From assembly GCA_000442125.1 (NCBI GenBank), contig KE546968.1, positions 647,932 to 711,931 on the forward strand: a DNA stretch of 64,000 nt. Direction: 5' to 3'. A program made the position numbers and the translations under genes. Positions within the stretch are counted from its first letter, which is position 1. Each line of letters opens with the position of its first letter. Source of the DNA: Opeltia flavorubescens. Taxonomy: Eukaryota > Ascomycota > Lecanoromycetes > Teloschistales > Teloschistaceae. The notes below the pieces were generated by a model. It had not been told where the DNA came from and did no database searches. It saw only the letters and a list, made by a program, of their open reading frames with translations. Below are positions 1 to 64,000 of this stretch, in pieces.

Positions 1-897
1 TTCCCATACGTCGTACAAAGATATGAGCTCCTGCGTGCTGTCTACGACAGCTTGAATATCGACTTCACCTTCGGCAAGCCACTGGATAAAGTATTGTATT
101 CGTTCCTGAGGAGTCCCTGCAGAAGTAGCTCCCACTTGGAGCAGCTCTTTCGACGGCTGAGCGGCGTTCGTCAACGCCGCAGCAGCATTGGCCGCAGCTT
201 GTAGCCCGCTATGACCAGGCTTCAGTGTCAACGCGAGGAACATAGCAGCAATAGCAACAACATGAGGCGCAACAAGAAGCGGCAGATCGGTAAGGTAGTG
301 GTCATTGATGATAGACCACGCAAGAGCAATATCATCTTGGCCGAGGTTAAGTCGACCTTGTAATTCTTGCAGTGTACGATAAGGATGGTGTACGATGAGT
401 TGAGAGTTCATCTCCGAGATGAGATAAAACTCACATTCCCCCAGCTTGGACACATCTGACGGGATGAAGTCTGCCACGATCAGGTCCATGCTAGTTGCAA
501 TGAAGGATAGATTGTGCTTTTACTTACCTGGCCACATGTTTCGAGCCTCGCTTACCACCATCCGGATATACTGCGGGCTTTCTTCCATTTTACATGCTAA
601 ATACAGAGCTGTTGCAAGTATGAGAAACACGTTAGTGTTCCTTACGTCAACCTTAGTGTAGAATCGACGAATATAGACTTGTGCTGTTGCCAACGCTTGT
701 TGCCGGACACTCATACGCTTGCCTAACTTGACTAGCTGTTGGTTGAAGAAGATGCTGAGTAGTCGTCTATCTGGTAAAGGATACTGCTGTAATGCTATAC
801 GGTCCTCTTCTTCTAGTTCTTGCCGCATCTCACTTAATCCTGTCCTTGTGAAATTCCAATATAACCTCTGGGTAGAGGCCCAGTAATTTGCTGCCAT
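1..897 (-). CDS. ssn8: Cyclin C, Mediator kinase-module cyclin (3' end beyond window)
   Basis: Cyclin C homologue (Ssn8/Srb11). In yeasts this protein pairs with the Cdk8 kinase in the Mediator kinase module and modulates RNA polymerase II transcription in the nucleus. Exon 1 is 897-528 and begins [14 protein letters not shown]. The intron is 527-471 (GTAAG...GGCAG) and exon 2 runs 470-1. The cyclin box shows [16 protein letters not shown], and past the intron [18 protein letters not shown], a hallmark stretch of fungal Ssn8. An alternative acceptor near 491 would bring an in-frame stop, so the acceptor at 471/472 is preferred. 280 codons are present with no stop at the window edge. The gene is divergent from the carrier gene that starts at 1496. 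Family assignment is firm; the C-terminus is not visible. Confidence 0.93.
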
Positions 898-1495
898 TGT
901 TGACTAGTGACCAAAGATTATAGTTGGAGGACCCATGTGAATCTACAAAAAGAGCCAGAAAAGAGAAAACAATTCAAAATCATTACGAATCAATAAATTA
1001 CAACATCCAATTGAAGATGAATAAAAGAAAGATTTATAGCAGTACTGCAAATTTATACGGTTTCCTTTTGCATTTTCGATAGTCGTTCAAGAAAAAGGAA
1101 CAATAGTATTTTAACGATGACTCCGCATGAATCGTATAAATAGATATGCACTGTTGTAAACCCCAATAAATTATTCACTATGAAGTGTTCTAAGTAATCT
1201 GAGCGAAGTATTCCGATATTGATTTTGTATTAACACGAATACGAGATAAGGATATCTTGCAAGGCTGGTGTTTTGTTTGCACGCCGCACCCCACTAGCTC
1301 ACATTCGAGAACATTTACGTTGTAAAGAGACAAGCCTACAACAACTCCAACGAATCTCGAACCAAGCAAAACTACTGCATTCATCTGGGGTGGGGAATCA
1401 CGGCCGACAATTATTCGACAGGGCGTGTTGAGAACAAGCAATGGATCAAACAAGCAATGGATCAAACAAGATAAAAACATCAACTGTGGATCACC
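898..1495. promoter_or_regulatory. Divergent intergenic region, cyclin C / carrier
   Basis: This stretch of about 600 bp separates two head-to-head genes and so must hold both promoters. It is AT-rich in the 950-1200 part. The only clear structure is a short tandem repeat just before the carrier start (entered separately), which carries upstream ATGs. No gene is seen here. Confidence 0.6.
1435..1470 (+). repeat. 16-bp tandem repeat in the carrier 5' leader
   Basis: Two perfect copies of caagcaatggatcaaa (1435-1450 and 1451-1466) plus the first four bases of a third. Each full copy contains an ATG (1441 and 1457). The ATG at 1441 opens a 21-codon frame that ends at 1506 and overlaps the carrier start at 1496 out of frame. 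The ATG at 1457 is followed by a stop after five codons. Confidence 0.85.
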
Positions 1496-3599
1496 ATGCA
1501 GCGTGACGATCAGCAGGCCCAGGACAAAAGAGTTGAAAGGTTATGGAAGACCTTGGACACGCAGAATGAAGGCCATCTAGACATAAAAGGACTCAGAAGA
1601 GGCCTTAAGCAGATCGATCATCGTTTGTCTCCAAATCCTAGATGTTTGACAACGCTAACAATACTGCTAGCACTCAAGAATGCTGATGATATGCTCCAAG
1701 ATGTTCTCGCAGCTGTTGACACTGACGGCGACGGTCGCATACAGTACGCCGGTACGACTTATCCGTCCCTCCAGCTCGGATTGTGCTAACGCTTGCGCTG
1801 CTGAAGAGTTTCGGACGTTTGTGGAGAGTACGGAAAATGAACTACTAAAGCTCTTCAAAAGTATCGATCGCAACCATAATGGTCAACTGGATAAAAGCGA
1901 GCTCAAATCGGCCTTCGCCGGCGCCGGGCTGACAATCCCGAGCTCGAAGCTCGATCAATTCTTTGCAGAGGTCGACACCAATCAGGATGGTGTGATCAGC
2001 TTCGAAGAGTGGAGGTAATGCATCCTCAAATGGCTCACTCGGACTGTGCTCGCTAATTCGTTACCAGAGACTTCTTACTCTTTATACCAGCCAGTACCCC
2101 AAATCTTCGAGCTGTGCTCTCGTATTACTCGTCCACGGTCATGGTAAACGCGGAGGGCGATGTGCATGTTTCCGATGAAGCAGCCGAAGGAATAGGTAGA
2201 CGCCGATTTTTTTCAACCTTCCTTCGATACCTTTTCGCTCCTTTTCGAGCTTCGCCATCTGATTCTCTACCGCCAAATGTCAAGACATCTAGAGAGGAAG
2301 ATGTAAAATCGCAGGCTTCGGCCAACTCGCAGTCCTCATTGTCTCAGCAGCGATCCGACGATCGTTCTCCTGGTGACTCTGAAGGCTCTGTAAAGTCAGA
2401 CGATACGATGAAGAGTAGGATCCGTTTGCTGACGGATGTTTTCCCACCCCTAGGCTATTTCCTTGCCGGTGGTATAGCTGGGGTCGTTTCTCGAACTGCA
2501 ACAGCTCCACTCGACAGGTTGAAGGTCTACCTAATAGCGCAGACCAATGTCAAGGACGAGGCAGTCAAAGCCGCGAAGTCAGGGGCGCCAGTACAAGCTG
2601 CAAAGCATGCGTCTCGACCACTAATCGAAGCCTCGAAAACTCTATGGCGCATGGGTGGAGTGCGCAGTTTGTTTGCAGGTTTATATCATCATTCTCCTCG
2701 GGCTATTGCTTCTTGACTGACTTCTCATAGGTAACGGGCTTAACGTAGTCAAGGTCATGCCCGAGTCTGCAATTAAATTTGGATCGTATGAGGTATGTGC
2801 GAGTTTTCAAGTTCACCAATGTCCTTGCTTATGATTGGTCTAGATTTCAAAGCGTTTGTTAGCAAATCTCGAAGGACACAACGATCCCAAAGCGTTAAAA
2901 CCGTGGACACAGTTCCTTGCTGCTGGCTTCGGTGGCATGTTCTCACAGTTTGTCAACTCATCTGTAGGCTTGCATGTCTTGACAATTGTCCAGGTTTGCT
3001 GTATATCCACTTGATACACTGAAATTGTAAGACTTCCAAATTTGCAGACTCAAGAGCTTGCTCCTGACAAGCTCTGCAGCCGCATGCAATGTGAGACGGT
3101 CGAGGGCGGACTCCGAGGCAACAAGCTCATCTCTGCTACGGCTCGGAAGATGTGGGCACGGAACGGCATTGGCTCATTCTACAGAGGCTTACCTATGGGT
3201 CTCGTGGGCATGTTCCCGTACAGCGCCATAGATCTTACAACGTTCGAATACACGAAGCGACTTTTTGTGTCATACAACGCGAGAAAGCGTCATTGCCACG
3301 AAGATGACGCTTCACCTGGTAATTTCGCAACAGCCTGTATGGGAGCGTTCAGCGGAGCCTTTGGTGCAAGCGTAGTATATCCGATCAACGTGCTCCGTAC
3401 ACGACTGCAGAGTCAAGGTACTGCGATTCATCCGCCGACTTACACCGGCATCGTGGATGTCACGGTGAGGACCATTAAAGGAGAGGGGTTTCGAGGCCTA
3501 TTCAAAGGGATTACTCCCAATCTACTAAAAGTCGTCCCAGCAGTGTCCATCACCTATGTTGTATATGATAATTCGAAACGGGCTCTGGGACTAAGATAA
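1496..3599 (+). CDS. sal1: Calcium-regulated mitochondrial ATP-Mg/Pi carrier (SAL1/SCaMC family)
   Basis: Inner-membrane carrier expected to exchange ATP-Mg for phosphate under calcium control. The eight exons are 1496-1622, 1671-1751, 1807-2014, 2068-2678, 2731-2792, 2844-2947, 2994-3026 and 3080-3599, giving 581 residues. The N-terminal half holds EF-hand loops, seen as VDTDGDGRIQY, SIDRNHNGQLD and VDTNQDGVISF, with a degenerate first one (TLDTQNEGHLD). The C-terminal half holds three carrier repeats with signatures PLDRLKVYL, PLDTLKFRMQ and PINVLRTRLQ. The second signature is assembled across the 33-nt exon 7, which supports that splice model. Upstream ATGs in a tandem repeat could lower translation. 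The gene is convergent with rev7. Family identity is clear; the substrate is inferred from homologues. Confidence 0.93.
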
Positions 3600-3922
3600 A
3601 GCATTCCTTCCCTAGCTCTGGCGGATTCTGAACCGTCCGCTACCAGACAAGCCTCGAATAAGGTCGTTTCTCACGATCGCCTCGACTATTCGTGATATCG
3701 TCTGGGGCATTAGGCAGGACGATGATGGACATTTTGGAATGCTGTTTACACCGCATCAGCGCAGTTGTGATACCCAGGCTTTTGTTTTCGCGAGAACTGG
3801 AATTCAGGATTTTCCCCAAGCTACAGCAGCAGCGAACTGATGGCCCTCATTCTCTACCGACGGATGGAGCTAGCGGCCTCACCCGCTTGGCGACATAATA
3901 ACGAAACCCTGTAAGTATTCCT
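3600..3922. other. Convergent 3' region, carrier / rev7
   Basis: About 320 bp between two converging stop codons. Presumably 3' untranslated sequence and termination signals. No gene or repeat seen. Confidence 0.6.
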
Positions 3923-5031
3923 TCAACCTGCGCACTCCTCAAATTTTGCTTTGCCCTCTTCTATCCACAATTCCATAGCAAAGGCCCCCGATTCCAGACT
4001 TCTGACTGGCGTAGTCTTGAATCCGCCCAAATCTTTCCCCGATTTGGATTCGCGGCCGACTTCGCTCCTGTACTGTGCGTCACCATGAGTGTTCCTCAGC
4101 TTCTGCAAACCTGGCTCAGCCGCAATCCATGGTGTATTAGACCCCAGAGGCGGCTGTACCCCTCCTTCGTCCCGTAGTTCTGCGACAAGCGTGAAAGAGC
4201 AATCAGAGGGTAACGCGGAGAGCGATGAGGATAGTGTAGACAGTTTGGCCAGCGTGGCACGAAATTGTTCGGGGAGATCTCCTGCAGGCGGAGGATTGTC
4301 CGCAAAGGTTGTAAGAAGCTCGGACGACGGTACCGACGGAAAGGCGGCGGTAGAGAATAGGAAGCGCTCCAGTGCAGCTGACGAGGGCGGAGGAGCGTGA
4401 ATTACAAGGGAGACAGCAGACAGTGCACACTAAGGGGAGGTCAGGATTCAAGAAACATCTTCGAGTATCCTAGACACGACTACCGCCAAAATACATTCCG
4501 AATGCTGAATAGTGACTGATGAAGTACGTTCATGCCAAGTGAATGGATTTTCATGAAACATTGATAGGATAAATCACCTTCACCTAAGGAGAATTGACTG
4601 GCATGACGGAAATAATACCAAATGTCGCCTTCTAACTAGAATCACTTTCAAAACAGGCCATTCGACCCACAATAATATATAATAAGATACATGTTTCAGA
4701 TCACCAAGACCAGGAAGTAAATATATTATGAAATTTAGGCCAATAATTTTGACAGTACCAGAAAAGATGAAGCGACTTGAACAGACTTTCTTACCTTGAG
4801 CATTTGCACCTCGACGGCGGCCACGGCATCTTGGATCCACTTGCACACTTTTGGGTGTCGACTCTGCCTCACTGGATAGTTGAATTTCCGAGCAGTCAGA
4901 AAAGAAGGTCGAGGGTAAATATCACGTTCGTACAGGATCGTGTGGATAGCAACAGTCAGAAAGTCGCTGAACGCTGACACCACAGCTTGATAGTTATCAA
5001 GAATTGGAGTCTCTTCGCTGTAAGTTGCCAT
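3923..5031 (-). CDS. rev7: Rev7/MAD2B HORMA-domain protein
   Basis: HORMA protein homologous to Rev7 (MAD2L2), the accessory subunit of translesion polymerase zeta, where it binds Rev3. Exon 1 is 5031-4795, with FLTVAIHTILYERDIYP and HPKVCKWIQDAVAAVE, both typical of Rev7. The intron is 4794-4430, long for this window at 365 nt, with ends GTAAG and TTAG. Exon 2 is 4429-3923, with ALERFLF and NTPWIAAEPGLQK, matching the C-terminal safety-belt half. The total is 247 residues, usual for fungal Rev7. The second exon is easy to miss because its antisense strand is open too. Divergent from the importin gene, with 294 bp between the starts. The shieldin role of the animal protein should not be assumed here. 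Confidence 0.9.
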
Positions 5032-5325
5032 GTTTCCAGATCCAGCTTCACGTTCCGAATACTGGAGGATTCGAGACTGAAGCTAATGACGATTAAGCTT
5101 CTGGTTAGCAAGCTTCTTCATCGCTACCTTATTCCAGTACCTTATTTTAGGTAGTGAGCGAACGGTTCATCAGCTAGCAGGAGCTGGCGCCACCACAGCC
5201 ACTACTGGGAACGCGTCCGATACGTCGCACAGTTGGATGTTTTGATCGACGCTTTTGACGGTCTCGAGAGCTGCAATTCCATCGAGTTTGCTCTCCCGCT
5301 TCTCAATCGATCGCAGGAAACCACG

Positions 5326-8300
5326 ATGGAGCAACAGGTGCTCGACCTCCTCGCCGCCACCCTTGAGTCAGCTCCTGAGACTCGGACCAATGCAGAGCGC
5401 CACTTGGAGCAGCTGTACACTAACGATGCATTCCCGATTTCCTTAATCTCCATAGCGTCCCACAATTCGGTCGACCTCTCCCTACGTCAAGCAGCACTCC
5501 TCGTGCTCAAAACCTTCGTGCTCCGAACATGGTCGCCGTCTCTTGACGAGTTCCAAGGTGTCGTGATTACCACCGATGCCACCAAGGACCAAGTGAGGCA
5601 ATCGCTACTAGCCCTTGCGACAGCTGGTGACCAGGACCGCAAGATCGTCAACGCATCCAGTTATGTTGTTAGCAAGATTGCCAGTGCTGATTTTCCCGAC
5701 TCATGGCCGTCACTACTTCCGACCTTGCTCCAGCTTATTCCTCAGTCGCACGAAACCCAGCTGCACGGCGTTCTCGTGGTCCTCGGGAACCTCGTCGAAG
5801 ATGGCTTCGATGAGGAGCAATTCGGGAAATCGGCGGTGGAGCTCGTCAAGTCCATCTACAACATCGCGACCGATGAAGGGAAGATGTTAACCTCGCGCGC
5901 CCTGGCGGTCTCCATATTCAGAGCTTGTTTTGATACGATGGAATTGATGTATCAAACAGAAAAAGCTTCGGTCAAACAGTTCATGCAGGAAGCCTCGGAT
6001 GCATGGACTCCATTCTTCATCAATGTTCTCAAAGTTCCCTTGCCTCAGATTCCAAGTGAGGAGCAGGAGGACGAATCGGGCCCGGGATCCTGGCGCGGCG
6101 TCATTGCGCTGAAGACCCAGGTGGTAAAGGTATTCCTCTCGCTTTGGTTCGTCGATGGTTGCATGCTCTTGCTGATAAGTTGTCCAGGCTCTGGACAAGA
6201 TTCACCGGATGTTTCCGCATCTGCTGAGCCAGCATACCCTCGCTCTTTTCAGCACTGTCTGGGAATCTTTGCAAGCTCATGTCGGGCCATACGTTTCCCT
6301 CTATGTGACAGACAATCGTCAAGGCCGGCTTGAAGATGCCGATAGGCTGCCTTATACGCTTGACTTTTTGATCATTGAAGAACTTGACTACATCCAAACG
6401 CTTTTGGGAAGTGTGACAGTGAAGCGGGAATTGGATGCGCAGCTTGCGCCAGAGAATATTCCTGATAGTTCACTTGGGCAAGGGACCTGGCTCGGTCAGA
6501 TTATGGCGATCCTGGTTGGATATTCACAGATTACTCAAGAGGATGAAGGTCTGTGGAACTTTGATGTAAATGTTTTTCTTTCCGAAGAGACCTCTGAAAC
6601 AGCGAACTACTCGCCTCGGAACGCCTGCACTTGCCTGGTTCAAAAGCTTTCCAAATGGCCAGTGCTTAAGAGCTTATTGGAATACATCAAGTTAACGTAT
6701 GAAGGAGAATCGTCAGGGTATGTTACCAAGACATGAACCGCATGCATTATGGAACAATACTGATCCGCTCTGACAAAATTTAGCCCCCGTACAAAGGAGG
6801 CAACCTTGTTCGTTCTCAAGCAGATCTTGGATGAATTGGACAGTTGCAGTGCAGAAGTCCCCCCCGATCTAGCTCGTGCTTTCCTGGAGTATATTGGGCT
6901 GGCAATGAATAATGGTAAGTTCGCCATTGTTAATCACAATAGCTGGGATCTGTTAAAACGATATTGCTTGCATTACGCTATATCTGGTGATCTTGACTAA
7001 TTTGTCTTAGAGGATGAATTTCTTAGAGCCCGGGGTTACATTTTGGCGGCACGATTAACAACAATCAATTCTGCTGGGCTCCTTGATATTGTACCTGAAT
7101 ATGCCCAACAAACTTTGAACATCATCGATCAGGATAGCTCGGATGTTGTCAAAGTCTCCTGCATCCGTTCCCTGCAGGAGTATCTTAAAACCCTGCCATC
7201 CTCCCGTGCCCGAGAGTTCCAGGTGCAAACCGTCGCAGCCATCTCAAATTTTCTATCTTCTCAGGACCTTAGCGAACTCAAGGAGAGTGAGGATCTTCTA
7301 GATACTCTCGTCGAGACTTTGCGTGATGCTATCATGGCAGATCCCAGCCTCTGCTTGGAGCACCCGGCCCTGGATGTCCTGTTTACCATGGCCTCTTATG
7401 GAGCGAGTAGCTTTCAAACAACAATGCTAGTCAACGAAGCCTTCGAATCCATAACTTCTTCTATGGCTGCAAAGGGCCATGAAGCGTATGCTCAACTCTG
7501 TGCAAAGGTACTCCCGACTCTAACTGGAGCTCTGGATGTTGGTGACATGACGTCGGAGAACGCACTGAGCGATATGGCGGTGTCGCTTTTGTCAAGTTTG
7601 GCGGAACATGGTCCCCAGCCCCTTCCGAATAACTTTGTGGGCACGGTGATGCCAAAGCTCTACCGGCTTCTCTTCTCAAGTAATGAGTTCAGCCTCAATC
7701 AGTCCGCCACCGTTACCATACGTCACCTCCTTTCTCGTGATGCCGAGCAAGTGTTCTCTTGGCAAGATCCAGCAACGGGTAAAGGTGGCCTTGAGATTGT
7801 CTTACTTATCATTGACCGTCTCCTTGGTCCAGACGTAGACGATGCATCAGCCGCAGAGGTTGGTGGACTGGCTGTCGAATTGGTGGAGCGAGCTGGAGCC
7901 GACCGACTGGGTCCATATCTCATGCAACTACTCCGCATTGTGGCTGTCCGTCTGAGCACAGCTGAACATGCGAACTTCATTCAAAATCTTGTACTCGTTT
8001 TCGCTCGGTTGGCTCTCACTAACGCTAAGGAGGTCTTGGACTTCCTGGCTCAGGTGCATGTTGAGGGTGGTGCTGGGGGCACCGGTCTGGAGGTAGTACT
8101 TCGCAAATGGCTTGAGAACTCCGTACACTTTTCAGGCTATGACGCAATTCGGCAGAATATCATTGCACTCACAAATATCTACAAGCTCCACGACGAACGT
8201 CTTGCCAACATTCAGGTCCAGGGCGATCTCATGGTGGACAACTCTACTCGCATCAAGACTCGCTCCCAGGCCAAGCGAACCCCAGATCGCTACTCGATCA

Positions 8301-8712
8301 TTCCGGTTCCGCTCAAGCTTACCAAGGTGCTCATATCTGAGCTTTCAAATCCTCTTAGCCCGAGCACGCCAGGGCTCATGCAAAACCAGAATAATGCGGA
8401 TAGCGACGATGAGGATGGTGAGTGGGAGGATGAACCTGGCATAGTCGATTTGGCCAACCCAGCGACCACAGCAGGTGAGGAAACTGTAATCCAATCCGTT
8501 CTTTTGTATTGCTGACGAGTGTATGCTTAGAATTAATGGCATACGCCGACGAGTCAAAATGGAATATGCATCAGCTGGACGATGACACGCAGTCCTACCT
8601 CGTCGAGTTCTTCAAGCACGCCTCAACTGAGCCCGATTTCCAGAATCTCTATCAGAGCTTGACCGACGAAGAACGTGAAAAGCTGCATCAAATGGACAAG
8701 TCAACCACGTAG
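5326..8712 (+). CDS. kap114: Importin-9 / Kap114 karyopherin
   Basis: Importin-beta family receptor close to Kap114/importin-9, which carries histones H2A-H2B and TBP into the nucleus in yeast. The five exons are 5326-6129, 6188-6717, 6784-6914, 7011-8474 and 8531-8712, giving 1036 residues. The N-terminus has the importin-beta pattern, with NAERHLEQLYTNDAFP, LRQAALLVLKTFV and DFPDSWPSLLPTLLQLI, followed by HEAT-like helices throughout. An acidic stretch, NADSDDEDGEWEDE, lies near residue 955 and resembles the acidic loops these receptors use to bind basic cargo. The start is set at 5326 because the reading frame further upstream has no ATG. Length and both ends match the family. Confidence 0.88.
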
Positions 8713-9347
8713 CGAGAGTGAAAAGCACACACATAACCACAAAAGGAAGCAGCATCTAGGGCTGTAGACTAATGTATGCGGGCCAAGTCGGTAAGAAGAT
8801 CCTCATACTTTATCCTACCTTCTTGCAACGTCGGTCTCGAACCGCAATTTTAATTCATGTATGGATACGAATGGCATGCATCATCATCGGGCGTTTTCAG
8901 TATATTTGGAAGCTTGAGAGCTTATTGCTCAAAAAAGGGAGGCTAATATACGAGCGAAGAATGCTTTCGAGGAAAGAGACGCCTGCAGCGAAGCAAAAGT
9001 AATAGATAGTCGCAATTCAAGACATTTGACCCAATTACTTGACATGTGAAAATTGGTCTGTACTCGGTTTTTGCAATCATGTGTCATAATTGTCCCCCGA
9101 TACATTACAATTCTTAGACAGTATTCATCCGCTCGTACAGAGCTTGAAGAACAATGTTCTCATCAGATTTTGTTAGAGTAAGTCATTCATTCCGTGTAAT
9201 CAACGAGCTGGAAACACGACTAGAGCGCGCACAGCCACACCTACGCAATCAACCCTGACCGTCTTACAGAGCTGAATACATAAATATATCATCGAGATGT
9301 CCTCACTGTGACTCTTGGATTTCTCTTAACTCTATTAAACCTCCAAG
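8713..9347. other. Intergenic, importin / het-c
   Basis: 635 bp between two genes in the same orientation. It should hold the importin 3' end and the het-c promoter. No conserved frame, repeat or RNA gene recognised. Confidence 0.6.
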
Positions 9348-11701
9348 ATGGCATCCAGCAGCAGCTTCAGCTTCGCAGGCTTGGTACTGTTCTTCACCAT
9401 CCTCCTGCTCTTTCAAGTTTCGCCCGCTGAAGCTTTCGGCGCCGGCAATATTGGTGAGTCCCTTCGACAAGCTCTCGTCGTAATCTGACTGTTTCGACAG
9501 CGTCGATCTCGAAAATCGAGGGACATAATTGGCGCCATGGAGATATTGAAGACATGCTCAAGACGATCGCTTTCATTAAGGGCCATAAATGGACGTCGAT
9601 GATGGTGAAGAGGGTGTACTTCGGCAACTGGCTACGAGATTACAGCCAAGCTGTCGACGTTGGGACCTTGAAGGGTATTCAGTCCGGCACCATACGTATC
9701 TTAGTCTGGGTCCTGTCGTTCCTAAGCTTTGGCTATGCGACGGCTGAGTTCGAGGTCACTGAGGAACGCTTGGGCGTTTACCGTCCGGAGGAACATATCG
9801 ATAATCCCAGGGATTATGCCGATAATCAAGACGCCAGGAAGTATGATCCCAGACTACGGCCACCAGTCCAGCCAATGGAGCTTCAGGTCGATCCCAATAC
9901 CGGTATGAAGAATTACATTGCGAATGAAAATCTGGGTATTGCCACAAGTGCTGGGTACATCAAGCATAGCTTCGCCAGGTCCGTCCACTTTGGTCGCGTG
10001 TATACCAATGGCGCAAGTGGGACGAGAGGAAAAGAGACGGATTTGTGTGAGGCATTAAGATGTCTCGGTCAAGGACTCCATTGTATGGAAGACTTTGGAG
10101 CGCATACGAACTACACGGAGCTGGCTCTTCGAGAGATAGGGTATACAAACGTCTTTCCTCACACTGGTACTGCCACGGAGATCAATCTACGAGGCCGAAG
10201 AGTCTTCCCATTGGTCACTGGAACGTTTGGCGCCGTGGACTTTCTTCATTCGGTGTTGGGAGAAGCCACCGATCACTTCGCTCAGACCGAAATCGACCAG
10301 CTTGATATTACCCTCGGAAGTGCACAAGCTCAGTCTAAGCCATCCGGTGGAGCACGTTCTGGCAGTGACGGAAGTTCTCAACTGTCAAGTATGACCAGTC
10401 TGCTTTCACAAGTCCCTGGAGCAGGAAATCTATGTCAACAAGCCGAGCAGCTTCAAGCACAATCAGATGCCCAGGAACAGTTTAATTCGGCCCATCGCGG
10501 CTCATCTACTGGCCCTCATGCTGCGCCCTCTGGCATCGACACTTCATTCTCTGGCCCACCGGGCTCCCAAGGTGGCCCTCCAGGCCCTGGTATCCCCGGC
10601 ATGAGCTCCAACTTTGACCCTATCAAGACTGCCGCCCAAATCTATCCTATACTCGAGTTTCGAGACAAAGTAGTGAAAGCCATCTCAGCAACCATTGAAA
10701 AAATTCCTGGCCTAGAAGCCCTTGTCGAAAAGATCACCGAACGACTCACCCTCTTCGTCCTCTCCCTCCTCGCCCCTTTCATCCGACCTATCATCAACGC
10801 AGTATCCGCACAACTGAAGGCCGGCAGCTCCACAGTCGTCGACGCAAGCGGTAAACACCAATTCGAGCCTTGGACCGACCCTTATTGCTCAGACCCAACC
10901 CATTCACTCCTCTCCAAAGATCATTTTTCCAATATCCTCAACGAACCAGCCGGCCAAGTCGCCTCCGCCATCCTCCAATACGTCGCGCCCCGCATCCTCT
11001 ACGCCTGGCAACATCCAGAGGTCCCCCTCGACCAAGTCCTCAATGACATCGTTCGTGTGTTTCATCACCCCGCCGCTCGCGATCACGGATGTGAGGTTCA
11101 CCAAACTATGTTTTCCGTCGTCGAGCGCTGGGCTCGTAGCTGGAGGGGCCCCGACCTTAACTCCATACTCAGCAGCGAGAGCGTCAAAGCAGGGAAAAAC
11201 CACATAGGCTCCGACCAGGATGGTGTTGGACAGCAGCACAACCACGGCGGACTGCCGAGCATGAGTTCCTTCTTCCCCAGCGGTTCTTCAGGCACGCATA
11301 GTAAACCCGCCGGCGCACCGTGGGAGAAGTTAAGTGGTGCTTTCCGAGAAGCTCCCTTGGATGAGGCTTCCGGCCCCGGATATCCAGGCACACATACCGA
11401 ATATGACAGCTCGAGGCCGCCGACTGGACCTGCGCCGTCGTATGATTATGGCCAGCAACAAGCTCAACAGCAGCAGCCGCCTTATCAGGATAATCCGTAT
11501 CAGCAGCATTCTCAGCAGCCGTATCCGTCGCAGCAGCCAGAATGGCAGCAGCAACAGCAACAGAGCATGCCGCCCGGTCAGCCTTACAATGGCGGTTACC
11601 CAACCCAGCAACAGCAACAGGGGTATGACGCATATGGAGCTCCACCGCCAGGACCGAATTATGGAGGGCAGGGAGGGTACTACGGTGGCCCTGGCTATTG
11701 A
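9348..11701 (+). CDS. het-c: HET-C heterokaryon incompatibility protein homologue
   Basis: Homologue of Neurospora HET-C, a secreted or plasma-membrane-associated protein whose alleles govern vegetative incompatibility there. Exon 1 is 9348-9453 and encodes a signal peptide ending near SPAEAFGAGN. The intron is 9454-9500 and exon 2 is 9501-11701, giving 768 residues. The conserved core includes HNWRHGDIEDMLKT, KRVYFGNWLRDYSQAVDVG, YRPEEHIDNPRDYADN and CMEDFGAHTNYTELALREIG. Residues 690-768 form a tail rich in Gln, Pro, Tyr and Gly that ends in repeated GGY motifs. Neurospora HET-C also has a low-complexity tail, but there it is glycine-rich. Whether this gene acts in incompatibility here is unknown; the het-c-like family is also present in species where no such role is shown. 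Confidence 0.92.
11450..11625 (+). repeat. CAG/CAA-rich low-complexity tract inside het-c
   Basis: Imperfect cag, caa and ccg codons encode four main glutamine runs of four to six residues, spaced by Pro-Tyr segments. Such tracts often vary in length between strains, so this may be a polymorphic site. Confidence 0.8.
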
Positions 11702-12222
11702 TTTGCGAGCTCTGGTGTTCCTTGGTGTGTTACGGGAGATGATGTATTACTCTTGGAGGGATGCACAACTTAGGAACCAATCATGAGGCACAGAAAGGCA
11801 TGCAAACAATGAATTAAAATGAAAGATACTGGAAGTAAGAACAATTGGAATCACATTTGAAATGACTACAATGATTGTCTTCGCCTATTTGATGCCGTGT
11901 CCAAATCGCGAGGGAAAGGCCTATCACTCGATATAGGTTCACTTAAAATATCACGTAGGAAGATCGAGGTAAATCGTCGGCATTTTAGTGATCGATACAA
12001 GAGATTTTGGCCAAGAACAAAATTTCGTTCTAAATCACGAATTGGGTGATGACCGCCGTTCCAAAAAGCGACAATTATCTGTGGCGTCAACGCAGATATT
12101 TCCACCACAACTGCAGATGATGCCTTGATATGACAGACCTGTAGAGACCATGATCTCTTGTCTATTCGAGCACGAAAGATAGAAAACGCCCTTAACGCAG
12201 TAATTGATCCCAAAATCCCTAC
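11702..12222. other. Convergent 3' region, het-c / acl1
   Basis: About 520 bp between converging genes. AT-rich around 11800-12100, presumably untranslated ends. No gene seen. Confidence 0.6.
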
Positions 12223-14440
12223 TCATACAGTCACCTCCACTCGCCCTTCGTTGCCCGGTGCACCTTGCTGGAGGCTTGGGAGTAGGTAAGTAATGTCATC
12301 CCAAGGATGCCTATACAGGCCCGTCCTCAAGCGTTTCTGATCCAGGTAATGTGCAATCAATCCAATGCTTCGGCCCAAGACGAACAGTCCATTCAAGACA
12401 CCCATACTTAGGTAATCTTCTGCCTCTTCGGCACTGAAAGCGCCACAGTTACGAAGCAGATCGACGAAGCAGACGGCAACGCAACCGTCAACATTCAAGA
12501 TCAGGTTGTCCTTCTTGGAAGTTGTGACAGTTTCGACGGCAATCGCGTAATCGAGCATTGAGCATTTAGGAAAATTCGATTTAACAAACTCCTTGACGAG
12601 CTCGACACGGAGATCAGGGTTGTTGCGTGACTTGACACGATGACCAATGCCGGGAACTGTAATCGGTTAGCATTGAAGATGTCATATCGATGCAGGGATG
12701 GCGTACTTAGCTTGTTCTCTTTCCTCATGAGATCGACAAAGTCACGTGGGCTAAGACCCTTGTCGAAGGCTTTGCTAAACTCTTCCGCTGCACCATCCAA
12801 AGCACCGCCAAATCTCGAGCCAATTGTTAGCAGGCCAGACACCAACGCGCTGATGAGATCTTTTCCGGCACGTGTTGTGACGATGGTGTTCATCGCACCG
12901 GAAACAGCTGGACCGTGATCAGCAGTCAACATGAGCACCATTTCGAGGAAGCGTGAAGCGTAGTTGGGTAGACGGCGGCGGAACCAGAGCAGCGACATGA
13001 CACCGCCGATACCAATCTCCTCCTTGAAGACATCGGAGATCGGCATGCCAGCGTAGATGAGTTCTTGGCCACGGTCGTCAGAAATAGTGGAGATGAAAGC
13101 GGCCGGTTTTCGGATGAGACCTAGTTCCTGAGCCCACGAATAATCGATAGGGATCTTTGGTGGAACAGGCTCAGGTTGAGGTTCAATCTCGCCCTTCTTG
13201 ACCAGATCCTGGTAGACCTTGCTGAGGAGATCAGGCATTTCCTCGAAAGTGTCTGGCACGTAGATACCGGCCTCCTTCATGGCTGCGTTCTTTGCTGCGG
13301 CAGTCTCGACGTTCGAGTTGGCCATGGAACCTGCATGACCAAATTGGACTTCAGTCTTGAACATGCTCGCACATGTACCAATGGCCCACGCGACCATGGG
13401 CTTCGTAATGGTTCCGTTTTTGATGGCTTCAATCACTTTGTACTCTTCCACTCCTCCAACTTCACCCAAAAGCAAAAGCAGCTTGCATTCAGGATCGGCT
13501 TGATATCGGAGCATATGGTCGATAAAGGTCGTTCCAGGGTATCGGTCTCCACCAATAGCCACACCCTCATACACACCATTGGTTGTGTTGCACACAATAT
13601 TGTTCAGCTCGTTCGACATACCACCTGATTTGGATACATAACCGACTGACCCTTTGCGGTACAGCTTGGAAGAAACGATGTTGTCCATCATACCTCCGGT
13701 GTTGCCAATTTTGTACGAACCTGGCTTAATACCTCCGACCGTGGCCGGACCAACTATTGTGATGCCCTTTTTCTGTGCAACGTACAAGATCTCGCGGGCC
13801 CGTCGCTCAGGTACACCTTCAGCAATAATGGCAATCGATTTAATTTGGGGGTAGTTCATGAGTTCCATGGTAGAGCTGTAAACGCTTCGTGAAGAAGCAA
13901 AATTGACAACAGTGTCCACGTCATTGTGCTTGGCTATGGCTTTTTCGACGTCCTGGTAGACTGGCAGAAGTGTTTCGCTCGTGCCCCAGTACCTGAAGCC
14001 AGCCAAAGTCAACTAATTAGACTATCATCATGAAAATCACCGATTTCACCTACATCTTGCTGACGAATTGGCCACCAAATGTATATATAATGCCAGCTAC
14101 GGAAGGAGTTGTCCGCTTGCAGATGAAATCGAAGTCTAGCATTCCCTGCACAGCTCGAGGCTGTAGACCGCTGTTATACATGTTAGAAAATCTTCTCGTA
14201 TAAGTCGCAGTACACTGACTAGACGAAACATCTTGTCTTGTTGTGGAAAAGAGTATGCTCAGCGCGAGGACTCAATGGCCGGCTTGGAGCACCAAAGCGG
14301 CGGATGTTGTCGTTGGCGGAGGATGGAGGTGGTTTAGAAGGGGCATTCTCTTTGGCGGCATCACCATTGATCATCTTGTTCATTGGGGCTGCAGAAGCGG
14401 CGGGCGGAGCACCATTAGGCATGGTTGCTGAAGGAGACAT
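12223..14440 (-). CDS. acl1: ATP citrate lyase subunit 1 (CoA-ligase / citrate-synthase-like)
   Basis: Large subunit of the fungal heteromeric ATP citrate lyase, which cleaves cytosolic citrate with CoA and ATP to acetyl-CoA and oxaloacetate. It corresponds to the C-terminal part of the single animal enzyme. Exons are 14440-14220, 14170-14054, 13992-12707 and 12656-12223, giving 685 residues. Conserved pieces are [49 protein letters not shown] and, near the end, [18 protein letters not shown]. The phosphohistidine site is in QFGHAGSMA, and [10 protein letters not shown] comes from the citrate-synthase-like part. The start is uncertain: ATGs at 14440 and 14422 both precede the conserved region. 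It is divergent from subunit 2. Confidence 0.95.
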
Positions 14441-14553
14441 TGTGGGTGAAGGTGATGAATCGAGAGGGAGGAACGAAGGCCTAGATGGAGGAGAGCGCCG
14501 ATTAGCGTTGTTAGACAGCACACAGCTTTTGACATCGAAAAACAGAATTGCCG

Positions 14554-14651
14554 CTGACAGATGGTGGTGAGGATTCGGGGGTTTTGCAAGCGGAGTGACT
14601 CCGATTGTGGTGATCCAGTATTACTCGGTGACCGGAGGTTAAATGACTTAC
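14554..14651 (-). other. Candidate 5'-UTR intron of acl1
   Basis: On the minus strand a GTAAGT donor at 14651 and a CTGTCAG acceptor ending at 14554 frame a 98-nt stretch upstream of the acl1 start. No coding change results. Downstream of it, out-of-frame ATGs remain before the chosen start, so further leader splicing is possible. Confidence 0.4.
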
Positions 14652-15447
14652 CCCGTGAATCAGTTAGAGCTGCTCAATGGATCTTCTTAGCGAAGATGAT
14701 CTGTTTCGGAAGACGAGTTGAAGCTATCGACGGCGTAAGCTGACGTGAATTCCCAGAACAAACGAATTTCTGTAGTGGTGAATGCAGACAATCTTCAATA
14801 GGAAGCTGGCGGATCGAAGTATTTCATTCGCAAGGAAGATTTTGGGGGTGAGCTTACAGGCCGGGCCGACAAAATAGCAGCAAATCCCGACCAGGGGAAA
14901 AAGAATGTTGAATGGCTCTGGGGAGCGACTAACTGAAGCTGGTTAGACAATCACAATTCCTATTCAACATCGGTTTCCGGTTTCCGAGTGATAAAAGTCG
15001 TGAACATAGCCGAAGTCGAAGTAAACATTTGGATCTAAGTGTGGACATTAGAAGTTTATCAGTATCTTCCCTCTTGAATCCTTTGCAATACGACTTGCTC
15101 AACAAGGTGATCTTATATACCAATCGTTGCGCTCTAAATCTTCTCATTCAATCCATGTGACAGGGCTGCATTGTTCCAGGTTAGCGCCGGGAGTGTGCCC
15201 CAAACCACGGACAGCTTCGGGAAACCTTTTTTTCCTCTGCGAACAGTGGAAACATCTGGCGGATAAGCTCTTACCGCTCCGAGCTTCTACTCTTTCGCAA
15301 TCCTCTTACCACGTCCAAACCGAGCTTTTTCATATCCATCTACAACTGAGATATTCAATTGACGTCTTCAATATCCACTGAGGCCAACGAAGCTCCAGCT
15401 AGCTTTCCATCTTCGTCCTGTCTGCGGCTTTCGGTTGCCAAAAGAAT

Positions 15448-15509
15448 GTAAGCTTCTCCGACACTGCTATACCTTGTAGAGACACAAAAACTAATCCTCT
15501 CCTCTCAAG
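15448..15509 (+). other. Candidate 5'-UTR intron of acl2
   Basis: A GTAAGC donor, an ACTAATC branch-like sequence and a CTCTCAAG acceptor give a 62-nt intron that ends 22 nt before the acl2 ATG. Confidence 0.5.
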
Positions 15510-15531
15510 AACAAAACTTCTCTAGGTCAAC

Positions 15532-17155
15532 ATGTCCGCCAAGTCCATCTATGAAGCTGATGGCAAAGCCATCCTAAATTACCATCTCACCCGAGCCCCC
15601 GTCATAAAACCTTCGCCGTTACCCCCTTCGTCAACCCACAATCCACCCTCCAGACTTGCCTCTCTTAACTTCCCCGAAGATGCTACCGTAAAGTCAGTAC
15701 TTGATCAGGCAGAGGTCACGTATCCATGGCTGCTACAAGATGGCGCCAAATTCGTTGCGAAGCCCGATCAGTTGATTAAGCGTCGAGGAAAGAGCGGCCT
15801 TTTGGCCTTGAATAAAACCTGGCCCGAAGCTCGTGCATGGATAGAATCTCGCGCCCAAAAAGTTCAGCAGGTGGAGACTGTAGAGGGCGTTCTAAATCAC
15901 TTCCTTGTTGAACCCTTTGTGCCTCATCCCGCAGACACGGAGTACTACATTAACATTCACTCAGTCCGTGACGTAAGTAGAATGCCTCTCCTCTCGTCTA
16001 GCCGCAAGCGTTGGAGCTGCAGCCTTCCTCACCTTGCAAATCTTGGGTTTCTCGATTGTACTGACTCCTTTATAGGGCGATTACATCCTCTTCACCCACG
16101 AGGGTGGTGTCGATGTCGGCGACGTTGATGCTAAGGCTAAAAAGATACTCATCCCTGTCGACCTTAAAGAGTACCCATCAAACTCCGAGCTCGCTCGGAT
16201 ACTTCTGCCGGACGTTCCCAAGGGCATTCACAATGTCCTGATCGACTTCATTACTCGTCTTTACGCCGTCTACGTTGATTGCCAATTCACTTACCTCGAG
16301 ATCAACCCTCTTGTTGTCATTCCCAACTCCGATGCTACTTCTGCTGAAGTGCACTTCCTCGATCTTGCAGCCAAACTTGATCAGACAGCCGATTTTGAAT
16401 GCGGGTCGAAATGGGCTATTGCTCGGGGTCCCAATGCCCTGGGGTTGACCCCTGTAAAGTCAGCCGACACCTCCAAAGTCAACATTGATGCCGGTCCGCC
16501 CATGGAATTTCCAGCACCTTTTGGTCGCCAGCTCAGCAAGGAGGAAGAATACATTTCCGAGCTTGATGCGAAGACTGGTGCATCACTTAAGCTCACTGTC
16601 CTCAATGCCAACGGTCGGATCTGGACTTTGGTCGCCGGTGGTGGTGCCTCAGTTGTTTACGCTGACGCCATTGCCTCTGCTGGATTCGCGAACGAACTTG
16701 CCAACTACGGCGAATACTCCGGTGCCCCAACAGAAACCCAAACTTATTACTACGCCCGAACTGTGCTTGACCTCATGCTGCGTGCCCCTATGCATCCCGA
16801 AGGCAAGGTTCTTTTCATTGGGGGTGGTATTGCCAACTTCACGAACGTAAGTCGCCCGTCCAATGGCTATCTCAATTTGTTACTAATACGGTTTACCTAG
16901 GTTGCGTCGACCTTCAAAGGTGTCATCCGTGCACTTCGGGAATTTGCCACAACACTAGTCGAGCACAAAGTTCAGATCTGGGTCCGGCGCGCAGGTCCTA
17001 ATTACCAGGAAGGTCTCAAGAATATCAAATCGGTCGGTCAGGAGCTCCAGCTTGATATGCACGTCTATGGTCCCGACATGCATGTCAGTGGTATCGTACC
17101 TCTTGCTTTAGTACCTGGCAAAGCCAAAGGCGCCCCGGCCGAGTTTTCAGGTTGA
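15532..17155 (+). CDS. acl2: ATP citrate lyase subunit 2 (ATP-grasp, citrate-binding)
   Basis: Small subunit of fungal ATP citrate lyase, matching the N-terminal ATP-grasp and citrate-binding part of the animal enzyme. Exons are 15532-15972, 16076-16846 and 16901-17155, giving 488 residues, close to the fission yeast subunit of about 490. It starts [19 protein letters not shown]. Conserved pieces are [47 protein letters not shown] and [14 protein letters not shown]-like sequence (here [18 protein letters not shown]). It acts in the cytosol with subunit 1, feeding fatty acid and sterol synthesis and protein acetylation. The divergent pairing with acl1 is known from other Pezizomycotina. Confidence 0.95.
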
Positions 17156-17594
17156 TCGGTTTAGCAAATGATTGGTGAGTGGGTGGAAACGTTTAACTAG
17201 GTCTCTGCATTTGCTGGCTGTTTGATCGATCTACCTAATAGACCGTCTGGCACTTTGAGGATCTACTTTGAGGATCAAGTTTGGGTCTACTGGCGTCTTA
17301 GAAATAGCCATGTACAACCGTGTCTTCAGGCAGGCTTGGTTGGCGAATGTCATTAACATTTCCGTCAGTCTCTTGTTGCGATTGGTGTCGCAAGGGGATG
17401 CCGCTCTTCATTATTGGCGATATACATTTTTGATTGTGACAATATTCTCGTTTCCCTCTAATCCTAGCTCATCCTAGACCGTAATGGTAAAGGCTCCGTA
17501 TTCCGCATGCTTTCATATCCCACATCTCCTCGCTACATCGACTCAATCGCTGACTCACTTGGCCATCCTTACCTCGAAATCCTCCGGTAGCTCA
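17156..17594. other. Convergent 3' region, acl2 / tilS
   Basis: About 440 bp of sequence between converging genes. A short direct repeat, actttgaggatc, occurs twice near 17252-17276. No gene seen. Confidence 0.55.
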
Positions 17595-19939
17595 CTAGCC
17601 ATATATTTTCCTTACCCCAAAGCTGCTTAATTTGCCTTTCTTTTGCCTCTCTTTCTGCTTTTCTTCCCACTCTTCCGTCTTGTGAGCTTTCCGTTTCTTC
17701 CTCTCCTTCTGCTCCAATTTCTTCTGCGCCCTCGGCTTGTCCCTTTCCTCTTCCTCCGCAACCCTTGACATAACTTTCGCCCCTTCTAATCTCTCGTCCT
17801 TCAACGCTATGATCCTATCCTGTCTTACACTATTCGGGAACACAACTCTCTTATACCGGACGTGCCATTTTAGGGATGAGGCTTTGCGAGTCTGAACCTC
17901 AGACGGAGAAACCGACACTCGGAAGTGGAGAGTTGGCAAAGCAAGGATATTTCCTTCGTCGTCCACGATAGCGGGTATGGTATAACGGACATGCGGTGGT
18001 CCGATAGCTTCGAGGCTAGTTTCAAGGAGTTTCAAGCTTTCTGTATCGCCATTCGCTTTGAGTTTTGCTTTGAGGCGGGCTAGGCGGTCATGGCTCAGTG
18101 GATAGATCCTCATTGGTGTCTCTTGCGGGTTGATGAGCCGAATCCAATATCTGCCATCCCAAAGCTGCCAGAGCGTTTGCGGAGACTTGAAATTGCCCTC
18201 CTCTTCGTTGCTTTTTTCTTCCATCTGTTTATTGACTTCCTCGACCACTGACTCATTACTTTCTTCAATCCCTTTCCCTGCCTTCTTCTGCTCAAATAGT
18301 TCGGCAGGCGGAAAAATGCAGACAGGCTCAGGCAGGGTTTTAATATAGGGTTTACGCGACAGGCACCATATATGGTCTGGATCCAAGAGCACGGGCTGAG
18401 CTCCCGGTAGCGGTTGTTTCTCACTAGACGATTCAACTCTTTGGCAGAGCGCACCTCCAGCAGTGAAAGTATGTGGTTGGTGTTTTGATTCATCAATCCC
18501 TCGATCAGGGGCGCGGGGGTCTCTTTGGGAATCCCAAAACATGGCCTTTGTGGCAAATTCTAATGTCTGAAGCGACAAGTTGTCTCGGGGCGATACAATA
18601 CTTAGAAGAAGTCTGACAAGTCGAGCGCCAATGTGCTCTACTTCGGTCTGCTGCTGACTTGTAGATTGTGTGTAGAAACTTGTGCTATCGGGCGGTATAG
18701 CGGAAAGGGGAATTCGAATTTTGAGACATCCTGATCGCGCGTCGAATGAGACAATTTCGCAGGCTTGGAATATTTCGTCTGCCTGCTTGTTACGACGCAG
18801 GAATCTACGACGGATATTGTTGGCCGTTGTTCTCAACGCCGAGCTACAATTCTGCGGAGCATTACCGAATGCCTTTGGAAGAAGGTTGTTTCGTAGAAGG
18901 TATCGGATAGCGTTTCGAATCGACAAAGTTGGGTCGCTATTGGTAAGATCAGTCACCCAAGGAACCTGAGCTCTACTAAGAGTTACCTCTAAAGCAGGCT
19001 TATCATAATCCATCAGCGGTCGAAAGATCCTGACTCCACCGTGCTCGAAGCCCGGTTGCCGGTACTCCTGAATGGGCGGTAGAACTTTCTGCATACGGGC
19101 TCCATCTCTTGCTTTTATCATCTGTTTTTCTTCCCAGGTGACGGTGTAATCTCGGCCACCGCTTTGGCTGATACCGTAGATACCTTGACAGTCTGGAAGA
19201 TCTGCCTCCTCGGATATCCCCCGGAGACCTTCGCCCCTGTAACCCCCAATCAGCCGCACGATCAGCGTCTCCGTCTCGTCAGCCTCGTGATGACCGAGGA
19301 GAAGGCTTGGGATGTTCTTCTCATAACATGCCCTACCCAGAGCTTGGTATCGCAGACGTCGTGCTTCCGTCTCGAAATTAGGCATCTCGGAAGGGATTAC
19401 TCCAGCTGGCCATTGCAGACGGAGGATCTTAGTCTTCAGCTTGGACTTCTTATTTAACCCTGATGCTCCGAGTTATCTGACAAGATCTCGATTGAACTAG
19501 TCGTGCCAGCGACGTACCTAAATTGTTGTCTAAATACTTCACAACTTTCCTTGCCTCTTGGGTACTTTCGGGTCTGGCCTTATGGTCGACAACAAATGCT
19601 TGAAAGCGAATATCGCGAAGCTCGGGGAATCTGGCACCAAATTGTCTGATCTGGCTACACAGAGTTGCTAAGGCCATTGAATCTGCTCCACCACTGACCG
19701 CCAGGGCTAGAAAGAATCGGTCAAATTACATGAGGATTGGACTATTCCCAGAACCCACCAAGCTTGAGCGGTCCCGGAAGGCCACTGTTGGAGATCGGAG
19801 GACGCCATATTCTGAAGAGGCTCTTGTAAAAGGAAAATGGATCGACTGGTGCTGAGCGCGGTGACCTAAAAGCGGAGGGGGGAGGAGGATTGACTGGAGC
19901 TGAACCTGGCTCATATCTGATGAGGGTGCCATCTCCCAT
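17595..19939 (-). CDS. tilS: tRNA(Ile)-lysidine synthase family PP-loop ATPase
   Basis: Homologue of bacterial TilS, which uses ATP and lysine to convert C34 of tRNA-Ile(CAU) to lysidine so that it reads AUA. In a fungus the likely substrate is a mitochondrial tRNA. Exons are 19939-19759, 19706-19518 and 19459-17595, giving 744 residues. The PP-loop SGGADS is at residues 65-70, assembled across intron 1. It is followed by FQAFVVDHKARPEST, LLLGHHEADETETLIVRLI and the RALxPW-like region with LTNSDPTLSIRNAIRYLL, a TilS signature. The C-terminal third is lysine- and glutamate-rich and looks like a fungal extension. The second intron acceptor was chosen because nearer ones meet stops. I did not find an obvious N-terminal targeting peptide. 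Confidence 0.88.
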
Positions 19940-20511
19940 ACTACGCCTGCTTTTACAAGCGGGCTACATTAGGATCGATGGGCCAATGGCATTGAGAAGA
20001 TACTGCGCGGCATGGTACGAGACTGGCTTGACACGAAGCTCTAGTCCAATGACGCACGCCAAGACACTTGAAGTGCTGTGGAGCTAGGAGTAAGGAGGAG
20101 CATCCTGTCAATATGCACTTTGAAATCAATCTTCGAAATAATGATATTCTCTCATTCTTACCAGCATTGTATGCCCTAGTAATCGTGATCAATGCGAGCG
20201 TACAAGCATGCCAGCTGCTTCTCAGAGTGGCAGATGAGAGAGCAGATTTATTACGTCCACGACAATGCGATGATATTATGTAGGGTGGACGGGAGTTCCG
20301 GAAGATCAACACTTGTCGCCGAAGTGGATGATGCTGTAAGTTACAAGGGTAATTCGAATTACGAATCACAATGAGAGATACAAGGTATCTTCTAATATGC
20401 GGCTACAATCGCGGCTACAAGACGTCCCACCATTGTGGAGAAATAGACTTAGGATGATATTCCTTTTCTGTCGAGTTCATAGTAGAAATCAAAGCAAGCG
20501 TGTCCTCCACC
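19940..20511. promoter_or_regulatory. Divergent intergenic region, tilS / amidase
   Basis: About 570 bp between head-to-head genes, so both promoters lie here. Short frames on both strands show no family features. Confidence 0.55.
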
Positions 20512-22402
20512 ATGAATAATATACTACCACGTCAAGTTTTTTTGCTGTTCTTCTATGTCACATTTTACCTTCCACTAAACGTGTGGCCTTTACCCAGCAG
20601 CAACACCAATGTTCTTTTCGATGTAGTAAATCTTCACGCCTCACAGCTCCTCAATCATTCGTACCTAGCCCAGTTTCCTTTGAACTTCACAACCGCTTCG
20701 GTCAAGTCGTTGAATACCCTCAACCTCTGCAACGGAGTCATAATCGAAGAAGCTACCATCGACAATCTTCAGAGGTACATGTCGGAAGGCAAACTGACAA
20801 GTGTACAGCTCACCACTTGTTACATGTATCGGGTACTCCAGGTGGAAAGGTATATCAAGTAGGTCTCACATTTCCGCCAGTGGTGGTGGACCGGAGATAT
20901 CAGTCTAGTTGCATCTGATTACTTTCAGCCCAGTATTACAGCTAAACCCTGATGCGTTGAAGATCGCCAGCCACGCTGACTCAGAGCGTGTAACTGGACA
21001 TGTGCGTGGTCCGCTTCATGGTATTCCATTTATGGTCAAAGACAACATCGCATCCAAAGATCGACTCGAAACAAACGCCGGTAGTCTGGCCCTTCGAGGT
21101 TCCGTTGTACCTCGCGATGCATTCGTCGTCGCGCGACTCCGCGAGGCTGGAGCGGTCCTGCTGGGTAAAACTACTTTGAGCGAGTGGGCGGATGCACGCA
21201 GCAGCAACTACTCCGAAGGTTATTCGGCTACAGGTGGCCAAGCTCGAAGTTCTTATAATCTTACCGTGAATCCTGGCGGCAGCAGCTCTGGTAGCGCTGT
21301 GGCGGTAGCTAATAATCTTGTTGCTTTCGCACTTGGCACGGAGACAGACGGAAGTGTGATCAATCCAGCAGAGAGGAACGCTGTCGTGGGTATTAAGCCG
21401 ACTGTTGGGCTTACCTCCCGAGCCGGCGTTGTTCCTGAGAGCATTCACCAGGATACGGTAGGAACATTTGCGCGTACCGTACGAGATGCCGTTTATGCTC
21501 TCGACGCGATATACGGCGTTGATACCTTAGACAACTATACGTCGGCACAAAGAGGGAAGACACCCAAGGACTGCTATGAGAAATCGATATCCGACCGATC
21601 CGCACTCGGAGGTGCAAAGTTTGGCATTCCATGGCTCAGCTTCTGGGCTCTTGCAGATCCGGAGCAGCAGACCATACTCCTTGAATTGATCGATCTCATC
21701 AAGGATGCCGGTGCAAGCATCATCAATGGTACGGAAATACCCAACTATCAGACCATTGTAAGCCCAGCTGGATGGAATTGGGATTACGGCACTACACGGG
21801 GCTATTCCAATGAATCCGAACTCACGTATATTAAAGTCGATTTTTATAATAATCTTCGGACCTATCTATCCGGACTGGGAAACACGACAATCAGATCACT
21901 CGAAGACGTGGTACGCTTCAACAACGAACACGCAGCCGCAGAAGGTGCTTCCCCCAACCTCACCCCTGCATTTGCGTCGGGACAAGACTTATTCCTTGCA
22001 TCGTTGGCAACTGGAGGAGTAATGAATTCAACTTATTGGGAAGCCTTGACGTTCTGTCAACGGTCAACACGTGACGAGGGGATTGATGCGGCCTTGCAGA
22101 ATGGAAAGCACAAGCTCGACGCGCTTCTGGTGCCGCCTGACGTCGGTCAAAGCTACCAAATCGCCGCTCAAGCTGGATATCCAGTCATTGCCCTTCCAGC
22201 ATACATCCATTCTCTAAGTGGAATGCCTTTTGGATTGGCCTTGATGGGTACAGCATTTTCAGAAGCCACACTTATCAAGTACGCATCGGCGATTGAAGAC
22301 CTGCAGAAGGCATCAGGGACTAAATATCAAAGGACCAGGCCGCAATGGCTCGGCTTGTATGCGGACAATATTCCAGTTACAAATCAGTGCTTCGGATGTT
22401 GA
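20512..22402 (+). CDS. Secreted amidase (amidase-signature family)
   Basis: Amidase-signature hydrolase that cleaves amide bonds with a Ser-cisSer-Lys triad. Exon 1 is 20512-20858, the intron 20859-20928 and exon 2 20929-22402, giving 606 residues. Residues 1-25 form a hydrophobic signal peptide, so secretion is likely. The triad region is visible: the Lys in [12 protein letters not shown], the Ser-rich loop [16 protein letters not shown] and the nucleophile in [15 protein letters not shown]. Splicing joins YIN to [13 protein letters not shown], the usual family pattern. There are several N-glycosylation sequons. The natural substrate cannot be read from sequence; relatives include glutamyl-tRNA amidotransferase A-like and peptide amidases. 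Confidence 0.9.
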
Positions 22403-22780
22403 AATGTAGATTGACCGGCGATTCTGTGGAGATAAAGGTCCAAGTAGTAACCACAACCATAATGTAGTCACATCTTTTAATTTACATGTGATTTGAAACG
22501 AATTAAATGTCGTGGAATTTCATACGAAACTCTTTCGATCTAGCTCTAGCGGACATATTATTTGACGCTAGTTCTACTAGGGCTGCCGAGCTCCGTCACT
22601 CGTTGAAATCATGTAGCCTACCTTACCATCCCTTGATGCCCCTGACGGAGAACAATTATCAACCGATCATAATCGTACATGGCATGATAGCTATGAATTC
22701 TCCCCAAACTCTCTCTTCCATATCAACCCACCAATAACCCTTTGTCCCTCTGTTAAACTAGACCGCACCCGGAAATCCCA
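22403..22780. other. Intergenic, amidase / SAM carrier
   Basis: About 380 bp between co-directional genes; holds the carrier promoter. Nothing else recognised. Confidence 0.55.
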
Positions 22781-23665
22781 ATGACTGACCTCTCTCCATC
22801 TCCATATCCACGCATTACCCCCTTCACCCGTGCGCTCCTCGCCGGCGCCCTTGCCGGCACAACCGTCGATCTCTCCCTCTACCCCATCGATACGCTGAAA
22901 ACCCGGCTCCAATCCTCCACCGGCTTCTCCTCCTCTGGCGGTTTCCGGGGAATCTACGCCGGTGTTGGGTCCGCGCTTGTGGGCTCCGCTCCCGGAGCAG
23001 CCTTGTTCTTCGTCACCTACGAGGGGATTAAATTACGATTGAGGGACTACAGCAAACGGGCATCTTCTGACGGAAGGAGCCAGGTTTGGTGGAGGAGCGA
23101 ACCGATCGAACATATGCTCGCCGCGAGCGCGGGGGAGGTGGCTGCTTGTGCGGTCCGTGTTCCAACGGAGGTCGTCAAGCAACGGGCGCAGGCGGCGCAG
23201 CAACCGAGTTCTATGGCCGCGCTGAGGTTCATACTGGCTCAGAGGGCGGAGATTGGGGTTTTGGGCGTGTGGAGGGAGATGTATAGGGGGTGGGGAATCA
23301 CGGTCATGAGGGAGGTACCGTTCACTGCTATCCAATTTCCCTTGTGGGAAGGCATGAAGGCTTGGAGGAGAGGAAGGAGCGGACGGAGCGAGGTTAGTGC
23401 CGTAGAGAGCGGGGTTCTTGGGAGTGGGGCAGGAGCGGTGGCGGCTGGGTTGACAACGCCGCTGGATGTTTTAAAGACGAGGATGATGTTGGCGAAAGAA
23501 AAGGAGGCCTTGTGGCCATTGTTCGTGCGGATTTGGAGAGACGAGGGGCCCAAGGCCTTTATGGCTGGGATAGGTCCCAGGATACTGTGGATTTCAGCTG
23601 GAGGAGCCATATTCCTAGGTAGTTACCAATGGGCTCATAATTCAATGATTAGTGTCAGTTCATGA
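22781..23665 (+). CDS. pet8: Mitochondrial S-adenosylmethionine carrier (Pet8/Sam5-like)
   Basis: Single-exon mitochondrial carrier of 294 residues. Three repeats carry the signatures PIDTLKTRLQ, PTEVVKQRAQ and PLDVLKTRMM. The opening LLAGALAGTTVDLSLYPIDT and the central EVAACAVRVPTEVVKQRAQ are characteristic of the Pet8/SLC25A26 group, which imports S-adenosylmethionine into the matrix for methylation of RNA, proteins and quinone precursors. GC content and codon choice are slightly higher than in neighbours. Convergent with the WDR48-like gene. Substrate is inferred from the family. Confidence 0.9.
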   Translation: MTDLSPSPYPRITPFTRALLAGALAGTTVDLSLYPIDTLKTRLQSSTGFSSSGGFRGIYAGVGSALVGSAPGAALFFVTYEGIKLRLRDYSKRASSDGRSQVWWRSEPIEHMLAASAGEVAACAVRVPTEVVKQRAQAAQQPSSMAALRFILAQRAEIGVLGVWREMYRGWGITVMREVPFTAIQFPLWEGMKAWRRGRSGRSEVSAVESGVLGSGAGAVAAGLTTPLDVLKTRMMLAKEKEALWPLFVRIWRDEGPKAFMAGIGPRILWISAGGAIFLGSYQWAHNSMISVSS

Positions 23666-23844
23666 TCAGATGTGATCTGTGTTGGGAGTGTTGCCCCAAG
23701 ATATCTGGATGGAAGACACTGTAAACGGACAAGCGGCGGCCTTGAACCCGAAATATACAGTAGTGTATTGTTCTTACATTGATTTACTACACTCGTGAAT
23801 GGATGATCATATCCATTGCAACTTGAAAAGGAGTAAAAAAGTTA

Positions 23845-26800
23845 CTAGGGTGGAACACGTTCGCTTCCTGGTGGTTCTTCAAGTGGCATACCTGTTAGTC
23901 TCCCTTCAAGTTCCGCTTTCCTACCGTTCGATTTGTAATACAATATCACGTCTCCCCCCATTTTCCAGATATGAGCTCGCAGGGTCCCGAGTGTTGTATT
24001 AGGCGAGACAAGCTGAGAGACGGTCAACTCCGCAGTTTAGCGCTTACTAAGCTTTACTTACTTTATCCTGACAATACAATTCTAGATACTCTTCCGGCTT
24101 GAGGGCGTTAGGGTCTGGGTGGATAGCTTGCGGCTCAATACGCTCTGTAACATAAGCACAGATCTTCTTCGCTCTGAGCATACGATTTGCGTTTAATCGC
24201 GTATTTCTGGTGGCGAGGTCAGTGGACGTTAGACTCAGCAGGGAGTCTGGTGTGCTCACCCATCAGCGCTAGCAATGCTAGGAAGCTGGTCTTGATATGG
24301 TAGTAGTACAAAGGAGACTTTGGAGATGTCTTTCGGTGGTATTTGGTTCTGGCAAAGTAAGTTATGCATCCCAAATCGGCGCTCTCGGCAAGCAACATAC
24401 ACGGAGGAGGAGATCTCCCAGCCACATTGGCCCACTTCTCTCGATCAAATCAGCATCGTGCCCTACCGAGCGAACAGTCCCTCGATAAAGGTCGGTGACA
24501 CCTCCAGAATCCGGCCGGTCTTCTTGGATGATGATTGTGGTTTGGGTTGGTGGCTCGAGTAGAGGCGTTTCGTTCCTTGAGCTAGGGTAAACGCCAGATG
24601 GTAAAGATTGGGTTGGATTGGCGTATAAGAATTGATCGTATTCATATCGTAGTGTCTGAATGGTCCCAAGGAAATTATCCTCTATAATGCGCTCCTCTTT
24701 CTCCTCGGACTTGTCAGACTCTTCTGCTTTCTCGTCCACAGCTGGCGGCTTTGCTTCCGCAGATGTTCTGCTTAGCTTCGGAAAATTCATCCGAAATCTT
24801 TTACCAAATAAGCTCGTACCCTCCTTCGGCTTATCCTCTTTATCCGCTTTATCCCCATCTACGGGTGATAGAGTACTGGCCTCTGACGAGTCTTCTCCTG
24901 GAGTTGGAGGTCTTACAGATTGATCCGAGGCTACGTGTGCAATTGGATTAGCAGAAAAGTAATCCTTCGGCTTTTCTATTGAACTTCTTGATTGGCTACT
25001 GTTTGAGGATGTCTTTTCAAGACTCGAAGCCTCATTAGCAGGTCCGGAGGTTCCATTCATGACGGTACCCGGATGAGGCGTGGCGATCCCAATGTTAAGG
25101 CCCGGCGTCACTGGCGGCATGGGGTTGCCGTTGGATGCCCGTGGAGTTATAAGAGAATCCTCTTCAGACGGATGCTTTTGCCACGGCGTTGGATTAGGGT
25201 TGGGCATCTGTATCGATTGTGGCGCAGGAGCCCTTTGAATTTTCCGGGAATGCTTTGACTGTAGCTGTCTTCGGTAGACTTCGTCTCGAGCGATCTCTTC
25301 GTCTATTAATCTTGCGAAAAGATATCGGAGGATCCATTTTCCAAGATTTACTACACATCGACTGTAAGCTATTTGTTCAGGAACTTTTTGCGCTGGAGGG
25401 AGCCAGCTACTTACTGCGCTGATCTTCCTTCAATTCGTCGTCTTCCTCCAAGTGCATTTCATCCGCATACATCTCAGCATCGAAACAATAGTTCTCTTCA
25501 AGAATGCAGGCGAGCCTGCCGGTCCGCGTATCCACGGTACACCAATTAGCCACACTTTCAACCTTATTGACTTGAGCAACAACATCGTCAAGCTGCCGCT
25601 TCCCAAAAGACTCTACTGGTATACACTATTACACATTTAGTATATTATTTCAAAGTAAGGACTTTTCTACTACCTTAAGGAGATCCCACATCAAAACCTC
25701 GCCTGCCGTATCAAGAGTAAGAACACGCTTCTTGTCATTCAGCATCGTATGTTTAATGAGGCCCTGTTGACCCTGTATTGTCGCTGCGGGCAAATTTTGA
25801 TATGGGAGCACTGGACCAAACTCTTGTTCGTTGATGGCTTCGGACATTTTTCTGAAGTTTATACTCGATAACATCGTTGCGGTATCGGCATCCTGGTGCA
25901 TGCGACCAGTGTAGCCTGAAGCGGAGGGGATACGCAAGATACAGCTAAGAGGTATCTTGGGTTTATCACTACCATCGATTCCTGTTGGTGGTGGAGAAGG
26001 CGGAAGAACTCTTGAGCGCGAAGATGAGCTCCATCGGTGATGTTGAGCTTGATCCGGTAACTGTATCTCTCCATCGAGAGGAACATCACGCCATAGGTTG
26101 ATACTAGAACTGGATGTCGCTGTCCAAACATGGCCTTCAGGAGCAATTACCTTGTTAACCCCATCATGTTCTTGTGCAATAGACATCGAGAGTCCTTCGT
26201 CCCATTCCGGACTTGCTCGCAGATCAGTTTTGACGACCAAGCCAGATCGATCGCTTGAGTAGATCACCGCAAGTTGTGGGTGGTCCGAGTAGAGAGACCA
26301 CACGGAGTCATTGTGCATGTCCAAAGTATGGATGCACCTCCCAGCAGTGACAGACCATACTTTGACTGTCTGATCAGACGAAGCTGTCATCACAGTGTCG
26401 CCTTCCTGATTAATAAGGATGTTCCGAATGTTGTCTGTATGTCCCACAAGCCTCGTGATTCGTTTACCGGTCCTTGCATCCCATAACCTTACTGTGCTTT
26501 CTGGACCTCCACTTGCCATCATCGAGCCACGTACATTCAGGGCGTAGACTGAGCCCTTCGCATTGCCTGCGTCTTCTCCGCTGTTGATGCAGAGCCGTTC
26601 TCCGGCACCACGTAAATCCCATACCCGAATCTTGTGATCCAATCCGCCTGATGCAATCCAGTCCGAGTGAGAGCTGGGACTTGCGAGGCACTTGACATAG
26701 TCGCTATGTAGCCCGATGGTAGTCGGTATCTGTCTCTCTTCTGCGTGTGGTTGCCATACCTTCACACTGAGGTCGGACGATGCAGAAACAAGCGCCGTTT

Positions 26801-27239
26801 GACTCTGGGCTAGGAGGATGTCATTTACCCAGTGGGTGTGGGCTTGAATTTGGTTGCGAAGGGTTGACGGCGCAGACGTCTGCAATACTGTCAGTGCATT
26901 TCGGTAGACTCGAACAAAAGGCGTATTGCTCACCTCGATCTGACCATCTCCATCGTCAGTATCCGAGGCCCAGGCGCATATCAAGCCGTCACGCCCTCCA
27001 GAATACCTGACATCATTAGCATTATTTTCAACGATCTGTAAGCTATCACAGATTACAGTATAGAATTCTCGCTATCATAAGCTAGTCCGTTCACACCTAA
27101 TCGATGCCCTCCGGACGGATTGGCCAGCGGTAGGACTGAATGAATAGCAAGGTCAGTCAACCAGGAAGGAGCAAATAGGGCTGGGGGGAAATCAGTGATT
27201 CTGACCGTAGCTAATGCGATGACGTGCCTTGCGGGCCAT
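23845..27239 (-). CDS. bun107: WDR48/Bun107-like WD-repeat protein with DUF3337 C-terminus
   Basis: WD40 protein related to human WDR48 (UAF1) and fission yeast Bun107, which bind and activate deubiquitinases. Exons are 27239-27206, 27135-27057, 27006-25674, 25625-25415, 25350-24401, 24348-24260, 24206-24062 and 24012-23845, giving 1002 residues. Residues 20-330 hold WD repeats such as [30 protein letters not shown] and [31 protein letters not shown] junction follows, then a Ser/Pro/Glu-rich linker and the conserved C-terminal part with [34 protein letters not shown] and [19 protein letters not shown]. For the last intron a 34-nt version was set aside for a 49-nt one with a GCTAAAC branch. 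The start codon is at [11 protein letters not shown]. Confidence 0.9.
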
Positions 27240-27803
27240 GAATACTCTATGCCTAAGGAAGGAATAATGGATTCAAGTGTGATATCCATGATCATATGAT
27301 TGCACATCATCTAGCATGTTAGACGTACTCGAATCGGATTCATCTATGACGGACTTAAGCTGACCTTCATGCATGGAAGCCGGGTGGTTGAATGGCCGTG
27401 CCGCAATCTATGACGGCGTAGTTGATAACGACTATCCTCGTCCTCGTGTCATGGTCTGTTCACACAGTAAAGCCAAAAAATACATGTCCGCAAAGGTTTC
27501 TACTTTAATTGTTGAAGCACTTCATGAAAAGGGGTAAATATCTTTCCCTTCATGCACCAAGCTTGCTTACTGCCTTTTGAATCCGCCCTCGCCAGCCCAG
27601 CTTTCGCCCCTTTTTGCCTGTAGTCTAGTATCTTCAGTGTTCTAAAACGCAATGCTAAAACATACAATGAACGACGTCGTAGCTCGCATGGATCATGTAG
27701 ACGCCCATTAATGCTAAACATTATTTCCCTTGAAGCGAGCTCCGTTTGGCTTGCCTTCTGAAAATTTCTTTTACAGCTTAAGCCTAAACCCCAAAGAAGA
27801 AAA
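27240..27803. other. Intergenic, kinase / WDR48-like
   Basis: About 560 bp between two minus-strand genes. It should carry the kinase 3' end and the WDR48-like promoter. No gene recognised. Confidence 0.55.
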
Positions 27804-30398
27804 TCAGGTCTCGGTAGGTTGGACCGTGCCACCAGGCTCCAAAGTGTGCTCGTGTCCAGGTGCTCTTATGACCTGTCCGGCCTCGATTTGGCTACAGACT
27901 GGGGAATTACTGATCCACGAGTCCGTCATCATATCGTCCAAGGTGGCCCGTCGCCCTGGATTCACTTCGAGCATACGTCCAATAATACCTCTGCTCTCTC
28001 GGGGTAAAAGTCTCAACAAGCGCCAGGGTCCTTTGATTATCTCTTGCCTTGGCACATCGGTTCTGCTTCCGGTAGTCTGCCCTTGGTTCTCCCCGCCAAC
28101 CGTCGGCTCTTCTTGGCCTCCAGATTTTGGCCGATGATGGTGGTGTTGATGGCGTTGATTTTGGATTACACCTGATTCCTGGGTCTTTGCTGTTAGTGGA
28201 GGGCGCTAGGCTTCAAGACTCATCACTTACCGAGGCACTCTCAGCCGTCTTGGGCCTGCCATCCGAGGTTCGACCTGCAATCGCTTCGGATGACGGGGTA
28301 CCTGGAGATGGGGCAGACACGAAAAGTTTGAAAGAATTATCGGTCAGGCGAGGAGCTTTCCACGGAAATCGTCTTAGAGACATGCATGCGAAGATGATCG
28401 CCAAGGACCAGATATCAGCTGGCTGGGGATCGTATTTGTGAATGTCGTATACTTCGGGCGCAAGATACGGGTCTGATCCGACGATACCTGTAGGTTGTCA
28501 GCGCCAAGGGATGTCATAGAAGTCGAACCTCTACCCACCGCTCGCTAATACTATGTCTGTCTCAAAGGGATACCTGAATACAGCAGCACTTCCGAAATCG
28601 ATCAATTTCATGATGCCATGCTCGTTGACAACGACGTTGTCCAACTTGAGATCTCGATGAGCAAGGCCCATGCTGTGCAGGAAAGCAACACCGCTGACAA
28701 TTTGAAGGAAGGAACAGCATATTTCTTCCCTTGACATCTTTCCGGTCATGACAACGGCGAACAAGTCATACGGTGCATACTCCATGACTTCATACCAGTG
28801 GCCTCGTTCATGTATAATGTCTAGCGTCTCGATAATGTTGCCGTGGTGCAATGTTGAGCCGATGCAAAATTCTGCTGTCACCTTCTTGGAGTATTCACGT
28901 TCTGTCTCGTAAGAATGTCTGTCACGAAATTGTTTTACCGCGAACGTTACTCCATCACTGCTTCGTTTCATTAGTCTTACTGAACCACCCGCTCCAGACC
29001 CTAGGACTTTTCCAAATTTGCCATACTTAGTCGCCAGGCCATGGTCATCTGCGAATGGGACACTTGCAGATGATCCTCGATGGGGTGGTGTTTTGACTCC
29101 TGTATGGTTATTGCTCTTTTTACTAGTTGGTGCAGGCGACTGCGAACGCTTGTTCTTGTGATGACCAATCCCGAAAAACCGTTTGAGATCTGACATTGAT
29201 CCGTGGTGCTGTTTCCCGCCCGCTTGAAAGGTACCATCGTCCTGTCGATGCCCGTGACCATCCTTTTTACCTCCCACGGATGCTAGGGAGAAGGTTGATT
29301 GCCGCTTTTCCTGGTTCCGAATGTCGTTGCCGCTGCTCGATCGGGGAAGGGCCCCGGAAGATGACGAGCCGGGCCCTGACCCCAGACCAGACCTCCGGCG
29401 GGCTTCTTTACCTTCGAATACGAATCTGGCGTCGATAGAATCGAGATTCCTTGACTGGGGCCTTCTTTTGTTGCGTGCATATGGGTCATCTTCATTACCG
29501 CGGGGAGTAAATGGCCTTGAGTAGGCATTTGGAGGTGTGGAAGTTCCACTCGTCGAACCGGGGACACGATTAGGGCTTACTTCACGCGAGCCTGCTACCT
29601 GTCTTGAGAATACATCTGCCATGCTTGAGCCCTGCGAAAGAGTCGTAGGCCGGGTTGAAACATGGTCGGAGGCCGATGAAGGTCTTGTTATGGGAGCACT
29701 TGGAGGTTGATTTGTATCTCCAGCAGCTTCCCCAAGTCCAGGCACTCCTAGAATCTCGTTACGTGCAGATGTTTGTGGAGCCGCCTGGGATGGATCTAGA
29801 TGAACCTTCGCCAAATCTGAACCAGAAGCGTTCCTCGTGTGACGTAGTTCATCTTCTCCAGGAGTGCCTCCAGAGCTTAAAGACGCTTGTGAATTGTTGG
29901 CGTCTCTGGGAGTTATTAATGGAGAGGTATTGTTTGATCGTGTAGGTTGTCTGGATGAGTAAGGACTAGGCTCGGTAGAGGGTGCTCTAGACACAGGCAG
30001 TGAGACCGGCTCAAAGGCGAAGTTGCTCATCCTCCTTTGCTGCAGTTGCGAGCCATGCAGACCTAAACTGATACTCTTCAATTCCGCTTGTGCTTCTGGA
30101 CTTAGTTGATTATGTAGTCTGGATTGGCCTGAGGTCTCTGTTATGTTCGATTGGAGTGTCTGTGCAGGTGAAATCTCTTGATTCACTGAGGCAAAGCGTA
30201 CTTGCGCTTGCGAGTCTTCTGCAGGTGTTGCGGTCTCCGGGCTTTGGCTCTGGGCATGCCGGTGGGTCTCTACTTGAGAAAGAGGATGTTCTCCTATTCC
30301 ACACACAGGAAATCAGTCGACCGAGAATTGATAGGTATTCATTACGAACCTTCTCTGTTACTTTCTGCCGGAAGGCCTCGGAGATGATCTGAAGCCAT
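27804..30398 (-). CDS. hal4: Hal4/Sat4-type serine/threonine protein kinase
   Basis: Protein kinase of the fungal Npr1/Hal4 group, whose yeast members regulate plasma-membrane ion and nutrient transporters. Exons are 30398-30350, 30293-28539, 28487-28231 and 28178-27804, giving 811 residues. The first 430 residues are Ser/Pro/Gln-rich and probably disordered. The kinase domain follows, with [15 protein letters not shown], the ATP-anchoring Lys in TFAVKQFRD, the catalytic loop in [16 protein letters not shown] in [11 protein letters not shown] and [11 protein letters not shown] low-complexity insert with a histidine run sits near the C-lobe before [13 protein letters not shown], ending with a helix rich in Asp/Met. 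The 5' exon of 49 nt is inferred because the long frame has no in-frame ATG near its beginning; this is the least certain part. Confidence 0.87.
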
Positions 30399-31258
30399 AA
30401 TGCAGCAAACAGGGGATGTATGTTTGATTCTACCAACAGAGCGATATCATTTAGATTAGGCCTTCACAGGAGTGTTCGCTTGATGAGTCAATCTCAGGTA
30501 AGAATTTATGGGAAATGGGTGACAAGGCTATCACTATGTGTACAAGGGCTTGCATGAATTGGCCGGTAATCAAAGGCAGTAAGCAGTTTGACTGGAAAGA
30601 TCTGCTCGACCGAAACATTCAATCAAATTCAGCCAGGGAGAAATCTTCAATGCGGCAATAACATAGACTAGCAGCTAGCATAGAAATACGTACAGAGAGG
30701 GGCTTTACAGAGTGGGATCATGATGTGCTTCCGCGTTCCGTTGCCGCGGCTCGATTAGACGTTGCTTTAACCGCTTGAGCTTAATTATTCAAACCGGGCC
30801 GACGACGATCAACTAGTCGGGCTTCTTTTGGGGCTAACGAGAGCGTCTCCTTTCCATCAGTCGAAAAATCTGAGTACTGAAACAGCGATAATCATTTAAG
30901 CCAGCTGATAGACTGCTGAAAGTCAAATACTTTATCATATGACAGCCACTTTCTACGAATTTGAATGGTCAGCCTCAGTGTTGGACTGCAGAGGCTACCG
31001 CGTCCATATCGGACAAGGCTGATTTCAAAAAAAAACTTTATGATCAATATATTGGATGTATGTAGTCGCTTGATGGCGTCCCCATCCAGTCAAGGATCAG
31101 TGGAGACACGGTAGTACGTTGGAAAATATCGAAAAAATTGATTGAAAAATGATGCCAAGGGCAATTGGGGTATATGCATCCTTGAACGCCTTCCGTGAAT
31201 ATGATTTTCCCCGTCGTGAGCAGCAAGTCTCCTTTAGTTGCTTGAGAGAATAAGCAGA
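30399..31258. other. Intergenic, uL11m / kinase
   Basis: 860 bp upstream of the kinase and downstream of the ribosomal protein gene, both on the minus strand. Likely a long kinase promoter or leader. AT-rich near 30980-31140. No gene or RNA recognised. Confidence 0.55.
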
Positions 31259-31773
31259 TCATGGAACTACTGTAAGTCCGCATGACCTGGCTTGCGCCAC
31301 AACACTTTTGCAAAGGCCCTCCAATGAAAGTCCTGAGAGCCTAAGCTCACCATGCTTAATCTTGGCGATATCGTAAACGTGTTTTAAAGATACTTCTCCT
31401 ATGCTTTCCTTGCCAGCATTTCCGCCTCCACGGATCCGGTTTTTACGTTCTTTAACACCGGCGGCTTGCAGTAAAAGGTAGGATGTGGTAGGTGTTCGTA
31501 ACTCGAAATGGAATGATCGATCCGGGCGAACAGTTATGCGCGCTGGAATTGGAGTGCCAGGAGTCATATGAGCGGTCCGCGCGTTGAATTCCTTGTTCAT
31601 TTTTAATTCTCAAGCTTGCCAGGATCGTAAAAGTAAAGACTTACTTTACAGAAATCGATGCTCTTGACTCCCTTGCTGCCGAGCGCGGGCCCCACTGGCG
31701 GACTTGGGCTGGCTTGACCTGCTCCAACTATGAGTTTGACAAGCTGATCCCGTACTATCTGCCGCCGCGCCAT
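31259..31773 (-). CDS. mrpl19: Mitochondrial large-subunit ribosomal protein uL11m
   Basis: Mitochondrial L11 (yeast Mrpl19), part of the GTPase-associated stalk base of the mitoribosome. Exon 1 is 31773-31645, encoding [20 protein letters not shown] and the Pro/Gly motif [12 protein letters not shown]. The intron is 31644-31592 and exon 2 is 31591-31259, giving 153 residues. Exon 2 shows [28 protein letters not shown] and the C-terminal [16 protein letters not shown]. The junction reads IDFCK-EFNART, as in homologues. No classical presequence is visible before the conserved core. The gene is head-to-head with svf1, with 370 bp between starts. Confidence 0.92.
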
Positions 31774-32143
31774 CTGATCTCTTTTAGGTTCAGTTATCAG
31801 GAGTGCTGGGCTTTCGGGCTGCGATTATTCCGAGGGATACTGGTGAGAACCTTCAAAAAGAATCGTAGTAGCTTTAGGAAGACTTGATCCACAAAAGAAT
31901 GTAAATACAGTCGGTCGTAAGCCTTGGAAAGATTGATGCTTGTCCTCGAGGCTCTGCTATAGTAAGGGAATTAGCGCCCTTTTCATATGGTTAGCGCGTC
32001 TCGAGCATTGACCAAGCGGCTCGGCCCGTTGGTCTTAGTCTTAGCCTTTTGCTGCACTGCAGCCACCCACCTGCTCATTGATATCTGATAACAGCGTCAC
32101 ATCCCCAGAACATCTACCAATCGACCGGAATACCCCACACAAG
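31774..32143. promoter_or_regulatory. Divergent promoter, uL11m / svf1
   Basis: 370 bp between two start codons facing away from each other; both promoters must lie here. No specific element identified. Confidence 0.55.
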
Positions 32144-33452
32144 ATGAATTGGCTACGGCAACAGTGAATCTACTGATGCAATCTTCGAAGAGAAATCTGC
32201 TGATACCGTCAGGGTAGCGAATGTTGCGGGGACGCAAGAACCAGAATATGGTCCCACAGCCATTCAATCAGTCTCGAAGCAAGCTGAACGAATTCCATAC
32301 TCCGAAGTTCAGCCGCAAGATCTAAAATGGGCAGCTATGGAGTCAACATGCGTAGAAACGCAGACCTTCTACGTAATGGCTGAGACAGGACATATTGCAA
32401 TGGCACAGGTCATCTACAATAATGTAGCGTGAGAAGTCTCCCTTGAAGTCAAGTGGGCAGTCTGTTGATAGTGCTGTGCGGATCAGGGGAATTCGGACTA
32501 CTTGCCAATTCAACACTAAGGTATTTTATCAGGACGGCAAAACGCCAAATCTATGGAGCTCGGATCCCTTGGATGCATACGGCTTTGATGAACAAAAGCT
32601 CTCCTTTTATGCTGATGGTTGTGCGGTCACATTGAACGAAGATGCCGACTCTTACTCTGTTAAATCGGCCGTAAATGAAGCGAGCATAGTCAACATTACT
32701 GTGTCTCGGACTGCCCCTGGCTTTCAGGCTGGGACAAATGGTACTACTTTCTTTGGCACAGATCCTCAAAATCCATGGGGATCCATGAGACATGTATTTT
32801 GGCCCCGCTGTCATGTGGAAGGGAGCATCGTTACTAAAGAGGGGGAAATCAACTGCAGAGGGCAGGGTATCTTCATCCATGCACTTCAGGGTATGAAACC
32901 TCATCATGCTGCTGCCAGGTGGAATTATGCCACCTTCCAATCCCCGACCTTTTCTGCAGTCATGATGGAGTACACGACACCTGTATCATATGGATCGACG
33001 GTTGTCAATGTTGGAGGTATTGCAAAGAATGGTGAGATCCTCTGTGGCGGGGCGGCAAACTCTGTGCAACATGCGCAAGTCAAAAATGACCCGGAGAACG
33101 AATGGCCCGAGCCAGGTGCTGCGAAATTCCTATGGAGTGGGAAGACGCAGGACGGCAAACATGTAGAGGCAGAGCTGGAAGGGAGCTTGGGCGATCGGCT
33201 AGATAAGATCGATGTCTTGGCAAATATTCCTGGGATACTCAAAAGCCTAGTAGGAGGAGTGGTCGGAACAAAGCCATTCATATACCAGGTAAGCAGGCAG
33301 GACTCCGACTGTTGTACGTTCGAAGGAATCCAATTTGATTTTGTGTATCGTAGTACGCTCCGATGCAGAAACTTGAGCTCAAGATTAAAATCGAAGACGA
33401 GGAACAAAAGGAAGTGGGCACGCTGTTCTCAGAAGCAGTTTTCATCTCCTGA
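32144..33452 (+). CDS. svf1: Svf1 survival factor (lipocalin-like, lipid handling)
   Basis: Svf1 family protein of 378 residues. Yeast Svf1 is needed for survival under oxidative and cold stress and has been linked to ceramide transfer between ER and Golgi. Exons are 32144-32163, 32213-32428, 32487-33288 and 33354-33452. The 20-nt first exon encodes MNWLRQQ, which with the next residues forms the amphipathic N-terminal helix expected for the family. Conserved stretches are [60 protein letters not shown] and [12 protein letters not shown]. The last exon gives [17 protein letters not shown] and a short tail. The reading frame of exon 3 runs on past its donor, which could mislead a single-frame call of the C-terminus. 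Confidence 0.92.
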
Positions 33453-33907
33453 ACGGGTGGTTTTTTATACCCGCCATTTCTGCAAATAGAAGGTTGGCTA
33501 TTCATGTTATCGAGTCACGGCGAAAGAAGCGAGCGCTTTGGGGGTCAAAGATTGAGTTCCTAGAAATATAATGTCTGATCTGAGTCTGAACCTCGACGAC
33601 GGATACGTGAATAAGTGTACCTGAATAAGGTCTTGGCTCAAACCTAATTTCGTGGTGACGCTATACTGTAAAGAGGATAGACGCATGTGACCCCATCGAT
33701 ACGCAGCTTCCCGCGAACGTGTGCGTGTATTGGGCAAAGCAGTCAATACAACAATATTCGCATCGTGAGAACCATCGAGGCAACGTATACGACGCCACCT
33801 ACTGTTACGCAATTAATATGACACCACCATCTGGATTGGTGCGTGTCAAGCGTACGGGTTCATTTGTACTCTTTGCCCTCTAAGGTACATCACTCTTCAC
33901 ATCCAGT
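33453..33907. other. Intergenic, svf1 / dynein heavy chain
   Basis: 455 bp between co-directional genes: svf1 3' end and dynein promoter. No other feature seen. Confidence 0.55.
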
Positions 33908-36900
33908 ATGGAGTTGGTCACTCCAGGGGCTAATGGCCATCTCTTGTCCCCTGTCGCTCCTGCGACTATCAGTCCTGATGCCGTCTTACATCATCTCACC
34001 GACTTACTGGAGATTACCCTCGGCGCTTCGTCTGAGGATCTGAAAAGTCATGACAGCTTGTTCTCTCCATCAAGAAAACATGATACCCTCCAACGATGTG
34101 CACGTTTTGCCTCCGAATCTCAAGTGGCTCTCTACGTCCAGAAAGATCGTATGGATGAGAACAAAGATAACGTCTTTATTACAGACGCTGCAGACAACTC
34201 AGTTCCAGGTACGCTCAGTTCTTGAATTGCAGATTGTCAAAACTCACCCTTGCGCTAGAGAAGCCGTCGTCATTTCGATATACGCTATCTTCAGAGATCT
34301 CATTTTCCTCTTCTACTGTGACATCGGTAGCTTTGCTCAAACGTCCACAACCAATTGATCCTCACGTACCCTTCGCCACACAAATCCAGGCCATTAATTT
34401 ACCGGGCCTTGCAAGCTCTAATCTGGCGGATAACAATCAAAACGGGCCGACGTCTGCTTTCGAAGTCCTTCATTCTGTCATACACCTAGCCTTGGCGCCC
34501 TATTTCAACGCATACACTAAAAGTCAGGATCTGCTTGGTACGTCTAAGGGCAGAGCCGATACCGATCTCAAAGGAGGGGTGCCGGGCACACGCCGAAAAT
34601 TAGCGGAATTGGAGCTTAGTCTCCTCCATCTACAGCAAAATGTTGAGATACCAGAACTACATCTGCCGATCCCAGAACTCGTTCAGGAAGCCATAGATAC
34701 CGCACGGGTTCGGAGAGCGAAGCCAAGCCTCGATACAATACCGCAGGAGGTTCTATCGGACAGCAAATTCCTGAACGATGTACAGAATACGGTCAACATA
34801 TGGATCAAGTCCATCCAGGCAATCACCAAATCTTCTCGAGACCCTGAAAAAGGAACTGCAGCCCAAGAGATCAACTTCTGGCTGGCAATGGAATCGGCTC
34901 TGGAAGACGTCGAAGCGCAATTAAGGACCGAAGGAGTGCAGATGACTATGGATATACTACAGCGGGCGAAGCGATTCCAAGCAACAGTCAGTTTTGGTGC
35001 AGACACAGGCCTGAAGGACGCTTCCGAGAAGGTACAAAAATATAACCAGCTTATGCGAGACTTTCCTTTAGACGAACTACTTGCGGCAACATCATTGCAG
35101 AAAGTCGAAGAAGCACTGGTTTCCATATTTACGCACCTCAACAGAAAGCTGCGGATTTGCCCATATCCTATTGCTCGCGCGCTTCCGCTTGTCACTGCAA
35201 TATCTGCGGACCTTGATTCTCTGTTACACACTCTGCTGAATGGCCGTACGCTAATTCACCTCGATTTCCGAGATTTCGAAGCTTTGATGGAGAATGCAGA
35301 CCGCATCTGGGCAAACTGGGACGAAAGCATTCGAGAGTTTACCAATGTCGCTCGCGAGGTCACTCGTCGGCGTAATGAGAAGTTCATACCGATCAAGATA
35401 TATCCTCGCCACACCAAAACTCAAGAACGTTTGAATTACATCAGAACTTTTCGTGTCAATCATGAACAGTTACAACGCACAATTGTCACAGTGCTTGGCA
35501 GCAATCAACACAACGGAGTCGCTGATTTAGAAGCCGAGGAGACTCAAGCTGTACTTGTCGAGGAAATCGGTGACGTCGATGCTGTTGACGAAGTAACTCA
35601 AGCGTACGGTGCCCTTAGGGACGTCGACGTACTAGATGTCACACCAGAGGGAACACAACTATGGGTCCAGGCCGAAATGCAGTACAATGAACGGACATCA
35701 AGAGTCGAAAACACCATCATCGCTCGCCTCAGAGATAGGCTAGCTACCGCCAAGACAGCGAGCGAAATGTTCCGCGTGTTCTCCAAATTCAATGCACTCT
35801 TCGTTAGACCGAAGATACGTGGTGCTATCAGTGAATATCAATCTCAGCTAATTGAGAGTGTCAAAACGGACATAACATCGTTGCATAATCGTTTCAAGGG
35901 ACAGTACGGTCACTCTGAGTCTCACGCCATGGCGCAGCTCAGGGACCTGCCGCCAGTAGCTGGAGCGATCATCTGGGCCAAGCAAATAGAGAAGCAACTT
36001 AATTCTTATATGAAGAAGGTTGAAGATGTTCTTGGGATGGACTGGGCGCTGCATACTGAAGGGCAGAAGCTGCAGGCTGAGACCAGTATGTTTCGCAAAA
36101 AGCTTGATACCCGTCCAATCTTCGAATCATGGTTACAAGACGTAACGAAGCGCAAGATTTCAATCGGAGGCCGACTCTTTGGTATTACAAGGAATCGAGT
36201 GACTGGAAATACACTTGAATTAATGATAAATTTTGACCCTCAGGTCATCACGCTGTTCAAGGAAGTTCGGAATCTCTCATGGTTGAATTACCAAGTCCCA
36301 CATGCTTTGACCAGTGTCTCTAAGGAGGCGAAACGAGTGTATCCATACGCCGTCAGTCTGATGGAAAGCGTGGGGATTCTTGCTCAGACAAGTCGTACGA
36401 TTGACTTGATGTCGAAAGTGTCTCCTATGTTGAATGGCTATCTTAGGAATATTCAGAAGCTGATTACTACGGGAGTGGGATTGAAATGGGAAGCCTTTGT
36501 ACATTCGTACGATGTTCCTCCGAAGCAACCAGCTTTCTCCAATGCTGTTGGCCTCCCTCGTGTCGCTTCTGGCCAAAACGAGAGCAAGCATGTACAATAC
36601 GTTCGGGATTTTGAGAGCATCACGGCTACACTGCAAAGAAAGACATTTATCTTGGAACAAGCTCATGATTCTATCACAAAATCGACGCAGGAATTACAGA
36701 ACTGCACTTATGGCATTGATGCTTTCAAAAACCAGCTGGAAGCCATCCAGACAGTAGTCGATCAGCTAAACCTGGAAGGTTATGCAAATCTGCAGCCCTT
36801 TGTTGGAATGCTTAACTTGACTATCGAGAAGCTCTTCGTCCAGCGTCTCCGTACCGCGATTCACTTGTGGATAGAGGCTTTCCTCCAAACTCCAAAAACT

Positions 36901-39900
36901 ACGGATGATCGAAGCTTACAGGAAGTCACCGAACATATTACTATCAATACACCGACGCTACATCCTCTGGTCCATGAGATTTCTATGCGGAATCAGCTTA
37001 TCCACTTAGATCCTCCTGCTGAGTTCACCCGGACGAGCTGGCTGTTACAATTGCATGAATGGCTTGGTGTCGTTTGCAACCAGCCGCGCCTTGTGGTTTC
37101 AAGGTACGAAATGAATGTTGGGGACCCAAAGATTGGTTCAGGGAGACCCACCTTTGCTTATCTACCACATCGTTGCATGGATGTTTTGTCCCAAGCATAT
37201 CGTACTATCGAGGATAAACACCGAGAAGTCGTTGAATACGTTGATAAATGGCTCCAGTTCCAGTCGCTCTGGGATCTCAAATCGGAACACATTATCGGTT
37301 CGCTTGGGGACGACCTTGCTAGTTGGCTTCAATTGTTACAGGAGCTGCGAAAGACAAGGGCAACATTTGATACTTCGGAAGCATCGCAGACTTTTGCTAC
37401 TGTTACAATAGACTACGAGCAGGTACAAACTCGGGTCAACGCTAAGTACGATCAATGGCAGCATGAGATTGTACAACATTTTGGATCTAGACTTGGGAAT
37501 CGGGTACGTGAAGTCTACGTGGAAGTGGAGAAGGCTCGAAGAGAGCTTGAAAGTCTGTCGCTCGAGGCCTCTTCCACTGCTCAAGCTGTTTCATTCATCA
37601 CCATTGTTCAGCAATCAAGAAAAAAAGTTGACGCATGGGAGCCTGAGATAGACGTATTTCGTCAAGGGCAAACTAGCCTTAGCCGGCAGCGCTATCAGTT
37701 CTCAGCCGACTGGCTATATATTGATCAAGTTGACCACCAGTGGAGTGTGTTGACCGAAATCCTGAGCCGGAAATTGAAAATAGTGCAAGACCAAACCGAC
37801 GCATTGCGCGCTAAAACAATGGCGGAGGACAAAGTTGTAGGGGATAGGATTAGTGATATAATCAAGCAATGGAACGATGAGAAGCCAATATCCGGCAATA
37901 TTCCTCCAGAACAAGCAATTCTCTCACTCAAGTCGTTCGAATCGCGACTAAACACTCTGTATGATGACTCCGAGACAGTCTCAAAGGCCAAAGAAGCATT
38001 GGATTTACCAGGATCACCGGAGACTGCACTGGGGAGCATTACCGAAGAAGTTCAAGATTTTATGTCGGTTTGGGCCGCTCTATCAACCATTTGGAAAAGT
38101 TTGAACGAGCTTCGAGAAACGCACTGGGCCGCTTTGCAGCCCCGAAAGCTACGTCAATCACTTGATGGTCTTGTTAAGATGACGAAGGAGATGCCTAGTA
38201 GGATGCGTCAGTATGCTGCCTTTGAACATATACAAGCTGTTCTGCGTCAGTACCTGAAGGTGAATCCACTGTTGAGCGACATGAAGTCTGAAGCGGTCCG
38301 TGAGCGCCACTGGGTCAAAATCTACAAAGCCCTGAAGCCTAGTAAGAGATATTCGCAGATATCCCTGAGCCTTGGAGACGTATGGGATCTGCAATTGACT
38401 GCTAGCGAAGTGATCATACGTGATATCATCGCTCAAGCACAAGGAGAGATGGCACTTGAGGAGTTCATTAAACAAGTCCGCGATACATGGCAAAATTACT
38501 CTCTCGATCTCGTCAACTACCAGAACAAATGTCGTCTCATTAGGGGCTGGGACGATTTATTTGCCAAGTGTAGCGAGCATTTGAATTCGTTGCAAGCCAT
38601 GAGACATTCCCCATACTACAAAGAGTTCGAGGAAGACGCGTCCATGTGGGAAGACAAGCTCAACCGCGTGCATGTATTGTTTGATGTGTGGATCGATGTT
38701 CAAAGACAATGGGTCTACCTGGAAGGAGTCTTTACAGGTAATGCCGATATCAAACACCTCTTGCCTGTAGAATCATCGCGCTTTCAAAACATCAACTCGG
38801 AATTTTACGCTCTGCTCAAAAAGGTCTACAAATCGCCATTGGTGCTTGATGTACTGAATATTTCGGGGGTTCAGAAATCCCTGGACCGCTTAGCGGAACT
38901 GCTCAACAAGATACAAAAGGCGCTTGGAGAATATCTGGAGCGAGAGCGCACGTCGTTTCCGAGATTTTACTTTGTTGGCGACGAAGACCTCTTGGAGATC
39001 ATCGGCAATAGTAACGATATACTGAGGATCTCCAAGCATTTCAAAAAGATGTTCGCTGGTATATCTGGTCTTCTTCTTGATCAAGAAACAAACATTCTTG
39101 GCTTCAACTCGAAAGAAGGGGAGAATGTACTTTTGAAAAAACCCATCTCACTGGCCAAAACACCCAAGATCAACGACTGGTTGGCTGCACTAGAAGGCAA
39201 CATGCGCAGCACGCTGGCGGAGCTCCTCGCCGAGGCAGTCCTAGCATTCCAGCGTTTATACGAATCGAACGAGATGGATTCTCTTGTGCTCACAGGCTAC
39301 CTTTCTCACTATCCTGCCCAGATTGTTGTCCTAGCCTCCCAAGTAGTCTGGACGACTTCTGTGTATACTGCCTTGAACGAAGGTGGTGGCGGACTACAGG
39401 AATCGCTGGCAAAGCACGTCAGGCTTCTTGAGATCCTGGCTACCGCTGTTCTCGGCGATCTGGATACATTATCCAGGAAAAAATGCGAGCATCTCATTAC
39501 CGAGTTCGTTCACCAACGCGACAGTATAAGCCAGTTGATCTCAACCCATGCATCTTCACCAATGCACTATTCCTGGCTATTGCAGCTCCGCTACGTCTAT
39601 GATCCCAACCAGGACTTTGTGAACCGCCTTCGTGTAAAGATGGCGAATGCAGACTTGACATATGGTTTCGAATATTTGGGTGTACCAGAAAGACTTATCC
39701 GCACACCACTCACTGATCGCTGTTTCTTGACCTTGACCCAGGCCATGGCCCAGCGACTGGGAGGATCGCCCTACGGTCCTGCCGGGACCGGTAAGACTGA
39801 ATCCGTTAAAGCACTCGGCGTTCAATTGGGCAGATTCACGCTTGTTTTCTGCTGCGATGACACCTTTGATTTCCAGGCTATGGGCCGTATTTTCCTTGGT

Positions 39901-42900
39901 ATTTGCCAAGTTGGAGCGTGGGGCTGTTTTGACGAATTTAATCGTCTGGAAGAACGCATCCTATCAGCAGTATCTCAACAAGTGCAAAATATCCAGCTTG
40001 CGCTTAAACGACTCGCTGAGAAAGGCGATTCTCAACTTGAACTTGCCGGCAGGCATTTCAGCGTCCACGCAAATACCGGATTATTCATCACGATGAATCC
40101 TGGGTACGCTGGACGATCCAACCTACCAGACAATCTGAAGAAGCTCTTTCGTAGTGTGGCAATGTCAAGGCCAGATAAGGAACTCATCGCTGAGGTTATG
40201 CTTTACTCGCAAGGATTCAGTCAAGCTAAAGGATTAGCCAGACAAGCTGTTCCATTCTTCGATGCCTGTGCTGTTAGATTGACGAAACAGGCCCATTATG
40301 ATTTTGGATTGAGAGCTTTAAAGAGCGTACTTATCAGCTCGGGGGGCTTGAAGCGCTCAAGGCTGACCCTAGGTAGCCAAGGACAAGTGGAGCAAGAGTT
40401 GGAACCGCAAATATTGGTTCAAAGCATCTGTGAGACTATTGCGCCCAAGCTGATCAGCGGAGACATCGATACTATGGAATGCGTCCAGAAAGAATGTTTT
40501 CCAGGCATCGAGTATGTACCATCAGACTTGGAAAATCTTCGAAAAGCCATCACAACGGAAGCCGCAGAGAAGGGATTCGTGGTCACGGAAGCGTGGATGA
40601 CGAAAATAATTCAGCTCTATCAAATTCAAGCCATACACCACGGCGTCATGCTAGTAGGACGGTCTGGCTCAGGCAAATCCGCAATCTGGAAAGTCCTGCT
40701 GCAGGCTATGCAGCGTCTGGAAGGCGTCGAGGGCGTCTACCACCTGATCGACCCGAAAGTGATGTCCAAAGAGGCCTTATACGGGAGCCTTGATAGCACT
40801 ACTCGCGAATGGACCGATGGACTTTTCACAAGTATCCTACGTAAGATAGTGGATAATCTGCGTGGAGAGGACAGTAAGCGTCATTGGATCGTCTTCGATG
40901 GCGACGTCGACCCGGAATGGGTTGAGAATCTCAACAGTGTTCTCGACGACAACAAGTTATTGACCCTTCCGAATGGAGAGCGACTCAATCTGCCTCCAAA
41001 TGTACGAATCCTGTTCGAAGTGGAGAACCTCAAGTACGCGACTTTGGCCACTGTCAGTCGATGCGGTATGGTCTGGTTTAGTGAGGACACGGTTACGTCC
41101 GATATGATGCTCTCCAACTACCTGGATGGCCTGCGTAGCTCTCTCTTCGAGGAAGCAGACGATGATACCACCGGTCGTTCTTCAGCACATTCTCTGTCGA
41201 TTCAAAGTCAAGTCGCCAATGTCGTACACCGAAGTCTAGCAGTCGAGGGTCTTCTGCGCACTGCGCTATCGGAAGCTCAGGGGCTGGGCCACATAATGGA
41301 ATTCAGTGAGATCCGATGCGTTAATACTATGTTTTCTCTCATCAACAGGAGCTGTAGAGCTATCATAGCCTACAATATCCAGCATGACGACTTTCCCCTC
41401 GAACAGGATCAGATCGAAGCCTTCATTTCTAAGAAACTGCTTCTAGCGCTCACATGGGCCTTCGTTGGGGATTGCCCTTTAACTGAACGCAAGACCTTTG
41501 GAGAATACATATGCGGTCTCACCACCGTTGATTTGCCTCTTCTCGGCGAGGCTTCCTCTATCATAGACTACGATGTTTCTCTACCAAATGCAGAGTGGAC
41601 CCCATGGCGATCCCAAGTACCAAGCATTGACGTTAATACCCATTCCATTGTTCAGACTGACGTTGTGATCCCGACCTTAGATACTGTTCGGCACGAGGAT
41701 ATTCTATATTCTTGGCTAGCCGAGCATAAACCGCTCGTTTTATGTGGCCCACCGGGTTCAGGCAAAACCATGACATTATTTGCTGCACTCCGGAAATTGC
41801 CCGATATGGAGACTGTTGGCCTTAATTTCTCGAGCGCAACTACTCCTGAACTTCTGATAAAAACATTCGACCAGTACTGCGAGTATCGCAAGACGCTCAA
41901 CGGTGTAGTCATGTCACCCAGTCAAGTTGGGCGATGGCTGGTTCTCTTCTGTGATGAAATCAACCTTCCAGCACCAGACAAGTATGGCAGCCAACGAGTA
42001 ATCTCTTTCTTACGGCAGCTCGTGGAGCAGAATGGTTTCTGGAGGACCTCTGATAAGACATGGGTATCACTTGAGCGAATACAGTTTGTTGGTGCTTGCA
42101 ATCCTCCAACGGACGCTGGACGACATGCTATGGGTTCTCGCTTCTTGCGGCACTCGCCCATCGTCATGGTGGACTATCCTGGTGAACAGTCGCTGCAGCA
42201 AATTTACGGGACGTTCAACAATGCAATCTTGAAGATAATACCCAACCTGCGGGGCTACTCCGACGCACTCACTAAGGCCATGGTCCAACTATATGTCGAG
42301 TCTCAAGCTCGATTCACTCCTCAAATCCAGCCTCATTATATCTACTCCCCGCGTGAGCTCACGAGATGGGCTCGAGGAATATATGAGGCTATCAAGCCTT
42401 TGGAATCGCTACAATTAGAAGGACTTGTAAGGCTCTGGGCTCACGAGGCATTACGCTTGTTCCAGGATCGCCTAGTCTCGGAGCATGAACGCGAATGGAC
42501 ACGAGCGAGCGTTGACCGGATTGCCCTTGAACATTTCCCAAATATTGACCAAATTGTAGCCTTGCAGACCCCGATTCTCTATTCCAATTGGCTTTCTAAG
42601 AACTACATTCCAGTCGAGCGCGAACAACTACGGGAATTTGTCAAAGCAAGACTAAAGACATTTTGCGAAGAAGAGGTAGATGTACCACTCATACTTTTCA
42701 ACGATGTACTTGAGCATGTTCTCCGTATCGATCGAGTCTTCCGCCAACCACAGGGCCATTTGATTCTGATCGGTGTCAGTGGGAGCGGCAAGACTACTCT
42801 TGCTCGTTTCGTTGCTTGGATGAATGGCTTGAAAGTCTTCCAGATCAAGGTGCACGGAAAATACTCGGCACAAGACTTCGACGAGGATCTACGGGACGTG

Positions 42901-45900
42901 CTGCGGCGTTGTGGATGCCGAGGTGAGAAGGTATGCTTTATCATGGACGAGTCCAACGTTCTCGATTCTGCATTCCTAGAACGCATGAATACTCTTCTTG
43001 CCAACGCAGAGGTTCCTGGACTTTTCGAGGGCGATGAGTTCTCAACGCTCATGACTGCCTGCAAAGAAGGGGCCCAGCGCCAGGGTTTGCTTCTAGACTC
43101 CCAGGAAGAATTGTACAAATGGTTTACCCAACAGATCATCAAGAATCTACATGTCGTCTTCACCATGAATCCACCCGAGGATGGCCTATCGTCCAGAGCT
43201 GCCACGAGTCCGGCCTTGTTCAATCGATGCGTCTTAAATTGGTTTGGTGATTGGTCCAAACAAGCTCTATTCCAGGTTGCTTCAGAGCTAACTCAGTCTG
43301 TGGATCTCGATCGACCCAATTTTGTGGCGCCTGAGAGCATTCCTGTTGCTTACGAGGACCTTACCTTACCGGCCTCGCATCGCGATACCGTCGTTAATGC
43401 TATGGTGTACGTTCACCAGTCGATCCATCGCTTCAATCGACGGCTTGAAAAGCAACAAGGTCGGGTGACCTACCTGACCCCTCGGCATTTCCTGGATTTC
43501 GTGGCTCAGTATGTCCGTTTGTTCCGCGAGAAGCGAGAAGACTTGGAAGAACAGCAGCGCCACTTGAATGTTGGTCTAGAGAAGCTTCGCGACACGGTCG
43601 ATAAGGTTAGGGATTTGCGAGCAAGCCTAGCACAGAAGAAGAGTCAATTACAATTGAAAGACACCGAGGCCAACGAGAAGTTACAGGGAATGATTGCCAA
43701 CCAACGGGAAGCTGAACAACGCAAGTCTACTTCCCTAAAAATACAGGCTGAACTTGAGAAGCAAGAGGAAGAAGTGGCGAAGCGGAAAGAAATTGTGAGT
43801 GCAGATTTGGAGAAGGCAGAACCAGCAGTCCTCAATGCGCAAGAAAGTGTTAGCAACATCAAACGCCAGCACCTCACCGAGGTCAGATCGTTGACCAACC
43901 CACCAACCGGCGTCAAACTTGCCCTGGAAGCCGTATGTACCCTCCTTGGCCATAAAGCCGATAGTTGGAAAACCATTCAAGGTATTGTGCGGCGGGACGA
44001 CTTTATCGCGAGTATCGTCGGTTACGACAATGAACGACAGATGACAAAAAGCCACCGAATGAAGATGCAGAACGATTTTCTATCGAAGGACGATTTCACT
44101 TACGAGAGGGTGAACAGAGCGAGTAAAGCTTGCGGTCCACTTGTACAATGGGTCGAAGCCCAGGTTGAATATTCAGCTATCCTCGATCGTGTTGGACCTC
44201 TACGAGAAGAAGCGGAACAACTAGAGGACAGCGCGATGCAGACCAAGGCCGAAGCACAGGCGATAGAAAAACAGATCACAGTCCTGGAGGACAGTATAGC
44301 AAGATACAAGTCTGAGTATGCTTCTTTGATCAGCGAGACGCAGGCCATCAAAACAGAGATGTCCCGTGTGGAATTCAAAGTCGACCGTAGCGTCCGACTC
44401 CTTGACAGCCTCTCGTCCGAAAGAGCCAGGTGGGAGCACGGAAGCAAAACGTTCGAAACCCAGATCAGCACCATTGTGGGCGACGTACTGGTAGCATCCG
44501 CTTCACTTGCCTACAGCGGTCTGTTTGATCAACAATTCCGCAAGGCAATGACCGACGACTGGTCGGGCCAATTAACCTTGTCAGGCATAGAGTACAAGAC
44601 TCCCAACCCAATGACAGAGTACTTGTCGACTGCCGACGAGCGGTTGAAGTGGCAAGGGAACAATCTGCCGGTTGACGATCTTTGCACGGAGAACGCCATC
44701 ATCCTGAAGCGCTTCAATCGCTATCCTTTGATCATCGACCCATCAGCGCGGGCTATGGATTTTCTGCAGAATGAGAACAAGGGCCGGCGTTTAATAGTCA
44801 CAAGCTTTCTTGATGACTCGTTTGTCAAGCAGCTAGAGAGCGCTCTCCGTTTTGGCAACCCAATCCTGATACAAGACGCGGAGCATCTGGATCCAATTCT
44901 AAACCATGTGCTCAATAGAGAATATCAAAAGACCGGCGGCCGTGTGCTGATCCAACTGGGCAAGCAGGAAATTGACTTCTCACCGGCATTCAAATTGTAC
45001 CTCACAACGCGTGATCCTTCTGCGGTGTTTCCGCCAGATGTATGCAGTCGAACTACTCTCGTCAACTTCACCGTTACCCGAAGCAGTCTCCAGACGCAAT
45101 CATTGGACGATGTACTCAAATCTGAACGTCCAGATGTGGACCAGCGGCGGTCGAACCTGGTCAAGATGCAGGGCGAATTCAATACACATCTCCGGAAGTT
45201 GGAAAAGCGCCTACTCCGAGCCTTGAACGAATCAACGGGAAATATACTGGACGATGATCTGGTGATCGAGACACTCGAGACCTTGAAAAAGGAAGCGGCC
45301 GACATTGCGAAGAAGATGGTAGAGACCGAAGGAGTTATGGTTGAAGTCAATACAATCACCACCCAGTATAACGCTATCTCCCGAGCCTGTAGCGCAGTGT
45401 ATACTGTCCTGGAACAACTCTTCCAGCTTAATCACTTCTACCAGTTCTCTCTTCAGTACTTTATTGACATTTTCCGTGCCGTTTTAAATGACAATACGAA
45501 ACTCCAGGGTGTCACCGATCACAATACCCGATCAAACATAATCCTACGCAATCTTTTCGTGAGTACTTACCAGCGAACGTCATTAGCTCTTCTCCAGAGA
45601 GACCGTATCACGTTTGCAATTTTGCTGGCCCGAGCCTCTCCTATGGTAACAGACAAAGCCGCAATTGAGACGATTCTAGACCAGACAGTGTCAGGTAACG
45701 ACGTCTCGGATGACAGACAGCTGAGACGTGAGATACTTGCCCAAGCCTCCCAGATGGAGATTTTGCAACCGCGTTTCACCGAGATTTCTGAAGATCAATG
45801 GGATCGTTTTTGCACAGAAGAGGTGGCAGAGAATGTAGTGCCATCCGTCTGGGATGATGGCACCGATCTGATAGGCCAGCACCTTCGCTCCGTCCTCCTT

Positions 45901-47078
45901 GTAAAGATGCTTCGCATCGATCGATTTGTACCCGCTGTGGAGAAGTTCATAGCTGCCGTCTTCGGCTCCGGCTTTTTCGAAGGAAGCGAAGATCTCGAGA
46001 GGACCGTTTCGCAATTGACGTCCGCGACGCCAATCGCCCTGAGCTCCAATCCCGGTTTTGACGCAAGCTACAAGGTCAACAATTTGGTTGACAAGATCCA
46101 AGTTCGATGCTCCAACATTGCCATGGGCTCCAATGAAGGCCCGGGTAGCGCTGACAAAGCTCTCGGCGAGGCCGCAGCGACAGGACATTGGGTACTGATC
46201 AAAAATGTACATTTGGCGCCTGGATGGCTTCAAGGGCTGCAAAAGCGACTTAGCTCGCTTAGGCCACACCCGGATTTCCGATTGTTCCTGTCCATGGAGA
46301 CTAGTCCGAGGATTCCAGTCAACCTCCTCCGCACCTCTCGCATCCTTATGTACGAACAACCTGCAGGGGTGCGGGCCAACATGAGGGACTCGTTATCAAC
46401 ACTCGCGACTCGAGCAAGCAAAGAGCCGGTCGAGAAGGCTCGTTTGTACCTTTTGTTGTCATTTCTGCACGCGGTAATTCAGGAAAGATTACGATATGCA
46501 CCAGCGCTGGGTTGGAAGGCCTTTTGGGAATTCAACGATAGCGATGTGAGTATTGTGTGGTGCTACATCTGCCTTTGATACGTGTTACTAAATCTATATA
46601 GTACGAATGTGCAGCATTCATTATTGATACGTGGCTCGAGACAATCGCCCACGGTCGAACGAACGTTGCGCCCGTCAAGATACCATGGGACCTCCTACGG
46701 ATTCTCATCACGGAAACCTATGGAGGCAAGATCGACGACGAAGAAGATTTCGGACAGTTATCAGACATTGTCAAGCAGTGCATCACGCCTGCCGCGTTCG
46801 AGGACGGTCATCAATTGGTTGAAGGTGCCAAGGGACAGGAGGCGGAGATGTACAGCGAAAGAGACGGAGGTCTCACAGTGCCAGAAGGCACGACGATGGC
46901 TGACTTTATGAAGTGGGTGAATGGCTTGCCAGAACGCGAGCCACCGACATATCTAGGGTTACCGGCGAATGCGGAGAAAGTTTTGTTGGTGGGACATGGG
47001 AAAGAAACGATTGCGGACGTTGGTCGTCTTTCGGGAATACTAGACGAAGGGGAGCAGCTGGCATCAGAAGAGGAATGA
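33908..47078 (+). CDS. nudA: Cytoplasmic dynein heavy chain (NudA type)
   Basis: Minus-end microtubule motor heavy chain, needed in hyphae for nuclear distribution and endosome transport. Exons are 33908-34208, 34259-46545 and 46602-47078, giving 4354 residues, in line with fungal NudA at about 4340. Six AAA modules follow the N-terminal tail. P-loops are GPAGTGKT (about residue 1940, with Walker B CFDEFNR), GRSGSGKS (2234), GPPGSGKT (2596, with LFCDEINLP) and GVSGSGKT (2939, with FIMDESN). The stalk coiled coils flank the microtubule-binding domain near residue 3300, where [15 protein letters not shown] and [16 protein letters not shown] are seen. The protein ends about 50 residues after [18 protein letters not shown], so the large C-terminal cap of animal dyneins is absent. 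A single 12.3-kb exon is intact, arguing for strong selection. Confidence 0.97.
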
Positions 47079-48593
47079 AGGAGTTTGAGAAGTCGTCGTC
47101 CTTTGGAGGTTCACAGCGATTCAGCGAGCATTGCAGGCGTGTCACGGCATCGGAGTCTGCCTCACATCTTTGGTGGAGTTGGCAGGGCAGATTGCAATTG
47201 CATGGTTCCAGGTGGAAGGGATATACCCCATGTGCTCCGTATGGCTGGCTTCTTCTTTGATTGTACATAAAGCGTCTTTCTACTGTATGCAGAAAGCGGA
47301 ATTACTGATTGAGTAATCGATGAAGGAATCTCCAAATTCAGGTGCCATGGCGGCTAATGGAACAGTTGTCGTAAGAGGGTGAAAGGATTGTGAGCGAGGG
47401 CTAAACGGAGGTTTTTGCGATGCAAGATATTGGCGCCGATAGTGCAGCGAGTATCAATAAGCGAGGCGCCAGGGTCTCAGGGATTGCTACTTCTACTGGA
47501 GCGAGTGAAGGAGTGCATTGAGCCAGCACTGAATAGCAAGAGCCCCGAGCTCTCGCTTTCCTGCTCCAGCTACCCTAAGCCGTCGCTTCTACAATACTGC
47601 TCTGTTCACCGGCAGCTGGACTCTCGACGAATAGCACGTGCAGCGTAACGAGACAGAACAGCGAGAATCAAAGATGAGATGATTTCAAAGGCAGCCCTTT
47701 ACTGCTAATAATACTCAACAGTCAATGCGCGATGGCAATAACCCTCTTGGTTCCGAATAGTGGACAGGCGACTGTGTTCCTCCATAATCCTTTCCCTCAA
47801 ACAGCATAGTGTGGCGAGCAGAGTCTGGATGTCGTGCGTCAGCTACCTCGTCAGAAAGCGCCTCATCGCAGACCATGTCCTTGCCCCAGTGCATCTGAAA
47901 CACTTCCATCCAGCAGTAACAGTAGTCTGGAACGCACAAGACACTGGTGCCAAAGCGATCAAAGACAATGAGCCATCATCATTGGTTAGATGAGCATCTC
48001 TTGAGGCATGGACCCCGCATCATATGAAATCAGGCATAGACAAGACTCTCTTATCGCCCTTCCTCTAGGGAAAGATAATGTGCCTCTGATAACAGCCAGT
48101 GCTTGCAGAACGTGCCTTGTCTAGATATATAGATTGGAGTCCTCTCCCACCCCATACCTAAGCTTCCTTTTGCGGATCCGCTCCATTTTGCCTGGCGCAA
48201 AATTTCTTTTCATTTTTTTAAAGTAGCCGTGGTTGATGTCATGGCTTTTAAACATCAACTCTTTCGCGTATCTGATTTGGATCTCTTGACAGAATGGGAT
48301 TTGGCCAAAGTCTTGAAGCTTGGCGATAGTATTCCTGCCTACCGATACTCTGCCAGTGAGTCTATTGTATATTTTCAAATCTTCCGAAGTTTGTGTGCGC
48401 ATACATCTGCCGCCAGGGGTGTAACAAAATATTTTCCAGCATACTCGATTTCTCTACCTTACACAAAACTCCAACAACCATATGATAATGTTACCATCGC
48501 TAATACATCTTTCTCCCTGAAGCATTTTTCTCCACACTCCGCTCCAACATCCATCTATCCACGACCTCCGACCTCTACCCACCGCCAACACCC
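47079..48593. other. Intergenic, dynein / GNAT acetyltransferase
   Basis: 1.5 kb without a gene I can defend. A minus-strand frame at about 47715-47960 has even amino-acid use (for instance HWGKDMVCDEALSDEVADAR) but no recognised family and no clear start, and may be a relic or an exon. The last 200 bp are rich in C and T, as expected for a fungal promoter and leader. Confidence 0.5.
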
Positions 48594-49690
48594 ATGATGC
48601 CAAGCTTCTCCTCCCACCTATCTCAACTTCCCTCCTCCTGCCAATTCTCCACCTCCCCAACGCTTCGCTCTTCCCCCTCCCCCTCCTCTGCATACCAATC
48701 CGACCATCTCCCTACCCTAACCACCTACCCTACAACCTCCCCTTCCGAACGCGCCTCCGCCCTCCACCTCGTTGCCGACTCAATCGCCCAACAACGTCAA
48801 TCCACCGCCTCCGCCCTCCTCACCCATCCCTACCCTCTCTCCGCCTCAATCCTTCTCCTCGCCATCCTATCACAAATCCTCAGTTTCCCTCTCTTCCTAA
48901 CCACCGCCGCCGGCCTGATTATGACCCTCCTCCTAATCGTCCGCTGGATCGCAAGCCCCTACCTCGCGCTCGCAGAGGGGATCGGATATCCCTGGCTGGA
49001 GAACAGCCATCATTTCCTCTACACCCCACCGCTCATGATGATGGGATCCGGGGGCAAGAAGAGGAGAGGTGGTGGAAGCGGGAGCGGAGGACATAGTCGG
49101 AGTAGTTCGACGGGAAGTACCGGAAGCAATGGGTCTGGGAGCGGGAACGTGGATCCAGNGCCGAATTCTACCGCTATTGCTCATCATCACAACGTCAAGA
49201 ATGGAGGAGGTGTGAAACGTTCCCGCAATAATAGTAATTCCTCCACTGCTTCTACGACGAGGGATAGGAATGATACTGGGATTGAGAATGTTGTCCTTAT
49301 TACTAAATGGGGGGATTCGGAGATTATCGGCGCGCTTGTCATGAGGGTTTTCAAGAGGGAGAGGAAGGCTGTGATAAGGGCGTGGACGGTCAAGATACGT
49401 TATCGGGGTAATGGCGTCGGAAGGGGACTGTTGGAAGAAGGAGTCAGAGTTGCGATGCAGAGGGGTTGCGTTGCTGTTGGGGGGAAGGGGGTGGAGTTTG
49501 AGGGGGCGCATGCTAGTGAGTTTTTCTGTTTTCTTACGGAGGTCCTGTGAATGGACTGCTGACTCGATGTTGTTTGACAGATTCGCACCGAGTGCTGCCT
49601 GAATTGTTTAATCGAGGAGTTGAGAGGAGGGAGAAGAGGGCGAGAGCAGTTTTGGAGGAGATTGTGGACGATGTCGGGGGAGCGAGATGA
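48594..49690 (+). CDS. Membrane-anchored GNAT-like N-acetyltransferase, uncharacterised
   Basis: Probable acetyl-CoA-dependent acetyltransferase of 343 residues. Exon 1 is 48594-49515, the intron 49516-49580 and exon 2 49581-49690. Residues 1-65 are Ser/Pro/Thr-rich. Two hydrophobic segments lie near 80-100 and 102-122 (ASILLLAILSQILSFPLF and TAAGLIMTLLLIVRWIA). A Gly/Ser/Asn-rich linker with basic residues spans about 150-220. The GNAT core follows, with VVLITKWGDSEIIGALVMRV, the acetyl-CoA motif A as IRYRGNGVGRGLLEEGVRVA, and a final helix HRVLPELFNRGVERREKRA. The hairpin of two membrane segments before a GNAT fold recalls the NAT8 layout. One ambiguous base (N) lies at 49159 in the linker. 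Substrate unknown. Confidence 0.75.
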
Positions 49691-50251
49691 TCATACTCGA
49701 GGTTTGCTCTATGGAAAGATGGCGGAAGGATAGTTTCGGTGGGGCATGATGATTACATGGTTGGATAAAGATAATGACAGATAGAGAGGAGAGATGACAC
49801 GACACGAATAATGATTAGAGTAATGAAATGATTCTTATTTGGATGCTGCCGGCGTCATTTATAGTATCTTGGCAACTCAAATAAATCGACCCACACCATT
49901 AGCAGCTCTCCATGCTGGGCAGACCAATTGTGATGCAGTGATACCTTCCAGACCGATCCTCTACACAAATGTGGTTTTTGCAGAGGAGAAAATTTCCCGG
50001 CCTCTTTGACATGTCCGTATTCGATGCCGAGAACCACCTTGTAGACAACATCTGGTTTTGTCCTTTCATCATCCACACACCCGCAGTATATTTTAGCCTT
50101 GCTTATGATGATAAAAATGCAGTAGTCTCCTAACATCAGAACCCCGAGCCAACGCCGAATATAAGCTATGTGGGTATCTTCGATAAAAACACTAAAGCCG
50201 TGTAGATGGGTGACTGAGGGTAATTATTTAGGATCGAAGCCTACACACAGT
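49691..50251. other. Convergent 3' region, GNAT / histone H4 variant
   Basis: 560 bp between converging genes. A 93-codon minus-strand frame at 49855-50136 (starting MLGDYCIFIIISKAKIYCG) has a proper ATG and stop but no recognised domain. It could be a small gene or chance; I rate it below one in three. Confidence 0.4.
49855..50136 (-). CDS. Possible small uncharacterised protein
   Basis: A 93-residue frame with an ATG start, mixed composition and several aromatic residues (LHHNWSAQHGELLMVWVDL). No signal peptide beyond a short hydrophobic start and no known motif. It lies downstream of the H4 variant gene on the same strand and may just be part of its 3' untranslated region. Confidence 0.25.
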   Translation of the reverse strand: MLGDYCIFIIISKAKIYCGCVDDERTKPDVVYKVVLGIEYGHVKEAGKFSPLQKPHLCRGSVWKVSLHHNWSAQHGELLMVWVDLFELPRYYK

Positions 50252-51337
50252 TTAGCAGAATTTCCTCGAACTGGAAAAAGCGAGCGGAGGGATAGTACCA
50301 TAGATTGGCTTTCCCAGCTGTTGACCGAACCAGGACCAAAGTTAGCATGGCTCTCTGCAATTACACATGAATATCGACCGTGGTTCACGTACTCGTCTTA
50401 GTGCAAAAATAACCTACGTTTATGTCAACATTGCGCACAACCACCTACAGAATGTAGCGACAACTCACATCAGAAACCGTCACCGCTGATCAGGTTAGAA
50501 GCCAAATCAGTCATTCTGTTGCTTGCGACATGAGGTAGTGGAAGTTCTGACTTACTCTTCCGCTGTGCGTGATCAAGAAAGATGGTGCAGTCTTTGAGAA
50601 TCTAAATAGGGAAATCATTCATCAGTCATCAGAACATATGTCATTAGTAGGAACGGGAAAACCTACAACTTCCAGACGAGCCCTCATAGCTTTCCGTACA
50701 TCTTCATAGATACCGCTTGAAATACGTTTCACCCCTCCTCTCCTCGCCATTCGGCTATCGTGTAGAGTATCAGCTGTTGAAGATTGTGTGATTTTTCCTC
50801 AGTGTATCCTCCGGGCTATATTCCACCATTGCAACATTATAGTTCTTTCAAGGCCTGGAAGATACAGGTAGGCTTTGGTTGCTCTCCTCTCTATTGGAAT
50901 AGATTTTGTATAGAATTATATGGTCGTACCGTATATCNCCTTTCGCTGTTGTTGTCGGCTTGATCAGTGACCGTCACCACTATTGAGTGAGATTGAAGGA
51001 GGTGAATTGCTTTGAACGTACTGATACCACGAATAGTGTCTCGAGAAATTTTCCTGTATAAGACCAGTCGTTAACATAGGTCAACTCACCAGCCAAACGT
51101 CCAGCTTGTTTCTGATGAAGGACCAAGGATCAAGGGAGAAGTGTTATAGCATCAATGAGCGAGACCGCGAAAGCGGAGACGGGAAGACCAATTGACAAGG
51201 GAGACCACGGTCCGAGCATACCTGTGACGACGAAAGGCAGTGCCCTTTCCAAGTCCCTTGCCTCCTAGGCCAGTTTTCCCACCCGTGGTTTTACTGGGCC
51301 ACGGCCCATTGAAAGAAGGTACCATGCGGGGCGCCAT
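50252..51337 (-). CDS. Divergent histone H4 variant, seven exons
   Basis: A histone H4-fold protein of 134 residues, far from canonical H4. Exons on the minus strand are 51337-51222, 51053-51022, 50773-50667, 50601-50556, 50485-50469, 50413-50393 and 50317-50252. All junctions are GT-AG and the total is 405 nt. The tail has an 18-residue N-terminal extension, then GGKTGLGGKGLGKG (equivalents of K8 and K12 kept), with F in TAFRRHRK where H4 has K16. The fold shows RDTIRGIT, ARRGGVKRISSGIYEDVRK, a helix ending FLDHAQRKTVT (H4: YTEHAKRKTVT) and DVIFALRRLGKPIYGT (H4: DVVYALKRQGRTLYGF). A C-terminal extension replaces the final GG. Canonical fungal H4 is about 103 residues and almost invariant, so this is a variant, perhaps like Neurospora hH4v. 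The exons are tiny and one N lies in intron 2 (50938). Lies head-to-tail downstream of the XPF-like gene. Confidence 0.85.
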
Positions 51338-51773
51338 CGTATTTCGAACCGGGGAAGAATTGAAGGAGATGGCGTCAGATGTGAATGATTGCGGCGTATG
51401 AATAGTGGATCCCTTCGCTAGAAGAAGACTCGACGCAGCATTTGGTGCGTGTCAAGATACGTGGAGTGAGTATTGATACCTTCTGCGCTTTTAGTAGACA
51501 ACGAGACGGCGGGGCGGGACCGAAGGGAGCTAGATTGACACATTGATAAGGCAACAGCCGCTACTCCAGTACCATATTCGAGATAGCGTTAGATAACACC
51601 CTGCAATCCTACCCCTATCCATTTACAATAACTCGTCGTCGAGAAGCGAGAATCAAGTAAAGGCTTTACTACCAATCTCCTACGGATATGGCCAATTACT
51701 AGAGTGGTATGAGATGAAAGGGATTCAAGCCAAGCGAAAGCATGATTCATGAAGCTGACGGCTCTTTCCTCAA
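51338..51773. other. Intergenic, XPF-like gene / H4 variant
   Basis: About 435 bp between two minus-strand genes; the H4 variant promoter must lie here. Nothing else recognised. Confidence 0.55.
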
Positions 51774-54557
51774 TCACCAACGTGCATCCAGCACCTTCCC
51801 AACTCTTTCGAGTATACCCCTACCACCAAGCAAACCTTCAAATCTTTGACACCTTTCCTCTGGGCTCGTGAGTATGAGCCTGCGTAAGTCCCAAGCACTG
51901 TTATCATTATCTTCAGCCGCTTTCATGTCTGCCAGTATTACCTGCGCCGCGAATGCATTCATTCCCGCTTGACGCAGAAAAACTTCCCACTGCGTTTCTT
52001 CTTGAAGTAACGTGACCGTATCCTCAGAAGAATACTTGACCATGAGCGATGCGATCCAAGCAGCCAGTGCTGAAATGTTACCATCTACCAGAATCATTTC
52101 GCTTTCGCTAAGGATAGGTATATGATTTAAGAATGCAATCAGAGAGGTCAGAGCTTCGCAGTCGCTCTCGTCAAGGGATTCGAGAGAAGAATCATCGTCA
52201 TTCGACATCAGACTGGAACGACTGACGAGGATGACCAGGCGTTCATACCTGGTAGCTGTTCGTCCAATCCGCTCGCGCACCAACGAGTGCGTGGTCTGAC
52301 CAGGTAAGGACCGTTGCTTGATCTTTGGTAGGGACGTAATGATGAGTCCTGTGCTTGGTGAAAGGATAAGATCTGCTTCGTCTGACAAGTCATCAGCATT
52401 TTTTGGAGGGACTGGACAGCCTTCTGCTCCCGCGATTTGGGGGTGGTATAGTGTAAAGTCCCTCTCGATATATTCTGCCGAAGGATATAACTCCTTGATG
52501 TGGTGTGCTAACCTTCGATTCGAGAGAAAGCTGGTAGAAGCCACAAAGTATCGCCGGGCATCTGATACCCTGAGCTGGGGTTTGGGCATTTCGAGATGCG
52601 ACTTCTGCGCAACATTCTGTTCCGTAGGAGGATATGCCGTTCGTGCGTCTGCTGAGCTTGTTGCTGTCGGTTGAGGAGGCTGTACCTTCTTCGGCTCGTG
52701 ACTTTTTCGTAACTCGCCTCGCCGCACTCCAACAAACTGATCCAATGCATCGGTTACTGCATATTCCATTTCCGCAGAACCAGGTCTATTGAGTGGTACC
52801 GTTGTATCTATGGTTGGATGTGGCAATTCTCTGGATGAGTGTGTGCCATTTCTGGCAACTTTCGTCGTTGGTAAGTAGCCACTACCATTGCTTTCCTCAA
52901 CTACTCCCTCACGGTGCAATTCTAGGTTTCGCTTCTTAATAAGTGACTGTATATCGTTCGCTGGCGGGAAAACACCATATGCTAACTCTTCCTCATCAGA
53001 TTCATGTATTTCGTCCAGAATCCTCAAGCCTGGGGGCTTCCACGTCAGTGTATCTGGATCGAGGGGTTCGGGGTCTTCGATGTATGCGGAAAGAGAGCCA
53101 TCGTCCTCAATGCTATCCTGAAGCTCGAATCGGCCAAGCGACATTGGGAAGGGCACCCAAGACAATTTCGTCTTCTCAGTTTCACGGTTGATATCCCAGC
53201 TAGGCACTTCTTTGAGATATTCCTCTTTGATGTCACACATGAATTTGATCATCCACTCACTCATGGTGCCTGATACAGGAAGGATCCACGGAGGTATTGT
53301 TTTTGCAAAATCCATCACAGGAACAGGAACCCGGCTCGTGGTGTCCGCCTCTTGTAATTGCTCCTGCTCGATCTCTCGATCTACCTTTGCAGCTATTGGC
53401 GCAATTTGTTCAGCAAAGAGCATGTCGATGTCCTCCGGCGACAAATCTTCTGGATCAGCGATTGGAGGTGGAAGAACCGGAATTATATCATGCATTGCTT
53501 CACTGAACGATACCTTCTTAATATCCCAAGGAGGTGGCCTGTCGGACGCAGGTGGTGTGAGGGGACCTTCGATTTTCAGATTCTCTCGACAATTTCGTTT
53601 TTGAAGGCGAGGCGGGGGTGTGTCGCTGATACCCTTGAGTGGGCTGTAGAGATCGCCAATGCTATTGATATCAGATATTGGTGTTTGCTGATCACCACGA
53701 CCTAGCTTTGCACGTCGCTCAATCACGTCTGCGAGATTCGTCTCAAGCAGAAGGTCGTTAATGCTATCTAACTCTTGCCTCGCTGGGCTTGACCTTTCTG
53801 ATAGAAGATCGAGGTGGCCAGTCTCCGATGAGGGTTCGTATGGGTGTGGTGATGGTGATCGAGGGAGTAGAGGAGGCGTAATGGGATCTCGAACTCTATT
53901 CTGCTGATCCTTTAGCTTGGTATTCGATTGTAATGGATGTAAGTGCAATACTCTTTTGTACGTCGGTAGCACGTTTTCGAATGTGATTTCTTCTGCGTCC
54001 TGTACACGCACATCTAGTGCACTCCGCATATACGCCAAGACGTCCCTGCCCATTTCTACTTTCTCATTCTGAGCCTTTTGAAAGACCAATTCTGGAAAAC
54101 CCTGGTAGCTGGAGGGCCATCCGAAGCCTTCATCACGTTCGTCATCAACTTTTTCAAGAGGGAAGAATTCATTTTCTAGATCTGGGTCGTCTCGACGGAC
54201 AAAGTTGAGCATATCGAGGTCATGATCTGAACGAAGCAAAGGTAGCTCATGCTTGAGATTACGAATGCGATGGATCTGGGAGAGGTCTACACGCTGGTCC
54301 TCGAATTGACAGTTCTCGTATTGTTTTGCATTAGTGACGGCTAGTAGAGCTGAGGCTTCTTTGACTGCTACTAATCTTTCTGCTCTAGGCGATGCAGCCC
54401 TTTCTCGTAACTGTTGCCATATCATTTCCTCGTCTAATTGGGAAGTTGAGTTGTCGGGTGGTGGAAGGACTTCCAACGGACTGCGTTCTAAATGATTGAC
54501 GCTCAACCCATAATGGCGGGCATATTCGACAAGTGACGGCTCTTTGCACTGTGACAT
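51774..54557 (-). CDS. Large disordered protein with possible XPF-like C-terminal domain
   Basis: Single-exon protein of 927 residues. The in-frame ATG at 54557 (MSQCKEPSLVEYARHYGLSV) is used because the open frame further upstream has no ATG. Residues 1-640 are mostly low in structure, with acidic and proline-rich segments such as PITPPLLPRSPSPHPYEP and a conserved-looking VSFSEAMHDIIPVLPPP. From about residue 665 there is a folded region beginning SDARRYFVASTSFLSNRRL, with LILSPSTGLIITSLPKIKQ and RYERLVILVSRSS. It ends in a helical segment with RRLILTSPEERCQRFEGL and GGRGILERVGKVLDARW. The order beta-rich nuclease-like fold then paired helix-hairpin-helix suggests the XPF family without an obvious nuclease motif, as in meiotic Zip2/SHOC1. 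This is an inference; the safe label is conserved fungal protein of unknown function. Confidence 0.7.
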   Translation of the reverse strand: MSQCKEPSLVEYARHYGLSVNHLERSPLEVLPPPDNSTSQLDEEMIWQQLRERAASPRAERLVAVKEASALLAVTNAKQYENCQFEDQRVDLSQIHRIRNLKHELPLLRSDHDLDMLNFVRRDDPDLENEFFPLEKVDDERDEGFGWPSSYQGFPELVFQKAQNEKVEMGRDVLAYMRSALDVRVQDAEEITFENVLPTYKRVLHLHPLQSNTKLKDQQNRVRDPITPPLLPRSPSPHPYEPSSETGHLDLLSERSSPARQELDSINDLLLETNLADVIERRAKLGRGDQQTPISDINSIGDLYSPLKGISDTPPPRLQKRNCRENLKIEGPLTPPASDRPPPWDIKKVSFSEAMHDIIPVLPPPIADPEDLSPEDIDMLFAEQIAPIAAKVDREIEQEQLQEADTTSRVPVPVMDFAKTIPPWILPVSGTMSEWMIKFMCDIKEEYLKEVPSWDINRETEKTKLSWVPFPMSLGRFELQDSIEDDGSLSAYIEDPEPLDPDTLTWKPPGLRILDEIHESDEEELAYGVFPPANDIQSLIKKRNLELHREGVVEESNGSGYLPTTKVARNGTHSSRELPHPTIDTTVPLNRPGSAEMEYAVTDALDQFVGVRRGELRKSHEPKKVQPPQPTATSSADARTAYPPTEQNVAQKSHLEMPKPQLRVSDARRYFVASTSFLSNRRLAHHIKELYPSAEYIERDFTLYHPQIAGAEGCPVPPKNADDLSDEADLILSPSTGLIITSLPKIKQRSLPGQTTHSLVRERIGRTATRYERLVILVSRSSLMSNDDDSSLESLDESDCEALTSLIAFLNHIPILSESEMILVDGNISALAAWIASLMVKYSSEDTVTLLQEETQWEVFLRQAGMNAFAAQVILADMKAAEDNDNSAWDLRRLILTSPEERCQRFEGLLGGRGILERVGKVLDARW

Positions 54558-54925
54558 GATTTGATGCTGGAACTCTAAAGAAAGGTAGATGGATGGGGGC
54601 GTATCAATGCTTTGCGGACGTCGCAACGAAATTAGATACAGAGACGCCAAGCCATGGCGAACAATTAATACGTAGATTATGAGTCCAAAACAGGCATGAG
54701 TTAAGAGAATGCGTAACGTTTCGAGAATAGGAGAGAACTTATGGAAATGTTTAGATACATCTAAGATAGCATTTATTTGATATGTAGAAGCTGTTCCACA
54801 TTATCTTACACCAATCCCAGACGCCCACGCTAAGTCGCAAGATCAAACCAAACCAACAAGGAAAGGGATCTAAGATTCAGATCACTATTGTAGGGCAATT
54901 ACCAGCTACCCAAGCACCAAAGAAT
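54558..54925. other. Intergenic, TauD / XPF-like gene
   Basis: 368 bp between two minus-strand genes, AT-rich near 54650-54800. Promoter of the XPF-like gene and 3' end of the dioxygenase gene. Confidence 0.55.
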
Positions 54926-56243
54926 CTAATCGTTGTAGTTCGCATCACGAGCTCCATCTTTATTGATCGGGGGAAGGCCGATAAGAGTGTTGAGCTCTTC
55001 CTCCTGCGACTTGCCCGCAGGATCGAAAACGGGTCGCTCTGCATGATTAGCCACGCGGACTGCGTGCCGTCTATGTGGGGCAAATCCGTAAGAAGCAGAA
55101 TGATTCTACGTACAGTCAGATACTGAGATTAATATGGACCGAGGGAAGGGTTGCCTACGCAGATGCGGTTGTCCCAGAAGGCGACATCGTTCTTTTGCCA
55201 CTGAAAGCGGACGTGTATCTCTTGTGTGGTTGTGATGATTTCGTTCAGATAGCCAATGATAGCATCGCTTTCGGCCTTGGGAACCCCGACAATACTGGTG
55301 ACGAACCCAGGGTTAAAGAAGAGTGAATTCCACCCGGTGACAGGGTGAGTGCGGATCAGTGGGTGCTTTGTGACAACCGGATCACGGCGAACAGGACGAC
55401 CGGCCGCAATGGATCCATCTGCTTGCATTTGCGCAGAGTGTAAAGCACTGAGCCCCTTGAGGTACTTCTGCATCGGTTCAGATAGAAGATCATAAGCTGC
55501 GTACTGCGATGACCAAAGCGTGTCACCTCCCCCACCCCGAGGTGGTCCAGTCAGTAGCTTAAGTGAGGTATACGCCGGTGGCTGTAGTTCGTAAGTCACC
55601 TGATTCATATTTAGCAACTTTTACTACTACTGCGCTCAGGGATACCGACATCGGAGTGCCACAAGAAGGATGGCGCAAAGACTGCGCGTTGGCCCTGCGA
55701 TGGTCCATCGGTGTAGACGACATGCACATCTTCAAGACCAGGCCTTCGAGGCAACGAAGTAGTCGCATGCTTATGGAGCTTGCCGAAGTAAGCCCCAAGC
55801 TCACGTTGAGCCTCAATGTCGAGTTCGCTTTGGTTGCGGAAGAAAACGACACCGCGAGTGGAAATTAATCGGGCCAGATCATTCTTTTGTGCATCGGTAA
55901 GCTTGGCCAGATTAACGCCATGAATTTCGGTGCCGATTTTAGGATTGTAATCATAGATGTCGGTTGCCGAAGCGAGGAGATCGCGGAATCGAGAATCACC
56001 TTGCAGACCTTTGTCGTGATAAGGGACCTCTTCCAAGGGCTCCCAATGAAGATTTGGAAAGGATGGACGGAGATCTTCGTGTTCATAGAAGTCATGAGAT
56101 TCGACTATAGTTTGCCCCGGCTCATATTCAATCGCTTTTCTAGCTTGTGCATGCTTCGCTCGGGGAGCGTCTTGGAAAGCCAACTTTTTGCTGGAGACAG
56201 GCATTTCAAAAGGCTGATAGGGTTCTATCAATCCGGGAGCCAT
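54926..56243 (-). CDS. TauD-family Fe(II)/2-oxoglutarate dioxygenase
   Basis: Non-haem iron dioxygenase of the TauD/TfdA family, 404 residues. Fungal relatives such as yeast Jlp1 split sulfonates to release sulfite; others act on carnitine precursors or herbicide-like acids. Exons are 56243-55650, 55599-55159 and 55105-54926. The iron ligands are the His and Asp of FLWHSDV and the His of APHRRHAVRVA, which also supplies the Arg that binds 2-oxoglutarate. Typical segments are GTEIHGVNLAKL, GVVFFRNQSELD and YELQPPAYTSLKLL. The first intron uses a weaker GTCGGT donor, needed to give DVTYELQPP. Starting at MAPGLIEPYQPFE gives the usual family length. No targeting sequence is evident, so it is likely cytosolic. 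Confidence 0.92.
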
Positions 56244-57732
56244 GATGAAGAAAAGGAGAGAGACAAAGAATCGATCTTGAGATGTCGATGGAAAATAAAC
56301 GGAATCAATATGAGAAGTTGTTTTGATCTGAATACCAAGATGTAGCATTAAGTAGAGAGCTGAATGCTGTTTTATAAAGATATGAACGGTCTTTGCGAAG
56401 CTGAGATCGCATCATTGCTAAGCATTTGCACGCAACATCCGACTACTACCTGAATTCTGGAAATGCATATTCACCGACAAAGCACTCGGCCCCACATGCG
56501 GTAATCTCTTGAAATTGACCCATAGGGTCCACGTTTCATAGGATTCGTACTGCATGGAAACCCTGTCCTAGCGGCTATACACCAGAGATCTACGACATGC
56601 TGCAACGCGCTTTGACATAAACAACTACGTCACAGCCAGCTGTGTTGGAAGTTTAGAGACGGTTCAAAGAAGAGCTGTCGTTGCAAACAGAAGGCCAGCC
56701 GCAGAAGCCGCTACGAACTTTAGCGCCAGGGGACTCTAGGCTGATTGGGTGCCAAGGATTCGTTGCCGAATGCTTAACCTCTAGCTGCATTTTACGGTGA
56801 GACTGCAACAAAGACTGAATAGAGTCATGTCAGCAGATCACGCAACCTCTCTCGTGAATTGCACAATCTACTCAACTTGCCGCTGCCAATTGAGCATCAG
56901 TCGGGTAATTGAAAGTATCATTTGCATACTACCTATCAATCTTTAGAGCTAAGAAGTCACTGTTGATGACTACTCGAAGCTTCGATGTCTCGGAACTGCA
57001 TCTGATGACAAACGAACATTTGCCAAAGTTTGGTCCGCTTTGGTAGTCTTCCCCAGATCGGTATTCTTAAGTAGCGCGGATAGAGCGCCAAGCGGAGCCG
57101 AAAGACCTGAGTACAATGTAACGTTCCAGGTTATATAAATGTAATCATGAGAGTATTCGCTGGCCGTCAGATCCCAGAACAGTAATTCTTGGTTGATGCA
57201 GATATCTGGAAAGGTCAATAACGCCCGAGTATTGGTGTAGCAGTCTCGGTATTCGCGGCAGGGTTTTGTTTGTAATTGTTGCGCATATTGCACGAGTAGG
57301 GTAAATGTAGATGTGATAGTGGATGACTGAATAATGTCAAGCCAGTTTTGGCAGTTGCACCCATCGGATTATCCGGACACGTGGAATTTGATAAGCCGAA
57401 TTGCGTGCTCTGAATATATTGAGAGTTCCACCATCGTAGGTATAGTAAACCGTGTACAGTAATCGGAGTGAAGCTTTCCGGTTTTCCTCTTCGATACCAT
57501 GCGGTCGCGAAACTTGTTGTTCCTGGGGGTAACACATAAGATGTTCATATCCCTATGACTTAGTTCAGGCATCGTTCGGTCGCAATCTTCACTTCCATCC
57601 CGAAAGATTTCTGGAGTTGCGATTTGTTCATAAACCCTGCAGAGGATCTGCAAAGCAAGTCTCGGCTTAACGATGATGTTTTTGATTGAGAGTAGGGTTG
57701 CGATGATTCATTCTCTTGGACTGAAGTTGGCG
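56244..57732. other. Gene-poor stretch with a coding-like segment
   Basis: 1.5 kb between the dioxygenase and the PQ-loop gene. The right half (56970-57653) has three overlapping minus-strand frames of about 95-107 codons in succession, described separately. The left half (56244-56960) shows nothing I can name. Confidence 0.5.
56970..57653 (-). pseudogene. Unrecognised coding-like segment, possible split gene or host gene relic
   Basis: Three consecutive minus-strand frames overlap in a chain: 57653-57369, 57535-57215 and 57293-56970. Their composition looks protein-like, with FATAWYRRGKPESFTPITVH and FGLSNSTCPDNPMG in the second and FPDICINQELLFWDLTASEY and YIYITWNVTLYSGL in the third. Paired cysteines and N-glycosylation sequons suggest an extracellular domain. 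A candidate intron from the second frame (after CPDNPM) into the third is possible, but I cannot build a convincing start. It may be a multi-exon secreted protein gene or a decayed one. No family was recognised. Confidence 0.3.
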
Positions 57733-58748
57733 CTATCGCTCATTGCTCAGCAAGGCTGTTTGCTCGTTAGCAGAGCGTCCTTCATCCCCTTCGCCATCAA
57801 CGCCATTCGTGGTCCCTGGATGTCCGTTCATCGCCGGCTCTGCAACTTTCAGCTCTTTTCTATTCCTTCGGTCCCTAATCTCAAACCAAATGGCCATAAC
57901 CAAGAGACCGCCTTGTAGAACTCCCGTCACGAGATAGATCCCCCATGTGCTCCAACCGGCTACTCCTAGTCTTCCAGCCAAGCTTCCCACCCATACAAAA
58001 CTTCCTGGTGTCTGTATACACATCATCGGTATACTCAGACTCCCAACAGCCTGCAACTTCCATGTGGTGTAAATCTGAGGTAGGAATTGAATGGCTGCTA
58101 GCATTGTTCCAGCAACCCCGAAGAATTCGGCACAGGGGCGGAGGAGGCTAGGAAAGCGATAGATGAAGATGACATGGACAAGAATCGTAAGGAACATGTG
58201 ACCTATGCAGATGGCAACGACGAGAAGAGCGGCACGATATGAAGGAGTCGAAGACTTTAGCTGTTGTGGAGGAGAGAGCGGGCTTGCTCTAGGAAGGAAG
58301 AGGAGGAAGAGAAGGAGACTAGGTCTGAAGTCAGCCATACATTCACGCACATGGATGCAGTGATATTGAACCTTACATTACAGTAAAACATGACCACTGC
58401 ACCCCAATCTGCGCAACGCCGAGAACGCCAGCGAAGCAACCGAAGGCACTGATTTCGCTACAGCATGCGAGGTCCGCGCGGCTCTCAGGGAGTGTGAGGA
58501 TATTGGCAAATGCGAAAGTACCGGAAGTAGTACCAAGGAGGACAAAATAAGGAGAGATACCCTCAGAGGAGCGGCGCGCAACAATGCGATAGTGCTGCGG
58601 GAGGTAAGAGATAAGGATTCCCAACAGGATGAAGCTTGTGGAGTCGATCAGTTGTTGGTCATTCACATAAGAAACGGTGAAATACGTACAGTGAGAGCCC
58701 AAAATTCCACGCGCCAGGTGACTCGAGGCTTTGGCAGTTATCCCCCAT
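57733..58748 (-). CDS. PQ-loop repeat membrane protein
   Basis: Seven-helix PQ-loop protein, a family that includes lysosomal or vacuolar amino-acid exporters and SWEET relatives. Exons are 58748-58690, 58634-58377 and 58324-57733, giving 302 residues. The first PQ motif is in LLGILISYLPQHYRIVARRS and the second in LAAIQFLPQIYTTWKLQAVG. Splicing produces GAWNFGLSLFILLGIL and QWSCFTVIPSLLLFLLFLPR, both continuous membrane segments, which supports the exon choice. The cytosolic C-tail is hydrophilic and ends SANEQTALLSNER, where the EQTALL motif resembles an acidic dileucine sorting signal for the vacuole. Transported solute unknown. Head-to-head with TYW1. Confidence 0.87.
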
Positions 58749-58977
58749 GCTGGCTGGATAATTTTACTCGAAATCTTCGTCCCTACCAAATTTGCGTAGT
58801 ATCTCGGCCTTGAAGACGGGCCTCTTCACTTCAGTCACGGTGCCATGGTGCGGATCTAAGAAGATAGAGCTTCGTCGAGAACGTGACGCCTGTTCAGAAG
58901 CTTGGCTGTGATTGGCCCTCGGTTTGTAGACCCCTCCCCCACAATTTCCACCTGAAATCATCGAATTCTTTCTCGTA
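58749..58977. promoter_or_regulatory. Compact divergent promoter, PQ-loop / TYW1
   Basis: Only 229 bp separate the two start codons, so the two genes share or abut their promoters. No element named. Confidence 0.6.
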
Positions 58978-61352
58978 ATGGGGGACATTGGAAGCTGGTC
59001 GGGTATGTTGGCTCTGCCGCCTGGCTCTTTCGCATTCGGCGCTGATTTTATGATTTAGTCCTCGTGGCAGCATGGCATCAGCACCGATATCTCGTCCTTT
59101 TCATTGCCGCCGTTTCTATCATTCTTGCTGCAACATGGCGGAGTTCTTGGAAACCCAAGGAGAGGCTCCCGACTTCATTGTCGCTCGGCTCCCCGAAAGA
59201 GAAAAACTACCCTGATGGAAAATTGTCCTCGGGTGATTTGTTTGGAATAACAGCTAAAAAGTCCACCCAAAGCCAGGGACAAACAAATGCGGGTCCCGCA
59301 ACACCACCCCCGTCGAAGACAAGACTTGCACCCAAAAGGGTCACAGGATCTAGGAATGTAAAGCTACAAAAGAATTCAGTATCCAGTGGATCCAAGATCC
59401 AGCCGCTAATCTTTTTCTCTTCTTTGACCGGTACTACGGAACAGTATGCTTCATCCTTCGCCGGGAACCTTCAATCCTGCCTCAAGAGCCAGGAAAAGAT
59501 ACTAGAGCCTGAAGTCCACAACCTATCATATATCGAATATGATGATTACTTTGTTACGCCACCTCGATCGAATTCTTCCATAGAGCCCGTCCGCTACTTT
59601 TACCTATTGCTGCTACCGACATATAATATTGATACTATTAACGATAATTTCCTTAGCCAACTGCAAGATACGCATCATGATTTTCGAATTGATACAGCCC
59701 CTTTGTCAGGCCTCGCTGGCTACTCGGTATTTGGTTTTGGAGATCAGGAGGAATGGAAGTCTGAGCAAGAAGGCTACTGCTCCCAGGCACTGGAGGTTGA
59801 CAAATGGATGGCAAGGCTGACCTCCGGAAAAAGAGCGTTTCCAATTGGCATGGGCGATGTGAAATCAAATGCCAAGGTTCACTTGATGCAATGGACAGAC
59901 GGCGTAAGCCGAACCCTCCTCGAAATCGCAAATCATGGCAGCCTGGGCGACGGAGTTCTGGGGAGTGGGGATGCATTGGAGAGCGACGAGGGGGAAGAAA
60001 GTGCAGAGGATTCAATAGAGGATGGGAAGATGACAATGCAGCGACGGACACGACGGCGGAAAGCAAGAGTAGACGATCTCGAGGATATCAGAGGTCAACC
60101 ACAGCAATTACATAACCCTCCTATTCCCATTGATTTTACGACTTCCAAAGCGTCGAACACGAAGGCGGAGGAGCTGAAAGAGATGGTCCCTGTGACTTCT
60201 CCAACTCATTCCGCTCTGACGAAGCAAGGTTACACCATCATTGGCAGCCATTCCGGCGTAAAAATTTGCCGCTGGACAAAGTCAGCTCTCCGTGGCCGGG
60301 GATCATGCTACAAATACAGCTTTTATGGTATCAAGTCACATCTTTGTATGGAGACAACGCCATCGTTATCATGCTCGAATAAGTGTGTTTTCTGTTGGCG
60401 ACATGGTACAAATCCAGTCGGTACGACATGGCGATGGAAAGTCGATCCTCCTGAGATGATCTTTGAGGGAGCAAAAGACGGGCATCTAAAGAAGATCAAG
60501 GCGATGAAAGGTGTGCCTGGAGTCCGATCGGAACGCTTTCAAGAAGCGATGCGGATTAGGCACTGCGCATTAAGCCTCGTCGGCGAACCAATCTTCTACC
60601 CTCATATCAACCAATTCCTGAAATTATTGCACGCAGAACGGATCAGCAGCTTTTTGGTTTGTAATGCTCAACATCCAGAACAGCTTGCGGCGTTGGACAA
60701 GGTTACGCAGCTGTACGTAAGCATTGATGCGAGTAACAAAGAGAGTTTACGCAAGGTAGACCGACCGCTGCATCGCGACTTCTGGGAGCGATTCTTGAAA
60801 TGTCTCGATATACTACGGGAGAGGCGATTCGAGATGCGAACGGTGTTTCGGCTCACATTGGTCAAGGGTTTCAACATTGAAGATGAAGCCGAAGGATATG
60901 CGGACTTGGTCGCCCGAGGCCTGCCTTGCTTCGTTGAGGTTAAGGGCGTCACATACTGCGGGAACTCATCGTCTGCAGGGGCTGGACTAACGATGCAGAA
61001 TGTTCCGTTCTACGAAGAAGTGGTGGCGTTTGTGGAAGCACTGAACACAGCGCTTGGGCGACGGAAGCTTGGCTACGGCATCGCGGCCGAGCACGCCCAT
61101 AGCTGTTGCATCCTGATCGCCTCGAACAGATTCCTCATAGAGAGGAGGTGGCACACCTTGATTGACTATGATAATTTCTTTGCATGCTTGGAAAGCGGCA
61201 AGGCATTTGCACCGGAGGACTACGTTGGGCCAACCCCGGATTGGGCGACTTTCGGCAAAGGGGGTTTTGATCCTAATGATGAGAGAGTGTACAGGAAGGG
61301 CAAGCACAAGGGACAGGTTGATCACAGGCAGACAGCGGCCGCAATGTCATAG
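58978..61352 (+). CDS. tyw1: TYW1, 4-demethylwyosine synthase
   Basis: Radical-SAM enzyme that makes the tricyclic wyosine core on G37 of tRNA-Phe from pyruvate, at the ER surface in fungi. Exon 1 is 58978-59002 (MGDIGSWS), the intron 59003-59058 and exon 2 59059-61352, giving 772 residues. The small first exon is needed because the long frame lacks an ATG near its beginning. Residues 10-35 form a hydrophobic membrane anchor (YLVLFIAAVSIILAATW). A flavodoxin-like domain starts near 120 with FFSSLTGTTEQYASSFAG. The radical-SAM cluster is CSNKCVFCWRHGTNP near 450, and the wyosine domain has FVEVKGVTYCG. A basic KTRRRK-like patch (MQRRTRRRKAR) lies between domains. Confidence 0.93.
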
Positions 61353-62372
61353 ATGCATCCCAGTAGGCAACTGCTATCCTAACATAGTGCCGAAAGCAGT
61401 CTATTCACTGCTATTAAAAGTAGGCTGAATAAATGTATGGATACCGTCGCATCCTCTCCTATGTATAGGACATCAATCGAATGCGTAATGAAGTCGATAT
61501 TATGGAGACCAATGAGGTACTGAAAATAAGCTCTTGAAAGTGATTTTGGAGGCGTTGCGGGGCAGACTAGTGAGTAAGGAAGGTGCAGCCCCTGATTTAA
61601 GTTATCCGCCTCGCCGGTGCCATCCCGTCTGTTTCGAAACCATGTCAGCAAACGAATAAGACGGCTCCTCGTCGATTGGTGGTGCTCCTACCTCCCCCTG
61701 TGCCTCCATCCTCCTTGATCTTATTTGAACACGTCTTGACCCAATCACTCTGGTGAACTCTCCTCGGCTCATCTCGCATGTATGAGGAAGGGTGTGGCCT
61801 AGACTGATGAAAAGCTGGGGTACAGCTGCCTGCGATGTGCTTGCAAATCCAGTGGCAGACGGAAAGCAGTGAACCTAGAGAAGATCACTTATTCACCAGG
61901 ATGATGCGCAGCCTAGTGGGCCGCCGGTCGTAGGTTCCCCCTGAGTCTAATTGAACTTTGCCTTCTCCTTGTACTAGATCAGCTCTAATCCCGCCTGTTG
62001 TTTCTTGCTTCCTCCTCTCATTCACACTCACATCACTCGATTCCTGTCGACTTTGGTCACATTCCGTTCATTTTTGGATCCTTGAAGGAACAGTTTCATT
62101 CATTTACGTCCTGTTGACGGGCAAGCTCGCATAAACAAACTAGTCTCTTATTTGTTTCAAACAATCCAGCTCATAGTAACCAGACCTTGTTTTGATCCAC
62201 CCCCAGCTCTCGACGTCTTTCTGTTTCTTCGAGATCAGAGATCTTCTTTCCCATCACCCTCCTTTGTCCTCAGCAACTCAGCTTTGCTGTACTCACGTTC
62301 ATTCCATCGCTCGTCGATCGAGTTACGGCTACAAACTAAAAGTACCAATACATTGAATCTACCTCAAGCATC
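61353..62372. other. Intergenic, TYW1 / AA9 LPMO
   Basis: About 1 kb upstream of a secreted-enzyme gene. The last 350 bp are C/T-rich, typical of a long fungal 5' leader. Long upstream control regions are usual for regulated LPMO genes. No gene or RNA recognised. Confidence 0.55.
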
Positions 62373-63749
62373 ATGCAGCTCTTACAATCAAACTCTTTGC
62401 TAGTCGCGGCGACTATCTTCAGTGCTGCAACTGCTCATACCACTTTCACTAACTTCTACGTCGACGGGGCACCTCAGGGCGACGGAACATGTGTCCGGAT
62501 GAGCAACAACATTCCGGAGGCCACCTTTCCTATCCGGCCTATCACAAGTCAAGATATGGCTTGTGGTGTCAATGGCAACAAGGGTGTTGCACGCATCTGT
62601 CCTGCCAACTCTGGCTCCCAGCTGACCTTTAACTTCCGTGACTGGCCCGACGGATCTCAGCCGGGCTCTCTTGACAAATCACATATGGGTCCTTGCAGCG
62701 TTTACATGAAGAAGGTGGACAATGCCGCTGCTGACAACAACGCCGCTGGTCCAGGATGGTTCAAAATCTTCGAGGAGGACTATGACAATTCAAGTGGACA
62801 GTGGTGCACTTCCAAGATCATGGCAAATGATGGCAAGCTGTCTGTCAACCTTCCCACCGACCTTGCAGGCGGCTACTATCTTGTTCGCCCTGAGCTGCTT
62901 GCTTTGCATCAAGCGGACAAAAATCCTCCGGATCCCCAGTTCTACGTCGGCTGCGCCCAGATCTTCCTCCAATCATCCGGTTCAGCCGCTCCCAAGGATA
63001 CTGTCTCTATCCCAGGTTACGTCAGCATGCAAAACAAGGGCATGACCTTCGATATTTGGACCGCCAAAGGTCAAATCTCATTTCCCCAATATGGCCCTTC
63101 AATCTACAAGAGTGGCTCGTCCAAACGTGACATCGAGATTCGCACGACAGAGCTCAAGCAAACCTTGGGACTGAAACCTGCTAATTGCATTATGGAGAAC
63201 GATAACTGGTGTGGCTTGAAATTGCCCAGCTACACTGATGAGGGAGGCTGCTGGGCTTCTTCCCAAACATGCTGGGACCAAGCCAAGACATGCTACGACT
63301 CCGCCGGTCCCGTGGGCTCAAAGAATTGCAAGAATTGGGAATCTTACTGCGACTCCGTTAAGAATGCCTGTGGAAGTGGCAATTTCAATGGACCACCGAG
63401 CGCGCAGTCTTTCATGCCCACTGAACCATCCAGACTCGCATCATCCGGATCAAGCTCTGTTGCCCCAACGTCCGGCAATACTGACTCTCAGCCTTCCCAG
63501 AGTGCATCTTCACCTTCACAAGGGGATAATTCAGTTAAAGGTGGATCAGTCGATACATGTGGTAGCAACGGTGGACTGAAGTGCGCGAGTGGCCTTTGTT
63601 GCTCGTCGCACGGATATTGCGGTACCAGTAGCGATTATTGCGGAAGCGGATGTCAGTCTGCCTTTGGCAAATGCTCAGGCAGCTCCAAGCACAAGCGACT
63701 TCATATCCTTGGACGCCCCCACGCTCATCTCTTGGAATGGAAGGCATAA
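62373..63749 (+). CDS. AA9 lytic polysaccharide monooxygenase with C-terminal CBM18
   Basis: Secreted copper enzyme of 458 residues, single exon. The signal peptide ends ATA, leaving mature His1 in HTTFTNFYVDG, the copper-binding N-terminus. The second copper His is in DKSHMGPCSVYMKK. The distal His and axial Tyr are in LLALHQ and PQFYVGCAQIFL. After the AA9 core (to about residue 225) there is a cysteine-rich helical segment (residues 265-335, with CWASSQTCWDQAKTCYDS). A Ser/Thr/Pro linker follows, then a hevein-type CBM18 with CGSNGGLKCASGLCCS, GYCGTSSDYCGSGCQ, normally a chitin binder. AA9 enzymes usually oxidise cellulose or hemicellulose, so the chitin-binding module is notable. An arginine-proline-glutamate replaces the common RHE before the LLALH stretch. 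Confidence 0.92.
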   Translation: MQLLQSNSLLVAATIFSAATAHTTFTNFYVDGAPQGDGTCVRMSNNIPEATFPIRPITSQDMACGVNGNKGVARICPANSGSQLTFNFRDWPDGSQPGSLDKSHMGPCSVYMKKVDNAAADNNAAGPGWFKIFEEDYDNSSGQWCTSKIMANDGKLSVNLPTDLAGGYYLVRPELLALHQADKNPPDPQFYVGCAQIFLQSSGSAAPKDTVSIPGYVSMQNKGMTFDIWTAKGQISFPQYGPSIYKSGSSKRDIEIRTTELKQTLGLKPANCIMENDNWCGLKLPSYTDEGGCWASSQTCWDQAKTCYDSAGPVGSKNCKNWESYCDSVKNACGSGNFNGPPSAQSFMPTEPSRLASSGSSSVAPTSGNTDSQPSQSASSPSQGDNSVKGGSVDTCGSNGGLKCASGLCCSSHGYCGTSSDYCGSGCQSAFGKCSGSSKHKRLHILGRPHAHLLEWKA

Positions 63750-64000
63750 AATGCCCTGTCTCAGCGACTGGCTTTACATACACGTCAGTTTCTTTTCTTC
63801 TACGCCTTTTGACTTAGTGAGTGGGCTCCGGCTGCGCTGGCCCGCTTCAAGCGATGTGGTATGAGTCAGGTAGTGTTCCAGCTGCCTTGACTATTTGTTT
63901 GGGAACCAGCTTTACGAATTATGGAAAAGCATTTGGCGGACAGGGATAGCTAGTGATATCTAGCACAAAAGAATTCAAATCCTGCAAACATTCATGAGTC
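63750..64000. other. Downstream of LPMO to window end
   Basis: 251 bp, likely 3' untranslated sequence and the start of the next intergenic region. Nothing recognised. Confidence 0.5.

Follow-up and report, generated by a model that had tools for sequence, protein, structure and literature searches.

Histone H4 is among the most constrained of proteins. The closest described counterpart of the gene reported here is H4E, an H4 variant that is found in most of the Pezizomycotina species examined, with losses in, for example, Penicillium, and that includes the Neurospora variant (Flipphi et al. 2024, PMC10878826; what we cite from this paper comes from the available part of its text). In A. nidulans H4E is nuclear, pairs with H3 and is expressed under nitrogen starvation, and its deletion had no detected phenotype (PMC10878826). 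As the Aspergillus deletion has no phenotype, the H4E group is, in that part of the text, without a demonstrated function. Trees of the short H4E proteins are reported to be unstable (PMC10878826). Other H4 variants are the H4E of Glomeromycota, whose only intron is located one base away from intron 1, and, in other, distant organisms, the trypanosome H4V and the human H4G (PMC10878826); H4.V of Oryza is also an H4 variant. Among the matches listed in a search of the openly licensed literature for fungal H4 variants, Flipphi et al. 2024 was alone on the subject, and in the part of PMC6703697 at hand hH4v receives a passing mention. The initial annotation of the present locus had suspected a neglected fungal variant group, which is less neglected than it thought given that a dedicated paper appeared in 2024 (PMC10878826).

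The DNA analysed here is a 64,000-nucleotide stretch of the Opeltia flavorubescens genome (the window). Its minus strand carries, from 51337 to 50224, a gene for a divergent, intron-split histone H4-like protein, which we consider an H4E candidate. Our corrected model has nine exons and eight GT..AG introns and encodes 123 residues in a frame that is open throughout; its splice sites are predicted from the DNA and, since GT and AG were demanded during model building, the integrity of the splice dinucleotides is partly a matter of construction. Exon 1 (51222-51337, 116 nt) encodes an N-terminal extension and the H4 tail core (GGKGLGKGTAFRRHR) and ends at the donor GTATGC. It is followed, on the same strand, by exon 2 (51022-51053, 32 nt, entered in phase 2, KISRDTIRGI), exon 3 (50930-50945, 16 nt, phase 1, TKGDIR), exon 4 (50667-50754, 88 nt, phase 2, RMARRGGVKRISSGIYEDVRKAMRARLEV), exon 5 (50556-50601, 46 nt, phase 0, ILKDCTIFLDHAQRK), exon 6 (50469-50485, 17 nt, phase 1, TVTVSD), exon 7 (50393-50413, 21 nt, phase 0, VIFALRR), exon 8 (50299-50317, 19 nt, phase 0, LGKPIY and the first base of a Gly codon) and exon 9 (50224-50240, 17 nt, phase 1, GFDPK and a TAA stop). 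An N at position 50938, inside exon 3, falls in a codon that reads Gly with any base; the whole window has two N bases only, this one and another at 49159. When the window was searched with a degenerate DNA pattern for the H4 tail, one match came up, against zero across 100 shuffles. Scans of the 64-kb window for tRNA and Rfam families gave no matches, and a scan for bacterial promoters, a type of scan not applicable to fungi, found nothing upstream of the gene.

This model differs from the seven-exon structure first proposed. Spliced in that way, the DNA does give a 134-residue open frame with matches to histone H4 in the PDB (E 1.9e-28 for the best), but the structure was wrong at two places. 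Its second intron (248 nt) encloses the overlooked exon 3 (50945-50930), which is flanked by AG and GT, the next exon starting at 50754 after an AG. Inclusion of these 16 nt turns ITDTLHDSRMARR into ITKGDIRRMARR, gapless against ITKPAIRRLARR; over helix 1 the corrected protein ITKGDIRRMARRGG replaces ITDTLHDSRMARRGG and is gapless against ITKPAIRRLARRGG, so that the disturbed helix-1 region was a splicing artefact. The 14-residue C-terminal tail of the earlier protein was likewise artefactual, produced by an unspliced 58-nt intron (50298-50241) retained in its last exon. This phase-1 intron comes after TATG, has the ends GTACTATC...CTAAACTGTGTGTAG and, once removed, yields YGFDPK and a stop. 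Because it leads into exon 9, the gene ends at 50224, outside the interval 50252-51337 assigned to it in the initial annotation. Two shuffle tests, both devised once the hits had already been seen, addressed these features. For exon 3, the 267 nt searched were shuffled 20,000 times with dinucleotide content preserved, and 2 shuffles contained a 16-nt exon between AG and GT with four or more of six identities. For the C-terminus, an intron of 45-110 nt leading to GF and then to a stop within six residues was produced by 0.8% of 20,000 shuffles. Since the seven-exon model interrupts helix 1 with a gap and ends in a tail that does not resemble H4, it was replaced. A further tiny exon considered within 51221-51054 (AAACAAGCTGG...) was dropped by eye; exon 1 joined to 51053 reads HRKISRD, gapless against HRKVLRD.

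The N-terminal extension claimed earlier is present in the sequence and would add about 19 residues to the protein, provided that translation begins at the first ATG, as predicted; the start codon is, however, unproven, and a second in-frame ATG lies four codons after the first. The C-terminus is one residue longer than that of canonical H4 (YGFDPK versus YGFGG).

A phmmer search of the PDB with the corrected protein gave an E value of 8.4e-33 over query residues 20-120, the score of the best H4 match rising from 102.2 bits for the seven-exon model to 116.3 bits. The best 60 of the 95 PDB matches were all labelled histone H4, one of them bearing an H2A label too, which supports the initial reading of an H4 variant gene. 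Identity to vertebrate-type H4 is 57/97 aligned residues (about 59%), without gaps from K20 to YGF, and 42/77 within the fold (residues 24-100). Between residues 53 and 74, 18 of 22 positions are changed with respect to canonical H4, those kept being R55, L62, E63 and D68. The tail core GGKGLGKG is kept (K8, K12 and K20 are present), as are RHRK and ARRGGVKRIS. On the other hand K5, K16, K59, K77, K91, Y72, Y88 and R95 are changed. The loss of K16 had been reported as a replacement by Phe; the loss stands, but a clean assignment to Phe is not possible because a one-residue insertion allows either Arg or Phe, depending on where the gap is placed (GTAFRRHRK versus GGAKRHRK). R35, R36, R45, H75, R78, K79, T80, R92 and Y98, which we take to be DNA or octamer contacts, are unchanged. 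The replacements F61R, L49G, Y72F, Y88F and R95K presumably sit in conserved parts of the fold, and we counted them against the reading of the gene as a functional orthologue. Likeness to canonical H4 lies in the gapless alignment, the tail motif and several of the presumed DNA contacts.

The intron layout differs from that of canonical H4 genes (PMC10878826). Published H4E genes have introns in phases 2, 1, 2 and 0, between which lie exons of 29-32 (exon 2), 16 and 88 nt, after which phase-0 introns bound a 63-nt exon that is split 45 + 18 in Eurotiomycetes and is, according to the text, a single exon in the Pezizomycotina classes outside them; a 21-nt exon is given in a figure legend, and early-diverging classes and Lecanoromycetes have a phase-1 intron 19 nt past the last phase-0 intron (PMC10878826). 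In the window gene the exons measure 32, 16, 88, 46 + 17, 21 and 19 nt, with phases 2, 1, 2, 0, 0, 0 and 1 plus one extra intron, the 32 nt of exon 2 falling inside the published range. Following the available text, with exon 2 at 32 nt, all seven published positions are found among the eight introns; the exon lengths 32, 46 + 17 and 21 and their phases predate our reading of the H4E paper, while the two corrections (the 16-nt exon and the C-terminal intron) followed it, so that those intron matches are not blind and the blind part consists of the other five matches and the extra intron. When eight introns were placed at random 200,000 times with a free offset, one placement matched five of the seven positions and none matched more. 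In the figure legend, intron 4 is followed by exons of 60, 18 and 21 nt (PMC10878826); read literally, this leaves four of the seven positions matching, a number reached by 93 of the 200,000 random placements. We take the legend's 60 nt to be 45 nt plus five extra Aspergillus codons. The extra intron (50486-50555, minus strand) divides the 63-nt exon into 46 and 17 nt. Its site is one base away from that of the 45|18 intron, which Flipphi et al. describe as confined to Eurotiomycetes (PMC10878826), and either intron sliding or independent gain may account for it. Contrary to Eurotiomycete H4E, the window gene lacks the codon insertion and has the 3' phase-1 intron of early-diverging classes and Lecanoromycetes (PMC10878826).

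The gene order nudA-hheA-svf1 is found in Aspergilli, and the synteny is kept in Eurotiomycetes and Dothideomycetes (PMC10878826). Both neighbours are present in the window. An svf1-type gene in one open frame (32428-33489, plus strand, frame limits only) matches Pfam Svf1 (E 1.4e-50) and Svf1_C (E 1.8e-51). It adjoins a nudA-type dynein heavy chain (DHC_N1, DHC_N2, AAA_6 and other Pfam domains), whose coordinates (34171-46578, plus strand) are those of its main open frame, 4135 codons without interruption. The H4E candidate lies 3.6 kb past this frame, and a frame with a GNAT (acetyltransferase) domain (E 3.4e-6) lies between the two. The order is therefore svf1-dynein-acetyltransferase-H4E, differing from the published one in that H4E is placed past dynein instead of between its two neighbours. 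Directly upstream of the gene, on the same strand, a 1008-codon open frame (51774-54800, minus strand) has a DUF7102 and a SAM-like domain.

Elsewhere in the window, the two parts of ATP citrate lyase are encoded by separate genes with divergent transcription, one for the CoA-ligase and citrate-synthase part (12501-14012, minus strand) and one for the ATP-grasp and citrate-binding part (15526-16900, plus strand), an arrangement that we take to be an ascomycete trait. A basidiomycete source, which the many introns of the H4 gene had first suggested, was discarded in view of this arrangement, of the 4135 codons that the dynein gene carries without a break, and of the introns and neighbours typical of H4E. 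A Het-C heterokaryon incompatibility protein is encoded at 9458-11701 (plus strand), with nearly the whole profile matched (E 7e-267), and an AA9 lytic polysaccharide monooxygenase with a C-terminal chitin-binding domain (Chitin_bind_1) at 62340-63749 (plus strand), its best PDB match being labelled NCU01050, presumably a Neurospora locus tag.

Taken from sequence, the window gene is very probably a functional orthologue of the ascomycete variant H4E (hH4v, hheA). The support for orthology comes from introns and neighbours. With H4E/hheA of A. nidulans and other Pezizomycotina, as far as the available text describes them, the gene has in common the intron positions and phases, a predicted longer N-terminus, a changed K16, the basic patch and the proximity of dynein and svf1; many H4E proteins have Arg or a non-polar residue in place of K16 (PMC10878826). 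The C-terminus of A. nidulans H4E is seven residues longer than canonical, against one here (PMC10878826). The initial annotation had also proposed kinship with Neurospora hH4v, and this now appears probable: intron positions and neighbourhood tie the gene to H4E, and N. crassa hH4v (H4v), with which we compared it by description only, is named as an H4E orthologue by Flipphi et al. (PMC10878826). One scan each of the collections viral_contigs and genome_contigs, neither of them fungal, returned no relatives.

The gene could instead be an H4 variant that arose independently and gained introns at places similar to those of ascomycete H4E. Its extra intron and rearranged gene order would fit such an origin, as would its pattern of divergence: in the available text H4E tails are the parts that diverge most (PMC10878826), whereas here the tail core is better kept than the fold and residues 53-74 are rewritten, a reversal of the general trend. 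Nonetheless, seven intron positions with their phases (four by the literal legend) would have had to be reached a second time, with dynein heavy chain and svf1 close by, and we regard this origin as improbable.

The gene could also be a canonical H4 copy that is decaying into a pseudogene, the alternative raised in the initial annotation, and its low identity for an H4, its very short exons and its heavily altered 53-74 region are what such a copy might show. We simulated neutral decay from canonical H4 down to the same identity, with random starting codons and a vertebrate-type H4 as reference instead of the host's own. Stop-free sequences remained in 13.4% of 5000 runs, and the joint chance under decay fell to about 6e-7 once estimated terms were added for frameshifts, with indels assumed to be ten times rarer than substitutions, and for splice dinucleotides. 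The latter term is generous, the model having been built with GT and AG as a requirement. Moreover, the mean BLOSUM62 score at replaced sites is +0.28, versus -0.63 (s.d. 0.25) in decay, and none of the 672 stop-free runs scored as high. The nine-exon open frame, GT..AG at 8/8 introns, the conservative nature of the replacements and an intron layout common to H4E all speak against decay, which is very improbable; the gene is most likely real.

Finally, that the gene encodes another histone-fold protein (CENP-T, CENP-S or TAF-like) instead of H4 is scarcely credible: its best Pfam matches are indeed CENP-T_C, TAF and CENP-S, TAF alone exceeding its cut-off, but a canonical H4 control matches the same three families, CENP-T_C best, and GGKGLGKG, RHRK, ARRGGVKRIS and the PDB labels all point to H4. 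Pfam separates H4 poorly from these families because the control matches them too. The Histone family itself (PF00125) gave no match to the corrected protein at 0.001; the seven-exon version matched it at E 0.0026 and the canonical control at 1e-4, below cut-off.

If the window gene is an H4E, its product would enter the nucleus and pair with H3, as in Aspergillus. It would probably be deposited outside the bulk replication-coupled route, perhaps in starved or resting cells. The result would be a less common type of nucleosome, its H4 tail out of reach of acetylation at K5 or K16 but with the basic patch (RRHRK) still positive. Keeping this charge while lacking both acetylation sites, such nucleosomes would remain compact and unresponsive to control by K16 acetyltransferases and deacetylases. 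The altered helix 2, which we take to be the H3-facing helix of H4, would affect how strongly the protein pairs with H3 or which chaperone it uses. This scheme of an H3-H4E minority nucleosome seems to us the likeliest mechanism, but as a whole we put it forward only tentatively, by analogy. More doubtful still is the idea that H4E has become an H3-pairing specialist in this lineage, as a kept tail core and a rewritten helix 2 (18/22, including F61R) might suggest; if true, such a specialist may favour a particular H3 or chaperone and so mark a separate nucleosome class.

Very short exons cause histone genes to be misread, as happened at this locus. The gene described here would be a strongly diverged, apparently intact addition to the described H4E family, and it leaves the role of H4E unsolved. 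That an H4 variant of unknown role is kept across a fungal subphylum, when H4 is so constrained, is a genuine puzzle.
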